From: Xanthobacter autotrophicus | Lineage (GTDB): Bacteria > Pseudomonadota > Alphaproteobacteria > Rhizobiales > Xanthobacteraceae | Assembly: GCF_005871085.1 (NCBI RefSeq) | Contig: NZ_VAUP01000005.1 | Span: 62,001 to 126,000, forward strand | Length of the DNA stretch: 64,000 bases | Direction of reading: 5' to 3' | Shown here: positions 1 through 64,000 of the stretch, one piece after another | Position numbering within the stretch: position 1 is the stretch's first letter | Layout of the letters: the number at the start of each line of letters is the position of its first letter | Notes under the pieces: generated by a model | Seen by the model: only the letters and a program-made list of their open reading frames with translations | Told to the model about the DNA's origin: nothing | Database searches by the model: none | Translations under genes and position numbers: made by a program

Positions 1-3000
1 CGCGATGGGCCGAGCGGCCCGCCGCCTGGACAAGCTGCAGCAGGCCAAGATGGGAGGCCGGCACCTCCGCCGCGCCGGGATCGGCCGGCGTGGTCGCGAG
101 GTAAACGATATGGCAGCGGCCGTCAGGCGCCCTTGCCCGCAGGTCGGAAATCCAGCCAGCGAGGGCATCCGCGCCGGCGTCCCATGGGGGTGGATGATCC
201 GCCATCACCTGCCCACGCGCCGCCAGCGCATCCGCCAGTTGGCGAACCATCGCCGCATCGTCGCCCAGCAGCGCGAACAGGCGTGGTGCGGGCGGGGCGG
301 ACAGGTCCGCCCGCTGCCAGCGCAGGCGCAGCAGCTCCGGCTGGGTCGCGAGGCCTTCGTCCTCCACATCGGCGCCATGGGCGATCCGGGCGAAGGCCAC
401 GCCGTCGAGCTGCGCCACCATCTGCCCGACTCCGTCGCGCAGGATCAGATCCACATGGCAGGTCCGCGCGGCGGGATCATCCCGGAGGCGGAGCGTCGCG
501 GTGACCGCTCCGCCGGCCGGGGCAAACACCGCCACCCGCCCGATGCCCCTCGGCATCCAGGTCACGCCCGGCCCTAGTTGCGGCAGGATCGCGCTTGAGG
601 CGACGAGGCACGCATCCAGCAGCGCAGGGTGGACGAGATAGTCGGCGGCGCTCCCGCTTTCCTTCGGCAGCTCCGCATGGGCGATGACGCCCTCCGCGAC
701 CATCGCGAGGTCCTTGAGGCCGCGAAAGGCCGGGCGGTAATCAAAACCGAACTGCGTCAGCCCGCCATAGACGGCGGCGCCCGGCGTGGCGATGGCGGAG
801 GCAAGGCCGGCGTCCCATGCCGGTTCGGGCGCCGGCGCGGAGGCGAGCTTTGCAGTCGCATGAAGGGTCCAGCCGCCGTCCGCTCCGCGCGCGAACACTT
901 GCCAACCCCCGTCGGCGCCGACGACGCTCTGCAGTTCCACTCCGCCCCGGTCCGGCAGCAGCAGCGGGCGAAGGATCGCCAGATCCTCAACCCCGGCGCC
1001 GGCCCCCAGAACCGCCCGACCGTTCTGGAGTGCAACCTCGGCGAAGGCAGCCAGTGGGAAGGTCGCCCGGCCGCCGAACCGGTGGTCGAGCAGGAAGCGC
1101 AGCCGTTCGCCCCCGAGGGTGAGATTGAAGCGCACCTCGTCGCGCCCGGCGAGGTCCACGCGGCTGCCGGCAAGGCCGTGCGGCGCATGCGCCGAAACCG
1201 TATCGGGGCGAGGGATGAAATAGCTGCCGCGCTCGAACGGATAGGTGGGCAGCGATAGCCGCCGGCGCGGCGCATCCACCGCCGTCCAGTCCGGTTCAAG
1301 CCCCGCCAAATGCGCGGCGGCAAGGCGCGGGGCGATGTCCGCCCACACGGCACCGGAGGGCGCGATGGGGATCACGAACGTGTCCGGCGCCGCCTCCGCC
1401 GCAGGAGCGGGCGTGCCTGTCAGCTGAGCCCACCAGTAAGCGGGACTGGTGACCTCGGCAACGACTTCGCGGCCAAGCAGGCCCGACAGCAGCGGCACGG
1501 CCGGCGGCTTCAGGGCGAGGCCGCGCACTGCGGCGATGAAATCGAGCCGTCCATCCTCCACATCCGTGCGCCCCAGCGCCGCCTGCCGGGCACGCAGCAG
1601 GGCACCAGCATCGGCCAGCGAGAAAACACCCGCGAGGCAGGCGGCGACCACCTCGCCGGCGCCCTGCCCGGCGATGTGATCGGGGGCGAGGCCCCAGCTG
1701 CGCCACAGGGCGGCCAGCGCATAGGCCATCACGAAGGCGGCCACCGGTCCATCCTGCGCGGCCGGCAAACCCGCCTCGGCGCAGGCCGCGACGGCGGCGG
1801 CGAAGGCCGGATCGCTTGCCATCAGGGCGCTCCCACCGTCAGCCGGCAGACCGTCGCCATCGGCGCAGGCGAACAGCACCTGCGGCCGGCGCGATGGCGC
1901 GATGGCGATATCCGCCAGATGCTGGAGCCTGCCGACCAGTTCGCCCACGTCTGCAAACGGCACGGCGGCACGCACCGGAAAGCGGCCGCGCCCGGCGTTC
2001 AGGGTCAGCGCCACCGCGCCAGGATCAGCCTCGGGCCGCCGCGCGAGGGCCCGCGCCTGCCGGGCCGCCAGCGCCCGCAGTGCCGCCTCGCTCTTAGCGG
2101 ACAGGGCGGCGATGTAGCCGGAACGGCGCGGCGCGGGCGCCTCCGCCAGCACCGGCGCGGCTTCCAGGATCACATGAGCATTGGTGCCGCTCATGCCGAA
2201 GGCGCTCACCGCGCCACGCAACGGCCCTTCGGCCGGGAAAGCCGCTGGCGCGGTGGGCACCGCGAGTCCCAGCGCCGCCCACGGCACATAGGGGTTGGGA
2301 GTGGAAAAATGCAGGTTCGGTGGCACTTCCCCATGGCGCAACGCCAGCACTACCTTGAGGAAGCCCGCCACCCCGGCAGCCGCTTCCAGATGGCCGAAAT
2401 TGGTCTTCGCCGATCCCACCAGCAAAGGTGCGGCGCGCGCCGCCCCATAGACCGCGCCCAGCGCGCGCAATTCGATGGGATCGCCCAGAATGGTGCCGGT
2501 GCCGTGGGCCTCCACGAAGCCCACCGAGCGGGCGGGAGCGTCGGCATCGGCCAGTGCGGCGCGGATCACCGCCTGCTGTGCGGCACCGTTGGGCGCGGAG
2601 ATGCCGTTGCTGCGCCCGTCATGGTTCACCGCCGAACCACGGATCACCGCCAGCACGGGATCGCCTTCGCGCACCGCGTCATCCAGGCGGCGCAGGGCCA
2701 CCACGCCGCAACCCTCGCCCCGCACGAAGCCGTCGGCATCGGCGCTGAAGGTGCGGCAGCGCCCGGTGGGCGAGAGCGCCTTCATCTGGCACAGGCCGAG
2801 CGTGATTTCCGGCGACAGGATGAGATTGACGCCGCCCGCCAACGCCCGGTCGCATTCCCCCGCCCGCAGGCTGCGGCAGGCGAGATGGATAGCGAGCAGG
2901 GACGAGGCGCAGGCCGCATCCAGCGCCAAGGCCGGCCCGTGCAGATCCAGCGCATAGGCGATGCGGCCGGCGGCAAGGCTGCGCATCATGGCAAGGCCGG

Positions 3001-3472
3001 CATGGCCGTCGATCTGGTCCGCCGCGCGGCGGTAAAGACGCTCCTGGGTGTAATCATCGGAATAGATGCCGATGAACACGCCGGTGTTCGATCCGGCCAA
3101 CACCTGCGGCGACCATGCGGCGCGCTCCACCGCCTCCCACGCCACTTCCAGCAGCAGGCGGTGCTGCGGGTCCATGGACGCCGCCTCGCGCGGGGAGATG
3201 CCGAAGAAGCCGGCGTCGAACCCCGCGATATCGTCGAGGCTGGCCATGTCCCGCGCATAGGCCCGGGCCGCGCCGGGATCGTCCACGTCCCAGCGGTCGG
3301 CGGGCACCGGACGCACCGCGTCGCGCCCCTCGCGCAACAGGCGCCAGTAGGCGTCGAGGTCGTCGGCGCCGCCAGGAAAGCGGCAGCCGGCGGAGACAAT
3401 GGCGATGGCGTCCCCCTGAGCGGAAGCTTGCGCCTGCGAGAGGCCGTCGCGCGATGTCACAGGCTCCGCCAT
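1..3472 (-). CDS. Type I polyketide synthase, KS-degenerate AT-DH-KR(start); 3' end outside window
   Basis: About 1157 residues are visible from the ATG at 3472 and the frame stays open to the window edge, so the C-terminus is missing. The ketosynthase (about residues 20-445) is intact: Cys188 in DAACASS, His323 in HGTGT and His361 in NFGH. Residues about 490-690 resemble an acyltransferase but are short, and the nucleophile motif GHSxGE reads GQGAGE (Gly604 where Ser belongs). The oxyanion-hole motif FxGQG is also gone. A dehydratase-type hotdog follows with the HxxxGxxxxP motif from His797; its second motif is D953-ACLV, lacking the usual Gln/His. The last visible residues look like the start of a ketoreductase structural subdomain. 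The gene starts 7 bases after the stop of the ligase-carrier gene, so the two are probably co-transcribed. Extender loading must come from elsewhere, or the synthase condenses only once; both are inferences. Confidence 0.9.
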
Positions 3473-3479
3473 GGCCCGG

Positions 3480-5234
3480 CTATGTCGCCGCGGGAACGGC
3501 GCAGGCCCCGGCGGAGGCGGCACCGGCTTCGCGCAGGCGCGCCAGCAGCCCGGCGAGGGTAGATGCTTCCCACACGAGGGTCAGGTCGACGGATCGGCCC
3601 AGCGGCGCGGCAAGCTCCCGCGCCAGAGCGACGCCCAGCACCGAATCCAGCCCGTATTCGGCGAAGGCGCGGTCGCGCTCAATGGCCCCGGGGGACAGGT
3701 TGAGATGGCGACCGAGCCAGTCCCGCACCCAGGATTCGAGCCGTGAACTGTCCAGTTCCGAGCCGCGCTCGCGGCGCGCCGGGTCCTGAGCCACCGGCCG
3801 GGCGGCGGCGCGCAACTCGCGCTTCAGGATCTTGCCCGTGGGGTTGCGCGGCAGGGCGTCCACGAGGACGAAGGCGGTCGGCACCTTGTAGGCGGCGAGG
3901 CTGCGCCGGCAAACCGCCTCCAGCTCCTGCGCATCGACGCTGACGGAGGGCTTGAGGACCACATTGGCCCAGACCTCTTCGCCGAGGAATGGATCAGAGA
4001 CGCCATACACCGCCGCCTCGGCCACGGCGGGGTGAGCGTACAGCGCATTCTCCACCTCGGCAGGATAGACGTTGCGGCCGCCGACGATGATGAGGTCCGT
4101 CAACCGGTCCTCCACCGACAGATAGCCCTCGGCATCCAGCCGGCCGATGTCGCCGGTGTGCAGCCACCCCTGGCGGATGGCCTTCGCGGTATCCTCCGGC
4201 CGGTTGAGGTAGCCCAGCATGACGTTGGGGCCGCGCAGCACAATCTCCCCCGCCTCGCCGGCCGGCAGGTCGCGGCCGTCGGCGGGATCGACGATGCGCA
4301 ACTCCACCCCGTTGATGGCAGTGCCCACCTTGCCGCGGCGCAGGCTGTGGATGTGATTATAGGTGGCGAAGGGCGAGCACTCGGTCTGGCCGTATCCCTG
4401 GTGGATGGGCAGGCCCATGTGCCGGTGCCAGCGCTCCTCCACCTCCAGCGGCAAGGGCGCGGCGGCGGAAAACCAGTAGCGCACGGCAGGACTGTCGGCC
4501 GGCGTGATGCGACCTTCCAGCGCGAGGAAGGTGGTGGGGACGCCGAACACCATGGTGACGCCATCAGTGCGCAGCGATTGAAGCACCGCCGCGCGGTCGA
4601 ACCGCCGCTGGAGCACCACGGAGGCCCCGGCAAAAAGGCCCGGCAAAAGGATGGCGTTCTGGCCGAAGCAATGGTGCAGCGGCAGGAACAAGAGCAGCCG
4701 GTCGGCGCCGGTGACGCCCATGTAGCGCACCTTGGAACGGGCGGTGAACGCCGCATTCCCGTGCGACAGCATCACCCCCTTGGGGCGGCCCGAGGTGCCG
4801 GAGGAATAGACGATGACGGCAGGATGATCATCCGGGACCTCCTCCGACGCCCACGCTCCCGGCGCGGGGCCGATTCCGGCATCGAGCACGGGCAGGCCGT
4901 TCAGGGACAATCGCGCGGCGACATCCCCCTGCGCGAGGGCAAGCCGGCAGGCGCTGTCGGCGAGGATGAAGGCGGTTTCGACTTCCGCGAGCATGGGATT
5001 GATGCAGACCGCCACGGCTCCCAGGCTGAGCACGCCTAGATAGCTGGCAACGAATTCCGGCCCGTTGGGCAGCACCAGCGCGACGAAATCCCCGCGCCCG
5101 ACGCCTTCGGCCAGAAGCCGGGCGCGCACGCCAGCGGCCCGGGCCCGGATCTGGGCATAGGACTGAGTCGCGCCATCGAACAACAGGCAAGGCCTGTCGC
5201 CGGGCATGTGGGCGAAAATGCTGGCGACGTTCAA
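3480..5234 (-). CDS. AMP-dependent acyl/aryl ligase fused to a C-terminal acyl carrier domain
   Basis: A 584-residue protein of the acyl-CoA synthetase/4-coumarate ligase superfamily. The P-loop-like A3 motif YSSGTSGRPKG, the YGQTE motif, the HTGD motif and the A10 lysine in NPTGKILKRE are all present, so adenylation should work. After the A10 region, residues about 500-575 form a carrier domain with GLDSV, whose Ser531 is the expected phosphopantetheine site. This didomain layout implies that the activated acid is passed to its own carrier and not released as a CoA thioester. With the aromatic lyase next door, an aryl-acrylate or related acid is the likely substrate, by inference. The start is a TTG at 5234 behind GGGGGC; the next in-frame ATG at 5207 is an alternative that would lose ten residues. 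It lies directly upstream of the synthase on the same strand. Confidence 0.9.
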   Translation of the reverse strand: MNVASIFAHMPGDRPCLLFDGATQSYAQIRARAAGVRARLLAEGVGRGDFVALVLPNGPEFVASYLGVLSLGAVAVCINPMLAEVETAFILADSACRLALAQGDVAARLSLNGLPVLDAGIGPAPGAWASEEVPDDHPAVIVYSSGTSGRPKGVMLSHGNAAFTARSKVRYMGVTGADRLLLFLPLHHCFGQNAILLPGLFAGASVVLQRRFDRAAVLQSLRTDGVTMVFGVPTTFLALEGRITPADSPAVRYWFSAAAPLPLEVEERWHRHMGLPIHQGYGQTECSPFATYNHIHSLRRGKVGTAINGVELRIVDPADGRDLPAGEAGEIVLRGPNVMLGYLNRPEDTAKAIRQGWLHTGDIGRLDAEGYLSVEDRLTDLIIVGGRNVYPAEVENALYAHPAVAEAAVYGVSDPFLGEEVWANVVLKPSVSVDAQELEAVCRRSLAAYKVPTAFVLVDALPRNPTGKILKRELRAAARPVAQDPARRERGSELDSSRLESWVRDWLGRHLNLSPGAIERDRAFAEYGLDSVLGVALARELAAPLGRSVDLTLVWEASTLAGLLARLREAGAASAGACAVPAAT

Positions 5235-5436
5235 GAAATCGCCCCCAATCTAGAGGTTCCACCCCAGAAAACCGTTGTAACTCAAATCTTTATTCTTTTG
5301 CGGCAACGCTACAAATCGGCCACGCCGGCGTCAAGCGACGCCAGGGGGAGCGACGCCCGCCCGCCGCAGTTCGCGGACACGAGCGCGATGCTATGCGCGA
5401 GTGTGCCGAACCGTGCGAGCCGATCGCCCGCGCCGA
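5235..5436 (-). promoter_or_regulatory. Leader/promoter region of the ligase-synthase operon with a GCAACGC element
   Basis: This 202-base gap separates the thioesterase stop from the ligase start on the same strand. It is locally A+T richer than its surroundings around 5270-5320. The heptamer GCAACGC at 5303-5309, followed by TACAAATC, resembles the 14-base direct repeats found between the thioesterase and lyase genes. A common operator is possible but unproven. Confidence 0.35.
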
Positions 5437-6201
5437 TCAGGGATCCCCATTCCCTACTGTCACCGGGCATAGGGAGCCCAACGCCAGCAACACAGATAAG
5501 CGATGGTCATTCAAATAAAAATGATCGCCGGGAAACAGCCTCATGCTGAAACCCGACGTCGCATGCCGTGACCAGGCTTGCAACGCGTCTTCCGCGATCG
5601 AGTCCGCCGAGCCGCCGAAAGCATGGATGGGAAAGTTGAACGGCAGGATCTCGCGGAAGCGATAGGTCTCGACCGCCGTGAGATCGGCGCGGATCACCGG
5701 CAGCAGCAGGTCCAGCAGTTCGCGATCGCCCAGCACCACGTCGGGCGTCCCGTTCAGGGCGCGCAGCTCACCGACCAGTTCGGCATCGGACAGCACATGC
5801 AGCGGCGGACGGGAGGGCGGCAGATGGGGCGCGCGGCGGGCCGACACAAACAGCGCCGCCGGCATCAAGGCCCCCCGTGCCCTCAGCCGCCGCAGGGTTT
5901 CGAAGGCAAGGAGCGCGCCCATGCTGTGGCCGAACACGGCGTAGGGCAGATCCAGCCGGCGCACCATCGCATCCGCCAGTCCATCGGCCATCTCGTCCAT
6001 GGTCTCCAGGGGCGCCTCGCGGATCCTCCCGCCGTGACCGGGCAGTTGAACCGGCACCACCTCGATGGCGGGATCGATGACCGCCTGCCAGGAGGTATAG
6101 AAGCTGGCATTGCCGCCCGCGAAAGGAAGGCAGAACAGGCGGAAGCGAGGCGTCTCCCGCCTCGCGCGCCCTAGAAACCAGGGTGAGGGTTCGATATTCA
6201 T
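5437..6201 (-). CDS. Type II (alpha/beta-hydrolase) thioesterase
   Basis: A 254-residue protein of the GrsT/TEII family, about the usual family length. It has the early FCLPFAGG loop, the PGHG turn, the nucleophile elbow GHSMG (Ser93) and a late GDHFYL histidine. Such free-standing thioesterases release mis-primed or stalled acyl groups from carrier domains of synthases, and some release the finished product. It sits upstream of the ligase-carrier and synthase genes on the same strand, which fits an editing or release role for them. The ATG at 6201 faces the divergent lyase gene across a 242-base regulatory gap. Confidence 0.9.
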   Translation of the reverse strand: MNIEPSPWFLGRARRETPRFRLFCLPFAGGNASFYTSWQAVIDPAIEVVPVQLPGHGGRIREAPLETMDEMADGLADAMVRRLDLPYAVFGHSMGALLAFETLRRLRARGALMPAALFVSARRAPHLPPSRPPLHVLSDAELVGELRALNGTPDVVLGDRELLDLLLPVIRADLTAVETYRFREILPFNFPIHAFGGSADSIAEDALQAWSRHATSGFSMRLFPGDHFYLNDHRLSVLLALGSLCPVTVGNGDP

Positions 6202-6443
6202 CTGATTGCAACAAGATGGCGGAGGAAGGCGGTATAATACTGCAACGCAATCCCCTGGCGGCCCATAGAATCTTTACACGTTTTGCGGATCAGGCCGGGG
6301 GTGTTTTCTGCGCCACGGCCTTTTTTCCGCGCATGAACAGATATCGCCACCCCGGATCACACTGCAACGCAATCTTGGCACTGGTCACCCGATGTCGCTA
6401 GTCTCGCGCCACAGACCGTGCCGCATCGAGTGATTCAAGCGCC
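6202..6443. promoter_or_regulatory. Divergent promoter region with two 14-base direct repeats
   Basis: This gap separates the leftward thioesterase and rightward lyase genes. The sequence ACTGCAACGCAATC occurs exactly twice, at 6239-6252 and 6361-6374, and a related TTGCAAC lies at 6206-6212. A TATAAT hexamer sits at 6233-6238 but has no convincing -35 box at normal spacing. The repeats are good candidates for the binding site of a cluster-specific regulator; none is encoded in the visible part of the cluster. Confidence 0.5.
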
Positions 6444-7979
6444 ATGAACGTTCACCGGACCCCCGTGATCCTCGTCGGCGCGCAGCGCCTTTCGCCGGCC
6501 GACGTGTGGGGGGTGGCCCAGGGCACGAGCCGCGTTGCGCTGGACAGCTCCCCTGCATTTCGGCAGCGCATCGAGGCCGGCTCCGACCTGCTCCGGCAGC
6601 GCATCGCCTCAAGCGAGCGGATCTATGGCGTTACCACCGGTTTCGGCGAATCGGTGGTCACCGAAGTGCCGGTGCACCTGACCGACGAACTGTCGGCTAA
6701 TCTCGTGCGCTTCCACGGCTGCGGCACCGGCGCGCTGTTCTCGGAACCGGAGGCGGCGGCGGTGCTGCTGGCGCGCATCGCCTCCCTGTCCGCCGGCTGG
6801 TCTGGAGTGCGGTTCGAGGTGGTGGAGCGCCTTGCGACCCTGCTGGACCACCGCATTCTCCCGGTCATCCCCAGCGAGGGCTCGGTAGGGGCGAGCGGCG
6901 ATCTGACCCCCCTGTCATATGTGGCAGCCATGGTCATGGGCGAGCGCGAGGTCTACAGCGGCACCCAGATCCTTCCGGCGGACAAGGCGATGCGCGCGGC
7001 GGGCATCACCCCCATCGCGCTGGCACCCAAGGAAGCCCTCGCCATCATGAACGGCACCAGCGTCTCGGTGGCGCTGACGGCCCTCGCCTTCGAGCGCGCC
7101 CGCTGGCTGGCGCGGCTGGCGGCGGCCCTCACCGCGCTCGCCAGCGACGTGACGCGCGGCAACCCCGCCCATTTCGATCCGCGCATCTTCGTCGCCAAGC
7201 CCCATCCCGGCCAGATGCTGTGCGCCTCCTGGATCGCCCAGGATATCGAGTACCAGCAAGGCACCATGCACCAGGGCCGGCTGCAGGATCGCTATTCCAT
7301 CCGCTGCGCGCCCCATGTGGTGGGGGTGTTGATCGACGCGCTGGACTGGATGAAGCCCTGGATCGAGACCGAGCTGAACGGCGCCTCCGACAACCCGCTG
7401 ATCGACCCGGAGACCGGCGACCCGCTGTTCGGCGGCAACTTCTATGGCGGCCACGCCTGCTTCGTGGCCGATGGCCTGAAGAATGCCACCGCCAACATCG
7501 CCGATCTCCTGGACCGCCAGCTCGCGCTCATCTGTTCCGCCGTCACCAGCAACGGGCTACCGGAAAACCTGGTGGGCGCCGAGGGCGACGGTCACCGGGC
7601 GCACCATGGCTTCAAGGCCATGCAGATCGCGGCTTCCGCATTGACCGCGGAAGCGTTGAAGGCAACCATGCCGGCCAGCGTATTCAGCCGCAGCACCGAG
7701 AACCACAATCAGGACAAGGTCAGCATGAGCACGATCGCTGCGCGTGACAGCCTGCGCGTGCTGGAGCTGACCGAGACGGTCGCGGCCATCTGCCTTTTGG
7801 CGCTGGTACAGGCGGTGGACCTGCGCCGGGGCGAGGGCTGCCATGTCCGCAGCCGGCTGCTGCGCGACGCGGTGCGGGCAAAGGTGCCCTTCAATGATCG
7901 CGACCGGCGGCAGGACGGCGACATCGCCATGGTCAAGGAGATGATCCAGCGGCGCACGCTGCCCCTGGACTTTAACTGA
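6444..7979 (+). CDS. MIO-dependent aromatic amino acid ammonia-lyase (HAL/PAL/TAL family)
   Basis: A 511-residue protein, normal for bacterial members. The self-cyclising Ala150-Ser151-Gly152 triad that makes the MIO cofactor is present in VGASGDL, and the catalytic Tyr61 lies in YGVTTGFGES. Downstream, the NGTSV motif and the ENHNQD segment are typical. The enzyme should remove ammonia from an aromatic amino acid to give an aryl-acrylate. The substrate-selectivity pair is Phe90-His91 (in RFHGCGTG): the first residue resembles phenylalanine lyases and the second histidine lyases, so I cannot assign histidine, tyrosine or phenylalanine with confidence. No other hut genes are nearby, which argues against histidine catabolism. 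Its stop overlaps the next gene's start by one base. Confidence 0.92.
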   Translation: MNVHRTPVILVGAQRLSPADVWGVAQGTSRVALDSSPAFRQRIEAGSDLLRQRIASSERIYGVTTGFGESVVTEVPVHLTDELSANLVRFHGCGTGALFSEPEAAAVLLARIASLSAGWSGVRFEVVERLATLLDHRILPVIPSEGSVGASGDLTPLSYVAAMVMGEREVYSGTQILPADKAMRAAGITPIALAPKEALAIMNGTSVSVALTALAFERARWLARLAAALTALASDVTRGNPAHFDPRIFVAKPHPGQMLCASWIAQDIEYQQGTMHQGRLQDRYSIRCAPHVVGVLIDALDWMKPWIETELNGASDNPLIDPETGDPLFGGNFYGGHACFVADGLKNATANIADLLDRQLALICSAVTSNGLPENLVGAEGDGHRAHHGFKAMQIAASALTAEALKATMPASVFSRSTENHNQDKVSMSTIAARDSLRVLELTETVAAICLLALVQAVDLRRGEGCHVRSRLLRDAVRAKVPFNDRDRRQDGDIAMVKEMIQRRTLPLDFN

Positions 7980-9709
7980 TGCCGCCTGAGGCCGCGCTCC
8001 CCCTGACCAACCAGCAGCGGGCCCGCGCGGTCCGGCGGCTGTTCCTGCGCATCGCGCTGCACATCTTCTTCTGGGACATCGTGATGACGCGGGGGCCGCT
8101 GAGGCGGTTCCGCCGCCCGCCGGCCCCGCGCTGGGCCGCCCTCGCCCGCCAGTATCGCCGCGAGGCCGAGCGGCTCGGCGGCGTGCTCATCAAGCTCGGC
8201 CAGTATGTCAGCGCCCGCGTCGACCTCCTGCCCGAGGAGGTCACCCACGTGATGGCCGACCTGCGCGACGCGGTGCCGCCCGTGCCCGGCCCGCAGATCA
8301 TCGCGCAGATCGAGGCGGATTTTCTCCTCCCCATCACTGGCCTCTACCGCAGCTTCGAGCCGGTCCCCATCGGCGCGGCCTCGCTCGGGCAGGCGCACCG
8401 GGCGGTGTTGCCGGAAGGCCAGCCGGTGGTGGTGAAGGTGCTGCGGCCGGGCATCGACGCCATCGTCGCCAGCGACCTGGAAATCGTCGGCCAGTTCATC
8501 CGCCAGCTCAAGCGGCTGGAGAGCATCCGCCGCCGGGTGGACCTCGACCTTCTGGCCAGCGAGTTTACCGCGGTGACCTATCGCGAGCTAGATCTCGTGG
8601 CCGAGGCCCGCAACTGCGAGCGCTTCGCCCGCGAGTTCGCCCACGATCCCGCCATCCACACACCCACCATCTATTGGTCCCGCAGCGGCCGGCGCACCCT
8701 CACCATGGAGGATGTGTCCTATTTCCCCATCCACGACGTACTGGGCTTCGAGGCCGCCGGCATCGACCGCCGCCGCGTTGCCAGCACGCTGATGGATTGC
8801 TATCTCGACCAGGTGTTCCGGCACGGCTTCGTCCATGCCGATCCGCACCCGGGCAATTTGTTCGTGCGGCCGCTGGCGACGGACGGCGAGAACGCGGCGG
8901 GCTGGTCGCCCTCCAGCCTCGCCTCGGGGCGGGTGCACATTCCGCACGTCACCAACCGGCCGTTCCAGGTGGTGTTCATCGATTTCGGCATGGCGGTGGA
9001 GATCCCCGCGCGGCTGCGCCAGTCGCTCACCACCTATGCCACCGGCATGGTGGCCCGCGACGCCTACACCATCGTCCAGTCCTATGTGGAAGGCGACCTG
9101 CTGCTGCCCGACACCGACCTCGACGAATTGGAGCGCATGACCGCCGCGCTGATCAACAAGTTTCCCCACGCTCTGGTGGGGCAGGTGCGCAAGCGCGACC
9201 TGACGCCGTTCGCCGAGCTGTCGGAAGAATACCAGACCCTGCTCTACAACTCGCCCATGAAGATGAAGGCGGAGCTGTTGTTCGTGTTCCGCGCCATGGG
9301 CATCTGCTCGGGGACGGTGGCGGGCATCGATGCCGCCTTCGATCCCGCCGAGCGCTTCATGCCGCTGGCCCAGCGGCTGGTTGCGGACGAGCTGAAGCCG
9401 GATTCCGACCGGCTCAAGCGCCTCGTCTCGGCCACCGTGCGGCTGCCCATGCGGCTCGACAATCTGCTCACCACACTGGAGCGCGGCAAGCTGCGCATCC
9501 GCACCGACGGCACGGACCGCCGCCGCGACGACATCCGCCAGCTCACCCGCGCGGCCAACCGGCTGGGGGTCGCGGTGTTGGCCGGCAGCGCCATGATCTG
9601 CGCGGTGCTGCTGGGGCGGCAGGGGGAGATTGTCACCACCCCCACCGGGCTCGCGGTGCTGGCCATCGCCATGGTGGCGGCCGGGGTGCTGATCAGCCAG
9701 CGCTCCTAG
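7979..9709 (+). CDS. UbiB/ABC1 (AarF) kinase-like protein
   Basis: A 576-residue atypical kinase-fold protein. It carries the family-defining IKLGQ motif (K72-L-G-Q75), the alanine-rich loop GAASLGQAH, an ATP-site lysine in VVVKVLRPG, the catalytic HADPHPGN segment and a metal-binding DFG in FIDFGM. An insertion of about 35 residues separates HADPHPGN from DFG. Two hydrophobic stretches at the C-terminus (from about residue 530) suggest membrane anchoring, as in UbiB and ADCK proteins. Family members support ubiquinone biosynthesis or lipid homeostasis through ATPase activity. Its one-base overlap with the lyase gene (TGATG) implies translational coupling and ties it to the metabolite cluster. 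Its job there is unknown. Confidence 0.9.
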   Translation: MPPEAALPLTNQQRARAVRRLFLRIALHIFFWDIVMTRGPLRRFRRPPAPRWAALARQYRREAERLGGVLIKLGQYVSARVDLLPEEVTHVMADLRDAVPPVPGPQIIAQIEADFLLPITGLYRSFEPVPIGAASLGQAHRAVLPEGQPVVVKVLRPGIDAIVASDLEIVGQFIRQLKRLESIRRRVDLDLLASEFTAVTYRELDLVAEARNCERFAREFAHDPAIHTPTIYWSRSGRRTLTMEDVSYFPIHDVLGFEAAGIDRRRVASTLMDCYLDQVFRHGFVHADPHPGNLFVRPLATDGENAAGWSPSSLASGRVHIPHVTNRPFQVVFIDFGMAVEIPARLRQSLTTYATGMVARDAYTIVQSYVEGDLLLPDTDLDELERMTAALINKFPHALVGQVRKRDLTPFAELSEEYQTLLYNSPMKMKAELLFVFRAMGICSGTVAGIDAAFDPAERFMPLAQRLVADELKPDSDRLKRLVSATVRLPMRLDNLLTTLERGKLRIRTDGTDRRRDDIRQLTRAANRLGVAVLAGSAMICAVLLGRQGEIVTTPTGLAVLAIAMVAAGVLISQRS

Positions 9710-9749
9710 AGCGGCGTGCGTTCGCCTCAGCTTACGGAAGCCGCTCTAG
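9706..9749. repeat. 10-base inverted repeat between convergent genes
   Basis: CTAGAGCGGC at 9706-9715 is exactly complementary to GCCGCTCTAG at 9740-9749, with a 24-base loop. It lies at the junction of the UbiB-like and glycosyltransferase 3' ends, abuts the dispersed repeat next to it, and could fold into a terminator-like hairpin in either transcript. Confidence 0.6.
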
Positions 9750-11019
9750 AGTCTTGTTTTGACGCGTCTTCCTTACGCGGACCGGCATCCACTTCGCTTG
9801 AAAGCGCTTTGATGGGCGCAGCCGCCAGAATCTCTCCGATAAAGGCGACGAAGTTCGCCTTGGCGTCATAGCGGGCGAAATCCTGCTTCAGGCGCTGGGC
9901 CGCCTCGCGGTATCCCGGCGATGCCAGCATGCGCGCCACCGTCTCGCGCACGCGCTCGGCGGTCACCTCGTCCTCCCGCAGGTTTTCCGCCGCGCCGGTC
10001 TTGGCCACCATGGTGCCGTAGGACAATTGGTCGGTATTGCTGGCGATGCCGAGGAATGGCGTTCCCGCCACCAGCGCCTGGCACCCGCTGGAGGCGCCGC
10101 CGTTGCAGATCACCAGCGCCGCGTTGGCGGCGGCGGCATCCCCCGGCAGGTAGTCGGCGATGAAGGCATTGGCCGGCACGGCCAGCGCGGCGCCGGGATG
10201 GGCGGTGGCCGCGATCACCGTCACCCGAAGGTCGGAAAGCCCGGCCAGGATTACTTCCAGAAGAGCCGGCTCGCCCGAACTGCCGAGATTGACATAGATG
10301 ACCGGCTTGTCGTCGGGCACCTTGTCCCACCACGGCGGCGGCGCGATCTTCGGGCTGAAATCGAGGGGGCCGATGTAGCGGTGGTTCGGCGGCAGGGGGC
10401 GAGTGGGGCTCAGCTCCGGAATGTCGGGATAGACCACATAATCCCCGGCGCAGAAGGTCTCACGCAGTCCCGCCCCGATGGGGGCGACCCCGTTGTTGAG
10501 GGCGGCGATGTTGATGGGCAGCGCCATCATCATGGAGCCGAGCGGTGTCAGCAGCGACAGCAGCCGGTCCCCGGTTTCGCGGCCCAGCACCTTGTGGAGC
10601 GGATGGTCCACCAGCGCGAACGGCTCGTCCGACGACGGGCTCCAGTGAGCGTTGATGATGTTCACATAAGGCACCTTGGTGAGCTGCGCGCTGATGGCGA
10701 GGGACTGGCGCATGTCACCCACCACCAGTTGCGGCTGCGCCAGCCGCATAAGGCGCACGTCCTCGCGCACATAGGCGTTGAAGGTCTCGACGCTGAACAG
10801 CGGCTGGTTCTGCTTCAGCAGCACAGTGCTGGTGGCGGGATCGATGGAGGATTTCAGGGCGATGGTGCGATAGGGACGCGAGCCGATGAGGGCATTGAAG
10901 CGCGGATCGCACGCCAGTGTCACCCCATAGCCGGCGGCATAGAGCGCATCGGCGAGCAAGGTAGGGCGGACCACATGGGTCAGGGTCACTGCCTCACCCA
11001 TCACCAAAATGTGCGGCAT
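9727..11019 (-). CDS. GT1-type (UGT/MGT-like) glycosyltransferase
   Basis: A 430-residue GT-B fold glycosyltransferase from the ATG at 11019, which follows a strong GGAGGGGGAGAGG. The N-terminal half begins HILVMGEAVTLTHVVRP, the acceptor-domain pattern. The C-terminal half has VIYVNLGSSGEP and the donor-site-like NGGASSGCQALVAGTP, with Asn where many relatives have the donor-site His. Enzymes of this class transfer a sugar from a nucleotide-activated donor to macrolides, carotenoids or aromatic natural products. Convergent with the lyase-kinase pair and divergent from the hydrolase-exporter pair, it is the natural candidate for decorating the cluster product. The last 27 residues or so are encoded by a dispersed intergenic repeat and are probably a recent, dispensable tail. 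Confidence 0.88.
   Translation of the reverse strand: MPHILVMGEAVTLTHVVRPTLLADALYAAGYGVTLACDPRFNALIGSRPYRTIALKSSIDPATSTVLLKQNQPLFSVETFNAYVREDVRLMRLAQPQLVVGDMRQSLAISAQLTKVPYVNIINAHWSPSSDEPFALVDHPLHKVLGRETGDRLLSLLTPLGSMMMALPINIAALNNGVAPIGAGLRETFCAGDYVVYPDIPELSPTRPLPPNHRYIGPLDFSPKIAPPPWWDKVPDDKPVIYVNLGSSGEPALLEVILAGLSDLRVTVIAATAHPGAALAVPANAFIADYLPGDAAAANAALVICNGGASSGCQALVAGTPFLGIASNTDQLSYGTMVAKTGAAENLREDEVTAERVRETVARMLASPGYREAAQRLKQDFARYDAKANFVAFIGEILAAAPIKALSSEVDAGPRKEDASKQDSRAASVS
9740..9810 (-). repeat. Dispersed alphaproteobacterial intergenic repeat, copy 1 (inside the glycosyltransferase 3' end)
   Basis: Read on the minus strand it runs AGCGCTTTCAAGCGAAGTGG, then a GCCGGTCCGCG block and a GACGCGTCAAAACAAGA block. 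It aligns with the copy at 39170-39222. Repeats with this core are, to my knowledge, common between genes in Rhizobiales. This copy overlaps coding sequence. Confidence 0.7.
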
Positions 11020-11161
11020 CCTCTCCCCCTCCCCGCTCCGGCCACCCCAGCGCGCGACGCGGCAGCCCCCCGCGAACGCACCTTGAGAAAAACGCCCAAC
11101 TGGTGTGACTATGGCGCCCACCCTGGGCCCCGACATCATCGCTGCCGGCGAGATCCTGACA

Positions 11162-11938
11162 ATGGCTGATTTTCTCCTCGTGCACGGCGCCTGGCACGGC
11201 GGATGGTGCTGGCGGCGCGTGGTCGAGATCCTCGCAGGTGAGGGGCACCGCGTGTTCGCGCCCTCCCTCACCGGCCTCGGCGACCGTGCCCACCTGCTCT
11301 CGCCCGACGTGGGCCTTTCCACCCATGTGGACGACGTGCTGGCGGTGATCGAGGCCGAGGAACTGGCCGACATCGTGCTATGCGCCCACAGCTACGGCGG
11401 CGCGGTGGCGACGCAGGTGGCGGATCGTGTGCCGCAGAAGATTGGAGCCCTCGTCTTCCTCGATGCGCTGCTGCCGCAGGACGGCCGCTCGCTGCTCGAT
11501 CTCGACAGCCCGGAGCGCCGCGAGGCCATCGTCTCCCGCGTGGTGGAGACGCCGCGCGGCCCGGTGCTGCCCCCGGCTCCCGCCGCCCTCTATGCGCTGG
11601 CCGCGCCCCAGGACGTGGCCTGGGTCGACCGGCGCTGCGTGCCCCAGGCGCTGCGCACCTATACCGATCCGGCGGCGCTGACCGGCGCCTGGATGCAGAT
11701 CAAGGTGCTGGCCTATGCCTGCACCCTGCGCTTCCCGGCACCCGACTTCCGGGGCCTGGCGGCACAGCTCGCCAAGGACCCGCGCTTCACCATCCGGGAG
11801 CTGGCGAGCGGGCACGATGCCATGATCGATGTTCCGCAGGATGTCGCCGACCTGCTCCTGAGCAGTGCGGAAACCGGGCGCGCCGCCAAAGCAACATGCG
11901 CCGAGCCCGCAGAAACGCCCGAAGGGACAGCCTCGTGA
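11162..11938 (+). CDS. Alpha/beta hydrolase (small esterase/lyase type)
   Basis: A 258-residue alpha/beta hydrolase. It begins with the oxyanion-type loop FLLVHGAWHGGWCW, has the nucleophile elbow AHSYGG (Ser77) and ends with a catalytic-His region ELASGHDAMID. It most resembles the plant salicylate/hydroxynitrile-type esterase group found widely in bacteria. Start choice: ATG at 11162; an upstream in-frame ATG at 11105 would add 19 unlikely residues. Its GTGA overlap with the exporter gene means the two are translated together, so it may mature or detoxify the exported compound. That link is inferred. Confidence 0.85.
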   Translation: MADFLLVHGAWHGGWCWRRVVEILAGEGHRVFAPSLTGLGDRAHLLSPDVGLSTHVDDVLAVIEAEELADIVLCAHSYGGAVATQVADRVPQKIGALVFLDALLPQDGRSLLDLDSPERREAIVSRVVETPRGPVLPPAPAALYALAAPQDVAWVDRRCVPQALRTYTDPAALTGAWMQIKVLAYACTLRFPAPDFRGLAAQLAKDPRFTIRELASGHDAMIDVPQDVADLLLSSAETGRAAKATCAEPAETPEGTAS

Positions 11939-13479
11939 ACGCCCCGCCTTCCGCAGAGAGCGACGATGCCGCCATCGCGTTGCCGACGGACAAATTCCAC
12001 CGCGTGCTGGCAGGCCTGCTGCTGGTGCTGGCGCTGAGTTCGCTCGACGCCAACATCGTCGGCCCGGCGCTGCCGCTGATCTCCAGCGAGTTCGGCGCCC
12101 TCGACAGCCTGACCTGGGTGCTGACCATCTTCCTGCTCACCAGCACCGCCGCGACGCCGCTCTATGGCAAGCTCAGCGACATGTATGGCCGCAGGCCGCT
12201 GCTCACCATCGCGGTGCTGCTGTTCCTCGCCGGATCAGCCTTCAGCGGCCTCGCCCAAAGCATGAACCAGCTGATCCTCGGTCGCGCCATCCAGGGAGTC
12301 GGCGCCGGCGGGCTGATGACGCTCACCCAGATCACCATGTCGGATCTGGTGTCGCCGCGGCGGCGCGGCAGCTACCAGGGCCTGTTCGGCGCGGTGTTCA
12401 CCATCGCCAGCCTCGCCGGCCCGCCGCTGGGCGGCGTCATCGCCGAATTCTGGTCCTGGCGCTGGATCTTCTACGTGAACCTCCCGCTGGGCGCCGCCGC
12501 GCTCACCCTCCTGTGGATGGGCCTGCCGCCGGGCGTGCGCACCACCAGCCACCGCATCGATGTTCTCGGCTTCGTCGTCATCATGGCCGCCACCAGCTGC
12601 GTGCTGATGGCGCTGAACCAGGGCAGCCATGGCAGCTGGATCTCCCCCACCGTCATCGGCCTCGCCATCGCCGCCGTGGTGCTGGCGCTGCTGCTGGGGC
12701 CCATCGAAGCCAGGGTGAAGGAACCCCTCATCCCCCTCGCCATGGTACGCAACCGGGTCTGGCTGATCGCCACCGGGGTGGCGACGCTGGTCACTATCGC
12801 GGTGTTCGGGGCGCTTGCCTTCATGCCGCTGTACCTGCAGTTGGCTGGTGGCCTCTCGCCCACCGCCTCCGGCATCGCCATGGTGCCCTCGGCGGCCGGG
12901 CTGATGCTGTCGCTGTTGTATGGCGGCCGGGCCATTACCCGCACCGGGCGCTACAAGGTGTTCGCGATCACCGGCGTCGGCGTCGCGACAGTGGCTCTGT
13001 TCGCGCTGGCGCTGGCGGCCTATGCGCTGCCCTCCCCCTACCTCCTGGGCGCGCTGCTGTTCCCCCTCGGCACCGGGCTCGGCCTGCTGATGCCCGGCCT
13101 GACCGTGGCCTACCAGAACGCGGTGGCCCACGAGGACATCGGTACCGCCACGTCCACGGCCGGTTTCTTCCGCTCCCTCGGCGGCGCCTTCGGCATCGCT
13201 GTGGCCGGCGCCATCCTCGCCGTTCAGGCGGGCGGACTGCTGCCGGTGGGCGACGGCGTGCGGGACATGGACACCATCGGCCTCGGGCAATTGTCCCAGC
13301 TGAACCCGGCGGCGCAATCGATGGTGCTTGCAGACTACCAGTCCGCCATGGTCACCATCTTCGCTGCCGCCGGCGTGGTGGCGGCCCTGGCCTTCGCGCT
13401 CATCCGGCTGCTGCCTGAGCAGGAACTCTCCGACGTGGCCAACCGGCTGGGCGCCAACCCGCCCGAGCCCAAGTTATGA
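11935..13479 (+). CDS. MFS drug:proton antiporter, 14-helix DHA2 family
   Basis: A 514-residue membrane protein starting at a GTG that overlaps the hydrolase stop (GTGA). The first helix carries SSLDANIVGPALP, typical of DHA2 members, followed by the loop motif GKLSDMYGRRPLL (motif A) and the antiporter motif C-like segment around LAGPPLGG. About fourteen hydrophobic segments can be counted. Such proteins export amphipathic drugs and self-made metabolites using the proton gradient. As the last gene of the rightward pair it is the likely exporter of the cluster product. Its 3' end overlaps that of the opposing patatin gene by six bases. Confidence 0.92.
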   Translation: MNAPPSAESDDAAIALPTDKFHRVLAGLLLVLALSSLDANIVGPALPLISSEFGALDSLTWVLTIFLLTSTAATPLYGKLSDMYGRRPLLTIAVLLFLAGSAFSGLAQSMNQLILGRAIQGVGAGGLMTLTQITMSDLVSPRRRGSYQGLFGAVFTIASLAGPPLGGVIAEFWSWRWIFYVNLPLGAAALTLLWMGLPPGVRTTSHRIDVLGFVVIMAATSCVLMALNQGSHGSWISPTVIGLAIAAVVLALLLGPIEARVKEPLIPLAMVRNRVWLIATGVATLVTIAVFGALAFMPLYLQLAGGLSPTASGIAMVPSAAGLMLSLLYGGRAITRTGRYKVFAITGVGVATVALFALALAAYALPSPYLLGALLFPLGTGLGLLMPGLTVAYQNAVAHEDIGTATSTAGFFRSLGGAFGIAVAGAILAVQAGGLLPVGDGVRDMDTIGLGQLSQLNPAAQSMVLADYQSAMVTIFAAAGVVAALAFALIRLLPEQELSDVANRLGANPPEPKL

Positions 13480-14478
13480 ACCGAGCTGGCCGGTCCCCGA
13501 AGGCACCGCTTCAGCCGCCCCCTGAGCCGCGATCCAGCTGATCTCCTCCAGCTGCGCGAGCGCGGCGCCGATATCGGCCTGTTCCGCCATCTCTTCCTGC
13601 CGCTGGTTGAAGACCTCGGGCGGCACAGTGGCCTCCGGCTCCAGGTCAGTGGCGAGGAACGGGTCCAGGCGGACGAAACGGTCTTCCAGGATCCGGCTGG
13701 CCTGGTAGGTGGTGGCCTGCAGATTGGCTTCCATCACCAGCTTGATGAGGGCGAGGGGGCGCTCCATGTTCAGCAGCCACCCTCCATATCCCACGTCGCC
13801 ACCGGGCAGCGCCATGTAGCTGTTGGCCTGCCCCTGGCCGACCGAGAGGATCATGGTGGTGGCGATGTCGGCGGCCAGGAAGTCCATGGCCATGGTGAGG
13901 GCGCACATGCTGGGATTGTTGGCATAGAGGCCGCCATCCACCCGCCCCTGGAACACCGGATGCAGCACCGGGATGGAACTGGAATGGAGCGCGATGTCGG
14001 CCAGCAGCGGCGACACCGGCAGGTCCTGCGCCCCGAGATTGTGATGAATCTCGATGGACCAATGGCGGTATTCCTTCAGCTCCACCTTGTTGTCGACGGC
14101 CACCGCCGGCATCAGCAGCCGGCGCCGGACATCGCGCAAACGCACCTCGCCCAGAAGCGACCGCAGGTGCTGGTAGAGCTTCTCATGGGTCAGGAAGGCG
14201 GATAGGCCCGACATGGCGGACAGGGTGCGCGGACTGAACGGCCCGGCCCCCTCGAACGGATGCCAGAGCTGCCAGAAGGCGATGGAGCGCTCGACCCCTT
14301 CGCGGACCGTATCGGACACGCCGATGATGGCGCTGGTGACGGCGCCGGCCGAAGTGCCGGCGAAGACATCCACGTCTTCCAGCAGCCCGGGCTGATGGTC
14401 CAGCAGCCGCCGCAGCAGGTGGCAGGTGATCAGCGGCCGGGTCCCGCCGTCGAGCGAAAGGATCTTGAGAGGCGCCAT
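13474..14478 (-). CDS. Patatin-like phospholipase with altered oxyanion loop
   Basis: A 334-residue patatin-fold acyl hydrolase from the ATG at 14478; a TTG at 14508 would add ten residues. The nucleophile elbow is GTSAGA (Ser43) and the second dyad residue is the Asp of VDGGLYANNP, so the Ser-Asp dyad is complete. The oxyanion-hole motif, usually DGGGxRG, reads DGGTRPL here, so activity may be changed. No signal peptide is seen, so it probably acts in the cytosol or at the inner membrane face. It is convergent with the exporter gene and may or may not belong to the metabolite cluster. Confidence 0.85.
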   Translation of the reverse strand: MAPLKILSLDGGTRPLITCHLLRRLLDHQPGLLEDVDVFAGTSAGAVTSAIIGVSDTVREGVERSIAFWQLWHPFEGAGPFSPRTLSAMSGLSAFLTHEKLYQHLRSLLGEVRLRDVRRRLLMPAVAVDNKVELKEYRHWSIEIHHNLGAQDLPVSPLLADIALHSSSIPVLHPVFQGRVDGGLYANNPSMCALTMAMDFLAADIATTMILSVGQGQANSYMALPGGDVGYGGWLLNMERPLALIKLVMEANLQATTYQASRILEDRFVRLDPFLATDLEPEATVPPEVFNQRQEEMAEQADIGAALAQLEEISWIAAQGAAEAVPSGTGQLGS

Positions 14479-14641
14479 GGAGCCGAGAAACCCCGTCTGT
14501 GCTAACAACCCCCGGAGGCTGGCCTGAACCTGCCGATTCCGTGTCGGTTCACGTTAGCATGTCATGGCGCGGGAGCGATTTGGGATGGGCCGTCCTGGGA
14601 TGAGTCATGGCGCCAGGGTGGTAGGAGGTGACGGGGACGAC

Positions 14642-14725
14642 ATGAGGATGGGTTTGCGCAACGGTGTATCGCCACGGCCCGCGCCCCCGCGCGGCTTGCG
14701 TCCCGGCAGGACGGACGCGGCGTGA
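14642..14725 (+). CDS. 27-codon leader ORF coupled to the STAS gene
   Basis: A short ORF (MRMGLRNGVSP..., rich in Arg and Pro) starts 11 bases after a near-perfect Shine-Dalgarno AGGAGGTG (14623-14630). Its TGA overlaps the ATG of the STAS gene (TGATG, 14723-14727). The STAS start itself has no recognisable ribosome binding site, so its translation probably depends on ribosomes finishing this leader. The product looks like a throw-away leader peptide. This is inferred from signals alone. Confidence 0.55.
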   Translation: MRMGLRNGVSPRPAPPRGLRPGRTDAA

Positions 14726-15096
14726 TGCTCGACATCAAGCACGCCACCCTCGGCGACATCCTGACCGTGAACCTGACCGGCCAGCTGAACACGCTGGGCT
14801 GCGGCCAGCTGGGCGAGGTGCTCGACGGCTGGCTTGCGACCGGCGGCAGCAACACGCTGATCGACTTTGCCGGCGTCACCTATATCAACAGCTCCGGCCT
14901 CAGGCTGCTGTGGCGCCATCACAGCCTCGTCAGCAGCAAGGACGGGCTGGTCGTGTTTTCCTCGGTCCACTACACCATCTTCCAGGTCTTCGACATCAGT
15001 GGGCTGGCGCATCTGTTCCAGTTCGCCAATACCTTCGACGAAGCCCTGGGCCGCTTCCAGCCGCCCTCCGCGGACGCTCCGGCCGCGCCCGCATAG
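14725..15096 (+). CDS. STAS-domain protein (anti-sigma-factor-antagonist type)
   Basis: A 123-residue single STAS domain of the SpoIIAA/RsbV type (ATG 14725; an overlapping GTG at 14722 is possible). The central segment DFAGVTYINSSGLRLLW holds the conserved serine pair at the end of the second strand, the position phosphorylated by partner kinases. Such proteins switch partners with anti-sigma kinases or sit in stress relays. No RsbW-like kinase is nearby, but a Ser/Thr kinase, a PP2C phosphatase and an FHA protein follow 370 bases downstream on the same strand, so they may share a pathway. Confidence 0.85.
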   Translation: MLDIKHATLGDILTVNLTGQLNTLGCGQLGEVLDGWLATGGSNTLIDFAGVTYINSSGLRLLWRHHSLVSSKDGLVVFSSVHYTIFQVFDISGLAHLFQFANTFDEALGRFQPPSADAPAAPA

Positions 15097-15467
15097 GCCA
15101 ACCGGCCACGCCTGATCCCCACCGACATTTGCGAACCCTTGGGACTGCCCCGACAGGGCCCGGCGCCGGGCCGCTTCAGCTGGGCTCAAGCAAGATGGAA
15201 GAGGTAGCGTAGTCTATCTTTAGCATTTTCAAAGAGACCATCGCCGGCTCTTCTTTTGATAGCGGCTCGATTTGAATCAGTCCTAGGACCAGTCCTAGGG
15301 TCTCAGTCCAGCTTTACAAGCTTGACCCTGCATCTCGTAGGCTGCGGCCATGGCTCAGTGCGCAAGGCGCCTGCGGACCATTCTTGTCTGCGTCAGCAAA
15401 AGGCCTCGGCTTCCGGTCGCCCACGTTTCGGCGGACCCCAGCCCGGCATACAGGAAAGGGGGGCAGC
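15097..15467. promoter_or_regulatory. Intergenic region with a CCTAGG direct-repeat array
   Basis: There is no convincing gene in these 371 bases. CAGTCCTAGG occurs at 15278-15287 and again at 15290-15299, and a partial CAGTCC at 15304-15309, giving a 12-14 base period; each full copy holds the palindrome CCTAGG. The array lies about 160-190 bases upstream of the FHA-protease start and is a candidate binding site for a dimeric regulator of that operon. Confidence 0.4.
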
Positions 15468-17279
15468 ATGAGCGCCGCATCCATCGACCGGATCATCATC
15501 CGGCATCTGTCCGGCTCCAAGGCCAATCAGATCGAGCAGATCCCCGTCCAAGACCTCCAGGAGGTGACCATCGGGCGCGATCCGGCCTCGACCATCGCCT
15601 TCGACGCCAAGCGCGACGACGTGGTCAGCCGGCACCATGCCGCCATCCGCATCCCGGCCAACGACGACAGCGCGTTCCGGCTGGTGGACCTCAACTCCAG
15701 CAACGGCACGCTGCTCAATGGCCAGCCGGTGAAGGAGGATGCCGAACTCCTGCCCGAGGACACCATCGAGCTGGGCAAGAACGGGCCGAAGTTCGTGTTC
15801 GACGTTCAGCCTCGCCCGCCCGCCATGAGCGCGCGCACCCGCGTCATCAGTGCGGTGGATACCACCGCGACGCGGGTGGTGAACGCCGTCGGCGCCACAG
15901 GGCAGATCGACGGCGACAAGACCGGACAGGTGACTGCAACAGCCGCCGCCACCGCCGAGCCGCCCAAGTCCGGCGTCGGCAAGGAAACCGTCATGCGCAT
16001 GCTCGGCGAGGAGCGACGCAGCACCAGCCGGGTCTGGGCGGCCTCGCTTGCCGGCGTGGTCGCCTTTGTGGCGCTGGTGGGCGGCGCCTTCTACTGGCGC
16101 CACCTCAACGAACTCGGCGAAATCCGCGAGGCGCAGGCCCGCGACAATGCCCGCGTCGCCACCGAGGCCTCCACCAACCTGTCCCAGCAGCTCGGTATGT
16201 CGGCGCAGCAGATCGTGAGCCGGTATGGCGATGCCGTGCTGAAGATCTACCTGCAATGGCGCGTCTTCGACCAGGAGACCGGCAAACCCATCTTCCACAA
16301 GACGGTGGTCTACGACGGGCGCACCTATCCAGCCTACGTGCGGCTGCCGGGCGACCTCGGCGTCGTGCGCTGGCTGACGCTGGACGACGAGAACCGCAGC
16401 AATCCCAGCATCGGCGAGGCCGGAGAAGGCAGTGGCTTCGTCGTGAGCGAGCAGGGCTTCATCCTCACCAACAAGCACGTCGCCGCCGGCTGGATGGTTC
16501 CCTACGACGCCTCCGTCGGCCAGTACGGCATCGTGTTCGACCTCAAGCAGCCCGCCGCCTTCAAGAAGCGCGACAAGGCGGCCATGATCAATCTCGAGGG
16601 GGCCTCGGACGAGGCCTCCCGGTTGCGGCGCTGGGTGCCCGAGGCGGGCGGCGTGGTGTTCCACCCCAACGTGGCCATCCCCATCGGCTCCATCGACGGG
16701 CTCGACAACTCCATCGCCAAGCGGGTGTTCATCGGCCGCAACGAGTATCTGGAGGCGCGCTTCGCCGGCAGCCGGCTGAGCATCAATGCCAGTCTGGTGC
16801 GGCCCTCGTCCGACGCCGATGCGGCGCTGATCAAGATCGATTCGCCGCAACCCCTGAACAAGATCGACATCTCCGCCAACGACGAACTGCGCGTCGGCCA
16901 GAAGGTGATCGATCTCGGCTATCCGGCGGTGTCGGTGGAGACCTACACCCAATTCACCACCCGCGAAGCCGGCGGACCCTCGCGGGTTCATGATGAGCTG
17001 GTGCCGCAGCCCAGCGTGAACGAGGGCATCATCTCCGCCCTCGGCAGCGCCTCGCGGCGGGAGGGCGACCAGACCACCCGCTCCAGCGGCGGCGACGTGT
17101 TCCAGATGAGCATCAACACCAGCGGCCCCGGCAACAGCGGCGGGCCGGTGTTCAATGCCGAGGGCAAGGTGATCGGCCTGCACACCTACGGCCGCAAGGT
17201 TGGTGATGCGCGCGTGACCCTCGGCGTTCCGATCCGCTACGGCCGCGACCTGCTCCAGCCGCAGCGCGCCGCGCAGTGA
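15468..17279 (+). CDS. FHA domain-transmembrane-trypsin-like serine protease
   Basis: A 603-residue protein from the ATG at 15468 (preceded by GGAAAGGGGGG). Residues about 10-115 are an FHA phosphothreonine-binding domain with GRDPAS, SRHHAAI and NSSNGTLLNG. One membrane helix spans about 189-210. The rest is a trypsin-like (HtrA/DegP-style) protease with a complete candidate triad: His337 in TNKHVAAG, Asp451 in DADAALIKI and Ser557 in GNSGGPV. The expected topology puts the FHA domain in the cytosol and the protease in the periplasm. It is the first gene of an operon with a PP2C phosphatase (13 bases downstream) and a Ser/Thr kinase, which would supply and remove the phosphothreonine signal read by the FHA domain. 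Confidence 0.9.
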   Translation: MSAASIDRIIIRHLSGSKANQIEQIPVQDLQEVTIGRDPASTIAFDAKRDDVVSRHHAAIRIPANDDSAFRLVDLNSSNGTLLNGQPVKEDAELLPEDTIELGKNGPKFVFDVQPRPPAMSARTRVISAVDTTATRVVNAVGATGQIDGDKTGQVTATAAATAEPPKSGVGKETVMRMLGEERRSTSRVWAASLAGVVAFVALVGGAFYWRHLNELGEIREAQARDNARVATEASTNLSQQLGMSAQQIVSRYGDAVLKIYLQWRVFDQETGKPIFHKTVVYDGRTYPAYVRLPGDLGVVRWLTLDDENRSNPSIGEAGEGSGFVVSEQGFILTNKHVAAGWMVPYDASVGQYGIVFDLKQPAAFKKRDKAAMINLEGASDEASRLRRWVPEAGGVVFHPNVAIPIGSIDGLDNSIAKRVFIGRNEYLEARFAGSRLSINASLVRPSSDADAALIKIDSPQPLNKIDISANDELRVGQKVIDLGYPAVSVETYTQFTTREAGGPSRVHDELVPQPSVNEGIISALGSASRREGDQTTRSSGGDVFQMSINTSGPGNSGGPVFNAEGKVIGLHTYGRKVGDARVTLGVPIRYGRDLLQPQRAAQ

Positions 17280-17292
17280 CGGGAGGCGTGCC

Positions 17293-18195
17293 ATGACTGC
17301 CCGCGCCATGAACGCCCGCGTTGATGCCACTCCAGCCCTGCGCACGCGCGGCGCCATGCTGACCCATGTGGGCCGGGTGCGCAGCAGCAACGAGGACAGT
17401 GTCGTCTTCGTCTCCGCCCCGGAGGAGCGGTCGTCGGACCAATGGGGCACGCTGGCGCTGGTGGCCGATGGCATGGGCGGCCACGCGGCGGGCGAGGTGG
17501 CGAGCGCGCTCGCCGCCGAAGTGGTACGGCGCATCTATTGCGGCAGCAGCCTGCCGGTGCCGGAAACGCTGCGCACGGCGTTCGAGGCCGCCAACGCGGC
17601 GGTGATCCAGCATGCGGACGCCCATCCCGAGTGCCGCGGCATGGGCACTACCTGCACCGCGGTGGCCATGGTGGGCGGCAAGCTCTTTCTCGCCCATGCG
17701 GGGGACAGCCGCGCCTACCTGCTGCGGGGCGAGGTGCTCACCCAGCTGAGCGAGGACCATTCCCTCAACGCCCAGTTGGTGCGCGAAGGGGTGATGACCA
17801 AGGAAGAAGCCGAGACCAGCCCCAACGGCAACGTCATCGTCAAGGCGCTCGGGTCGCGGGCGGAGCTTGATCCGGCGGTCTGGAGCGAGGGCCTGCCCTT
17901 GATCGACGGCGACAAGGTGCTGCTGTGCTCGGACGGCCTGTCGAATCTCGTCCCGGACACGGACATCGCTGCCGTTTTGCAGCGTCTGCCCCCCACCGAC
18001 GCCTGTGAAGCTTTGGTGGAACGGGCGCTGGCCGCCGGCGGGTTCGACAATATTTCAGTCGGCGTCTTCGCCATCGAGGCGCCGAAGACGGTCGATCGCG
18101 CAGGCGCGGCCCGCACCACGCGGCGCATCGTGCCGCAGGAGATCCTGGCGGAAGACAGCGACGCACGAGGAGCCACGCGGCGCATCAAGCTGTGA
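17293..18195 (+). CDS. PP2C-family Ser/Thr protein phosphatase
   Basis: A 300-residue PP2C phosphatase. The metal- and phosphate-binding motifs are in order: RSSNEDS, VADGMGGHAAGE, the MGTTCTAV segment, HAGDSRAYLLR, LCSDGLSN and GGFDNISV. No membrane segment is seen, so it acts in the cytosol. The ORF begins at ATG 17293, but an ATG at residue 22 would also leave the whole domain. It lies between the FHA-protease and the kinase genes (7 bases before the latter) and is the natural antagonist of that kinase. Confidence 0.92.
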   Translation: MTARAMNARVDATPALRTRGAMLTHVGRVRSSNEDSVVFVSAPEERSSDQWGTLALVADGMGGHAAGEVASALAAEVVRRIYCGSSLPVPETLRTAFEAANAAVIQHADAHPECRGMGTTCTAVAMVGGKLFLAHAGDSRAYLLRGEVLTQLSEDHSLNAQLVREGVMTKEEAETSPNGNVIVKALGSRAELDPAVWSEGLPLIDGDKVLLCSDGLSNLVPDTDIAAVLQRLPPTDACEALVERALAAGGFDNISVGVFAIEAPKTVDRAGAARTTRRIVPQEILAEDSDARGATRRIKL

Positions 18196-18202
18196 GGGCA
18201 CC

Positions 18203-19945
18203 ATGACCACGGCGACCACCGAACGCATCGGCCACTACGAAATCACCGCGCTGCTGGGATCGGGCGGCAACGGCCGCGTCCACGCCGCCCGCGACACCAT
18301 GCTGGGCCGCGAGGTGGCCATCAAGTCGCTGCGCCCCGAACTGATGAACGATACCAGCTTCCTCGATCGTTTCCGCGCCGAGGCCAGCAGCCTGGCCCGC
18401 CTCAACCATCCCAATATCGCGACGCTGTTCGCCCTCCAGCCTGAGGGCAGCAACCTCTACATGATCATGGAGCTGGTGCGCGGGCGCACCCTGGAGAGCG
18501 TGCTCCAGCAGCGCGGCGGCCCGTTGCCGGTTCAGGAATGCCTCGCCATCGTGGCGCAGGTGGCGGATGGCCTCGCCTATGCCCATTCCATGGGTGTGAT
18601 CCATCGCGACATCAAGCCGTCCAACCTCATGATCACCGACGATGGCCGCGTGAAGATCATGGATTTCGGGATCGCCCGGGTGGCCGGCAGCCAGCGCCTG
18701 ACGCGCGACGGCTCCATTATCGGAACGCTGGCCTATATCGCGCCAGAGCAATTGCGCGGCAGCCCCGGCGACGAGCGCTCGGACCTCTACAGCCTGGCCA
18801 TCGTGGTCTACGAAATGCTCTCCGGCGCACCACCGTTCGCGGCCGACACCGACTACGACCTGATCCAGGCCCATGTGAACACCAAGCCGCAGCGCCTCAT
18901 CCCCAAGGTGCCCGGCCTGTCGGTGAAGGCGGAAGGCGCCATCCTGCAGGCGCTCGCCAAGAAGCCGGAACAGCGCTTCCCGACCGTCCGGGCCTTCAGC
19001 GACGCCCTGGGCGCCACCAGCCTGCGCGCCGAAGCCACCGGGGTGATCCAGAACTATACGCGCCTCATCGCCAATCCCTCTGACGGTGGCTCGAAGACCA
19101 TCGCGCCCCAGCCGCTTCCCGCCCCCGGCCCCATGGGCCGCCTGCGGGCTGCGGTCGAGGCCGCATGGCAGCGCTTCAAGGCCATGCCCATCGAACTGCG
19201 CGGGCTCGCCATCGGCGGCGTGGCGGCCGTGGTGGTGGCAGGCGTGGTGGTGGTGGACAGTTTCCGTGGCCCGACGCCGGCGCCCACCCCGCGCACCGAT
19301 ACGGCACACGCGCCCAGCGAGCGGCGTGGCCCCACCGGCAACGCGACCACCGGCAACGCCGCCAGCAATGCCGCGCGGATCGAGAACATGTATTTCGATC
19401 GCAATACGCGACCAGCCACCACCGCCGCGACCACCACGGAAACGAAGGTCGCCACGGCGCCGCCGGCCATGACCTCCGCCGAACTGCGCACCGCCATGGG
19501 CGAGGCCATGGAGCGCCGCGACTATAGCCGCGCCTATGAGCTGGCGTCCCGGCTCGCCGAAACCGGCAATGCGGAGGCGCTGTATACGCTGGGCTTCCTG
19601 CTGGAGAAGGGCGAGGGCGTCGGCCAGAGCTTCGTTTCCGCCGCCTACAAGTATCGCCAGGCGGCGGAAAAGGACCTGGCGAAGGCCCAATGGCGCCTTG
19701 GCAATCTTTATTACACGGGCAAGGGGTTCGGCGCCCCGGACTACAAGGAAGCACGGGCCTGGTATCTGAAAGCCGCGCAGCAGGGCGTCGCGGAAGCGCA
19801 ATACAATCTCGGCGTGATCTTCGAGAACGGCCAGGGTATTGATCCGGACCGCAACGCCGCCCGCTATTGGTACGACCTCGCCGCGGCGCAGGGCAACGCC
19901 CGCGCCCGGCAGGCGCTGGAAGCCTTGGGCGGCGCATCCCGATGA
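18203..19945 (+). CDS. Ser/Thr protein kinase-transmembrane-Sel1 repeat protein
   Basis: A 580-residue Hanks-type kinase. The glycine loop GSGGNGRV covers residues 19-26, the ATP lysine is Lys41 in VAIKSL, the catalytic Asp136 is in HRDIKPSN and the metal-binding Asp154 in DFG. After a linker one helix spans about 334-352. A Thr/Ala/Pro-rich spacer then leads to three Sel1-like repeats (about 455-578, with LGFLLEKGEGV, LGNLYYTGKGF and LGVIFENGQGI). Predicted topology: kinase in the cytosol, Sel1 repeats in the periplasm where they could bind a ligand or the protease domain of the first operon gene. The gene is the third of the FHA-PP2C-kinase operon. Confidence 0.92.
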   Translation: MTTATTERIGHYEITALLGSGGNGRVHAARDTMLGREVAIKSLRPELMNDTSFLDRFRAEASSLARLNHPNIATLFALQPEGSNLYMIMELVRGRTLESVLQQRGGPLPVQECLAIVAQVADGLAYAHSMGVIHRDIKPSNLMITDDGRVKIMDFGIARVAGSQRLTRDGSIIGTLAYIAPEQLRGSPGDERSDLYSLAIVVYEMLSGAPPFAADTDYDLIQAHVNTKPQRLIPKVPGLSVKAEGAILQALAKKPEQRFPTVRAFSDALGATSLRAEATGVIQNYTRLIANPSDGGSKTIAPQPLPAPGPMGRLRAAVEAAWQRFKAMPIELRGLAIGGVAAVVVAGVVVVDSFRGPTPAPTPRTDTAHAPSERRGPTGNATTGNAASNAARIENMYFDRNTRPATTAATTTETKVATAPPAMTSAELRTAMGEAMERRDYSRAYELASRLAETGNAEALYTLGFLLEKGEGVGQSFVSAAYKYRQAAEKDLAKAQWRLGNLYYTGKGFGAPDYKEARAWYLKAAQQGVAEAQYNLGVIFENGQGIDPDRNAARYWYDLAAAQGNARARQALEALGGASR

Positions 19946-20032
19946 CCATCTGCCCATTTCGTGGGGGGCGGTGAGCGCCCTCCGCCGCTGATATCAGGTG
20001 GAGGGAGAGCCAAGCTCAATAGCCGCCCGAGC

Positions 20033-20659
20033 TCAATAGTCGCCGTCGGTGATCACCTGCCGGCCACCAGTCGCGGCCGCAGCGGCGCCGCCCGCCCCCG
20101 CCCCTGCGGCAGCCGGGACCCCGCCACCGGCGATCTGCGGCGGACCAGAGGGTGGTGGTCCGCCGCCCGAGGACGCAGGCCCCGCGCCGGGACCCGTCGG
20201 GCTGGACGCGGCGCTCGCGCCGCCGCCTGCCGCGGGTTCCGAGGTGCGGGATGCCGGCATCCTGGGATCGCGCGCCCCGGCGTCGGGCTCGCGGGAGGCC
20301 GTATCGCTGGGGGGATCCTGATCCTTCCTGTTCTTGCGCGAGCCCGAGCCGGATTTCTTCGACGCGCTCCCCGACCCGCTGCCCGACCGGCTGCGTCCGG
20401 CGCTTGACCCTCCCGATGGTGCACGGCGCGAGGGCATGGGAATGCGCAGCATGCCGGGCACCATCATCAAACCACGCGGAATGCGCAGGGCCTGCGCCGG
20501 TTCGGGCACAAGGGCCAGGGCGAGAAGCACCCCGCCGCCCAGGAGGCCCCCCAGGAGGGTGCGCCGGGAGACCGGCGGTTGGCTCTCCCGGAGCAACGCG
20601 TTTTCGGGCAAAGACGGCGATTGCGCCGCCGGGCCGGCCGTGTCTTGGGTCATTTCCAT
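20033..20659 (-). CDS. Low-complexity protein with Tat-like signal sequence, unknown function
   Basis: A 208-residue protein I do not recognise. An N-terminal SRRTLLGGLLGGG motif followed by a hydrophobic stretch resembles a twin-arginine export signal ending near AQA. The rest is very low in complexity: a Ser/Gly/Arg/Lys-rich stretch, an acidic and Pro-rich middle, and a Gly/Ala/Pro-rich C-terminus ending in TDGDY. There is no globular domain. It is convergent with the Ser/Thr kinase operon; an abundance of Ser and Thr would make it a plausible substrate, but that is speculation. Coding confidence rests on the signal peptide and the ATG start. Confidence 0.6.
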   Translation of the reverse strand: MEMTQDTAGPAAQSPSLPENALLRESQPPVSRRTLLGGLLGGGVLLALALVPEPAQALRIPRGLMMVPGMLRIPMPSRRAPSGGSSAGRSRSGSGSGSASKKSGSGSRKNRKDQDPPSDTASREPDAGARDPRMPASRTSEPAAGGGASAASSPTGPGAGPASSGGGPPPSGPPQIAGGGVPAAAGAGAGGAAAAATGGRQVITDGDY

Positions 20660-21121
20660 CCTCGATGCGACCTTGCCGGGGGTCGTCCAGCGCCTTCAGG
20701 AAAGCGCACGGCGGTATCGGCTCTTGCCGCTCGCGGCGGACGCAGAGCGGCGAACACGGGATCATTGGAGGTGGCCGCCTTCAAACCGGTCACCACCTGC
20801 TCGAGCAGGTGTCCGCCAACATCCTCGCGGCAGCACCTTCCACACCGGTCGCGTGCCATAGAGTAGACCTTGGCGCGCCGGCAGCAATCCGACCGATCGT
20901 CCTACGACCTGTCCTATGACCTCGGACGCAGGAGTTCGCGGTCCAATTCCGGTGAGCAGGAGGACCTTATTATGATGCCTCTATTTTCAGAACGGCATGG
21001 GTTTTGGCCATCGGATTCAGCCGGAACATGAGCGATTATTCCTAGATGACGCGCAGATCCGTCTCTTTACTTGGTCGACCTATGCTATAAACCGCGACGT
21101 CTCAGCAACCCCGAGGCGACA
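20660..21121. other. Intergenic region, about 460 bases, nothing clear
   Basis: This gap separates the Tat-like protein start and the hybrid kinase start. I see an A+T-rich stretch near 20965-21070, a CCTAGA half-site-like sequence near 21041 and an inverted element around 20800-20820 (CACCTGCTCGAGCAGGTG), but no convincing gene. The promoters of both divergent genes must lie here. Confidence 0.4.
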
Positions 21122-23023
21122 GTGACGCTCCAGAGGTCGACATTGTCCCTGTCTCCCGGCGCGGAACCGCTGGTGGGCGGAACGAGCCACCGGAGCGAAC
21201 GCGCCCTGGAGCCCACGGGCGCGCATGACCGGGTACAATCCGAGCAGTTGAAGGTCCTGTTTAGGAATACCCCCGTCGGCGTGCTTGGCGCCATGATCGG
21301 CGGCCTCATCCTCGCTTATGTGCTGCTGCTGCACGACGGCGTGTCGTTCGACACGGTGTCGACCTGGGCGGCGGTGCTGGTCGCGGTCGCGTTCAGCCAC
21401 CTCGTCCTATGCTGGATCTACTGGCGTGTCGCGCTGCCCGCGCGCCTGCCAACGCTGGCCCTGATCTTCACCTTGATCAGCCTCCTGGAAGGCATCATCT
21501 GGGGCGCGGGCTCGGTTCTGCTGGTCTCGCCCAGCCGCATCGAGCTCCAGCTGTGGGTGATGATCGTCACCTCGGCGGTGGCGTCGGGCGCCGCCTCGGC
21601 GTTCGGCAGCTACCTGCCGGCCTTCTACGCGCTGCTGTTTCCCGCCATGCTGCCTTATCCGGTCTGGGCGGTGCTGCATGGCGGCATCCTCTCCCACGCC
21701 CTGATGGTGCTGGACCTGCTCTATGTGGTGGCCATGGCCGCGCTGGGCTGGCGTTCCAACCGCGGCCTGGTGGAGGCCCTGCGGCTGCGGTTCGAGAACA
21801 TCGACCTGCTGGTGGAGGTGCGCAACGAGAAGGAGCGCGCCGAGCAGGCCAGCCGGGACAAGTCGCGCTTTCTCGCCGCCGCGAGCCACGACCTGCGCCA
21901 GCCGGTGCATGCGCTGACCATGTTTCTCGGCGCCATGCAGAATTGCAGCCTGGACGCGCCGGCCCGCCAGATCCTGGGGCACATCGACGAATCCGTCTCC
22001 GCCCTCGACGGCCTCTTCACCTCGCTGCTCGACATCTCGCGCCTCGACGCCGGCGTGGTGCAATCGGATTCCCGCGCCTTCCACATCCACCCGCTGGTGG
22101 AACGGATCGTACGCGACTACGACGAGGAGGCGGCCCGCAAGGGGATCGCGCTGGTGGTGCAGCCCTGCTCCCTCGCGGTGCTGGCCGACCCGATCCTGCT
22201 GGAACGCGTGCTGCGCAATCTGGTCTCCAATGCGGTGCGCTACACCGACCGGGGCCGCGTCGTCATCGGCTGCAGGCGCGGCCGGCGCCTGTCCATCGAG
22301 GTCTGGGATACAGGGAAAGGCATCCCACGCGAGGAACAGCAGCGGATCTTCCAAGAATACTACCAGCTCGGCAATGCGGAGCGCGACCGCGCCATGGGCC
22401 TGGGGCTGGGACTGGCCATCGTCAAGCGGCTCGCCGAACTCATGGCCTGCCCGTTGGCGCTCAAGTCGCGGCCGGGCAAGGGATCGGTCTTCGCCATCTC
22501 CGTCCCTATCGCCGCCGCCGCGCCCGAGCAACCCGCCGCCGCCCCAGGACCTTCGCGCGGCGCCATGGTGTCGGGCCTGATCCTGGTGGTGGATGACGAG
22601 ACCGCCATCCAATCCGCCATGCAGAGCCTGCTTGCGAGCTGGGGACACGAAGTCATCGTCGCCGAATCCTGCGCCCAGATGCTCGACAAGGTCGCCACCT
22701 GCCCGCGCCAGCCCGATCTCATCATCTGCGACTATCGCCTGCGCCAGGGCGAGAACGGCATCGCCACCATCCAGCGGCTTCAGTCCGAATACAATGAAGA
22801 CATTCCCGCCCTGCTGATCACCGGCGACACCGCGCCCGACCGGCTCAAGGAAGCCCGCGAAAGCGGCTTCCTGCTGCTCCACAAGCCGCTCCACAACAGC
22901 AAGCTGCGGGCCGCCATCACCAACCTGCTGGCTCAGGGCGCCCGCGCCTTGCCGCCTGAAGGGGATGCGCGGGTCAGATCAGGTTCCCCTGGCGCGCCGC
23001 GCTCGCCGCCTGGGTCCGGTTGA
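21122..23023 (+). CDS. Hybrid sensor histidine kinase with multi-helix membrane sensor
   Basis: A 633-residue protein if it starts at the GTG at 21122 (behind GAGGC); an upstream TTG at 21071 is less likely. Six or seven membrane helices fill the first ~200 residues, with no recognisable periplasmic sensor domain. A HisKA domain follows with the phospho-acceptor in SHDLRQPVH, then the ATPase domain (NLVSNAVRYTD, WDTGKGIP, GLGLGLAIVKRL) and a C-terminal receiver whose phospho-Asp is in CDYRL and Lys in LHKPL. The last part is Pro/Ser-rich and overlaps by 50 bases, tail to tail, the LuxR-type regulator gene, its likely partner. Layout resembles hybrid kinases of the alcohol-oxidation regulatory systems, but the ligand is unknown. 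Confidence 0.88.
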   Translation: MTLQRSTLSLSPGAEPLVGGTSHRSERALEPTGAHDRVQSEQLKVLFRNTPVGVLGAMIGGLILAYVLLLHDGVSFDTVSTWAAVLVAVAFSHLVLCWIYWRVALPARLPTLALIFTLISLLEGIIWGAGSVLLVSPSRIELQLWVMIVTSAVASGAASAFGSYLPAFYALLFPAMLPYPVWAVLHGGILSHALMVLDLLYVVAMAALGWRSNRGLVEALRLRFENIDLLVEVRNEKERAEQASRDKSRFLAAASHDLRQPVHALTMFLGAMQNCSLDAPARQILGHIDESVSALDGLFTSLLDISRLDAGVVQSDSRAFHIHPLVERIVRDYDEEAARKGIALVVQPCSLAVLADPILLERVLRNLVSNAVRYTDRGRVVIGCRRGRRLSIEVWDTGKGIPREEQQRIFQEYYQLGNAERDRAMGLGLGLAIVKRLAELMACPLALKSRPGKGSVFAISVPIAAAAPEQPAAAPGPSRGAMVSGLILVVDDETAIQSAMQSLLASWGHEVIVAESCAQMLDKVATCPRQPDLIICDYRLRQGENGIATIQRLQSEYNEDIPALLITGDTAPDRLKEARESGFLLLHKPLHNSKLRAAITNLLAQGARALPPEGDARVRSGSPGAPRSPPGSG

Positions 23024-23606
23024 TCACGTGCAATGACCTGAAAATGCTGGTGACATGCACCTTCACCGTCTTCTCGGACAGGTCGAGGGTGTTGCCGATC
23101 TCCTTGTTGGAGAGCCCGCGCGACAGCAGCTTCAAGACCTCCAGCTGCCGGGTCGTGAGGTGGGGCGGAGGTTCCTCCACCGCCTCGCACGCCACCACCG
23201 GCGCGGCATCCGGAAGCAGCGTGAAGGGTGGCACATAGACATGCCCCTTCAGCACGAATTCCATGGCGTCGAGCAGGGTCTGGCGGCTGGCCGATTTGGG
23301 CACATAGCCGAGCGCCCCGAGCGCCAGCGCCTCCTTCACGTCGTGGGCGTTTTCCGACGAGGACAGGACGATCACCGGCAGCGTCGGCCGCCGCCGACCG
23401 AATTCCGGAATGGCGGACATGCCCCCCATTCCGGGCAGGCCGAGATCCAGCACCACGATATCCAGGTCCGCGTGCTCCTCCACAATGTCGAGGCCGCGCG
23501 CGCAATCGTGGGCCTCCAGCACGCACGACCCCGCAAAGCCGCTCAGGAGCAGGGCGGCGACGCCCTCACGCACCACGGAATGATCGTCTACGATTAGTAT
23601 TTTCAT
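22974..23606 (-). CDS. LuxR/NarL-type response regulator
   Basis: A 210-residue regulator from the ATG at 23606 (MKILIVDDH). The receiver has the acidic pocket DD, the phospho-Asp in VVLDLGLPG and the Lys in VPKSAS. The DNA-binding helix-turn-helix follows (LTTRQLEVLKLLSRGLSNKE, then KTVKVHV). It overlaps the hybrid kinase gene tail to tail, so the two are transcribed toward each other. Transcription of one may dampen the other. A CCTAGGAC sequence lies about 105 bases upstream of the start. Confidence 0.92.
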   Translation of the reverse strand: MKILIVDDHSVVREGVAALLLSGFAGSCVLEAHDCARGLDIVEEHADLDIVVLDLGLPGMGGMSAIPEFGRRRPTLPVIVLSSSENAHDVKEALALGALGYVPKSASRQTLLDAMEFVLKGHVYVPPFTLLPDAAPVVACEAVEEPPPHLTTRQLEVLKLLSRGLSNKEIGNTLDLSEKTVKVHVTSIFRSLHVINRTQAASAARQGNLI

Positions 23607-23973
23607 GGCCGGCAACCACCGAACGCCCCGGACTTCGAGCGGCTGGCGCGAAAATCGCTGCCACACAATCTATATCTTGACGGCGAGGCCCGGCAAGATG
23701 GGCCAATGGGCCTAGGACGTTTTCGGCTCGCAGCGGCCTACGGCAGCCAGTGGGGACAACGTGTGTTCACACGTCGCCGTCCGCCCCTGCCGCAAGCGGG
23801 CCTGATGCGGGACCGCGCACCGGCCGGATCCTGTTTCGGAAGGGACGGCCTCTCCTTCATACCAAGGTTTTACCCGTCCGATATCCATTGGCTAGATTTG
23901 CCTCGCCACGCATAATTTCGCCGAGAGCGCTGTTGACCTAGATTTTCCTTGTACTCAACAAGGACATCACGTC
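23607..23973. promoter_or_regulatory. Divergent intergenic region with CCTAGGAC and a possible promoter
   Basis: This 367-base gap lies between the LuxR-type regulator and the small exported protein. CCTAGGAC occurs at 23711-23718. A TTGACC hexamer lies at 23933-23938, just ahead of the hairpin described separately. I see no gene. Confidence 0.4.
23947..23963 (+). promoter_or_regulatory. Hairpin that may hide the ribosome binding site of the next gene
   Basis: CCTTGT (23947-23952) pairs with ACAAGG (23958-23963) around a five-base loop. The 3' arm holds most of the only Shine-Dalgarno-like sequence, AAGGA, nine bases before the ATG at 23974. Folding would block initiation. Confidence 0.45.
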
Positions 23974-24267
23974 ATGAACGCACATCTTAAGATCATCGCC
24001 GCCCTCGGCACCCTGGCCTTCGTGGGCATCGGCATCATCAACAGTGCCTATGCCGATGAATACACGGCGAAGGAGAACGAGGAAGAATACCAGGTCTTCG
24101 CCAATGACTATGCCAATGGTCACAATCGTCCCCTCTTCTACTCCAACCAGCAGAACGTGGTGAACGTACCGCACGTGCTGCGTCACCCGGTGCCGGCCAC
24201 CCCGCGCACCGGCACCTCGGACCCCCACTGGGGCCCTGCCCAGGACGCGACCTCGCAGGCGTACTGA
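23974..24267 (+). CDS. Small exported protein of unknown function
   Basis: A 97-residue protein with a clear signal peptide (MNAHLKIIAALGTLAFVGIG..., probable cleavage after AYA). The mature part is short, first acidic (YTAKENEEEYQVF), then rich in Asn, His and Pro, with no cysteine and no domain I recognise. It stands alone on the plus strand, with its ribosome binding site in a small hairpin upstream and a terminator-like hairpin downstream. A secreted or periplasmic structural or metal-binding role is possible but cannot be read from the sequence. Confidence 0.75.
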   Translation: MNAHLKIIAALGTLAFVGIGIINSAYADEYTAKENEEEYQVFANDYANGHNRPLFYSNQQNVVNVPHVLRHPVPATPRTGTSDPHWGPAQDATSQAY

Positions 24268-24299
24268 CGGACTCCTCTCCGGTCCAACCGGTTGCGGCA

Positions 24300-24330
24300 C
24301 AACGGGCGACGGCATGACCGCCGCCCGTTG
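24300..24330 (+). terminator. Terminator-like hairpin
   Basis: CAACGGGCGACGG pairs with CCGCCGCCCGTTG (12 of 13 positions) around a five-base loop, 32 bases after the small exported protein gene. There is no U-tract. Confidence 0.5.
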
Positions 24331-24532
24331 CCTCCGGGACGGATCCGGGCAAGTTGAACGGACATCTCCACGAAACCGTCTCTCTTCTTCAAAATTGACC
24401 CGCCCGGTCCGATCAGCTGCGATAAGTCTGGTCGGTACGTGCCTTAGTCTGCGTCGTGCAAGCCCGTGCCCCGTCCGCTAGGACGGGCGCGGGCGCAGCC
24501 GTGTCCGCATCCCCGCCCTCGGTCTGGTCTGC

Positions 24533-25048
24533 TCAGCGCCAGTGTAGGCGAGCCCAGCGCGCCAGCACGCGCAGCCGCGCCTTCAACTCGGCGAGGTGCA
24601 GCCAGCTCACCACGGAGGCCCGCACCGCTCCGGCCGTCGTGATGAGCCAGGCCATGGGCCGCAGGGTCATCAGTTGAGCCTTCCCGGCGGTGAAGATGCG
24701 TTCGATGAGGACGAAGCTGACGAGATTGGCGAGGAGAAAGGCGAGCGCCCCCACCTTCGCGTGACCGTTGGCGATGCCGATCAGCGCCAGGAATTTCAGC
24801 GGCTCGACCACGATGTAAGGCACGCCGATGAGGACGAGGACGAGGTAAGGCGAGCGGCGCGCGATCCATCCCTCGAAGGCCCGCATGAGCCGCAGCTCGG
24901 CGATGCGGCGGATCAGCGGGCGATAGAGCGGCCGCACCAGCTCGTCGAGCAGGATGACCGCGCCGCACACAATGCGGAAGGCGGTCCGCAGCGCGGCTGG
25001 GAGCGGGTTTCTGGAGGCGCGGCGGGGCGGCGGGACGATCTGCGACAT
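24533..25048 (-). CDS. Integral membrane protein, unknown function
   Basis: A 171-residue protein. A basic N-terminus leads to a first hydrophobic stretch (AAL...IVCGAVILLDELVRPLY), then two strong helices (PYLVLVLIGVPYIVVEPLKFLAL and GALAFLLANLVSFVLI) and a basic, Arg/Leu-rich tail. I know similar small inner-membrane proteins in Rhizobiales but no assigned function. It stands alone on the minus strand. Confidence 0.7.
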   Translation of the reverse strand: MSQIVPPPRRASRNPLPAALRTAFRIVCGAVILLDELVRPLYRPLIRRIAELRLMRAFEGWIARRSPYLVLVLIGVPYIVVEPLKFLALIGIANGHAKVGALAFLLANLVSFVLIERIFTAGKAQLMTLRPMAWLITTAGAVRASVVSWLHLAELKARLRVLARWARLHWR

Positions 25049-25183
25049 GCGCGGCGACGATCGGAGCCAATTGCGGCCGACTTCGGGCCGGGGGAGCGCT
25101 CAGGCCGGAACCTGCGGGCCTGACGGAGCGCTGTCGGACCGGCCGTCCTTAGCCATCCCGTAAGGGAATGGCCTGAGGCGCGA

Positions 25184-25576
25184 TCAGTCGGCGAGGGCGG
25201 ATCCGGACCTCGCCTGCAGCGCGCGGTCGATGCAATCGATCATGACATCGCCGTCGAAGGGCTTGGCCAGGAAGCCGAAGGTACCCGCGGCCTCCACCTG
25301 CCGCCGGATGCGCTCCTCCGGAAAGGCGGTGATGAAGATGAGCGGGGTCTGGTCGCCACGGGCGCGCAGGTGACTGCGCAGCTCCACGCCGCTCATGCCT
25401 GGCATCTGCACATCGGTAATAACGCAGTCGGTCTCGCCCAGCAGGGACGACACCAGGAAATCCTCGGCGGAAGCGAACGATTTCGCTCCGAAGCCAAGCG
25501 ACCGGACGAGGCTCTCCGTGGCGACACGGACCGACTCGTCATCGTCGATGATCGTGATCATCGGGAGAGGGGACAC
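25184..25576 (-). CDS. Single-domain response regulator (CheY/FixJ-receiver type)
   Basis: A 130-residue stand-alone receiver. The acidic pair is DDD near the start, the phospho-Asp lies in VITDVQMPGMSG, and the Thr/Lys positions in FITAFPE and LAKPFDGD. There is no output domain. It begins at a GTG (25576); an ATG five codons in is an alternative. It lies 107 bases downstream of the FixJ-type regulator gene on the same strand, so it may be a phosphate sink or an extra target of the PAS kinase. Confidence 0.9.
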   Translation of the reverse strand: MSPLPMITIIDDDESVRVATESLVRSLGFGAKSFASAEDFLVSSLLGETDCVITDVQMPGMSGVELRSHLRARGDQTPLIFITAFPEERIRRQVEAAGTFGFLAKPFDGDVMIDCIDRALQARSGSALAD

Positions 25577-25682
25577 TTCAAGCTACCTCTATACCGGACG
25601 ACCCGTGCGAGCTTGCGCGGGATCTGACGCTCACTATAGCGCCCTCCCCCCCGCAATCTGAATAATACACACGTTTGCACAC

Positions 25683-26339
25683 TCACCCTTTGGCATTGTC
25701 GATGCCCAGCGCCTCGGCCATGCGCACCAGATCGGCAAGGGATTGCGCCTCCATCTTGCGCATGACGTGGCCGCGATGGATCTTCACGGTGATCTCGCTG
25801 AGTCCCACCTCGGCGGCCACCTGCTTGTTCATGAGGCCGGCGGTGACCAGCGCCATCACCTGCTTCTCCCGCGGGCTCAGCGTCTCATACAGGGTGGTGA
25901 GGTGGGAGGCGGCCTTGCGCTCGTCGCGCCGCGTCCGGTCGATCTGAATGGCGGTGGCGACGGCGTCCAGCATGTCCTGGTCGCGGAATGGCTTGGTGAG
26001 GAAGTCCACGGCGCCCGCCTTCATGGCCCGCACCGTCATGGGAATGTCCCCATGGCCGGTCATGAAGATAATCGGCATGTCGGTGCCCCCCCGCGCCAAC
26101 TGGGCCTGAAAATCAAGCCCGCTCACGCCCGGCAGCCGGATGTCGAGCACCAGGCAGCGCGGCACGTCGGGAAGCTTTGCCGCAAGGAACTCGGCCGCCG
26201 AGGCGAACAGGGCTACCTCCAGGCCGATGGAGCGGAACAAGCTCGACAGGGCCTCGCGCAGGGCCGCGTCATCATCCACCACGATCACCACGGGATCAGT
26301 GGAGGGTGGCGCGGGACGGGACGGCGAGCGCTGGATCAC
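25683..26339 (-). CDS. FixJ-type two-component response regulator
   Basis: A 218-residue regulator starting with a GTG that overlaps the kinase stop (GTGA). The receiver shows DDD, the phospho-Asp in LVLDIRLPGVSG, the FMTGHGD segment and the conserved LTKPFRD lysine. The LuxR-type helix-turn-helix spans LSPREKQVMALVTAGLMNKQ and EITVKIHRG. FixJ/TodT-like regulators pair with PAS kinases; here the partner is the overlapping upstream gene. Targets are unknown. Confidence 0.93.
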   Translation of the reverse strand: MIQRSPSRPAPPSTDPVVIVVDDDAALREALSSLFRSIGLEVALFASAAEFLAAKLPDVPRCLVLDIRLPGVSGLDFQAQLARGGTDMPIIFMTGHGDIPMTVRAMKAGAVDFLTKPFRDQDMLDAVATAIQIDRTRRDERKAASHLTTLYETLSPREKQVMALVTAGLMNKQVAAEVGLSEITVKIHRGHVMRKMEAQSLADLVRMAEALGIDNAKG

Positions 26340-27817
26340 GACACAGTTTCCTTGGCGAAGGGCAGGATGAGGGTGAAGCGCATGCCGCGCGCAGCCGGGC
26401 CGTCGCCGCCGCGCGTCGCGAAGATGCGACCACCATGGGCCTCCACGATGGAGCGGGAGATGGACAGGCCGAGGCCCATGCCGTCCTTCTTGGTGGAAAA
26501 GAAGGGATTGAACAGCACCGGCAGCTTCTCCTCGTCGACGCCCGGACCGTCATCCTCGACAGTGATGGCGACGCCGGGGCACTCGACGCCGGGGCACTCC
26601 TCGTCGGGGGGCGCGGCCGAGATCCGCAGCCTGCGGTGTTCCCGGGCCTCGCCGTCCATGGCCTGGATGGCATTGAGCGCCAGATTGATGATCACTTGCT
26701 GCAACTGGACCCGGTCGCCGAGCACGGGCGGCAGCGTGGGGTCGAGGGCCATGTCGAGGCGCACGCCGTGGCTGGACAGCTCACGCTCGATCAGCGCCAC
26801 CGTATCCTCGATTACCTCGCCGAGGTCGAGCCGCACATGCACGGGCTCACCGCGGCGGGCGAGGGCGCGCAGCCGAGCCACCACCTCGCTGGCGCGGCGG
26901 GCATTGGCGATCATGCGCTCGACGGAAAGCTCGGCCTCGCCCATGTCCGGCACCGGCCGCCGCATCCATCGCAGGCCGGCCTCGCCATTGGTGACCACGG
27001 CCGCCAGCGGCTGGTTGACCTCGTGGGCGATGGAGGCGGTCAGTTCCCCCATGGTGGTCACGCGCGTCACATGCGCCAGATCGGCCTGGGCCTGATGCAG
27101 CGCGTTCTCCGCCTGCTTGCGCTCGGTGATGTCGCTATTGGTCTCCATGGTCGCCACGGGCCGTCCGCGCGCGTCGCGCTGGAGCGACCAGCGGCTCATG
27201 GTGGTCACCAGCCGACCGTCCCGCGTCGTGTGGACGAGTTCGCCATCCCACCGCCCGGTGCGCAGCACTTCGGCGATGATCTCGGCGCGGGGCGCGGGAA
27301 ACCGCGTCCGCAGCAGGTCCGTCGCGCTTTGGCCCACCGCCTCGTGGCGCGACCAGCCGTAGAGCTGCGCCGCCCCCTGGTTCCAGTAGGTGATGGTATC
27401 GGCGGTGTCGCGCACGAAGATGGCATCGTGGGACAGATCCAGCAGCGCCGCCTGGTCGCGCAGGACTCCCGTCGCCTCCCGGTTGCGGAGCGACAGCAGC
27501 GTCGTCACCGTGATGGCGGCGATGCTGACGAGGCCGCGCATGGTGGCGGAGAGGCTGTAGTTCTCCGAGTGCATGACCGCGAAGCTTAGCACGGTGAGGC
27601 CGATGCAGGCGCCCGCGATGACCAGCAGCCCCGCCTTCTCCACGAAGCTTGCCGCGAACAGCACCACCACCACGTAAAGCACGGCGATGGCCATATCGAG
27701 AGGCGAGAAGGTATCGATCAGGAAGATCGTGGCGGCGAGCAGCGCCGCCAATGCCAGCCACCCGCGCGAGCGAATGGCCTTGCCGTCCTGGATGCTGGCT
27801 GTCCCCGACACGGACAT
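26336..27817 (-). CDS. PAS-domain sensor histidine kinase, membrane-bound
   Basis: A 493-residue kinase with three or four membrane helices in residues about 20-105, one PAS domain (about 120-235, WNQGAAQLYGWSRHEA), then a FixL/DctB-like HisKA with the phospho-His in ASIAHEVNQPL and the ATPase motifs INLALNAIQAM, VEDDGPGV and GMGLGLSI. The PAS domain shows no obvious heme-axial His motif, so I would not call it FixL. A 15-base in-frame duplication gives ECPGVECPGV in the ATPase domain. The gene opens a three-gene operon with two response regulators. Confidence 0.92.
   Translation of the reverse strand: MSVSGTASIQDGKAIRSRGWLALAALLAATIFLIDTFSPLDMAIAVLYVVVVLFAASFVEKAGLLVIAGACIGLTVLSFAVMHSENYSLSATMRGLVSIAAITVTTLLSLRNREATGVLRDQAALLDLSHDAIFVRDTADTITYWNQGAAQLYGWSRHEAVGQSATDLLRTRFPAPRAEIIAEVLRTGRWDGELVHTTRDGRLVTTMSRWSLQRDARGRPVATMETNSDITERKQAENALHQAQADLAHVTRVTTMGELTASIAHEVNQPLAAVVTNGEAGLRWMRRPVPDMGEAELSVERMIANARRASEVVARLRALARRGEPVHVRLDLGEVIEDTVALIERELSSHGVRLDMALDPTLPPVLGDRVQLQQVIINLALNAIQAMDGEAREHRRLRISAAPPDEECPGVECPGVAITVEDDGPGVDEEKLPVLFNPFFSTKKDGMGLGLSISRSIVEAHGGRIFATRGGDGPAARGMRFTLILPFAKETVS
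26570..26599. repeat. 15-base tandem duplication within the PAS kinase gene
   Basis: GACGCCGGGGCACTC occurs twice head to tail (26570-26584 and 26585-26599) and adds five residues in frame, in a loop of the ATPase domain. Confidence 0.85.
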
Positions 27818-28337
27818 GCGGAGCCCTCGTGGATTGTAGACGCCGAACCGTTACCGAACGGACGCGCTGGACCGAGCGGACCTGCCGAACCGGGCGGACA
27901 TGCAGACCGGACGCAAGGTCATGCCTTGCCACCACCTAGCGCAGAGTGCCGGTCGCGTCTTGCATCAAAGTCTTCGCCTATCTCATTCGCACGCCCTTCG
28001 CCGACAGCCCGGCCCCACGCGGGGGCCGGGACAGGGCGCCCGCACAGCGTCGGGTCCGGAGCGCGGGATCGCGTGCATGCATCAGGCCGCCCGCGCCACA
28101 TACCAAGGTATAGCCTGGGCCATCCCATCATATGGGTCGAGAAACCGACGTAGAATGGAACGACGGCGCCTGATCGATACTCTGAGAACATCGCCAGCCG
28201 GCGACGGGAATTGTCCTCCGGAGTGAAGACAGGGTCCAGATCATCCGCGTTCGAAGTATTCGGATGACACAACCCTCTCCCCTTCAAGATGGCAGCCCGC
28301 GGCTCTGTCCAGCTCCGAGTCTCATGGGGTCCCGATC
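27818..28337. other. Intergenic region of 520 bases
   Basis: A divergent gap between the PAS kinase and the AraC-type regulator. I see an imperfect tandem of GCGGACCTGCCGAACCGG and GCGGACATGCAGACCGG near 27876-27909, and a TACCAAGGTA palindrome near 28101. Short open frames here do not look like proteins. Regulatory sites for both genes presumably lie within. Confidence 0.4.
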
Positions 28338-29198
28338 ATGTCTGTCCATGTCTCGCCGTCTCTAAAAGGTCGCTCGCTCCCGCCACGTGAACGGCAGGCC
28401 CTGCCCGCCGCCCTCCACTTCGACGGGACGGCCTTTCCGCTGCCGGCGGAAGCGTTCTCGTCCGGAGGATTGGCAGTGCGCCTGCCCCACATGGGCGTGG
28501 TCATCGCCATCGCCGCCTCCAATAGCGCGGCCCCCGCCGAACGGGACCGCGCGAACGGGACCGCACCGGAAGAGACCATCCGCTTTGTGGTGGACGAGGC
28601 GCGGGTCATGACCGGATCCCGCGGCGGCGGTGGCGCGAAAGACCCTGTGGTCCAACGCCTGGCGCTGGCGTTGGAGGCGGCCGAACACAGCGGCGACGCC
28701 TTTGCCGGCCTCTACGCCGACGCGCTGCGCCTTGCCGTCATGGCGCGGATGCTCGGCGACGTCACAATCGAGCCCACCTCAATCGAGCCAGCCCGTCTGC
28801 CGCCGGCGGCGGACGCCCGGCCAGAAACCCGCACCCCGCGGACACCGCGCCACACCAGGTCCGGCCTTGTGACCTGGCGCCTGAAGCGCGTGCTGGCCTT
28901 CATCGACGCCCATCTGGCCGAACCGGTGACGCTGATGGCGATGGCCGAGGCCGCCGGCCTCAGCCGCATGCATTTCGCCGCCCAATTCAAGGTCGCCACC
29001 GGCCTTCGGCCCCACGAATTCCTGCTGAAGCGGCGGATCGAGCAGGCGCAGGACCTGCTGCGCAACACTCGCGAGCCCCTGGTCCAGATCGCCCTCGCCG
29101 TGGGGTTCCAGACCCAGGCCCATTTCACCACCGTGTTCCGCCGTTTCGTCGGCGATACCCCCTACCAGTGGCGCTGCGCCAACGCCCAGCGCGGCTGA
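28338..29198 (+). CDS. AraC-family transcriptional regulator
   Basis: A 286-residue protein. The C-terminal ~100 residues form the double helix-turn-helix of the AraC/XylS family (LAEPVTLMAMAEAAGLSRMH ... LVQIALAVGFQTQAHFTTVF ... FRRFVGDTPYQWR). The N-terminal half is not a recognisable cupin and is Ala/Arg/Pro-rich, typical of the short-sensor AraC proteins found near oxidative or pathogen-related operons. No obvious target is adjacent; the divergent PAS kinase operon is one candidate. Confidence 0.88.
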   Translation: MSVHVSPSLKGRSLPPRERQALPAALHFDGTAFPLPAEAFSSGGLAVRLPHMGVVIAIAASNSAAPAERDRANGTAPEETIRFVVDEARVMTGSRGGGGAKDPVVQRLALALEAAEHSGDAFAGLYADALRLAVMARMLGDVTIEPTSIEPARLPPAADARPETRTPRTPRHTRSGLVTWRLKRVLAFIDAHLAEPVTLMAMAEAAGLSRMHFAAQFKVATGLRPHEFLLKRRIEQAQDLLRNTREPLVQIALAVGFQTQAHFTTVFRRFVGDTPYQWRCANAQRG

Positions 29199-29245
29199 TG
29201 TCGCCCACGGCGCACAACCCAGCCCACGGGTAGCCATCACAGGCG

Positions 29246-29530
29246 TCAGTAACGCGATTCCGACCGGCATTGAGCCAGTCGCACGGGTTCCTCCGGCAGC
29301 GGCGTGGGATCGTCCAGCGGCGGGCGCTCGGGGAAGGGCTCGCGGCGCGGCTGCCGGGACGGATCGTCTTCGGGAAGCGGCGGCAGGTCAGGGCCGGGAA
29401 CCGGTGGCGCCGGGGGATCATCCACCGGGCGGGGCGGCAGGATAGGCGGCTCCGGCGCGCGACCGGGCTCAGGCACCGGCGCGATCGGCAAAATGGCCTC
29501 AGGCTGCGGCCGGGCTCGGGCAAACATCAT
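29246..29530 (-). CDS. Small proline-rich protein, unknown
   Basis: A 94-residue, strongly Pro-rich frame (PPILPPRPVDDPPAPPVPGP and similar blocks), acidic, with no signal peptide or domain. The ATG at 29530 follows AAAGGAAC, a fair ribosome binding site. It may be a real small protein with an extended structure, but a composition this biased can occur by chance in GC-rich DNA. Confidence 0.45.
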   Translation of the reverse strand: MMFARARPQPEAILPIAPVPEPGRAPEPPILPPRPVDDPPAPPVPGPDLPPLPEDDPSRQPRREPFPERPPLDDPTPLPEEPVRLAQCRSESRY

Positions 29531-29564
29531 GCGGCGTTCCTTTCGTTGAAACGGAACGCGGCGT

Positions 29565-29590
29565 CGCGCCGGCCTGTTCCGGCCGGCGCG
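29565..29590 (-). terminator. Strong GC hairpin after the peptidoglycan-binding gene
   Basis: CGCGCCGGCC (29565-29574) is exactly complementary to GGCCGGCGCG (29581-29590) with a six-base loop, 22 bases past the stop of the peptidoglycan-binding gene on the minus strand. It lacks a U-tract. Confidence 0.55.
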
Positions 29591-29611
29591 AAATGGTCCA
29601 GATCTATCGGT

Positions 29612-30124
29612 TCAGGAGAAGAACTCGGTGATGGACTGCCAGATGCTCTTCTTCGGCGCGCCAGCCACGGAGGCTTCCGCCGCCTTGGCGTCGGCGGAGA
29701 TGGTGCCGGCCTGCGACTTCGCCACCGCCTCAGGAGTGAAGATGGAGGCGAAAACCTCGATCTTGGCGAGGGTCACCGGACCGGCCATGCCATCCGCTTC
29801 CAGCCCGCTCTTGGCCTGGAAAGCTTCCACGGCCTTGGCGGTGCCGGGCCCGTAGGCGCCGTCTGCGGCGATGCCGAGAGCGGTCTGGAGCTTCTTCACC
29901 GTCTCGCCCTTGCTGCCCTGGGTGAGCAGGATGAGCTCCGGCAGGCCGAGGGCGGCGAAGGTGTCCGGCCCCGCGATGCCGTCGGCGGAAAGGCCATGCT
30001 TCGTCTGGTAGGCCTTCAGGGCCTCTTCCGTTCCCGGGCCGAACTTGCCGTCGGCGGCGACGCCGAGCTTGGCCTGAAGGATCTTCACCGGCTCACCGGA
30101 GAGCCCACGCTTCAGAAGTGCCAT
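29612..30124 (-). CDS. Peptidoglycan-binding-domain protein (two PG_binding_1 repeats)
   Basis: A 170-residue protein from the ATG at 30124. Two tandem PG_binding_1 repeats (about residues 5-60 and 70-130) share the pattern VKxLQxxLGxxADGxxGPGTxxAxxxxQ. A third GPVT-type half-repeat and an Ala/Lys-rich tail ending in SIWQSITEFFS follow. No signal peptide is visible, which is odd for a wall-binding domain; it may act in the cytosol, be exported by an unusual route, or be a phage-type relic. It follows the probable 6S RNA gene on the same strand. Confidence 0.82.
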   Translation of the reverse strand: MALLKRGLSGEPVKILQAKLGVAADGKFGPGTEEALKAYQTKHGLSADGIAGPDTFAALGLPELILLTQGSKGETVKKLQTALGIAADGAYGPGTAKAVEAFQAKSGLEADGMAGPVTLAKIEVFASIFTPEAVAKSQAGTISADAKAAEASVAGAPKKSIWQSITEFFS

Positions 30125-30220
30125 GTTTGAATGTCCCGTTGTCAGGAGGAGGAAGGCCGACAGCCTGAATATAGGCGTCAAGCGTGACAACGGCACAGGT
30201 GCAAAAAGGTGCCCGGAAAA

Positions 30221-30252
30221 GAAAAATGCCGGGCCCGGTGAGGGACCCGGCA
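30221..30252 (-). terminator. Rho-independent terminator of the 6S-like RNA
   Basis: On the minus strand TGCCGGG pairs with CCCGGCA, followed directly by TTTTTC. It begins right where the closing helix of the upstream RNA ends. Confidence 0.8.
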
Positions 30253-30370
30253 AGTATCGCCGCAGAGCGGCGAACCTTCCAGAGGGGAACAGCTGAGGCA
30301 CCGCACAAGGTGCAATCAGCGCATCCCCAAGATGCTCGACTCTTAGGCAGTTTGCAACGGATACTGACCG
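30222..30370 (-). ncRNA. ssrS: Probable 6S RNA
   Basis: The minus strand can fold into one long, bulged hairpin of about 115 nt closed by AGTATC/GATACT (30253-30258 with 30360-30365). Moving inward are GCC/GGC, AGAG/CTCT, CTT/AAG with GGGG/CCCC (30284-30287 with 30325-30328), GCTGA/TCAGC (30292-30296 with 30316-30320) and a CACC/GGTG tip, separated by internal loops. A rho-independent terminator follows. A rod with a large internal bubble and this length is the hallmark of 6S RNA, which binds sigma-70 RNA polymerase in stationary phase. The region is non-coding and lies between the LysR gene and the peptidoglycan-binding gene. The call rests on fold and context, not on a database match. Confidence 0.55.
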
Positions 30371-30441
30371 CATATCAGGCATGTGCCCAGCGCTTAGCTG
30401 GCATGCCGCCCCGCTACCAATTTACCGTCACACGTCATAAA

Positions 30442-31332
30442 TCAGTAATTCCACCGCTGTGCCTTGGAGATGAGGAAGTCTCGGAAGACCTGAATCCGGG
30501 CCACCGAGCGCATTTCCTGCGCATAGGTGAAGTATGCCTCAAGTTTGGGCGTTTCCCGATCGGTGAAGAGTTGCACCAGGGACGAGGCATCGTCAGAAAG
30601 ATAATCGGGCAGCGTTCCGATGCCGACGCCCCGCTCCACCGCGCGCTTCAGGCCCAGCACGCTGTTCACCTCGAAAGCAGGCACCCGCGGCGTGGAACCG
30701 TCGCGCCCGGCATGCTCCAGCCAGTTCAGCCCCTGGAAATAGGGCGGGATCGGCCCGCCCAGCAACAGGATGCGGTGCTTGTCCAACTCCTCGATGGAGC
30801 GCGGATGACCGTGGCGCTTGAGATAGTCGGCCGAGGCATAGGCGTGGAAATTCACCGTGAAAAGCTTGCGCTGCACCAGGTCCGGCTGCACCGGCTGGCG
30901 CATGCGTATGGCCACGTCCGCCTCGCGCATGGCGAGGTCCAGCTCCTCGTCGGTGAGGATGAGCTGGATGCGGATGTCCGGGAACAAGTCCACGAACTCG
31001 CCCACCCGCGCCGTCAGCCAATGGGTGCCGAGCCCCACCGTGGTGGTGACGCGCAGTTCGCCATTGGGCTTCTCGCGGCTGTCGGTGAGCTGGGCGCGGG
31101 CCGATTCCAGTTTCAGGAACACCTCGTGGGCGGTCCGGTACAAAAGCTCGCCCTGCTCGGTGAGGATCAGCCCCCGCGCATGGCGGTGGAACAGGGGGAC
31201 TTTCAGCTCCGTCTCCAGGGCTGAGACCTGCCGGCTCACGGCCGACTGGGAGAGGCCGAGCGTCTCACCCGCATGGGTGAACGAGCCGGCTTCGGCGGCA
31301 ACGTGGAAGACCTTAAGCTTGTCCCAATCCAT
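30442..31332 (-). CDS. LysR-type transcriptional regulator
   Basis: A 296-residue regulator from the ATG at 31332 (MDWDKLKVFH). The N-terminal helix-turn-helix reads AGSFTHAGETLGLSQSAVSR, and a LysR substrate-binding domain follows from about residue 90 (ELRVTTTVGLGTHWL). It sits just downstream of trxB on the same strand, an arrangement I know from other Rhizobiales. Its ligand and targets are unknown; thioredoxin-reductase-linked redox control is a reasonable guess. Confidence 0.9.
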   Translation of the reverse strand: MDWDKLKVFHVAAEAGSFTHAGETLGLSQSAVSRQVSALETELKVPLFHRHARGLILTEQGELLYRTAHEVFLKLESARAQLTDSREKPNGELRVTTTVGLGTHWLTARVGEFVDLFPDIRIQLILTDEELDLAMREADVAIRMRQPVQPDLVQRKLFTVNFHAYASADYLKRHGHPRSIEELDKHRILLLGGPIPPYFQGLNWLEHAGRDGSTPRVPAFEVNSVLGLKRAVERGVGIGTLPDYLSDDASSLVQLFTDRETPKLEAYFTYAQEMRSVARIQVFRDFLISKAQRWNY

Positions 31333-31563
31333 CAGGCCCGAGCCCCTCTCACCCTTCGAAGAGAGCCGGATGAAGCCGTTCGACGGTCCCGCACGGTCGT
31401 CGACAGGCATCCGGCCCTCGCGTCACCGGCCCGAACGGGGCCGGAAAGCGGCGCTGTATTCAATCGGTTCGATCCGGATGCCCGAACGGCCGCCCAGCCG
31501 CGCAATTGCTCCGCCAATTCGAACCGGGATCGCCGCGTGACGCCGGCGCGGGCGAGGGATGGC

Positions 31564-32526
31564 CTATTCGGCCGCCTTCGCCACGCCCTGGTGGGCCAAG
31601 AAGCGCTCCGCCTCGAGGGCGGCCATGCAGCCACGGCCCGCGGCGGTGACGGCCTGACGATAGACGTCGTCCGCCACGTCGCCGGCCGCGAACACGCCCG
31701 GCACCGACGTTGCCGTCGAATCGGGCGCGGTCCAAACATAGCCGCTCTCCTTGAGCTTCAGCTGGTCTTTTACCAGCTCTGTGGCAGGTGCATGGCCGAT
31801 GGCGATAAATATGCCGTCAGCGGGTAGCTCGGTGAGGGCACCGGTGCGCACATCCCTCAGGCGCGCGCCGGTGACTTTGGCGAAGGGGTCATCCTGGCCC
31901 ACCACTTCGGCGAGTTCCGCGTTCCACACCACCTTGACCTTGGGATTGGCGAACAGCCGCTCTTGCAGGATTCGCTCGGAGCGGAAGCTGTCGCGGCGAT
32001 GCACGACGGTGACGTTGGAGGCGAAATTGGTGAGGAAGAGCGCCTCTTCCACGGCGGTGTTGCCGCCGCCCACCACCACCACGTCCTTGCCGCGGTAGAA
32101 GAAGCCGTCGCAGGTGGCGCAGGCCGAAACGCCGGAGCCGCGATAGGCCGCCTCCGATTCAAGGCCCAGCCAGCGTGCCTGGGCGCCGGTGGCCAGGATC
32201 ACCACATCCGCAACATAGGTGTCGCCCGATTCGGTCACCATGCGGAACGGCCGGTGCGACAGATCGAGGCTCGCCACGTGGTCGGTGACGATCTTCGTGC
32301 CCACGTGCTCGGCCTGGGCGCGCATCTGCTCCATCAGCCAGGGACCCTGGATGGGGTCGGCGAAGCCGGGATAGTTCTCCACGTCGGTGGTGATGGTGAG
32401 CTGGCCGCCGGGCTGGATGCCCTCGAACAGAACCGGCTCCAGCATTGCACGCGCTGCATAGATGGCCGCGGTGTAGCCAGCCGGCCCCGAGCCGATGATG
32501 ACGACCTTGACGGTGTGGGCAGTCAT
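31564..32526 (-). CDS. trxB: Thioredoxin-disulfide reductase
   Basis: A 320-residue FAD flavoprotein, exactly family length. The FAD-binding GxGxxG is IGSGPAGYTA near the N-terminus, the redox-active pair is in ACATCDG, the NADPH site is VVGGGNTAVEEA with HRRD, and the second FAD motif is GVFAAGDVAD. It passes electrons from NADPH to thioredoxin in the cytosol. The start follows GGGGAC. The gene is divergent from the Lrp/AsnC regulator, which may control it. Confidence 0.97.
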   Translation of the reverse strand: MTAHTVKVVIIGSGPAGYTAAIYAARAMLEPVLFEGIQPGGQLTITTDVENYPGFADPIQGPWLMEQMRAQAEHVGTKIVTDHVASLDLSHRPFRMVTESGDTYVADVVILATGAQARWLGLESEAAYRGSGVSACATCDGFFYRGKDVVVVGGGNTAVEEALFLTNFASNVTVVHRRDSFRSERILQERLFANPKVKVVWNAELAEVVGQDDPFAKVTGARLRDVRTGALTELPADGIFIAIGHAPATELVKDQLKLKESGYVWTAPDSTATSVPGVFAAGDVADDVYRQAVTAAGRGCMAALEAERFLAHQGVAKAAE

Positions 32527-32848
32527 GAGTGTCCCCGAAATCCGTGCGGTGCCGCGGCAGCTGTGGAGCGTCGACAGCCCCGGGGGCCGGCGCTCCTGGC
32601 CGCAGCGTGAGCTATGCTCGAATGTAGGGGCTCCCCCCCAAGCTCACAAGGCTGGGCGGAGCCCCGCGACGACGACGCACGCCCCTGCGCTGCGCCATCC
32701 ACGGAAAGCATGCGCGCACAGCGTTCGGCGCCGGCCGGACCACGGGCTCCGCGACGCTTTGAACCGCGACAGCGGCGCAAGATTATTTCGTTGCGTTGCC
32801 ACAAGCGCGCACTAAGGTGCCGTGACTTTACCCGTGGGGAGTTGTGCC

Positions 32849-33334
32849 TTGACCGTTCGCCTTGATGCAGTCGACTGGAAGATTCTCGACGAACTGCAGC
32901 GGGATGGGCGCATGACCAATGTGGAGCTGTCCCGTCGCGTCGGCATTTCCGCCCCGCCCTGCCTGCGCCGCGTGCGCGCGCTGGAAGAGGCCGGCATCAT
33001 CGAGGGCTACCGCGCCCTGCTCGACGAGAAGAGCCTGGGCTATGACCTCATGGCCTTCGCCATGGTGCATCTCATCAGCCAGGCCGAGGTGGACCTCGAC
33101 GCCTTCCAGGAGATGATCGCCCATTGGCCGCAGGTGCGCAGCGCCTGGATGCTCTCCGGCGATGTGGACTTCCTGATGCTGTGCGTGACCCCTGACCTGC
33201 GCAGCTTCCAGAACCTGGTGCTGGACATCACCGCCGCGCCCAACGTGCGCAACGTGAAAACCGCCCTCACCCTGAAGCAATCCAAGAACGCCCCGGTGGT
33301 ACCGCTGGAAGCCGGCCTGCCAAAAGGCGCCTGA
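32849..33334 (+). CDS. Lrp/AsnC-family transcriptional regulator
   Basis: About 161 residues. The N-terminal helix-turn-helix (AVDWKILDELQRDGRMTNVE, VGISAPPCLRRVRALEEAGI) and the C-terminal ligand-sensing RAM domain (about 75-145) are intact. Start choice: TTG at 32849, eight bases after GGGGAG; an upstream GTG at 32822 would add nine residues. Divergent from trxB, it probably shares a promoter region with it. The effector amino acid cannot be told. Confidence 0.93.
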   Translation: MTVRLDAVDWKILDELQRDGRMTNVELSRRVGISAPPCLRRVRALEEAGIIEGYRALLDEKSLGYDLMAFAMVHLISQAEVDLDAFQEMIAHWPQVRSAWMLSGDVDFLMLCVTPDLRSFQNLVLDITAAPNVRNVKTALTLKQSKNAPVVPLEAGLPKGA

Positions 33335-33359
33335 TACGGCCCGTTCCGAAGCGTATGCG

Positions 33360-33385
33360 GCCCTCCCCCGCGTGCGGGAGAGGGC
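33360..33385. terminator. Shared hairpin between convergent Lrp and greA genes
   Basis: GCCCTCCCCCGC (33360-33371) pairs with GCGGGAGAGGGC (33374-33385) with one mismatch and a two-base gap, midway between the two convergent stop codons. Confidence 0.5.
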
Positions 33386-33401
33386 GCAAAGGCAATAAGG
33401 C

Positions 33402-33875
33402 TCAGGCCCAGCGCACCGCCACGATCTCGAAGGACCGCGCGCCCTTGGGCGTGACCACCTCCACCGAGGCGCCCTTCTTCTTGCCGATGAGCGCGCGGGC
33501 CACGGGCGAGGAGATGGAGATGCGGCCGGCCTTGGCGTCGGCTTCGCTGTCGCCGACGATCTGCCAGACCTTCTCGTCCTCCGTGTCCTCGTCGACGAGG
33601 GTCACGGTGGCGCCGAACATCACGACGTCTCCGGACAGCTTGGACACATCGATCACCTCGGCCCGGGACAGCTTGTCCTCGAGATCGGCGACGCGCCCCT
33701 CGTTCAGCGACTGCTGCTCCTTGGCAGCGTGATACTCCGCGTTTTCCGAGAGGTCGCCATGGGCGCGGGCCTCGGAAATGGCGGCGATGATGCGCGGGCG
33801 CTCAACCTGCTGGCGCTGCTTCAACTCTTGCGCGAGGGCGGCGTAACCCGCCGCCGTCATGGGAATCTTCTCCAT
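33402..33875 (-). CDS. greA: Transcription elongation factor GreA
   Basis: 157 residues from the ATG at 33875 (behind GAAGGACCC), exactly GreA length. The N-terminal coiled coil carries the catalytic acidic tip in [14 protein letters not shown], and the C-terminal domain has the [16 protein letters not shown]-like pattern. It rescues backtracked RNA polymerase by stimulating transcript cleavage. It lies downstream of carB, from which a terminator separates it. Confidence 0.97.
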
Positions 33876-34114
33876 GGGTCCTTCTTCAGACCTCCTGAAA
33901 CAGGTCACTGCGCCGGACACCCCTGGAGAGGGCGCATCCGGCGCAAGAAAAGAAAGCCGCACCGCGCGGCGTTTGCCCACGGTTGCGGCGGCTGCCCCCG
34001 CCCGGCGGCAAAACTCCCGACGGCAAACGCCCGACGGAAGCCGCATGGCGGCGAAGGCTCCGCCCACCCGGCGCGGATGCGCAGGGCAGGCACGACGAAA
34101 ACGCCCGTGGAGGC

Positions 34115-34139
34115 AAAAAGCCCAGGGACAAACCCGGGC
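34115..34139 (-). terminator. Rho-independent terminator after carB
   Basis: On the minus strand GCCCGGG pairs with CCC-TGGGC (one bulge) around TTTGT and is followed by TTTTT, 30 bases beyond the carB stop. Confidence 0.75.
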
Positions 34140-34169
34140 CCACGCGCGCCGCGACCAGCAGACGCAGAA

Positions 34170-37532
<3,363 letters not shown>

Positions 37533-37888
37533 TTCTGTCTGGCGCTCTCCACCGTCGCCGCCCGCTCCCGGGTAGACACGGGGGCGGACCGCGGGATCCG
37601 TTTCGTCGATGCTTCCGGGCAGGGCTGCCTCAGGGGCACTCGCGCCTTTCCGATCGCGCTCCGGGCGCAAAAAAAGGGCCGCGGGTCACGCGCCCCCCGA
37701 AAGGATCGAGCACCGCCCCGGACAGTCCCGGAAGCGTGCGCGCATGGGGGCGGAGGAAGTGCGAGGAGGTCACACCTCGGGAATTCTCTTTCACCCTGCG
37801 CGCTGATGGGCTTCCTTAGACCATAATTTGCGGCGACGGAAGCCATGACGCCGACGTTGACGGCTCACTTCCGCCGGAGACAGACGCG
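37533..37888. other. Intergenic region of 356 bases between carB and the GtrA-like gene
   Basis: A divergent gap with no convincing gene. GGGCGC near 37665 and GCGCCC near 37690 flank an A-tract and could pair. It must hold the carB promoter; I could not identify one. Confidence 0.4.
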
Positions 37889-38323
37889 GTGCCAACCACC
37901 TTCGCCGAACTGGTCGTCAGATACCGCGCCCTCATCCGGCAGATCGCCACCTTCGTGGGCGTGGGCCTCACCGCCACCGCCGCCCATTTCGCGGCGCTGA
38001 CGGTGCTGGTGGAAAACGGCCTCACCGGCCCGGTGGCGGGCTCCGGCGTCGGCTTCGTGGTGGGCGGGATCGTCTCCTACAGCCTCAACCGCCGCTTCAC
38101 TTTCGAATCCACCCGCTCCCATGCGGGGGCGGTGCCGCGCTTCATGGTGGTGGCGGGGGTGGCCTTCGTGCTGAACGGCCTCATCATGGGCCTGCTGGTG
38201 CACGAGCTGGGGATTTATTACCTTTTGGCCCAGTCCATCACGACCGGCATCACCATGCTGTGGACCTTCTCCGGCTATCGCGTGTGGGCCTTCGCCCACC
38301 GCACCGGCGCCCGGCAGGCCTGA
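37889..38323 (+). CDS. GtrA-family small membrane protein
   Basis: 144 residues, starting at a GTG behind GGAG. Four membrane helices fit the GtrA/DPMS-like fold (IATFVGVGLTATAAHFAALT, GSGVGFVVGGIVSYSLNRRF with the conserved NRRFTF, MVVAGVAFVLNGLIMG, and a C-terminal helix with WTFSGYRVWAF). GtrA-type proteins are thought to flip lipid-linked sugars for glycosylation of cell-surface polymers. No glycosyltransferase is directly adjacent, so its substrate is open. Confidence 0.85.
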   Translation: MPTTFAELVVRYRALIRQIATFVGVGLTATAAHFAALTVLVENGLTGPVAGSGVGFVVGGIVSYSLNRRFTFESTRSHAGAVPRFMVVAGVAFVLNGLIMGLLVHELGIYYLLAQSITTGITMLWTFSGYRVWAFAHRTGARQA

Positions 38324-38337
38324 GCGGGGCCGATCGG

Positions 38338-39069
38338 CTACCGGTAGTTCACCCAGAACACACCCACGGTGGGGGCGGCCGCCCGCAGCGTCGCATCGCT
38401 GGAGGCAATGCTCCGGGGGCCGGACAGCCGCGCAGTGGACTGGTCCGAGGCGGTGGCCGAAAGCGCCAGCTGCACGCCGAGGGTGCAGCCGCCGCCCAGG
38501 TTACCCAGCCGTCCGCCGCGCCAGTCCGCCACCACGCCGCCGCCATTGCCACCGAAGCCCTGCACCCGGAACGGCTTGCCGTTGGCCTTCTCCAGATCCG
38601 CGAGGGTGGAGCCGATGGCGATGCCGTTCACGCTCCAGGCGGAGGATTCGGTGAAGGCCACCCGGCGCGGGTTCACCATGTCGATGGCGTCCTTCCAGGC
38701 GATCTCAAGGCTCAGCGCCGGATCGTTGGGCAGGAGCACGAGGCCGGGCGAGGTGCTGCCGTCGGGGGAGATGATGTTGCCGGTCACCACATTGGCCTGG
38801 CCGAAATCGGCGGCGATGTTGACGGCGCTGGTGTTGGGCGCGAACGGGCCGGCGCACTGGAACTGGCGCGGACCGGCGGTGGGCCGTGGGATGTTGACCA
38901 CCGTCTCCGAATAGTCGCCGAACGCGTCGGACTGCTTCACCACCCCGGTGCCCCAGCTGTCCGGATTGCCCTGGCAGGCCGCAAGGAGCAGGGCCGAGGC
39001 AAGGACCACGGCTGCGGCGGGACGGGTGCCGGGAGCGGCAGGACGAGCAAAGGGGCGACGCTGGGCCAT
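38338..39069 (-). CDS. Putative lipoprotein, unknown function
   Basis: 243 residues. The N-terminus is a lipoprotein signal with lipobox LLAAC (Cys near 32). The mature part contains STLADLEKANGKPF, resembling a segment of exported alphaproteobacterial hypotheticals, and a Gly-rich stretch (GFGGNGGGVV). It is predicted to be anchored in the outer or inner membrane facing the periplasm. It is convergent with the GtrA-like gene. Confidence 0.75.
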   Translation of the reverse strand: MAQRRPFARPAAPGTRPAAAVVLASALLLAACQGNPDSWGTGVVKQSDAFGDYSETVVNIPRPTAGPRQFQCAGPFAPNTSAVNIAADFGQANVVTGNIISPDGSTSPGLVLLPNDPALSLEIAWKDAIDMVNPRRVAFTESSAWSVNGIAIGSTLADLEKANGKPFRVQGFGGNGGGVVADWRGGRLGNLGGGCTLGVQLALSATASDQSTARLSGPRSIASSDATLRAAAPTVGVFWVNYR

Positions 39070-39169
39070 GGCTGCCTTCTAGACGGGACGAGGAGCGGCT
39101 GGTTGTCCCCGGCCTGCCGCGGTGCCGCCGCGTAAAACGCCAAGGATCGTCCGTGCCAAAGGCCCTTCT

Positions 39170-39222
39170 TAGAGCGTTTTCGAGCCAAGGGGATACCGGC
39201 TCACGTGAAGAAATCGCGCCGA
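39170..39222 (+). repeat. Dispersed alphaproteobacterial intergenic repeat, copy 2
   Basis: It reads AGAGCGTTTTCGAGCCAAGG, then GGATACCGGCTCACGTGAAG. It aligns with the minus-strand copy at 9740-9810 across the GCGTTTTCGAGC, GGATACCGG and CGTGAAGAA blocks. Here it lies in a non-coding gap, its usual setting. Confidence 0.7.
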
Positions 39223-39332
39223 CGCGCACCTGCTGCGCACCGTCCGGGCGCCGGCGAGAAGAAAAAACCCTTTGAATTACTGCTTGTTGTCCGGTGACGA
39301 AGCCATAATGGGCCGTCGGCGCGCCGGCCGCT

Positions 39333-39893
39333 TCACTCCGCCAGTTCGCGCGTCAGACAGTTCCACCACGCCTCGACCTCGCGCAGGCTGGCCGGCGCGA
39401 TCTGGGCGAGATCGCCGACAAAGCCGTCCCACTGGTCGCGCACCGTTGGGGAAACCGAGGTGAGCACGCAGATTTCCGCCGCCACCGCCGCGTGGAAGGC
39501 GCTGGTGAGGCCGCGTCCCTCCGCCTCCTGACGGCCGAACTTGGAGAGGATGACCACCGTGTCGGAGAGGTCGCCGCCCTCGTCAAGGCGCGCGGCGATG
39601 GCCCGCTCCACGCCGGCGGAGGCGGCCGCGAGCCCGGCTGGGTCAAGGCTGCACCCGGACGCGCCGGGGCCGAGATTCTGGTGCAGGCGGTTGGTCTCGC
39701 CGGAGACGAGGTCGAGCAAAAGCACGTCCTCATGGGCGCAGCCGGGGGGCAGATGCTCCACCACGCCCAGGATGCGCACGCCGGACGCACGCAGCCCGTC
39801 GGCAGCCTCAATGAGGAGGGACTGGATCTTTTCCCGGTCCGCCCCCTGCAAGGCGAGGATCATCGCGCGCTCAGCCGCCATCCCCAGATCCAT
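39333..39893 (-). CDS. DUF2478-type putative NTP-binding protein
   Basis: 186 residues. The pattern (AMILALQGADREKIQSLLIE, then VVILSKFGRQEAEGRGL) matches, as I remember it, the DUF2478 family of small nucleotide-binding proteins often found near molybdenum transport or nitrogen-fixation genes. Here it stands alone, with three TATATCAT elements upstream that may control it or the divergent DUF930 gene. The function is unknown; the family call is from memory. Confidence 0.65.
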   Translation of the reverse strand: MDLGMAAERAMILALQGADREKIQSLLIEAADGLRASGVRILGVVEHLPPGCAHEDVLLLDLVSGETNRLHQNLGPGASGCSLDPAGLAAASAGVERAIAARLDEGGDLSDTVVILSKFGRQEAEGRGLTSAFHAAVAAEICVLTSVSPTVRDQWDGFVGDLAQIAPASLREVEAWWNCLTRELAE

Positions 39894-40193
39894 TCCTGCG
39901 GTCCACCTTCGCGGGACCTTATATCATCAGCATCGGTCGTTGACCGACGCCCAGTGGGTACGCTCGAGTGCCGCAGAGGCTCGAGCGATGGCCCGTGCGT
40001 CAAGCTCACAGACCATCGAACTTATATCATCAGCCGCACCTCCCGCGAGGCCGCCAAAGCTATATCATGACCAGCATAACACAGGTCGCAGCGTGGGAAA
40101 CGGGTCACATCTTCGCGCAGTCCGTCCCACCGCTGCCACGACTTTCTATTATGCGCACGGCTTCGGGACTTTCAGCCGTGGATGTGAACCCTC
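39894..40193. promoter_or_regulatory. Divergent region with three TATATCAT elements
   Basis: CTTATATCATCAGC occurs exactly twice (39918-39931 and 40021-40034), and CTATATCATGACCAGC begins at 40060. All three lie in the same direction between the DUF2478 and DUF930 genes and stand out from the surrounding GC-rich DNA. Confidence 0.5.
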
Positions 40194-40691
40194 GTGAAGC
40201 GCCTATTGCCAACGCTCCTCTTGCCAACGCTCCTCTTGCCGACGCTGCTTTTGCCAGCCTTCGTTACCCTGTCGCTCGCCGCCCTCCCGGCGACAGCCGA
40301 GGCGGCGCACAAGCACGCCCATACCAAAAAGAGCCATTCCCACACTGCCCAGCCCGACAACGGCCAGCCGAATCGGGACGCGGCGATGCTGCATGTGGAC
40401 CTTCCCACCCGCATCGAGCAGCGTTGCAACGCCCGCGCCATGGGCACGGTGGGGCGCGAGCATGCCGACATGCAGCCCGAGGAAACCGTGGCCTATGCCT
40501 TCGCCGACCCGCAGTTGGGGGAGGCCTCCATCAGCGCGCCGGGGGCCGCCATCCGCAGCCATGGGCACTGGTACCACCTCTCCTACACCTGCCACACCAG
40601 CGCCGACGGCATGGACGTGGACACCTTCAGCTACACCCTTGGCGCCGAGGTGCCCCGTGACGACTGGTCGGCGCACTCGCTGGTGCCGTAG
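40194..40691 (+). CDS. DUF930-like exported protein with repeat-built signal peptide
   Basis: 165 residues starting at a GTG. The signal peptide is built from a repeated LLPTL unit (RLLPTLLLPTLLLPTLLLPA) encoded by 15-base tandem repeats. The mature part begins with a His-rich stretch (KHAHTKKSHSHT) and continues with LPTRIEQRCNARAMG, which I associate with DUF930 proteins of alphaproteobacteria. Two cysteines could form a disulfide. The His-rich stretch could bind metal. Function unknown. Confidence 0.75.
   Translation: MKRLLPTLLLPTLLLPTLLLPAFVTLSLAALPATAEAAHKHAHTKKSHSHTAQPDNGQPNRDAAMLHVDLPTRIEQRCNARAMGTVGREHADMQPEETVAYAFADPQLGEASISAPGAAIRSHGHWYHLSYTCHTSADGMDVDTFSYTLGAEVPRDDWSAHSLVP
40203..40259 (+). 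repeat. 15-base tandem repeats in a signal-peptide coding segment
   Basis: Units CTATTGCCAACGCTC, CTCTTGCCAACGCTC and CTCTTGCCGACGCTG start at 40203, 40218 and 40233, with a partial fourth at 40248. They are in frame and encode LLPTL-type units. Confidence 0.85.
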
Positions 40692-40723
40692 GGTTTTCGG
40701 TCTTGAATGGCCGCAACGAACCC

Positions 40724-41353
40724 TCAGTGGATCGTTTCGGTATAGACGAACTTGGGCATGCGCCAGCCGAACCGCAGGGCGAGCATCCGCATCCCCAATC
40801 CGAGCACCATGACCCCGACGGTGAGGGGATCGTGTGGCAGATCCAGCGCCTTGCCCGCCATGTAAAGGCCGCCGGTCACGATGGATACGGTGCCGTAGAG
40901 TTCGGCCCGGAACAGCAACGGCACGTCCGCGCACAGCACGTCGCGCAGGACCCCGCCGACGCAGCCGGTGATCATCCCGGCGGCGATCACAACCACCACC
41001 GGCATGTCGAGGCTCATGGCCACGTTGCAGCCGATGACGGTGAACACCACCAGCCCCACCGCATCGAGGAACAGGAAGACGTACCGCAAATGGCGCATGT
41101 AGCGCGCCACCATGATGGTCGCCAGCGCCGCACCGCAGGTGATCAGCAGGTATTCCGGATGCTGCACCCAGGACAGGGGATGCCGGCCCAGCAGCACGTC
41201 GCGCACCGAGCCGCCGCCGAGCGCCGTGACCGAGCCGAGCAGGCATACGCCCACCCAGTCCATCTCCCGTCGTCCCGCCGCCAGCGCGGCCGTCATTGCC
41301 TCCGCCACAATGGCGACGATGTAGAGAACCTTGAGAAGATCCGCCGTCTCCAT
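40724..41353 (-). CDS. TRIC/UPF0126 (YadS-like) cation channel family protein
   Basis: 209 residues with two homologous halves, each holding a GGG/GG-VRD-type motif (GGGSVRDVLLG and GGVLRDVLC), the signature of UPF0126, whose structures resemble eukaryotic trimeric intracellular cation channels. About seven hydrophobic helices are present. It is probably an inner-membrane ion channel or transporter; in bacteria the substrate is unsettled. It is transcribed alone, convergent with the DUF930 gene. Confidence 0.88.
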   Translation of the reverse strand: METADLLKVLYIVAIVAEAMTAALAAGRREMDWVGVCLLGSVTALGGGSVRDVLLGRHPLSWVQHPEYLLITCGAALATIMVARYMRHLRYVFLFLDAVGLVVFTVIGCNVAMSLDMPVVVVIAAGMITGCVGGVLRDVLCADVPLLFRAELYGTVSIVTGGLYMAGKALDLPHDPLTVGVMVLGLGMRMLALRFGWRMPKFVYTETIH

Positions 41354-41424
41354 ACCTGCCTCCCCGCCCCGCCTCGATCCGCCGGGCGTAGCACGGGTGC
41401 CGCGGGACGGGCGAGCGGGGCGCC

Positions 41425-44025
41425 TTACCCCTTCGAGCGCCGCCCGCCCTTGCGGTAGCCCTTGGTCCCGGGATCGGGGCGCGGGCCGGGGCGGAAGGTG
41501 TCTTCCGTGATGGGCACGGCGCGGTCGGAGCCGGGACCCATGTCGTCGAGGGAGGGCTTGTGGGCGCGGGTGACCGGCGCGGCATAGGACGCCTGCTCCT
41601 CGCCCATCCCCTCCTGGTCTGCACCCGCGCGCGGCTTGCGCGCCGCCCCGCGACCGCGCGGCAGGAGCTTGCCGGCGTCCTCCTTGGGCGGCATGTTCGC
41701 CGCCTTGCCATATTTGCGCGGCCCCCGGAAGCCGCCGGACTTGTCCTCCACCGCCTCCTGCCGGGCGAGGGGATCGTCGGCCACAGCAAGCTCGGTGGCC
41801 TCCAGCCGGCGGATCTCGTCGCGCAGCCGGGCGGCGGTCTCGAAGTCGAGGTCGGCGGCGGCGGCGCGCATGCGCTTCTCCAGGTCCGCCATGACCGCCT
41901 TGAGGTTGTGGCCGAAGGCCGCCCCCTCCTCCGCCAGGCCCGCGTCCACTTGCACGTGGTCGCGCTCGTAGACGGAATTGAGAATGTCGCCGATGGCCTT
42001 CTTCACGCTCTCCGGCGTGATGCCGTGCTCAACATTGTAGGCCATCTGCTTTTCGCGGCGGCGAGAGGTCTCCGCCATGGCCCGCTCCATGGAGCCGGTG
42101 ACCCGGTCGGCATAGAGGATGACCCGCCCGTCCACGTTGCGGGCGGCGCGGCCGATGGTCTGTACCAGCGAGGTCTCCGAGCGCAGGAAACCCTCCTTGT
42201 CCGCGTCCAGGATGGCGACCAGCCCGCACTCGGGGATATCGAGCCCCTCGCGCAGCAGGTTGATGCCGATGAGCGCGTCAAACGCCCCGAGCCTGAGGTC
42301 GCGGATGATCTCGATGCGCTCGATGGTGTCGATATCGGAATGCATGTAGCGCACGCGGATACCGTGCTCGTGCAGATATTCGGTGAGGTCCTCGGCCATG
42401 CGCTTGGTCAGCACGGTCACCAGCGTGCGGTAGCCCTTGGCCGCAAAGGCACGCACCTCCCCCAGAAGATCGTCCACCTGGGTGCGGGCGGGGCGCACCT
42501 CCACCGGCGGATCGATGAGGCCGGTGGGCCGGATCACCTGCTCCACGAACACGCCGCCGGTCTTCTCCATCTCCCAGGTGCCGGGGGTGGCGGAGACATG
42601 GACGGTCTGCGGCCGCATGGCCTCCCATTCCTCGAACCTGAGCGGGCGGTTGTCCATGCAGCTCGGCAGGCGGAAGCCGTATTCCGCCAGCGTCGCCTTG
42701 CGGCGGAAGTCGCCGCGATACATGGCGCCAATCTGCGGCACGGTCACATGGCTCTCGTCGATGAAGACGAGGGAATTGTCCGGCACATATTCGAACAGGG
42801 TGGGCGGCGGCTCGCCGGGCTTCCTGCCGGTGAGCCAGCGCGAATAATTCTCGATGCCGGCGCAGCTTCCGGTGGCCTCCATCATCTCCAGGTCGTAGCG
42901 GGTGCGCTGCTCCAGCCGCTGGGCCTCCAGAAGGCGGCCCATCTTGTAGAGCTCGTCGAGCCGCATCTTCAGCTCGGCCTTGATGCCGGTGATGGCCTGG
43001 ATCAGCGTGGGGCGCGGGGTGACGTAATGGGAGGCGGCGTAGACGCGCACGCTCTTCATGTCGCCGCTCTTGTGGCCAGTGAGCGGGTCGAACTCGGCGA
43101 TGCTCTCCACCTCGTCGCCGAACAAAGAGACGCGCCAGGCGCGATCCTCATAATGGGCGGGGAAGATCTCCACGCTGTCGCCGCGCACCCGGAAGGTGCC
43201 GCGGGCGAAATCCGACTGGATGCGCTTGTATTGCAGGGCCACCAGATCGGCGAGCAGGCCGCGCTGGTCGATGCGCTCGCCCACCTTAATGTCGAAGGTC
43301 ATGGCCGAATAGGTCTCGACCGAGCCAATGCCGTAGATGCACGACACCGAGGCGACGATGATCACATCGTCGCGCTCCAGCAGAGCGCGGGTCGCCGCAT
43401 GGCGCATGCGGTCGATCTGCTCATTGATGGACGATTCCTTCTCGATATAGGTATCCGTCCGGGGCACATAGGCTTCCGGCTGGTAGTAATCGTAGTAGGA
43501 GACGAAATACTCCACCGCATTGTCGGGGAAGAAGCTCTTGAACTCGCCGTAGAGCTGGGCGGCCAGCGTCTTGTTGGGCGCAAGCACGATGGCCGGGCGC
43601 TGGAGCTGCTCGATCACCTTGGCCATGGTGAAGGTCTTACCCGAGCCGGTGACGCCCAGCAGCACCTGGTCGCGCTCCCCCGCCTGCGCCTGCGCGCACA
43701 GCTCGGCGATGGCCGCGGGCTGGTCGCCGGCGGGCTCGAAATCGCTCTTCATGGTGAAGCGCACGCCGCCCTCGGACTTCTCCGGGCGCGGCGGGCGATG
43801 GGGCACCCAGGTCTGGCCGTTGACCTCCGGCCGCCCGCTCTCGATCAGCTGCGACAGCGCCTGCACCGTGGCGGAGGCGCCGGCGGACGCGAAGTCGAGG
43901 CTCAGGTCCCCCGGCGCGAGCCCGAGGGACTGTGCGAGTTCAGGATCAAGCGCCTGCTGGGGCGCCGGCTCGAAATGACGCTGGGAGCGCTCTCCGAGCT
44001 TACCGGGACGGGATGCTTTGGCCAT
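41425..44025 (-). CDS. uvrB: Excinuclease ABC subunit B
   Basis: 866 residues from the ATG at 44025. The Walker A motif is [12 protein letters not shown], the beta-hairpin region follows ([13 protein letters not shown]), and the helicase motifs include [11 protein letters not shown] and [14 protein letters not shown] domain for UvrC contact lies near the C-terminus ([20 protein letters not shown]). About 90 extra residues precede the core ([15 protein letters not shown]) and over 120 follow the UVR motif, both common in Rhizobiales. It takes part in nucleotide-excision repair in the cytosol. Confidence 0.97.
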
Positions 44026-44290
44026 GGGGGGAATATGGGGGCGATCCCCCCGCAAGGAAAGACGCAGGGTGCAAGACCGCGCGTCGCCAAAGCTCCGAAC
44101 AGGCCATGCCTTCAGCGGCGCACAACCGACACCCATCGGCTGCACTGGCAAAATACAACCCAAACATGTCGCGCCTGCTCTCACAAGCAGTCCATGCCCA
44201 AAGCAGGGGGCTACCATGAATCGCATGGGGGCGGAGGTCGGCCAGATCCTGTGGTAAGGGCAGCACATCCCAGTCTGGATGCCCTGCCCC

Positions 44291-44653
44291 ATGCCCTCCT
44301 TCACCACGCTCCTGCCACCCCAAATCCTCCCCATCGTGATGCTGGTCGCCTCCAACGTCTTCATGACGTTCGCCTGGTACGGGCATCTCAAGCACAAGTC
44401 GGCGCCGCTGGTGCTGGCGATTCTCGCCAGCTGGGGCATCGCATTTTTTGAGTATTGCCTCGCCGTGCCGGCCAACCGCTTCGGGTCCGAGGTCTATTCC
44501 ACGGCCCAGCTCAAGACCATGCAGGAGGTCATCACCCTCCTCGTCTTCGCCGGCTTCTCGGTGCTCTACCTGAAAGAGCCGCTGGGCTGGAACCACCTCG
44601 TGGGGTTCGCCTTCATCTCGGCCGGGGCCTTCTTCATCTTCCACAAGTTCTGA
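44291..44653 (+). CDS. DUF486 / DMT-like small membrane protein
   Basis: 120 residues from the ATG at 44291 (an ATG at 44279 would add four). Four helices, with the family pattern [26 protein letters not shown] and [10 protein letters not shown], match the DUF486 group, which resembles half a drug/metabolite transporter. It probably dimerises in the inner membrane. Substrate unknown. It is divergent from uvrB and convergent with the deaminase gene. Confidence 0.85.
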
Positions 44654-44671
44654 GCGTCGGCGCTCCCGCCG

Positions 44672-46036
44672 TCAGGACGGCGCCAGCGCCGCCAGCTCGG
44701 CGGCGAAGGCGTTGTGCTGCCGCACGGTCGACGGCAGGTCGATAGTGAGAAGGCGGCCGTCGCGCACCACCACGCGGCCGTTGATGACGCTCAGGCTCAC
44801 CTGCTGCGGCGCGCAGAACAGGAGCGCCGCCACCGGATCGTGGAGCGCCCCGGCATAGGCCAGCGCCGACATGTCGAAGGCGACGAAATCCGCCGCCAAG
44901 TCCGGGGCGAGGGCACCGATGTCGTCCCGTCCCAGCACCCGCGCGCCGCCCAGCGTCGCCAGCTCCAGCGCCGTGCGCGCGCTCATGGCGTCGGGGCCGA
45001 AGGCGACGCGCTGGAGCAGCATGGCCTGGCGCGCCTCGGCCAGAAGATGGCCGCTGTCGTTGGAGGCCGAACCATCCACCCCGAGGCCCACCGGGATGCC
45101 TTCCGCGCGGAACCGCTTCACCGGCGCGATGCCCGAAGCAAGCCGCATGTTGGAGCACGGGCAATGGGCGATGCCGGTGCCCGTGCGGGCGAACAGGGCG
45201 ATGCCTGCCTCGTCCAGCTTCACGCAGTGGGCGTGCCACACGTCCGGCCCGACCCAGCCCAGCTCGCGGACATAGTCGGTGGGGCCCATGCCGAAGGTCT
45301 TGTGGGAAAAGGCGATGTCCGAATCGTTCTCGGCGAGGTGGGTGTGCAGGGTCAGGCCGTTGGCGCGGGCGAGACGGAGCGTATCCCGCATCAGGTCGTG
45401 GCTCACGGTGAAGGGCGAGCACGGCGCCAGCACCACCCGCAGCATGGAGAAGCGGGCCGGGTCATGATAGGCGCCGATGAGACGCTCGGCGTCCTTCATG
45501 ACGAAGCCCTCGTCCTCCACCACCCGGTCTGGAGGCAGGCCGCCCTTGCTCTCGCCCACGCTCATGGAGCCGCGGGCGGCGTGGAAACGCATGCCGATCC
45601 GTCGTGCGGCGCGGATGGAATCGTCGAGCCGCACGCCGTTGGGGTAGATGTAGAGGTGGTCCGACGAGGTGGTGCAGCCGGAGAGAATGAGCTCCGCCAT
45701 GGCGGTGAGGGTTGCCGTCTCCACCATCTCGCCGGTCAGCCCCGCCCACAGCGGATAGAGCGCGCGCAGCCAATCGAACAATTCGCCGTCCTGCGCCGCC
45801 GGCACCGCGCGGGTCAGGCTCTGCACCATGTGGTGGTGGGTGTTGACGAGGCCGGGGATCACCACATGGCCGGCAAGATCGATGATCTCGTCCGCCTGCG
45901 CCGGCAGGTCGGCGGCGCGCCCCACCGCGACGATGCGCCCGTTTTCCGCATAGAGCCCACCGCCCGGGATCTCCCGGCGCTCTCCATCCATGGTGACGAG
46001 GACGAGGGCGTTGCGGGCAAGCAGCGTCTGGGCCAT
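44672..46036 (-). CDS. Amidohydrolase, probably 8-oxoguanine deaminase-like
   Basis: 454 residues. Metal-dependent amidohydrolase (cytosine/guanine deaminase branch) with the metal ligands in NTHHHMVQSL, HTHLAEN, HAHCVKLDEAG and DGSASNDSG. The NCBI-type annotation of close relatives is usually 8-oxoguanine deaminase, which converts 8-oxoguanine to urate; hydroxy-triazine or S-adenosylhomocysteine deaminases are close alternatives. Start at 46036. It lies downstream of the sugar dehydrogenase with a hairpin between, so co-transcription is unsure. Confidence 0.85.
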   Translation of the reverse strand: MAQTLLARNALVLVTMDGERREIPGGGLYAENGRIVAVGRAADLPAQADEIIDLAGHVVIPGLVNTHHHMVQSLTRAVPAAQDGELFDWLRALYPLWAGLTGEMVETATLTAMAELILSGCTTSSDHLYIYPNGVRLDDSIRAARRIGMRFHAARGSMSVGESKGGLPPDRVVEDEGFVMKDAERLIGAYHDPARFSMLRVVLAPCSPFTVSHDLMRDTLRLARANGLTLHTHLAENDSDIAFSHKTFGMGPTDYVRELGWVGPDVWHAHCVKLDEAGIALFARTGTGIAHCPCSNMRLASGIAPVKRFRAEGIPVGLGVDGSASNDSGHLLAEARQAMLLQRVAFGPDAMSARTALELATLGGARVLGRDDIGALAPDLAADFVAFDMSALAYAGALHDPVAALLFCAPQQVSLSVINGRVVVRDGRLLTIDLPSTVRQHNAFAAELAALAPS

Positions 46037-46112
46037 GGGGTCTCCGCGGAACAGGACGCCCGGCATGAGAAGCCAGACGCCATCGGCGACCCGATGTTAG
46101 GGGCGATGGAGA

Positions 46113-46145
46113 CCCAATGGAATCCCGTCGGAGGCCCTCATTGGG
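46113..46145 (-). terminator. Weak hairpin between sugar dehydrogenase and deaminase genes
   Basis: CCCAATG (46113-46119) pairs with CATTGGG (46139-46145). No U-tract; it may only attenuate. Confidence 0.35.
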
Positions 46146-46148
46146 CCC

Positions 46149-47393
46149 TCATTTTGCGGCGGCGGGCACCACGCGCAGGATCTCGCCGGTGTCGTCGGTG
46201 GCGAGCCACAATGCCCCGTCCGGCCCCTGCCGCACGTCGCGGATGCGCTTGCCCAGCGGCAGGCGTTCTTCGCCGGCAATGGCGCCATTGCGGACCTTCA
46301 CCTCCACCAGCGCCTGTCCCGCCAGCGCGCCGACGAAGAGCTGGCCCTTGAAGGCGGGCAGCAGATCGGCGGAATAGAAGGCGGCGCCGGAGGGCGCGAT
46401 AGAAGGATCCCAATAGAACAGGGGCTGTTCCATCCCCTCCTTGCGCGTGCCGACGCCGATCTTGGCGCCGGAATAGTGCCGGCCGTAGCCGATGACCGGC
46501 CAGCCGTAATTCTTGCCCGCCTCCGGCCTGTTCACTTCGTCGCCGCCGCGCGGGCCGTGCTCCACGGTCCACAGCCGCCCCGTGGACGGTTCGATGACGC
46601 CACCCTGCACGTTGCGATGGCCATAGCTGAAGATTTCAGGCCTTGCGTCGGGCCGGCCGGGGAACGGATTGTCGGCTGGGATCGAGCCGTCCGGGGCGAT
46701 GCGCACCACCTTACCGAGGGTGGTGGAGAGGTCCTGCGCCTTCATCATCAGGTCGAAGCGGTCACCCAGGGTCACAAACAGCATGCCGTCCGGCGCGAAC
46801 ACGAGGCGCGAGCCAAAATGATTGCCGCCGGAATGGCCCGGCACCTGGCGGAAGATCACCTGAACGTCGCTGAGCCGGCTGAGATCATCGGAGAGGCGCC
46901 CGCGCGCCACGGAGGTGCCGGCGCCGTCCGGGCGCGGCTCGGCATAGCTCAGATAGACAAGGCGGTTGGTGGCAAAGGCGGGGTCGAGAGCCACGTCCAG
47001 CAGCCCGCCCTGCCCCCGCGCCGCCACCTGTGGCACCCCGACGATTGGGGCGCCGAGCTTGCCGGAGGCGTCGACCAGGCGCAGCCGCCCGTCCCGCTCG
47101 GTGACGAGGAGGCGGCCGTCCGGCAGGAAGGCCATGCTCCAGGGATGCTCCAGCCCCGAAGCGAAGGGCACCACCCGTACCTCTTCGCCAGCGAAGCGCC
47201 TCACGGCACCGCCATCATCGGCAGCGAAGGCGAAGGCACCGGCAACGAGCAGGCCGAGCAGCGCCAGCGCGGCAATGGCGGCACGGCGGCCGGGACGGGG
47301 GAAAGAGGAGCGCTGCCGATGATCGCGCCGGGCAAGCACCGCCCCCACCTCACGCGGCAGGGTGCGGAAACGGGGATCGGGGCGCAGCTGCAT
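46149..47393 (-). CDS. PQQ-type aldose sugar dehydrogenase family protein (sorbosone/YliI-like)
   Basis: 414 residues from the ATG at 47393; an ATG at 47429 overlapping the upstream gene is an alternative. After a basic N-terminus one helix (AAIAALALLGLLVAGAFAFA) acts as signal anchor. The rest is the six-bladed soluble glucose dehydrogenase-like propeller: GLEHPWSMAFLPDGR, GQGGLLDVALDP, the catalytic-His region HSGGNHFGSR, YGHRNVQG and EHGPRGGDE. It should oxidise aldoses in the periplasm with PQQ, if the host makes PQQ. Confidence 0.87.
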   Translation of the reverse strand: MQLRPDPRFRTLPREVGAVLARRDHRQRSSFPRPGRRAAIAALALLGLLVAGAFAFAADDGGAVRRFAGEEVRVVPFASGLEHPWSMAFLPDGRLLVTERDGRLRLVDASGKLGAPIVGVPQVAARGQGGLLDVALDPAFATNRLVYLSYAEPRPDGAGTSVARGRLSDDLSRLSDVQVIFRQVPGHSGGNHFGSRLVFAPDGMLFVTLGDRFDLMMKAQDLSTTLGKVVRIAPDGSIPADNPFPGRPDARPEIFSYGHRNVQGGVIEPSTGRLWTVEHGPRGGDEVNRPEAGKNYGWPVIGYGRHYSGAKIGVGTRKEGMEQPLFYWDPSIAPSGAAFYSADLLPAFKGQLFVGALAGQALVEVKVRNGAIAGEERLPLGKRIRDVRQGPDGALWLATDDTGEILRVVPAAAK

Positions 47394-47400
47394 CGCCGGC

Positions 47401-47760
47401 TCAACGCGGCCGGCTGGAGAACTCGGCATCACGGGCAGCCCGTGACCTGGCGCGGACGAGTCGTTGCGCGGCACGGCGACCGACGAGCAGGAGGCTCCCA
47501 GCCATGGCCAGGCCGAGCAGGATGCCGGAATAGTCGATGACGCCGTTGACGATGAGCTGGCTTGCGGCCGCCGCATGCTCCGCGCTCAGCACGAAGGCGA
47601 CGGCGCCGATGGCGAGCATCAGCGCGAAGGTGAGCCCGGCCTGGGCGAGGGCATCGCCCACCTTGTGGTCGCGCACGGCACGGGCGAGCAGCTCCGGATC
47701 AGCGGACGAAACCGCGCCCGGACGATCAAGCCGCCCCGGGTTGAAGTGCCCAACGTCCAT
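47401..47760 (-). CDS. Small membrane protein, unknown function
   Basis: 119 residues from the ATG at 47760. Two membrane helices (GLTFALMLAIGAVAFVLSA and DYSGILLGLAMAGSLLLVG) lie between a polar N-terminus and a basic C-terminus. I do not recognise a family. It ends 7 bases before the sugar dehydrogenase start, so they are probably one transcript. Confidence 0.65.
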   Translation of the reverse strand: MDVGHFNPGRLDRPGAVSSADPELLARAVRDHKVGDALAQAGLTFALMLAIGAVAFVLSAEHAAAASQLIVNGVIDYSGILLGLAMAGSLLLVGRRAAQRLVRARSRAARDAEFSSRPR

Positions 47761-47942
47761 GTCACACCTTCCGGACATGATGATCTCGCTCAGTAGAACG
47801 CAACCAACCAACGTCGACGATTGCGAATCAGTTCCGTCGACACACGCGAGAGTGGAAGGGAATCGTGGCGTGACAGCGGCTTGGCTTCCACACATCATGG
47901 CAAGATGATGTCGTACGCTCACGGAACCGCGATCCATCCCCG

Positions 47943-50066
<2,124 letters not shown>

Positions 50067-50067
50067 T

Positions 50068-50084
50068 CCGGGCACAGCGCCCGG
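50068..50084 (+). terminator. Hairpin after the aspartate aminotransferase gene
   Basis: CCGGGC (50068-50073) pairs with GCCCGG (50079-50084) one base past the stop. The tail is A-rich, not U-rich, so termination in this direction is doubtful. Confidence 0.4.
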
Positions 50085-50201
50085 AAAAAAGGAACTTGTG
50101 GCCCTTTGAAGCGTTGGCGCAGCAGTGAAGTCTGGGCTAAGGCTTCGCCGTCGTCGGGTGCAGGGATCAACCCGCCCGCTTCCCACAGGAGGAACGACAT
50201 C

Positions 50202-50675
50202 ATGAAGACTGTTTTCAAGGCCGGCCTCGCGGCTGCTGCCCTTCTCGCCGTCGGCGCCGTGCCCGCTTCGGCCCAGTCCCGTGTCCAGGTCGGCACGCTG
50301 AGCTGCAACCTCGCGCCGAACGTGAGCTTCGTCCTCGGCTCCGTGCGTGAGATGAGCTGCAGCTTCCTGCCGTCCTCGCGCAGCGCCAAGGCTGGCACCT
50401 ATCAGGGTGTGACCCGCCGCTTCGGCCTCGACCTGGGCTTCAGCACCTCCGGCCGCATGGTGTGGGCCGTGTTCGCCCCCACCGCCGTGGTCGGCCGCGG
50501 CGCGCTGCGCGGCACCTATGTGGGCGCCTCCACCAACGCCTCGTTCGGCGTGGGCCTCGGCGCCAACGTGCTGGTGGGTGGCTCGTCCAACACCATCGCC
50601 CTGCAGCCGCTCTCCGTCGAAGGCCAGACCGGCGTCAACCTCGCCCTCGGCGTGTCCGACCTGACCCTGCGCTGA
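50202..50675 (+). CDS. DUF992 exported protein, paralogue 1
   Basis: 157 residues with a signal peptide cleaved near ASA-Q. The mature part has the family pattern VQVGTLSCNLAPNVSFVLGS, MSCSF, a central YQGVTRRFG and a C-terminal GGSSNTIALQPLSVEGQTG. Two cysteines are likely to bond. DUF992 proteins are common, abundant-looking periplasmic proteins of Rhizobiales with no known function. It is followed by a strong terminator and two further paralogues. Confidence 0.88.
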   Translation: MKTVFKAGLAAAALLAVGAVPASAQSRVQVGTLSCNLAPNVSFVLGSVREMSCSFLPSSRSAKAGTYQGVTRRFGLDLGFSTSGRMVWAVFAPTAVVGRGALRGTYVGASTNASFGVGLGANVLVGGSSNTIALQPLSVEGQTGVNLALGVSDLTLR

Positions 50676-50750
50676 TTCGGCCGACAGTGCGGCGAAGCAT
50701 GCTGAAAAGCTGTTTCTGCTGCGCTCGTTACGCTGGATGAGTCCGATACT

Positions 50751-50778
50751 GCGCCCCCGCCCCCAGGTCGGGGGCGCA
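50751..50778 (+). terminator. Rho-independent terminator after DUF992 paralogue 1
   Basis: TGCGCCCCCG (50751-50760) is exactly complementary to CGGGGGCGCA (50769-50778), followed by AGCATTTTC. Confidence 0.7.
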
Positions 50779-50917
50779 AGCATTTTCAAGGCACCCGAAC
50801 GCGTTGCGGTCGCCCCTGCCGCACCACCATCCCAACCGCGCCATTCCCCCAGGCATGGCGGTTGCGCGGTGATCGCGCGCAACGTACCTCTGCGCACGCT
50901 GCAACCTGGGGGTTCTC

Positions 50918-51430
50918 ATGCGCGCTTCCTTCGCCGCCATCTCCACCGCTTTCGCCCTGGCTCTCGCTGCCGTGCCTGCGACCGCCCAGACCCCGCCGCC
51001 CGCCGCGAATACGCCCAAGGTCCAGTCGGGCATGCTGGTGTGCAAAGTGGCGCCGTCCATCGGTTTCGTCCTTGGCTCCATGCGCGAGATGGGCTGCGAG
51101 TTCCGTGACACCAGCGTGCAACCCTACCTGGTGAAGTCCCGCTACAAGGGCACCATCGCGCGCTTCGGCATCGACATTGGCGCGCTGGCCGCGGACACCC
51201 TCGCCTGGGCCGTGTTCGCCCCGTCAGCGGTGGTGGCGCCCAGCGACATCGCCGGCAGCTACGTGGGCGTCTCGGTGGATGCGGCCTGGACCATCGGCGG
51301 CGGCACCAACATCCTGCTCGGCGGCTCCAGCAACCAGATCGCTCTTCAGACCATCTCGGTGGAAGGCATGGTCGGGGCGGACATCGCCGCCGGCGTCGCC
51401 GACCTCACGCTGGTGCTCCTCCCCAACTGA
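50918..51430 (+). CDS. DUF992 exported protein, paralogue 2
   Basis: 170 residues, signal peptide ending near ATA-Q. Shares with paralogue 1 the patterns FVLGSMREMGCEF, AWAVFAPSAVVA, GSYVGVS and GGSSNQIALQTISVEG. The spacing and the separate terminator after paralogue 1 suggest its own promoter. Function unknown. Confidence 0.88.
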   Translation: MRASFAAISTAFALALAAVPATAQTPPPAANTPKVQSGMLVCKVAPSIGFVLGSMREMGCEFRDTSVQPYLVKSRYKGTIARFGIDIGALAADTLAWAVFAPSAVVAPSDIAGSYVGVSVDAAWTIGGGTNILLGGSSNQIALQTISVEGMVGADIAAGVADLTLVLLPN

Positions 51431-51444
51431 GAGCTGCCGGATCT

Positions 51445-51484
51445 CGGCCGGGAGCGTTGCCTTTTTCGGCAGCATTCCCGGCCG
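51445..51484 (+). terminator. Hairpin after DUF992 paralogue 2
   Basis: CGGCCGGGA (51445-51453) pairs with TCCCGGCCG (51476-51484); inside is a second short stem around CTTTTTC. Confidence 0.55.
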
Positions 51485-51578
51485 CTTCATGAAAAAGTCG
51501 GATCTTGGGCGCCAGACTTAACCTTTGGTTGGATCGCGCAAGTGATCTGACGGGTCGGCCTTGTTGCGGGGGTCCGGA

Positions 51579-52085
51579 ATGTCTCACCTATTCGCCCGGC
51601 TGTTGATCCCGGGCGCAGTTACCGTTTTCGCTGTCACAGTCGGGGCCGGGGCCCTTGCCGGCGCCATGCCCCAGGTCTCCGCCGGCCTGCTGGAATGCCG
51701 GGGCGAATTCGCCACCGCTTATGGCTTCGGCTCCACCCGGAAAGTGCGCTGCGAGTTTCGTCCCTCCGTGGGGATGAACCATTATTATGCCGGCACCCTC
51801 GACCGGATCGGCCTCGATGTCGGCATCTCCGACCAGGCCAGCATGTTGTGGGCGGTGCTCGCCACCTCGCCGCAGGTGGATCCGGGGGCGCTGGCCGGCA
51901 CTTATGTGGGCCTGTCGACCGGTTTTTCCGTGGGTCCGGGCTTCTCCGCCAACATGCTGGCCTCGCAGGACGCCACGAGGCAGGTGACGCTGCAGCCCAT
52001 CAGCGTCTCCTCCGACAGCGGTCTCAGCGTCTCCATCACCGGCGCGACGCTGACCCTCGCCCCCTCTGGCCCCACCCCGCAATAG
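51579..52085 (+). CDS. DUF992 exported protein, paralogue 3 (divergent)
   Basis: 168 residues from the ATG at 51579 (behind GCGGGGGTCCGG); a TTG at 51561 would add six. A signal sequence is followed by VSAGLLECRGEF, TRKVRCEF, LWAVLATSP, GTYVGLS and a VTLQPISVSSD segment that align with the other two copies, but with clearly more differences. Convergent with msrP. Confidence 0.82.
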   Translation: MSHLFARLLIPGAVTVFAVTVGAGALAGAMPQVSAGLLECRGEFATAYGFGSTRKVRCEFRPSVGMNHYYAGTLDRIGLDVGISDQASMLWAVLATSPQVDPGALAGTYVGLSTGFSVGPGFSANMLASQDATRQVTLQPISVSSDSGLSVSITGATLTLAPSGPTPQ

Positions 52086-52108
52086 CGCGGGATGGGGACT
52101 AACCCACG

Positions 52109-53074
52109 TCAGAACCAGATCTTTTCCGCCTCGCGGCCGGCATAAAGACCGGCGACGTATTCGCCGTAGCCGTTGAACAACTCGGTGGGACGGCGGTTGC
52201 CGGTGGCGATATCCTCCTCGCTCGCCTGGCTCCAGCGCGGGTGCGGCACCTTGGGATTCACATTGGCCCAGAAGCCATATTCGGCGCCCTGGACCTCCTC
52301 CCAGAAGCTCAGGGGCTGCTTGTCCGTGAAGGAGAAGCGCACGATGCCCTTGATGGATTTAAATCCGTATTTCCAAGGCGTTACCAGCCTGAGCGGCGCG
52401 CCATACTGGCCCGGCGCCGGCTTGCCGTAGACGCCGGTGACGAGAAAGGCCAGCTCGTTGGTCGCCTCGGCCAGGGTCAGGCCCTCCACATAGGGCCACG
52501 GATAGCGGAAATCCCTTTGATTTGACGCGACTTTCGGGTTCAGGAACGTCTCCATCCGCACATATTTCGCGCCCGCCTTGGGACCCGCCAGCGCCACTAG
52601 GTCCTTCATGGCAAAGCCGGTCCACGGCACCGCCATGGACCAGGCCTCGACGCAGCGGTGGCGGTAGAGCCGCTCCTCCAGCTGGACCTTCTTGAGCAGG
52701 TCGTCGATGCCCAGTTCCTGGGGGTTGTCCACCAGTCCGTCGATCTTCACCAGCCAGGGCCGGCGCTCGAAGCGGCTCATGGAAGGGGCGACGTTCTTGC
52801 CGTAGCTGAATTCGTAATAATTGTTGACGGTGCTGGACTTAGCTTCCGGCGTCACCGGCCGCTCCAGGGTGTAGCGCGGGTTCCGCGCGGCCGGGTAGAG
52901 GCCGGCGGACGGGTCCGGCAGATCGCCGACGCGCTGGGCCGCCGCGGGTCCCGCAAGGCTCGCCGCCGCCAGCATGGCGCCGGCACCCATCAGCTCCCGG
53001 CGGGAGAAATAGAGGCCCTCCGGCGTCGCCGCTGATTCGGGAATTTCCCAGCCCCGCCTGCGTCGAATGTACAT
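52109..53074 (-). CDS. msrP: Protein-methionine-sulfoxide reductase catalytic subunit
   Basis: 321 residues from the ATG at 53074. A Tat signal (SRRELMGAGAML) sends the folded molybdenum protein to the periplasm. The molybdenum-coordinating Cys141 lies in RHRCVEAWSM, and the sulfite-oxidase fold pattern YGAPLRLVTPWKYGFKSIK is intact. MsrP repairs oxidised methionines in periplasmic proteins with electrons from the heme-binding membrane partner MsrQ. No msrQ is adjacent, although the two are often neighbours. Confidence 0.95.
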   Translation of the reverse strand: MYIRRRRGWEIPESAATPEGLYFSRRELMGAGAMLAAASLAGPAAAQRVGDLPDPSAGLYPAARNPRYTLERPVTPEAKSSTVNNYYEFSYGKNVAPSMSRFERRPWLVKIDGLVDNPQELGIDDLLKKVQLEERLYRHRCVEAWSMAVPWTGFAMKDLVALAGPKAGAKYVRMETFLNPKVASNQRDFRYPWPYVEGLTLAEATNELAFLVTGVYGKPAPGQYGAPLRLVTPWKYGFKSIKGIVRFSFTDKQPLSFWEEVQGAEYGFWANVNPKVPHPRWSQASEEDIATGNRRPTELFNGYGEYVAGLYAGREAEKIWF

Positions 53075-53270
53075 GCTGTGTGTCCTCCAATGGCGGCGGA
53101 GGATCGCGGCGGCGCCCCCTCGGGGCAATTCAAACGGACGTGTGCTCGATCACCGTTTCGGGTTCAAGAGGTTCGCCGACATCGGCGGGTTCGAGTTCGG
53201 ATTTGGACAGAGAAAGAACGCTCACGCGCCGCGCGGTCCTGGTTGCCGGCTTGGCCGGCTGCCGCCGGCC

Positions 53271-54569
53271 TCACGCCTCCACGCCGCCGCGCCGCTCGGG
53301 CTCGGCGAAGCCCTCCGGAGCGTCGCCGGCCTCGAAGGGGGTTTCCACCTCCACGAAGGTATCAGGGTAAAATCCGTTGAAGCGGGTGCGCAGGGACAGG
53401 GAATAGGCGCCGATGTGGCCGATCTCGATCCAGTCGCCGGTGTCCACGCTCTCGGGCAGGAAGAAGGGGCGCGAGAGCACGTCCACGCTGTCGCAGGTGG
53501 CGCCATAGATGCGGAACGGCTCGATGCGCCCGCTGCCCAACGCCCCCCGCCCCGGCCGGCGGCGACGGGCGGGGTCCGGGATGTGCCGCACCGGCAGGAG
53601 GATCTTGCCCGTCCACGAATCCGACAAGGACGACCAGATCCCGTCATTGATATAAAGCCGCTGCCCCTTCTTCAGCAGCACCCGCACGATCACCGAGAAG
53701 GACCGCGCGACGATCACCCGCCCCGGCTCGGCTACCAGCGGGGTGCCGGCGAAGCCGTTGCGCTCCACCGCGCCCACGAGGCCGGATATGATCTCGTCCA
53801 GCGGCGGCATGGGCGGCACCGGGCGACGCGGGTTCTGGGCATAGGTGGCGGGAAAGCCGCCGCCCACGTCGAGGGCGACGATGGGCACCCCCGCCGCCGC
53901 GCGCACCTCCGCCGCCACGGCGACCGCCCGGGCATAGGTGTCCGGGTCTTCCACCTGGCTACCCACGTGGAAGCACAGGCCGCACTTGATGCCGATGCCA
54001 TGGATGCGCTGGAGCAGTTCCGCCGCATGGCCCGGCGCCGCGCCGAATTTCTTGGACAGCTCGTAGGCCGCGTCCCCCTTGGAGGCGATGCGCACGAACA
54101 GGGTGAGGTCTTCCGGGTCGAGATCCAGCGCCCGGACGATCCGCACGATCTTGGCCACCTCGTCCTCATGGTCGAGGGTGGTCGAGCGGATGCGGTAGTG
54201 CTCGAGCGCGAGGCGGATGTCCGACTGGGCCTTCACCGGATGCATGTAGAGCAGCTCCGCCCCGGGCGCTGCGGCGCGGGCGGCGGCGAACTCGGCGGGG
54301 CTGGCCACGTCGAAAGCGGAAATGCCAGCCTTCGCCAGCACGTCCAACACCATGGGCTCGCCATTGGTCTTCACCGCATAGGCGGTCTTGCCGGGGAAGG
54401 CCTCGACGAAGGCCCTGGCGTCGGCGGCCAGCACCTGGGGTCGAAAGCAATAGACCGGCTGGTCCGGCCGCAGTTCCAGCGCCGCCTCCCGGCCCGAGGC
54501 GAAGCGCGGCGTCGCAACGGCGGCGGTAGCTGTGGGTGGAGGCGCGCTGGCGAAGCGGGACTGCGACAT
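53271..54569 (-). CDS. Group IV PLP decarboxylase (ornithine/lysine decarboxylase type)
   Basis: 432 residues from the ATG at 54569 (behind GGGAGGG). Alanine-racemase-like fold III enzyme: PLP lysine Lys67 in AYAVKTN, the HVGSQVEDP histidine loop, GGGFPATY, an EPGR phosphate-binding motif and the catalytic Cys in GATCDSVD near the C-terminus. It should make putrescine from ornithine (or cadaverine from lysine) in the cytosol. An Arg/Pro-rich insert of about 15 residues lies before the Cys motif. A 180-base leader with its own short ORF precedes it. Confidence 0.92.
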   Translation of the reverse strand: MSQSRFASAPPPTATAAVATPRFASGREAALELRPDQPVYCFRPQVLAADARAFVEAFPGKTAYAVKTNGEPMVLDVLAKAGISAFDVASPAEFAAARAAAPGAELLYMHPVKAQSDIRLALEHYRIRSTTLDHEDEVAKIVRIVRALDLDPEDLTLFVRIASKGDAAYELSKKFGAAPGHAAELLQRIHGIGIKCGLCFHVGSQVEDPDTYARAVAVAAEVRAAAGVPIVALDVGGGFPATYAQNPRRPVPPMPPLDEIISGLVGAVERNGFAGTPLVAEPGRVIVARSFSVIVRVLLKKGQRLYINDGIWSSLSDSWTGKILLPVRHIPDPARRRRPGRGALGSGRIEPFRIYGATCDSVDVLSRPFFLPESVDTGDWIEIGHIGAYSLSLRTRFNGFYPDTFVEVETPFEAGDAPEGFAEPERRGGVEA

Positions 54570-54755
54570 GAACCCTCCCGGTGGGCCGACGGATGGTGAG
54601 TCGGATATCGAGCATGCCGCGCTTTTCCGGCGAGAGCACGACAGGACCTCCGTGTTAATTTTCTCGCAAGGTGTTGCCGCCGTGTCCTTGACCGGGCGAA
54701 AGCGCCGCCGCATCGTCCCCCGTCAAGTTCGCCCGACACGGGCGGGGGGCCTGAA
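54570..54755 (-). promoter_or_regulatory. Leader of the decarboxylase gene with an upstream ORF start
   Basis: On the minus strand ACGGAGGTC is followed by a GTG at 54639 that opens a frame (MLSPEKRGMLDIRLTIRR...) overlapping the decarboxylase start in another frame. The decarboxylase has its own binding site. Leaders of this gene class in alphaproteobacteria carry a conserved speF RNA element; I cannot confirm a match here. Confidence 0.4.
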
Positions 54756-54767
54756 GTGGAGTGGACC

Positions 54768-55289
54768 ATGGTTGATCGGGCGCGGAGCGCAGCGGCGAAG
54801 GCGAAGCGCGCGATGTCCCTCGCGACTGTATCGCGCGCAGTGAAGGCTGCGGCGGTCGTGGCAGGGCTTGCGCTCGTGTCCATGGGCGGCGCCTCCAGCG
54901 TCAGGGCCGCCAACCTGCTGGAGCTGAACTTCTGGCTCTCCGGCCCCAATTATTCGGGCGTCGTGCCCGCCTGCGAGGATCAGCAGGCCCTCGACCTCAT
55001 CGCCAGCCGATTCGCCGAGACCGAGCGCATGTACTGGTCCTCGGCCCTCGCCATTACCGGCTTCGAGAAGGTCCGCGAGATCGCGTTCCGCCCGTGGGGA
55101 CCGGAATACCAGCCGCGCCGCTTCTGCAAGGGCACTGTCTTCACCAACGATGCCCGCAAGCACGCCATCTATTATTCCATCATCGAGGACGGCGGCTTCA
55201 TCGGCGCCAGCTGGGGCGTGGACTGGTGCGTGGTCGGCCTCGACCGCAGCTATGCCTATGCCCCGTCCTGCAAGATGGCGGGTCCGTGA
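54768..55289 (+). CDS. Exported protein of unknown function, upstream of RNase T2
   Basis: 173 residues from the ATG at 54768 (a GTG at 54756 is possible). A basic N-terminus and one hydrophobic stretch (AVVAGLALVSMGGASSVRA) look like a signal peptide. The mature part holds four cysteines (VPACEDQ, RRFCKGT, VDWCVVG, APSCKMA), so two disulfides are likely. Its GTGA overlap with the RNase T2 gene couples the two; a partner or inhibitor role is conceivable but only inferred. Confidence 0.78.
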   Translation: MVDRARSAAAKAKRAMSLATVSRAVKAAAVVAGLALVSMGGASSVRAANLLELNFWLSGPNYSGVVPACEDQQALDLIASRFAETERMYWSSALAITGFEKVREIAFRPWGPEYQPRRFCKGTVFTNDARKHAIYYSIIEDGGFIGASWGVDWCVVGLDRSYAYAPSCKMAGP

Positions 55290-55954
55290 GGCGCGCGCTC
55301 GCAGCCTTCGCCCTGTTCGCTGGTGTTCTCGTCGCGGCCTTTACGGGGCCGGCGGCGGCGCAGGACCATGCGCCCGGCCGCTTCGATTTCTACGTGCTGT
55401 CCCTGTCCTGGTCGCCCACCTATTGCGAGGACAAGGGCCGAAAGGCGGCGAACGAGCCCCAGTGCAACCTCACTCGCCCCTATGCCTTCGTGGTCCACGG
55501 CCTGTGGCCGCAGTATGAGCGCGGCTTTCCCGAAAACTGCCAGCGCCCGCCGCCCTACGTGCCGAACCCGCTGGTGAATTCCATGCTGGACGTGATGCCG
55601 AGCCGCGGGCTCGTCATCTATGAGTGGAAGAAGCACGGCACCTGCTCCGGCCTCTCGCCCGGCGCCTATTTCGACCTGGTGCGCGCGGCGCGGGACAAGG
55701 TGGCCATCCCCGCCGAGTTCACCCGGCTCGACGACTACCGCATGGTCTCGCCGTCGGACGTGGAAGACGCCTTCCGCTCCGCCAATCCCGGCCTGTCGCC
55801 GGACATGTTCTCGGTGCAGTGCGACCGCCGGCGCCTGACCGAGGTGCGCATCTGCCTCAGCCAGGATCTCGCCTTCCGCGCCTGCCCCGACGTGGACCGC
55901 CGCGCCTGCCGCCTGTCGCGCATGGTGATGCCGCCCGTGCGCGGCGGCAGATAG
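55286..55954 (+). CDS. Secreted ribonuclease T2 family protein
   Basis: 222 residues starting at a GTG overlapping the previous stop. A signal peptide (ALAAFALFAGVLVAAF...) precedes the two catalytic segments CAS1 FVVHGLWPQY and CAS2 YEWKKHGTC, with both histidines and the Glu-Lys pair present. Several cysteines match the family disulfides. It should cut single-stranded RNA in the periplasm or outside the cell. It is translationally coupled to the four-cysteine exported protein. Confidence 0.93.
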   Translation: MRRALAAFALFAGVLVAAFTGPAAAQDHAPGRFDFYVLSLSWSPTYCEDKGRKAANEPQCNLTRPYAFVVHGLWPQYERGFPENCQRPPPYVPNPLVNSMLDVMPSRGLVIYEWKKHGTCSGLSPGAYFDLVRAARDKVAIPAEFTRLDDYRMVSPSDVEDAFRSANPGLSPDMFSVQCDRRRLTEVRICLSQDLAFRACPDVDRRACRLSRMVMPPVRGGR

Positions 55955-55976
55955 GGCGAGACAGGCCGATAACGCC

Positions 55977-56837
55977 ATGAATTACCGTCATTCGTTCCAT
56001 GCGGGGAACCCCGCCGACGTGATGAAGCACGCCGCCCTTGCGCGCGTGCTCGCCTATCTGAACAAAAAGGAAAACGCCTACCGGGTGCTCGACACCCACG
56101 CGGGCGCGGGCCTCTACGACCTCGACGGAGCCAACGCCCAGCGCACGCTGGAGGCCGATAGCGGCATCGAGGCGGTGCTGGCGGCCGATCTCGCCGGCAC
56201 CCTGCCCAAGCCCGCCGCCGCCCTGCTTGCGCCCTATCTCGATGCGGTCCGCGCCACCCGCGCCGGCGGCCGCAGGCTTTATCCCGGCTCCCCGGCGCTG
56301 GCGCTCGCCCTGTCGCGGCCGCAGGACCGCTTCCTGTTCTGCGAACTGCACAAGGAAGAGCGGGCCAAGCTGGAAAAGCGCGTGGGCGAGGATCCGCGGG
56401 TGAAGATCCTGCCCCAGGACGGCTGGCAGGGGATCGCCGCCCACCTGCCGCCGCGCGAGCGGCGCGGGCTTGTGCTGGTGGACCCGCCGTTCGAGGAGCC
56501 GGGCGAGTTCCAGCGCCTGGTGGCGGGGCTTGAGGCCGCCCACCAGCGCTTTGCCACCGGCATCATCATGCTGTGGTATCCCATCAAGGACCTGAAGGCG
56601 GTGGATGCTTTCCGCCGCGACGTGGCCCGCCTCGGCCTGCCCAAGACGCTGCGGGTGGAGCTGGATTTCGCCACCGTGCGCAGCCTCGATGTCCTGTCGG
56701 GCTCCGGGCTCATCATCGTCAATCCGCCGTTCACGCTGGCGGATGAGATGCGCACGATCCTTAATGCCCTCGCCCCGCTCCTGGCCCGCGACGGACAGGG
56801 CCGCGCCCGCGTCTCCTGGCTCACCCCCGGCGGGTGA
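55977..56837 (+). CDS. rlmJ: 23S rRNA (adenine-2030-N6)-methyltransferase RlmJ
   Basis: 286 residues. The N-terminus MNYRHSFHAGNPADVMKHA is characteristic, followed by the SAM-binding DTHAGAGLYDL and the catalytic DPPFE motif. It methylates A2030 of 23S rRNA during ribosome assembly. It follows the RNase T2 gene by 22 bases on the same strand. Confidence 0.95.
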   Translation: MNYRHSFHAGNPADVMKHAALARVLAYLNKKENAYRVLDTHAGAGLYDLDGANAQRTLEADSGIEAVLAADLAGTLPKPAAALLAPYLDAVRATRAGGRRLYPGSPALALALSRPQDRFLFCELHKEERAKLEKRVGEDPRVKILPQDGWQGIAAHLPPRERRGLVLVDPPFEEPGEFQRLVAGLEAAHQRFATGIIMLWYPIKDLKAVDAFRRDVARLGLPKTLRVELDFATVRSLDVLSGSGLIIVNPPFTLADEMRTILNALAPLLARDGQGRARVSWLTPGG

Positions 56838-56937
56838 TACCCATTCAAGCCATTGATGGCTGGGCTTCGCCTTTTGACTTCCGGCGCAGCTGGCCGCGCG
56901 CTATCTGGAAGGTCCCTCCTCAGCCCGGACCTGCCCC

Positions 56938-57537
56938 ATGCTGCTGCGTTTTTCCGCCACCTCGCCCTTCGTGCGCAAGGTGCGCGTCGCCGCCGCCCTC
57001 CTCGGCCAGACGCTTGAGATCGAGCCCGCCGACACGCTGGACCCCAACGATACCCTGCGCAGCCAGAACCCCCTCGGCAAAATTCCGGCGCTGCTCGCCG
57101 ACGACGGGCAGGTGCTGTTCGATTCGTCCGTGATTCTCGCCTATCTCGACATGCTCGCCGGCGGCGGCCGCATCCTGCCCCTCGACCCCAAGGCGCGCAT
57201 CGCCGCCCTGCGCAAGGAAGCGCTGGCGGACGGCATGATGGATGCCGGCATCCTGCTTTTGTACGAAGGTCGCTTCCGCCCGGTGGAAAAGCACGAGCCC
57301 AAGTGGCTGGAGCATCAGGAGGGCAAGCGGTCCCGCGCCCTCGACGCGTTCGAGGCCGATGCCGCCCCGTTCGACGGCACCATCACGGTGGGCGACATCT
57401 CGCTCGCCTGCGCGCTCGGCTGGTTCGATTTCCGCTTCGAGGGCAAGTGGCGGTCGGACCATCCCAAGCTTGAAGCCTGGTACGAGGCCTTCGCCGCCGC
57501 CTGCCCCCACTTCGCGGACTCCACGCCGGCGGCGTGA
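56938..57537 (+). CDS. Glutathione S-transferase family protein
   Basis: 199 residues. The N-terminal thioredoxin-like domain begins LLRFSATSPFVRKVRVAA, with the cis-Pro in GKIPALLADDG and the glutathione-binding FDSSVI. The C-terminal helical domain holds ITVGDISLACALGWFDFRF. Different from the GST at 47943 (low visible similarity outside motifs). Substrate unknown. Confidence 0.9.
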   Translation: MLLRFSATSPFVRKVRVAAALLGQTLEIEPADTLDPNDTLRSQNPLGKIPALLADDGQVLFDSSVILAYLDMLAGGGRILPLDPKARIAALRKEALADGMMDAGILLLYEGRFRPVEKHEPKWLEHQEGKRSRALDAFEADAAPFDGTITVGDISLACALGWFDFRFEGKWRSDHPKLEAWYEAFAAACPHFADSTPAA

Positions 57538-57548
57538 GGACCATTCAC

Positions 57549-57583
57549 GCCATCATGCCCCGGCGATGCCGGGGCATGATGGC
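57549..57583. terminator. Bidirectional hairpin between GST and DUF1236-like genes
   Basis: GCCATCATGCCCCGGC (57549-57564) is exactly complementary to GCCGGGGCATGATGGC (57568-57583) with a three-base loop, between two convergent stop codons. Confidence 0.75.
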
Positions 57584-57590
57584 GTCGACG

Positions 57591-57980
57591 TCACTGGACG
57601 ATGTAGACCACCTTGCGGGTGCGCGGATCCACGATTACCCGGCGGTCGTTGACCACGGAATACTGATACTCGCTGTTGCTGGGGATTTCGTAGAGCACCA
57701 CGTTGGGCGGCAGCGGCTCGCCCACCGTCACCTCGCGTTCCAGGCGGACCGAATTGCGGCGCTCCTTCATCACGTAGGTGCGTACCTCCTGGGGCGGCTC
57801 GGCGGCCGCGCCCACGGTGGCGCCGACCGCGCCGCCCACGACCGCGCCCACGGGTCCACCCACAACCGCGCCCACCGCCGCACCGCCGATGGCACCCGTT
57901 GCCGTGGAGGCCTGGGCGAAGACGGCGGTGGGGGCGAGAAGGCCGAGCACGAACGATCCGATGATAATCTTGTTGCGCAT
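57591..57980 (-). CDS. DUF1236-like exported protein with glycine-zipper segment
   Basis: 129 residues from the ATG at 57980. A signal peptide ends near VFA-Q. A Gly/Ala/Val-rich zipper follows (GAIGGAAVGAVVGGPVGAVV...), which could insert in a membrane, and then a folded C-terminus with the VGEPLPPNVVLYEIP and YSVVNDRRVIVDPRTRKVVY patterns known from DUF1236 proteins of Rhizobiales. Probably an outer-envelope protein; function unknown. Confidence 0.85.
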   Translation of the reverse strand: MRNKIIIGSFVLGLLAPTAVFAQASTATGAIGGAAVGAVVGGPVGAVVGGAVGATVGAAAEPPQEVRTYVMKERRNSVRLEREVTVGEPLPPNVVLYEIPSNSEYQYSVVNDRRVIVDPRTRKVVYIVQ

Positions 57981-58155
57981 ATTACCTCTCCTACTGCGTT
58001 CTGGTCGCAGTAGAAACAGGTATCCCCACGCTTTCGTTCCAACCCTCGGAGATTTTAAAAGACAGTGGTAAATCCAAAGCAGCGCGGCCGCGGAGCAACG
58101 ACTTGACCTTTGTCGCGCCCGCCACCGCGAGATTGAGTGCTGTCCTTGGCCCTGA

Positions 58156-59592
58156 TTAAGCCGAAGCTTGAGCCGGCCGCGCGGGTACACGCGGAACCGG
58201 AACCATCATGCCGCGTTTGTGCAGCTCAGCGTAGGTGAGATCCAGCACCCGCCAGGTGATGGCGACCAGTTCGTCCGCCTCCTCGTGGGACAAGGTGAAG
58301 GGCGGGGCGAGGATCATGCCGTCGCGCACCGCGCGCATCACCAGCCCCTCGCGGAACGAGAAATCGCGACAGATGAGGCCCACCGTGCCCTCTTCTGCTG
58401 CGAACGCCGCGCGAGAGGCCTTTTCCGGGGTCAGCTCCAGTGCGCCGATGAGGCCCACCATGCGCGCCTCGCCCACCAGGGGATGCTCGGCCAGCTTCAG
58501 CCAGCGCTCCTGCAGGTAGGGCCCGATGTCGGTGCGCACCCGCTCCACCAGCTTTTCCTCGTGCATGATCCGAAGGTTGGCCAGCGCCGCCGCGCAGCCG
58601 CCGGGATGGCCCGAATAGGTGAAGCCGTGGTTGAAGTCGCCGCCGTGCTCGATGAAGCCTTCCGCCACCTTGTCGCCCACGATGACGCCGCCGAGGGGGA
58701 AGTAGCCGGAGGTGATGCCCTTGGCGAAGGTTATGAGATCCGGCTTCACCCCCATGAAATCGGCGCCGAACCATCGCCCGGTGCGGCCGAAACCGCAAAT
58801 GACCTCGTCACACACCAGAAGAACATCGCGCTCGCGGCAGATCTTCTCCACTTCCGGCCAGTAATTGGCCGGCGGAATGATGACGCCCCCCGCCCCCTGG
58901 ATCGGCTCGCCGATGAAGGCGGCCACATTTTCCGGCCCCGCCGCGTCGATGGCGCGGGCCACCTCGCGGGCGGCGTAGAGGCCGAACTCCTCCCGGCCCA
59001 TCTCCCCGCCCTCGGCCCACCAATAGGGCTGCGCCACATGGATGATGCCGGGAATCGGCAGGCCGCCCTGCGCGTGCATGGGCTTCATGCCGCCGAGCGA
59101 GGCCCCGCCCAGGGTGGAGCCGTGATAGCCGTTGCGCCGCGAGATGAAGATGGACTTTTCCGGCTTGCCCATGGCCGCCCAATAGTGGCGCACCATGCGC
59201 AGCACCGTGTCCACCGCCTCCGAGCCGCCGGAGGTGAAGAACACATGGTTCATGTGCGCCGGCGCCACGTCCGAGATGGCGGCCGCCAGCTCCGCCGCGC
59301 CGGGATGGGTGGTCTTGAAGAAGGTGTTGTAATAATCGAGCTGGTGGAGCTGGGTGGCGATGGCATCCACGATGGCGCGCCGCCCGTGGCCGACCTGCGA
59401 GCACCACAGGCCCGACATGCCGTCGAGGATCCTGTTGCCCTCGCTGTCGAACACATAGACCCCCTCGGCCCGCGTGATGACCCGCACCCCCTCGGCGTTC
59501 AAAGCCTTGGTATCGGAGAAGGGGTGGAGGTGGTGCGCCGCATCCAGCGCGCGCCAGTGGGCCGTCGAGTTCGAGAGGGGGGCGGATGTCAC
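58156..59592 (-). CDS. Class III aminotransferase (omega-amino acid/putrescine-pyruvate type)
   Basis: 478 residues from a GTG at 59592, eight bases after GGAG; an ATG at 59640 would add 16. Fold type I PLP enzyme with NSTAHWRALDAAHHLHPF near the start, the DEVICGFGRTG aspartate and the PLP lysine in TFAKGITSGYFPLGG. Closest by pattern to SpuC-like putrescine-pyruvate and beta-alanine-pyruvate aminotransferases. With the aldehyde dehydrogenase at 60648 it could turn putrescine into 4-aminobutyrate. Confidence 0.92.
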   Translation of the reverse strand: MTSAPLSNSTAHWRALDAAHHLHPFSDTKALNAEGVRVITRAEGVYVFDSEGNRILDGMSGLWCSQVGHGRRAIVDAIATQLHQLDYYNTFFKTTHPGAAELAAAISDVAPAHMNHVFFTSGGSEAVDTVLRMVRHYWAAMGKPEKSIFISRRNGYHGSTLGGASLGGMKPMHAQGGLPIPGIIHVAQPYWWAEGGEMGREEFGLYAAREVARAIDAAGPENVAAFIGEPIQGAGGVIIPPANYWPEVEKICRERDVLLVCDEVICGFGRTGRWFGADFMGVKPDLITFAKGITSGYFPLGGVIVGDKVAEGFIEHGGDFNHGFTYSGHPGGCAAALANLRIMHEEKLVERVRTDIGPYLQERWLKLAEHPLVGEARMVGLIGALELTPEKASRAAFAAEEGTVGLICRDFSFREGLVMRAVRDGMILAPPFTLSHEEADELVAITWRVLDLTYAELHKRGMMVPVPRVPARPAQASA

Positions 59593-59735
59593 GATGGGCT
59601 GCTCCGATGAGGACCACGCAAAGACTGTGTGGAAAGTCATATCGCGAAAGCGCGGCCGCGCCCATATGTGCTGGCACATGTCCTGCTCGGCATGGGCGAG
59701 ACGGGGCAAGGCGACGACGCCGAGGGAGGGCGCGG

Positions 59736-60374
59736 ATGGAACCGGATTTCTGGCACGCACGGTGGCAGGGCAAGCAGATCGGCTTTCACGAGGGCAAGGC
59801 CAACACCTTTCTGGTGAAGCATTTTTCCCGCCTTCCCGTGGCGCCGGGCGCGCGCGTGTTCGTGCCCCTGTGCGGCAAGACGCGGGACATCGCCTGGCTG
59901 CTGGGCGAGGGATTTCGGGTAGCCGGCGCGGAACTGAGCCGCATCGCGGTGGAGGAATTGTTCGCGGAGCTGGGTGTCGCGCCTGAGGTGACGGCGGCAG
60001 GCGCGCTCACGCGCTTCAGCGCCCCCGGCCTCGACATCCTGCAGGGCGACATCTTCGCGCTCACCCCCGACACCCTCGGCCCGGTGGATGCGGTGTGGGA
60101 CCGCGCCGCCCTCGTCGCTTTGCCGAAGGACATGCGCGCCCGCTACGCCCCGCACCTCGTGGCGCTGACGGACGCCGCCCCGCAATTGCTCGTGTGCTTC
60201 GAATACGACCAGTCCCAGTTGGCGGGGCCGCCCTTCAGCGTCCCGCCGGAAGAGACCCGCGCGCTCTATGGCGCCGACTATATGGTCGCGGAGATCGAGG
60301 CGGCGCCGGTGGCCGGCGGCCTCAAGGGCCAGTGCCCGGCGGTGGAGCACGTCTGGCTGCTGGAGCGGGTTTGA
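59736..60374 (+). CDS. tpm: Thiopurine S-methyltransferase family protein
   Basis: 212 residues from the ATG at 59736, behind AGGGAGGG. The TPMT pattern is clear: FWHARWQGKQIGFHEGKAN at the start, VFVPLCGKTRDIAWL, GAELS and WDRAALVALP. It transfers methyl groups from SAM to thiopurines in vitro; in bacteria the physiological role is often selenium or tellurium methylation. Divergent from the aminotransferase gene. Confidence 0.95.
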   Translation: MEPDFWHARWQGKQIGFHEGKANTFLVKHFSRLPVAPGARVFVPLCGKTRDIAWLLGEGFRVAGAELSRIAVEELFAELGVAPEVTAAGALTRFSAPGLDILQGDIFALTPDTLGPVDAVWDRAALVALPKDMRARYAPHLVALTDAAPQLLVCFEYDQSQLAGPPFSVPPEETRALYGADYMVAEIEAAPVAGGLKGQCPAVEHVWLLERV

Positions 60375-60438
60375 GGGGCGCGCGGGATTGTCCGAGCCAC
60401 TCGACATTGGCGAGGCGCTTAGCACCCCCAAAGCCGTC

Positions 60439-60540
60439 ATGGCCGGGCTTGACCCGGCCATCCACGCGGTCGGGCCGGGAACAGGCGCCGCAGCGCTGCA
60501 CAAGCGGCACGACGTGGATGCCCGGGTCAAGCCCGGGCAT
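60439..60540. repeat. Pair of palindromic REP-like elements
   Basis: ATGGCCGGG/CCCGGCCAT (60439-60461) and ATGCCCGGG/CCCGGGCAT (60518-60540) are perfect nine-base hairpins with five-base loops CTTGA and TCAAG. The two units are inverted relative to each other, as in paired REP elements. Confidence 0.7.
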
Positions 60541-60647
60541 GACGGTTATGGTCAGGCGCCCACGTCTGGAAATGAACCGGCCCGCTCTCCCCTCCTGCTA
60601 GCGAGGAGCTGGGGCGACGGAGCGCTCGTCAGAAGGTACCAGCAGCC

Positions 60648-62129
60648 CTAAAGCCGCGTCCAAACCGTCTTCAGATCGCAATATTTATCCAGCGCATGCA
60701 ATGACTTGTCGCGTCCGAAGCCGGATTGCTTCACACCGCCGAACGGGGTGGTGATGTCGTCGGCGTCGAAGCAGTTCACATAGACGATGCCGGCCTTGAA
60801 GCGCCGGGCCACACGGTGCGCGGCGGAAAGGTCGCCGCTCCACACCGCCGCGCCGAGGCCGTAGACCGTGCCGTTGGCGATGGAAACCGCCTCCTCCAGC
60901 CCGTCGAAGCCGATCACCGAGAGCACGGGGCCGAAGATCTCCTTCTGCGCCAGCGCGGATGCGGGTGCCACGCCGTCGAACACGGTGGGCGCCACGAAGG
61001 CGCCGCCGGTTTCCTGCCGCACCGCCGTGCCGCCGGTGACGAGCCGCGCGCCGGAGGCGACGCCCTCCTCGATGGCGGCCAAGATGCGCCCCTGATGTTC
61101 GAAACTCACCACCGCGCCGGCGCGGGCCGCGGGGTCCTGCGGATCGCCCGGCATCCAGCGCGGGGCCAGCGCCGCCACGCGGGCGACGAGGTCCTCGCGG
61201 ATGCGGTTGTCCACCAGCAGCCGCGAGGCCGCCGTGCACATCTCGCCCTGGTTGAAGAAGATGCCGGAGGCCACCGCCTGCGCCACCTCGTCGAGGTCGG
61301 GCACGTCGTGGGCCACCACGAAGGCGGTCTTGCCGCCCAGTTCCAGAAACACGCGCTTGAGGTTGCTGTCGGAGGAATAGCGCAGGAAATAGCGCCCCAC
61401 CTCGGTGGAGCCGGTGAAGGCGATGGCGTCCACATCCATGTGCAGGCCCAGCGCCTTGCCGGCCTCCACGCCAAGGCCCGGCACCACGTTGAACACCCCC
61501 GCCGGCACCCCCGCCTCCAGCGCCAGCTCGCCGAGGCGGAGCGCCGTGAGGGGGCTTTCCTCCGCTGGCTTCAGCACCACGCTATTGCCCATGGCCAACG
61601 CCGGCGCCACCTTCCAGGCGGCCATGATCATGGGGAAATTCCACGGCGTCACGCAGCCCACCACGCCCAGCGGCTCGCGCAGCACCAAGGCGAGATTGTC
61701 GGCGGTGGTGGGCGCCACCTCGCCATAGACCTTGTCGCAGCATTCCCCGTAATAGGCGAAGCAATCGGCCGCCGCGCGCACGTCGATGGAGCGCGCATCG
61801 GCGATGGGCTTGCCCATGTTGAGGGTTTCGGTGAGGGCCAGCTCGTCGCGGTGGGCGCGGATCAGCTCGGCGAAGCGCTGGAGGATGCGCTTGCGCTCCA
61901 CCGGCCGCAGCCCGGCCCAGCGGCGATCCTCGAAGGCGGCGCGGGCGGCCTTCACCGCGCGGTCCACATCGACGGCGTCGCACGCCGCCACCTGCGCGAG
62001 CACCTTGCCGGTGGCCGGGTTTATGGCATCGAAGGTGCGGCCCGACGCGGCTGGCGCGAACACGCCGTCGATCAGCGCCTGCGTGCGGAAGGAAGGGTAA
62101 TGGTCCGCCGTCCGTTCCGCCGCCGCCAT
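60648..62129 (-). CDS. Aldehyde dehydrogenase (PuuC/gamma-aminobutyraldehyde type)
   Basis: 493 residues from the ATG at 62129 (behind GAGGAGCGC). ALDH superfamily: WNFPMIMAAWKVAPALA, the NAD-site FTGSTEVGR, the catalytic Glu in FLELGGK and the nucleophile Cys in NQGEMCTAASR, then EIFGPVLSV. Pattern closest to PuuC/KauB enzymes that oxidise omega-amino aldehydes. Being near the class III aminotransferase, it probably completes polyamine breakdown. Confidence 0.93.
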   Translation of the reverse strand: MAAAERTADHYPSFRTQALIDGVFAPAASGRTFDAINPATGKVLAQVAACDAVDVDRAVKAARAAFEDRRWAGLRPVERKRILQRFAELIRAHRDELALTETLNMGKPIADARSIDVRAAADCFAYYGECCDKVYGEVAPTTADNLALVLREPLGVVGCVTPWNFPMIMAAWKVAPALAMGNSVVLKPAEESPLTALRLGELALEAGVPAGVFNVVPGLGVEAGKALGLHMDVDAIAFTGSTEVGRYFLRYSSDSNLKRVFLELGGKTAFVVAHDVPDLDEVAQAVASGIFFNQGEMCTAASRLLVDNRIREDLVARVAALAPRWMPGDPQDPAARAGAVVSFEHQGRILAAIEEGVASGARLVTGGTAVRQETGGAFVAPTVFDGVAPASALAQKEIFGPVLSVIGFDGLEEAVSIANGTVYGLGAAVWSGDLSAAHRVARRFKAGIVYVNCFDADDITTPFGGVKQSGFGRDKSLHALDKYCDLKTVWTRL

Positions 62130-62205
62130 GATGCGCTCCTCACCGTCTTGGGCGAGCAACCTCGCGCGGCGCTCGGGGCGCCGTCAAGATGGGGGACGAA
62201 GTCCC

Positions 62206-62257
62206 CTCACCCCTCGTCCTCACCCCTCGTCCTCATCCCTCGTCCTCACCCTTCGTC
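62206..62257. repeat. Four 13-base tandem repeats at the yacG 3' end
   Basis: Units of the form CTCACCCCTCGTC begin at 62206, 62219, 62232 and 62245, with one or two changes. The last unit covers the yacG stop codon (62246-62248). Confidence 0.8.
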
Positions 62258-62773
62258 CTGGGCCTCGCCGTCCTCTTCCTCTTCCGGGCGGCCGGGGATG
62301 GCGTAGGAGCCGGAGAGCCAGCGGTGGAGGTCCACGTCGGCGCAGCGCTTGGAGCAGAAGGGGTGGAAGCGCTCCGCCGAGGGCTTCGAGCAGATGGGGC
62401 ACGGCTTGGACGCATATTTGGAGGCGGAAGGGCCGCCGGCGGCCGCGTCAGGTGCGCGCGTGTCCGGGGCGACCACGTCGGCGATTGCGGCTTTGGGCGG
62501 GGCGGCCTTGGAGGCGCTCGCCTTCGAGGTCGTCTTTGGGGCAGGAGTCTTTGAGGCGGTTGTCTTTGAGGCGGAGGTCTTTGAGGCGGAGGTCTTTGGC
62601 GCCGGGGCCTTTTTGGGAGCGGCCGTTTTCGGGGCGGTCGCCTTGGCGTCGCCGCCGGTCCCCGCAGCGCTCTTCACCGGCCCGCTCTTCACCGGCCCGC
62701 TCTTGGCCGCCCTACTTTTGGCCTTGTCAGCCCCGGCCTTGGCCTTCCCGTCGCCGTCCTTGTCCGCGCTCAT
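62246..62773 (-). CDS. yacG: DNA gyrase inhibitor YacG with long histone-H1-like N-terminus
   Basis: 175 residues, against about 60-70 for typical YacG. The C-terminal ~60 residues are the zinc-ribbon YacG domain, CPICSKP and FCSKRC giving the four zinc ligands, then [14 protein letters not shown]. The first ~110 residues are Lys/Ala/Ser/Pro repeats ([28 protein letters not shown]), like histone H1 or AlgP tails that bind DNA, encoded by 15-base DNA repeats. YacG binds GyrB and blocks DNA binding by gyrase. Its ATG overlaps the maf stop (ATGA). Confidence 0.9.
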
Positions 62774-63390
62774 GCGGCCCGCTCCACCCAGCCGGCGCGC
62801 ACGTCGTAGCCCTGGCCGGACAACAGGCCGATGGATTCCGACAAAGGCAGGCCCACCACATTGCTGTAGGAGCCCACCAGCTTCACCACGAACGAGCCGG
62901 CGATGCCCTGGATGGCATAGCCGCCGGCCTTGCCCCGCCATTCGCCGCAGGCGAGGTAATCGGTGATCTCGTCCCGCGACAGGCGCTTGAAGCGCACCCG
63001 GCTTTCCACCAGCCGGGTGTGGGCGCGGCCCTTCAAATCCACCAGGCACACCCCGGTATAGACCCGGTGGGTGCGACCCGAGAGCAGGCGCAGGCAGGCC
63101 TCCGCCTCGTCCTCAAGGTCGGGCTTGGGCAGGATGCGCCGGCCCACTGCCACCACCGTGTCGGCGGAAAGCACCAGCGCGTTCATCTCGGCATCCTTGG
63201 CGCGCTGGGCCACCAGCTTGCCCTTGGCTTCCGACAGGCGCTGGGCGAGCCGGCGCGGCAGCTCGCCGCGCTCGGGCGTCTCGTCCACGTCGGCGGGCAT
63301 GAGCAGGTCCGGCTCGATGCCCGCCTGATTGAGCAGCGCCAGCCGGCGGGGCGAGCCTGAAGCAAGCACGAGCTTCACCTGATCGGTCAC
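62770..63390 (-). CDS. maf: Maf family nucleotide pyrophosphatase
   Basis: 206 residues starting at a GTG at 63390. The Maf signature [14 protein letters not shown] is at the start, followed by the [18 protein letters not shown] and GYAIQGIAG motifs. Maf proteins hydrolyse modified or canonical nucleoside triphosphates and affect septum formation. Coupled to yacG by an ATGA overlap, a standard order in this group. Confidence 0.95.
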
Positions 63391-63744
63391 GGAACACACC
63401 TTTCGAGCCAGCCAGAGCCGGATCCGCCAGGGCTTCCACAGCCCCGGCGGCAAATCCGCCTCGAAACGCAAAGAGGGAGCGCGGGCGGCGCCTCACGCTC
63501 ATCTACCGGAAAGGCGCAGCCGTGTGAACGGGCGAGGCGGCACGCGGCAGCCCCCGGCGTGGCCGATCCGGAAAAGATCAACTCGGTGTGACTACCCCGC
63601 CCGCCTGTAACCCGGCCCGGGCCCCCGGCGAAATCCCGGTGTCGGCCCCCGCTGGGCCGCCCCCGGTGCCTTTTGCGCGCCGGGCCTGCCGTGCCGGCGC
63701 AGGTGCGCCGCACGAAAATCTTCGGGACGTGGAGCTGAAGACAC
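63391..63744. other. Intergenic region of 354 bases
   Basis: A divergent gap between maf and the thioredoxin-like gene. It is very GC-rich with several short inverted repeats around 63610-63700 but no convincing gene or known RNA element. Confidence 0.4.
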
Positions 63745-64000
63745 ATGTTCACCCGTCGTGCCACCCTCGCCTTCTCGCTTGCCGCCGCCCTCGTCGCCGG
63801 CGCCTCGGCCATGGCCTTCGCCGAGCCGGAGCACACCACCTACACCCCCGCCGCCTTCCAGGCCGCCCAGCACGCGGGCAAGCCCATCCTGGTGGAGATC
63901 CATGCCTCCTGGTGCCCGGTCTGCGCGGCGCAGGCCCCCATCCTGTCGGAACTGCTGAGCCAGCCCCAGTTCAAGGAGATGGTGGTGTTCCGGGTGGACT
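63745..64000 (+). CDS. Exported thioredoxin-like protein, N-terminal part
   Basis: 85 residues are visible and the frame continues past the window. A signal peptide (RRATLAFSLAAALVAGASAMA) ends near AFA-E. The redox motif is CPVC in EIHASWCPVCAAQ, inside a thioredoxin fold. It is probably a periplasmic thiol reductase or isomerase, for instance in cytochrome c maturation or copper handling. Without the C-terminus the subfamily cannot be set. Confidence 0.85.
   Translation, partial: MFTRRATLAFSLAAALVAGASAMAFAEPEHTTYTPAAFQAAQHAGKPILVEIHASWCPVCAAQAPILSELLSQPQFKEMVVFRVD

What the first reader, a model, noticed from the sequence alone, without database searches (positions are those of the whole stretch)
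1..13479. Possible aryl-primed, glycosylated polyketide cluster
An MIO-type amino acid lyase, a ligase fused to its own carrier domain, a type I synthase, a type II thioesterase, a glycosyltransferase, a hydrolase and an exporter lie together. The domain makeup suggests an aryl-acrylate starter loaded directly on a carrier and then extended. I do not recognise this exact combination, and the UbiB-like kinase is an unusual member.
Basis: partly seen in the sequence, partly recalled or inferred. Interest (0 to 1): 0.75.

Follow-up and report, generated by a model that had tools for sequence, protein, structure and literature searches.

The report
Cinnamate-primed hybrid polyketide-peptide gene cluster
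The first 14.5 kb of this stretch are one end of a bacterial gene cluster that probably makes an unknown sugar-decorated small molecule, started from an aromatic acid and extended as part polyketide, part peptide; relatives of the cluster occur in other bacteria, one of them in a distant phylum.

Summary
The synthase continues 30 kb left of the window as a collinear type I PKS-NRPS line (C6:32213-67234). In order: aryl ligase-ACP; KS-(dead AT)-DH-ER-KR-ACP; KS-AT-DH-KR-ACP; C-A-FkbM-PCP-Cy-A-Ox-PCP; KS-AT-DH-ER-KR-ACP-C; dead A-keto-acid A-KR-PCP-TE. Expected product: an aryl-acrylate-primed, azole-containing depsipeptide-polyketide, probably glycosylated. The window is from Xanthobacter. The cluster is in 5 of 14 genomes of its genus, nearly complete in Chelatococcus reniformis, and has a shorter relative in a Solibacteraceae (Acidobacteriota) MAG. 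That MAG keeps lyase, ligase-ACP, type II thioesterase, one PKS module, FkbM module, glycosyltransferase, a patatin and the UbiB-like kinase, so the kinase is very probably a true member. UbiB-family genes in such clusters have a precedent (tiancimycin). Unusual: an extension module whose acyltransferase serine is lost in both Xanthobacter and Chelatococcus, and a dead A domain before a keto-acid A domain. Product, substrates and the kinase's role are inferred, not shown.

The parts
1..3472 (-). PKS1, N-terminal 1157 of 1946 residues: KS (about 2306-3418), eroded AT remnant (about 1229-1921), DH (about 371-1180); continues left of the window with ER-KR-ACP to C6:59632
   Evidence: Pfam; AT motif GHSxG reads GQGAGE, about 90 aa missing; other motifs intact; same Ser loss in Chelatococcus
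3480..5234 (-). Aryl acid ligase fused to its own acyl carrier domain (loading protein)
   Evidence: Pfam AMP-binding + PP-binding; best solved relatives are named feruloyl-CoA synthetase/fatty-acyl-CoA synthase, 2-succinylbenzoate-CoA ligase, FadD5 and 4-coumarate-CoA ligase 2
5437..6201 (-). Type II (editing) thioesterase
   Evidence: Pfam Thioesterase 8.7e-49; 46% identical homologue in the Solibacteraceae MAG
6202..6443 (.). Divergent intergenic region; 13-bp direct repeat CTGCAACGCAATC at 6240-6252 and 6362-6374, a candidate operator
   Evidence: The only two exact copies in the 5.0-Mb genome; near-copies in 3 of the 4 other Xanthobacter aligned, not in the fourth nor in Chelatococcus
6444..7979 (+). 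MIO-type aromatic amino acid ammonia-lyase making the aryl-acrylate starter
   Evidence: Pfam PF00221 1.7e-149; best NCBIfam BagA_FevW 448 bits, below its cut-off of 1000; MIO motif ASG, selectivity motif FH and Gln in motif 2, where seven presumed histidine lyases have SH and Glu
7979..9709 (+). ABC1/UbiB-family atypical kinase/ATPase, start codon overlapping the lyase stop by 1 base (TGATG)
   Evidence: Pfam ABC1 5.2e-60; kinase motifs, and grouping with the Chelatococcus and Solibacteraceae cluster copies; junction
9727..11019 (-). Glycosyltransferase (EryCIII-like C-terminal domain)
   Evidence: Pfam PF06722 1.2e-14; start corrected; 46% homologue in Solibacteraceae, two copies in Chelatococcus
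11105..11938 (+). Alpha/beta hydrolase; its stop overlaps the proposed start of the exporter gene
   Evidence: Pfam Abhydrolase_6 4.2e-22; 67% in Chelatococcus
11935..13479 (+). MFS drug/H+ exporter (DHA2-like)
   Evidence: Pfam MFS_1 1e-50; 62% in Chelatococcus
13474..14508 (-). Patatin-like phospholipase (a second patatin lies at the other end, C6:31230-32216)
   Evidence: Pfam Patatin 1.2e-15; homologues beside the cluster in G094, G145, G174 and Chelatococcus

Best explanation
This is one end of a 46-kb hybrid type I PKS-NRPS cluster. (1) The lyase deaminates Phe (or Tyr) to cinnamate (or p-coumarate). (2) The fused ligase-ACP adenylates the aryl acid and loads it on its own carrier. (3) PKS1 receives it; its KS, DH, ER, KR and ACP look intact but its AT is dead, so malonyl must come from another AT, or the module only passes the chain on. 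(4) PKS2 adds a ketide processed to an alkene. (5) The NRPS adds a Glu/Gln-like residue in a module carrying an FkbM methyltransferase, then a cyclised and oxidised residue (azole). (6) PKS3 adds a fully reduced ketide. (7) The last protein activates an alpha-keto acid, reduces it to an alpha-hydroxy acid, which the C domain at the end of PKS3 joins to the chain as an ester, and its TE releases the product. (8) The glycosyltransferase adds a sugar, the MFS protein exports, and the UbiB-like protein most likely serves self-protection or control of production. Shown by sequence: domains, motifs, gene order, conservation, purifying selection. Inferred: every substrate, steps 1-8 as chemistry, and the roles of the kinase, hydrolases and patatins.
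For: Domain order from Pfam. The six assembly-line genes lie on one strand, head to tail, in the order expected. Lyase motif 2 has Gln, against Glu in seven presumed histidine lyases of the same bacterial family. The ligase's best solved relatives include hydroxycinnamate ligases. Cy motif DxxxxDxxS and Ox domain are present and conserved. The A domain of the last protein matches the alpha-ketoisocaproate module StsA (6ulx, 416 bits) far better than chains named fatty acyl-AMP ligases (141 bits at best; a chain named only 'Polyketide synthase' gives 155), and with its KR-PCP part it scores 522 bits against 6ulw. The Asp235 position is Val and the A5 motif reads GM, as Ile and GM in StsA. The first NRPS A-domain pocket reads the same in Xanthobacter, Chelatococcus and Solibacteraceae. 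The cluster is collinear across genomes. dN/dS is 0.025-0.378 in the domains tested. Cluster ABC1 copies are split from two other ABC1 groups with support 0.995.
Against: No metabolite, expression or enzyme data. The PKS1 acyltransferase is dead, so the line is not strictly collinear as drawn. By whole-sequence score the lyase is not cleanly an aromatic lyase: every NCBIfam match is below its cut-off, histidine-lyase models (392 and 383 bits) outscore the Phe-lyase model (315 bits), and the best solved relatives are histidine lyases. The second NRPS A-domain code (DLFQVSGIN by eye) departs from the cysteine-like code of a Solibacteraceae homologue, so the azole may not come from cysteine. No MIBiG comparison could be run. 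No pathway-specific transcription regulator was seen among the genes annotated in the cluster.
Confidence: 0.75

Rival explanations
1. One reading: an aryl-primed, glycosylated pure polyketide.
For: Lyase, ligase-ACP, PKS1 and PKS2 stand at the starter end.
Against: Three condensation-type domains (C, Cy, C), two amino acid A domains with intact motifs, an Ox domain and a keto-acid module lie on the same strand among the PKS genes and the terminal TE.
Confidence: 0.04
2. The MIO enzyme is an aminomutase, so the starter is a beta-amino-aryl acid, as in andrimid or hitachimycin (recalled).
For: Aminomutases share the fold and the MIO group; the PDB search lists aminomutases (222 bits) above plant and bacterial Phe lyases (217 bits or less).
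Against: NCBIfam: BagA_FevW tyrosine lyase 448 bits against 302 and 295 for the two bacterial aminomutase models, all below cut-off; the ligase resembles hydroxycinnamate ligases.
Confidence: 0.15
3. PKS1 is a passive relic: the dead-AT module does not extend the chain and only passes the aryl unit on, so the polyketide is one unit shorter.
For: AT Ser lost and about 90 aa missing in both Xanthobacter and Chelatococcus; the Solibacteraceae line shows no counterpart of PKS1. The dead AT is not clearly more relaxed (dN/dS 0.15-0.29) than the DH beside it (0.19-0.27), so the dN/dS data do not separate a used from an unused module part.
Against: KS, DH, ER, KR and ACP motifs are intact in all six genomes compared, and these domains are under purifying selection among the Xanthobacter genomes (dN/dS 0.03-0.27), which a relic would not need; two ATs with intact motifs stand in the same line.
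Confidence: 0.35
4. The UbiB-like kinase, glycosyltransferase and patatin are bystanders caught between clusters.
For: UbiB-family genes are normally housekeeping; flanks of the cluster are variable genome.
Against: Homologues of all three stand beside the homologous line in an Acidobacteriota MAG; the kinase gene overlaps the lyase stop by one base.
Confidence: 0.06

Closest known systems
Arylpolyene/flexirubin-type clusters with an aromatic ammonia-lyase (Pseudoalteromonas shioyasakiensis plasmid region, cluster type inferred from its gene list; flexirubin FlxA/FlxY, PMC3992019, passages read)
   Same: The Pseudoalteromonas lyase shares the FH...HNQDK motifs; lyase plus ligase provide an arylpropenoic starter.
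   Different: That region has discrete ketosynthase, chain-length factor and FabG-like genes; here modular PKS-NRPS multidomain proteins do the work.
Keto-acid depsipeptide modules (StsA/cereulide type; PMC11253843 and PMC4455996, passages read)
   Same: A domain with an aliphatic residue at the Asp235 position and Met after the A5 Gly, then KR, pseudo-A stretch and PCP.
   Different: Here it is a terminal module, behind a degenerate A domain and a C domain carried on the preceding PKS protein, and it ends in a TE.
Thiazole-forming hybrid lines of myxobacteria such as myxothiazol or epothilone (recalled, no call)
   Same: Cy-A with an Ox domain inside the A domain, between PKS modules.
   Different: Starter, Glu/Gln-like FkbM module and terminal keto-acid module.
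Tiancimycin-type enediyne clusters with AarF/ABC1/UbiB genes tnmR2 and tnmR3 (PMC9464397, passages read)
   Same: UbiB-family gene inside a biosynthetic cluster; deleting tnmR3 cut titre about fivefold and impaired growth, relieved in medium without the iodine needed for the product.
   Different: Unrelated chemistry and host; the authors propose TnmR3 as a sensor kinase working with TnmR1, and report no effect for tnmR2.
MABP-1/MSMEG_1954 mycobacterial macrolide-binding ABC1 proteins (PMC8696161, abstract and passages read)
   Same: Best solved relatives of the cluster kinase (5yjz 77 bits, 7cy2 74 bits); ATPase-dependent tolerance to a polyketide drug is reported for them.
   Different: Low similarity; the NCBIfam MABP-1 model scores 74 bits against a cut-off of 800, the UbiB model 266 bits against 488; no drug binding tested here.

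Membership tests
Modular type I PKS-NRPS hybrid cluster | Multidomain KS/AT/ACP and C/A/PCP modules with catalytic motifs and a terminal TE | tested here: met
   exceptions are the PKS1 AT and the first A domain of the last protein, both apparently dead
Aromatic (Phe/Tyr) MIO ammonia-lyase | MIO triad Ala-Ser-Gly and Gln, not Glu, at selectivity motif 2 | tested here: met
   rule from PMC3992019 passages. Whole-sequence scores alone do not separate it from histidine lyases
Phe- rather than Tyr-specific lyase | First residue of selectivity motif 1 (His in TAL; Phe or His in PAL, PMC3992019) | tested here: inconclusive
   Motif is FH; the related lyases aligned have F or Y there, and I looked up no substrate for any of them
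Trans-AT PKS | AT-less modules served by a discrete AT in the cluster | tested here: not met
   PKS2 and PKS3 keep own ATs; no discrete AT among the cluster genes annotated
Arylpolyene cluster | Discrete KS plus chain-length factor genes | tested here: not met
   None among the cluster genes annotated
Keto-acid-selecting depsipeptide module | Keto-acid A domain with non-Asp first residue, KR, pseudo-A fragment, PCP | tested here: met
   substrate not tested
UbiB/ABC1 atypical kinase | KxGQ motif, A-rich loop, HxDxHPGN and DFG motifs | tested here: met
   All four in the window protein; Pfam ABC1 5.2e-60. The strict HxDxHPGN pattern was not found in the Solibacteraceae copy
Ubiquinone-biosynthesis UbiB equivalog | Score above the curated cut-off of the UbiB model | tested here: not met
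   TIGR01982 265.5 bits against 487.55; the cluster copies also split from two other ABC1 groups of the same genomes, one presumed to be the housekeeping UbiB
Known MIBiG cluster | Matching gene set in MIBiG | not testable with these tools
   No MIBiG access; in the listings of the paper searches I saw no paper that describes it

The most novel reading that the evidence does not exclude
The cluster founds a family of aryl-primed, azole-containing depsipeptide-polyketide glycosides shared by Alphaproteobacteria and Acidobacteriota, in which a dedicated UbiB-family ATPase is the producer's protection or product-handling factor, and in which a dead-AT but otherwise complete PKS module is routinely charged by a neighbouring module's AT.
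Probability: 0.25. Interest if true: 0.65.

Novelty: new variant of a known kind. Interest (0 to 1): 0.45.

Why it matters
It points to a natural product for which I found no description, from an organism group that I believe is rarely mined for such compounds. A natural series (full line in Xanthobacter and Chelatococcus, shortened line in a Solibacteraceae MAG) shows which modules and accessory genes travel together. The small-molecule role of the UbiB family is an open question; a dedicated copy tied to a biosynthetic line across two phyla gives a clean test case, and in the Solibacteraceae MAG the cluster copy was the only one found. The conserved AT-null module is a natural experiment in module sharing.

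Tried and rejected
Fatty acyl-AMP ligase for the last protein: NCBIfam first suggested it, but solved-structure scores favour a keto-acid A domain (416 bits for StsA against 141 for the best chain named as a fatty acyl-adenylate ligase). Histidine lyase: disfavoured on motif 2; scores alone do not exclude it. Pure polyketide: rejected after extending left. CBASS origin of the two patatins: the CBASS-lipase model gives only 80.5 and 70.9 bits against a cut-off of 200; the PADLOC hits are to phospholipase effectors; cyclase genes were not searched for. Plasmid collection for the NRPS: the 12 listed of 2671 records match at 33-44% identity. In the four of these regions that I read (Gloeocapsa, Halotia, Brasilonema, Bradyrhizobium; 31-46 kb each) no match over 120 bits to the lyase, the kinase or the glycosyltransferase appeared; the Bradyrhizobium line also has an FkbM-in-A module. 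Paper searches for the cluster or its chemistry: 19 of 20 papers listed; none held all terms; 2; 8 of 1,972 listed; 10 of 45 listed; no listed paper was seen to describe it. [quoted passage not shown] whether it is this one is unknown. Promoter and terminator scans were no better than shuffles.

Limits. The order, phylum and Acidobacteriota searches are samples with a lyase threshold of 1e-110. The A-domain codes were aligned by eye against the GrsA pattern, and pattern and code meanings are recalled. dN/dS was computed for three genes only: on 4 comparisons (G145, G094, G113, G174) for PKS1 and PKS2 and on 2 (G145, G094) for the last protein, whose gene is not on the contigs read of the other two. 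The Solibacteraceae gene with the cysteine-like A domain was matched by BLAST only, not scanned with Pfam.
Full report
WHAT IS THERE. The window is contig C6:62001-126000 of a 5.01-Mb genome in 42 contigs. The ligase protein finds its nearest named relatives in Xanthobacter (86-89% identity in X. autotrophicus AM3 and AM5 and X. oligotrophicus 29k), then Chelatococcus reniformis (63%) and a Solibacteraceae MAG (47%). Reading contig C6 leftwards of the window shows that the synthase at the window edge is the second of six assembly-line genes, all on the minus strand: ligase-ACP (C6:65480-67234), PKS1 (59632-about 65472), PKS2 (54126-59621), NRPS (46008-54122), PKS3 (38200-46011) and a last NRPS-like gene (32213-38161). 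They are followed by a patatin (31230-32216) and an alpha/beta hydrolase (30209-31126). On the right lie the thioesterase, lyase, UbiB-like kinase, glycosyltransferase, second hydrolase, exporter and second patatin of the window.

DOMAINS. Pfam gives: ligase AMP-binding plus PP-binding; PKS1 KS, DH, ER, KR, ACP with only a trace of AT (8.1e-05, below the Pfam cut-off); PKS2 KS-AT-DH-KR-ACP; NRPS C-A-FkbM-PCP-C(Cy)-A-nitroreductase(Ox)-PCP; PKS3 KS-AT-DH-ER-KR-ACP-C; last protein AMP-binding (three stretches), KR, PP-binding, Thioesterase. Motifs were read on alignments with 3-5 orthologues, plus the Solibacteraceae one for PKS2. The PKS1 AT active site GHSxG reads GQGAGE in five Xanthobacter and GHGLGE in Chelatococcus, so the catalytic Ser is Gly in both, and about 90 residues are missing, while KS, DH, ER, KR and ACP motifs are intact in all six. 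The PKS3 AT carries the malonyl-type HAFH motif (meaning recalled). The PKS2 AT reads VPAHS, which I cannot assign.

THE LAST PROTEIN. Its first A domain has no SGSTG-type motif and looks dead. The second was first matched to fatty acyl-AMP ligases, among others. Against solved structures it is clearly closest to StsA (6ulx 416 bits) and McyG (334 bits); a chain named 'Polyketide synthase' follows at 155 and the best chain named fatty acyl-adenylate ligase at 141 bits. StsA is an alpha-ketoisocaproate A-KR-T module (PMC11253843, passages). The match continues through KR, the stretch behind it and the PCP. In the alignment the position of the amino-binding Asp is Val (Ile in StsA), and the residue after the A5 Gly is Met, as in StsA. 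A C domain before such a module would make an ester to an alpha-hydroxy acid, by analogy with cereulide synthetase (PMC4455996, passages). This is inference.

STARTER. The lyase matches Lyase_aromatic at 1.7e-149. The best NCBIfam model is the bagremycin/ferroverdin tyrosine lyase BagA_FevW at 448 bits; histidine-lyase models follow at 392 and 383, the Phe-lyase model at 315 and aminomutases at 302 and 295, all below their cut-offs. Among solved structures histidine lyases come first (232 bits), which taken alone speaks against my reading. Motif 2 has Gln where seven presumed HutH proteins of the same bacterial family have Glu, and motif 1 reads FH against SH. By the rule quoted in PMC3992019, Gln means a Phe or Tyr lyase. 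Phe at the first motif-1 position would favour Phe (PMC9002059 passage on His89Phe), but the related lyases aligned show F or Y there, with substrates that I do not know, so Phe versus Tyr stays open. Lyases at 49-55% identity occur in 41 other genomes of the 398 searched in the phylum sample; the one region of this kind that I read with annotation is an arylpolyene-like cluster in Pseudoalteromonas. In the order sample only the own genome passed 1e-110 (1 of 397). In the Acidobacteriota sample 3 of 297 passed, one of them the known MAG.

PEPTIDE PART. The first NRPS A-domain pocket, aligned by eye, reads DTKDLGLVD, identical in Xanthobacter, Chelatococcus and Solibacteraceae. From memory this resembles Glu/Gln codes. 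The FkbM domain sits in this module in all three; a module with an FkbM domain also occurs in a Bradyrhizobium plasmid line, so it is not unique. The second pocket reads DLFQVSGIN (I for V in Chelatococcus), against DLYNMSLIW, close to the usual cysteine pattern (recalled), in a Solibacteraceae A domain. The residue cyclised in Xanthobacter is therefore uncertain.

CONSERVATION. Five of 14 genomes of the genus carry the cluster. Order and both ends were read in G000, G094 and G145. G113 and G174 are consistent where contigs allow, but the contigs read end inside the cluster. G094, G113 and G174 have contig lengths equal to those of X. oligotrophicus 29k, AM5 and AM3; that G145 is X. autotrophicus Py2 is recalled from its chromosome size. 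Chelatococcus has homologues at 54-77% identity of all genes but the left hydrolase, which was not found, with two glycosyltransferase copies (56% and 38%). The Solibacteraceae MAG has lyase 65%, ligase-ACP 47%, PKS2 47%, a C-A-FkbM-PCP gene, a gene with two condensation-type domains, A, Ox and two PCPs, a further gene matching Cy-A, a last gene with two C-A-PCP units and TE, thioesterase 46%, UbiB-like 48%, glycosyltransferase 46% and patatin 39%. No counterpart of PKS1, PKS3, the keto-acid module, exporter or either hydrolase was found in the 55 kb read. Within Xanthobacter, dN/dS is 0.025-0.378 across the domains tested in three genes. The dead AT (0.15-0.29) lies within the range of working DH and AT domains (0.12-0.29); the dead A domain (0.31-0.38) is the most relaxed part of the last protein, narrowly ahead of its KR (0.31-0.32). 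The genes tested are therefore maintained, and the dead parts are not freely decaying.

THE UBIB-LIKE PROTEIN. G000, G094, G145 and Chelatococcus each gave three ABC1 matches; the Solibacteraceae MAG gave only the cluster copy, though a MAG may be incomplete. An unrooted tree of 13 sequences splits the five cluster copies from both other groups with support 0.995. All five cluster copies keep the KxGQ and DFG motifs and the A-rich loop; the strict HxDxHPGN pattern was found in four of five, not in the Solibacteraceae copy. The best solved relatives are mycobacterial MABP-1 proteins, reported to give ATPase-dependent macrolide tolerance (PMC8696161, abstract and passages). In the tiancimycin cluster a UbiB-family gene is needed for normal growth while product forms, which its authors read as regulation (PMC9464397, passages). 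I therefore favour self-protection or control over a part in building the molecule, at about 0.55; this is inference.

REGULATION. The 242-bp divergent gap between thioesterase and lyase holds two exact copies of CTGCAACGCAATC, the only two in the genome. Near-copies stand in G094, G113 and G145, but not in G174 or Chelatococcus. In the window as a whole, with two mismatches allowed, the number of matches is not above chance. It is a candidate operator, no more.

VERDICT. It is a well-maintained, apparently undescribed PKS-NRPS cluster family of a known kind with some uncommon features. 'Apparently undescribed' rests only on the listings of the paper searches and on no MIBiG search.

Noticed in passing
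window 6240-6252 and 6362-6374: 13-bp direct repeat CTGCAACGCAATC, the only two exact copies in the genome, in the divergent promoter region; degenerate or absent in one Xanthobacter and in Chelatococcus.
   Followed up: partly
window 15384-17279 and 18005-19945: FHA plus trypsin-like protein (found in 4 of 14 same-genus genomes, all of them cluster carriers; the fifth carrier lacks it) followed by a Ser/Thr kinase with Sel1 repeats whose best PADLOC matches are PD-T4-6 kinases (4.5e-93); a STAS-domain gene lies at 14722-15096.
   Followed up: partly
C6:25889-27367, left of the window (L010:5889-7367): A second glucose-6-phosphate dehydrogenase gene next to the cluster, with 93-98% identical copies only in the four other cluster carriers; the other copies listed in the genus match at 75-78%. 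The accessory block may be larger than the cluster.
   Followed up: partly
window 13474-14508 and C6:31230-32216: Two patatin-like phospholipases resembling CBASS lipases bracket the cluster, with scores well under the CBASS cut-off.
   Followed up: partly
C6:38161-32213 (P0008, residues about 45-455): Degenerate A domain directly before a keto-acid A domain, also in Chelatococcus; narrowly the highest dN/dS in the last protein.
   Followed up: partly
L166 (Bradyrhizobium sp. LCT2 plasmid pLCT2): Another hybrid NRPS-PKS line with an FkbM methyltransferase in an amino acid A-domain module, whose last gene ends in a reductase domain.
   Followed up: no
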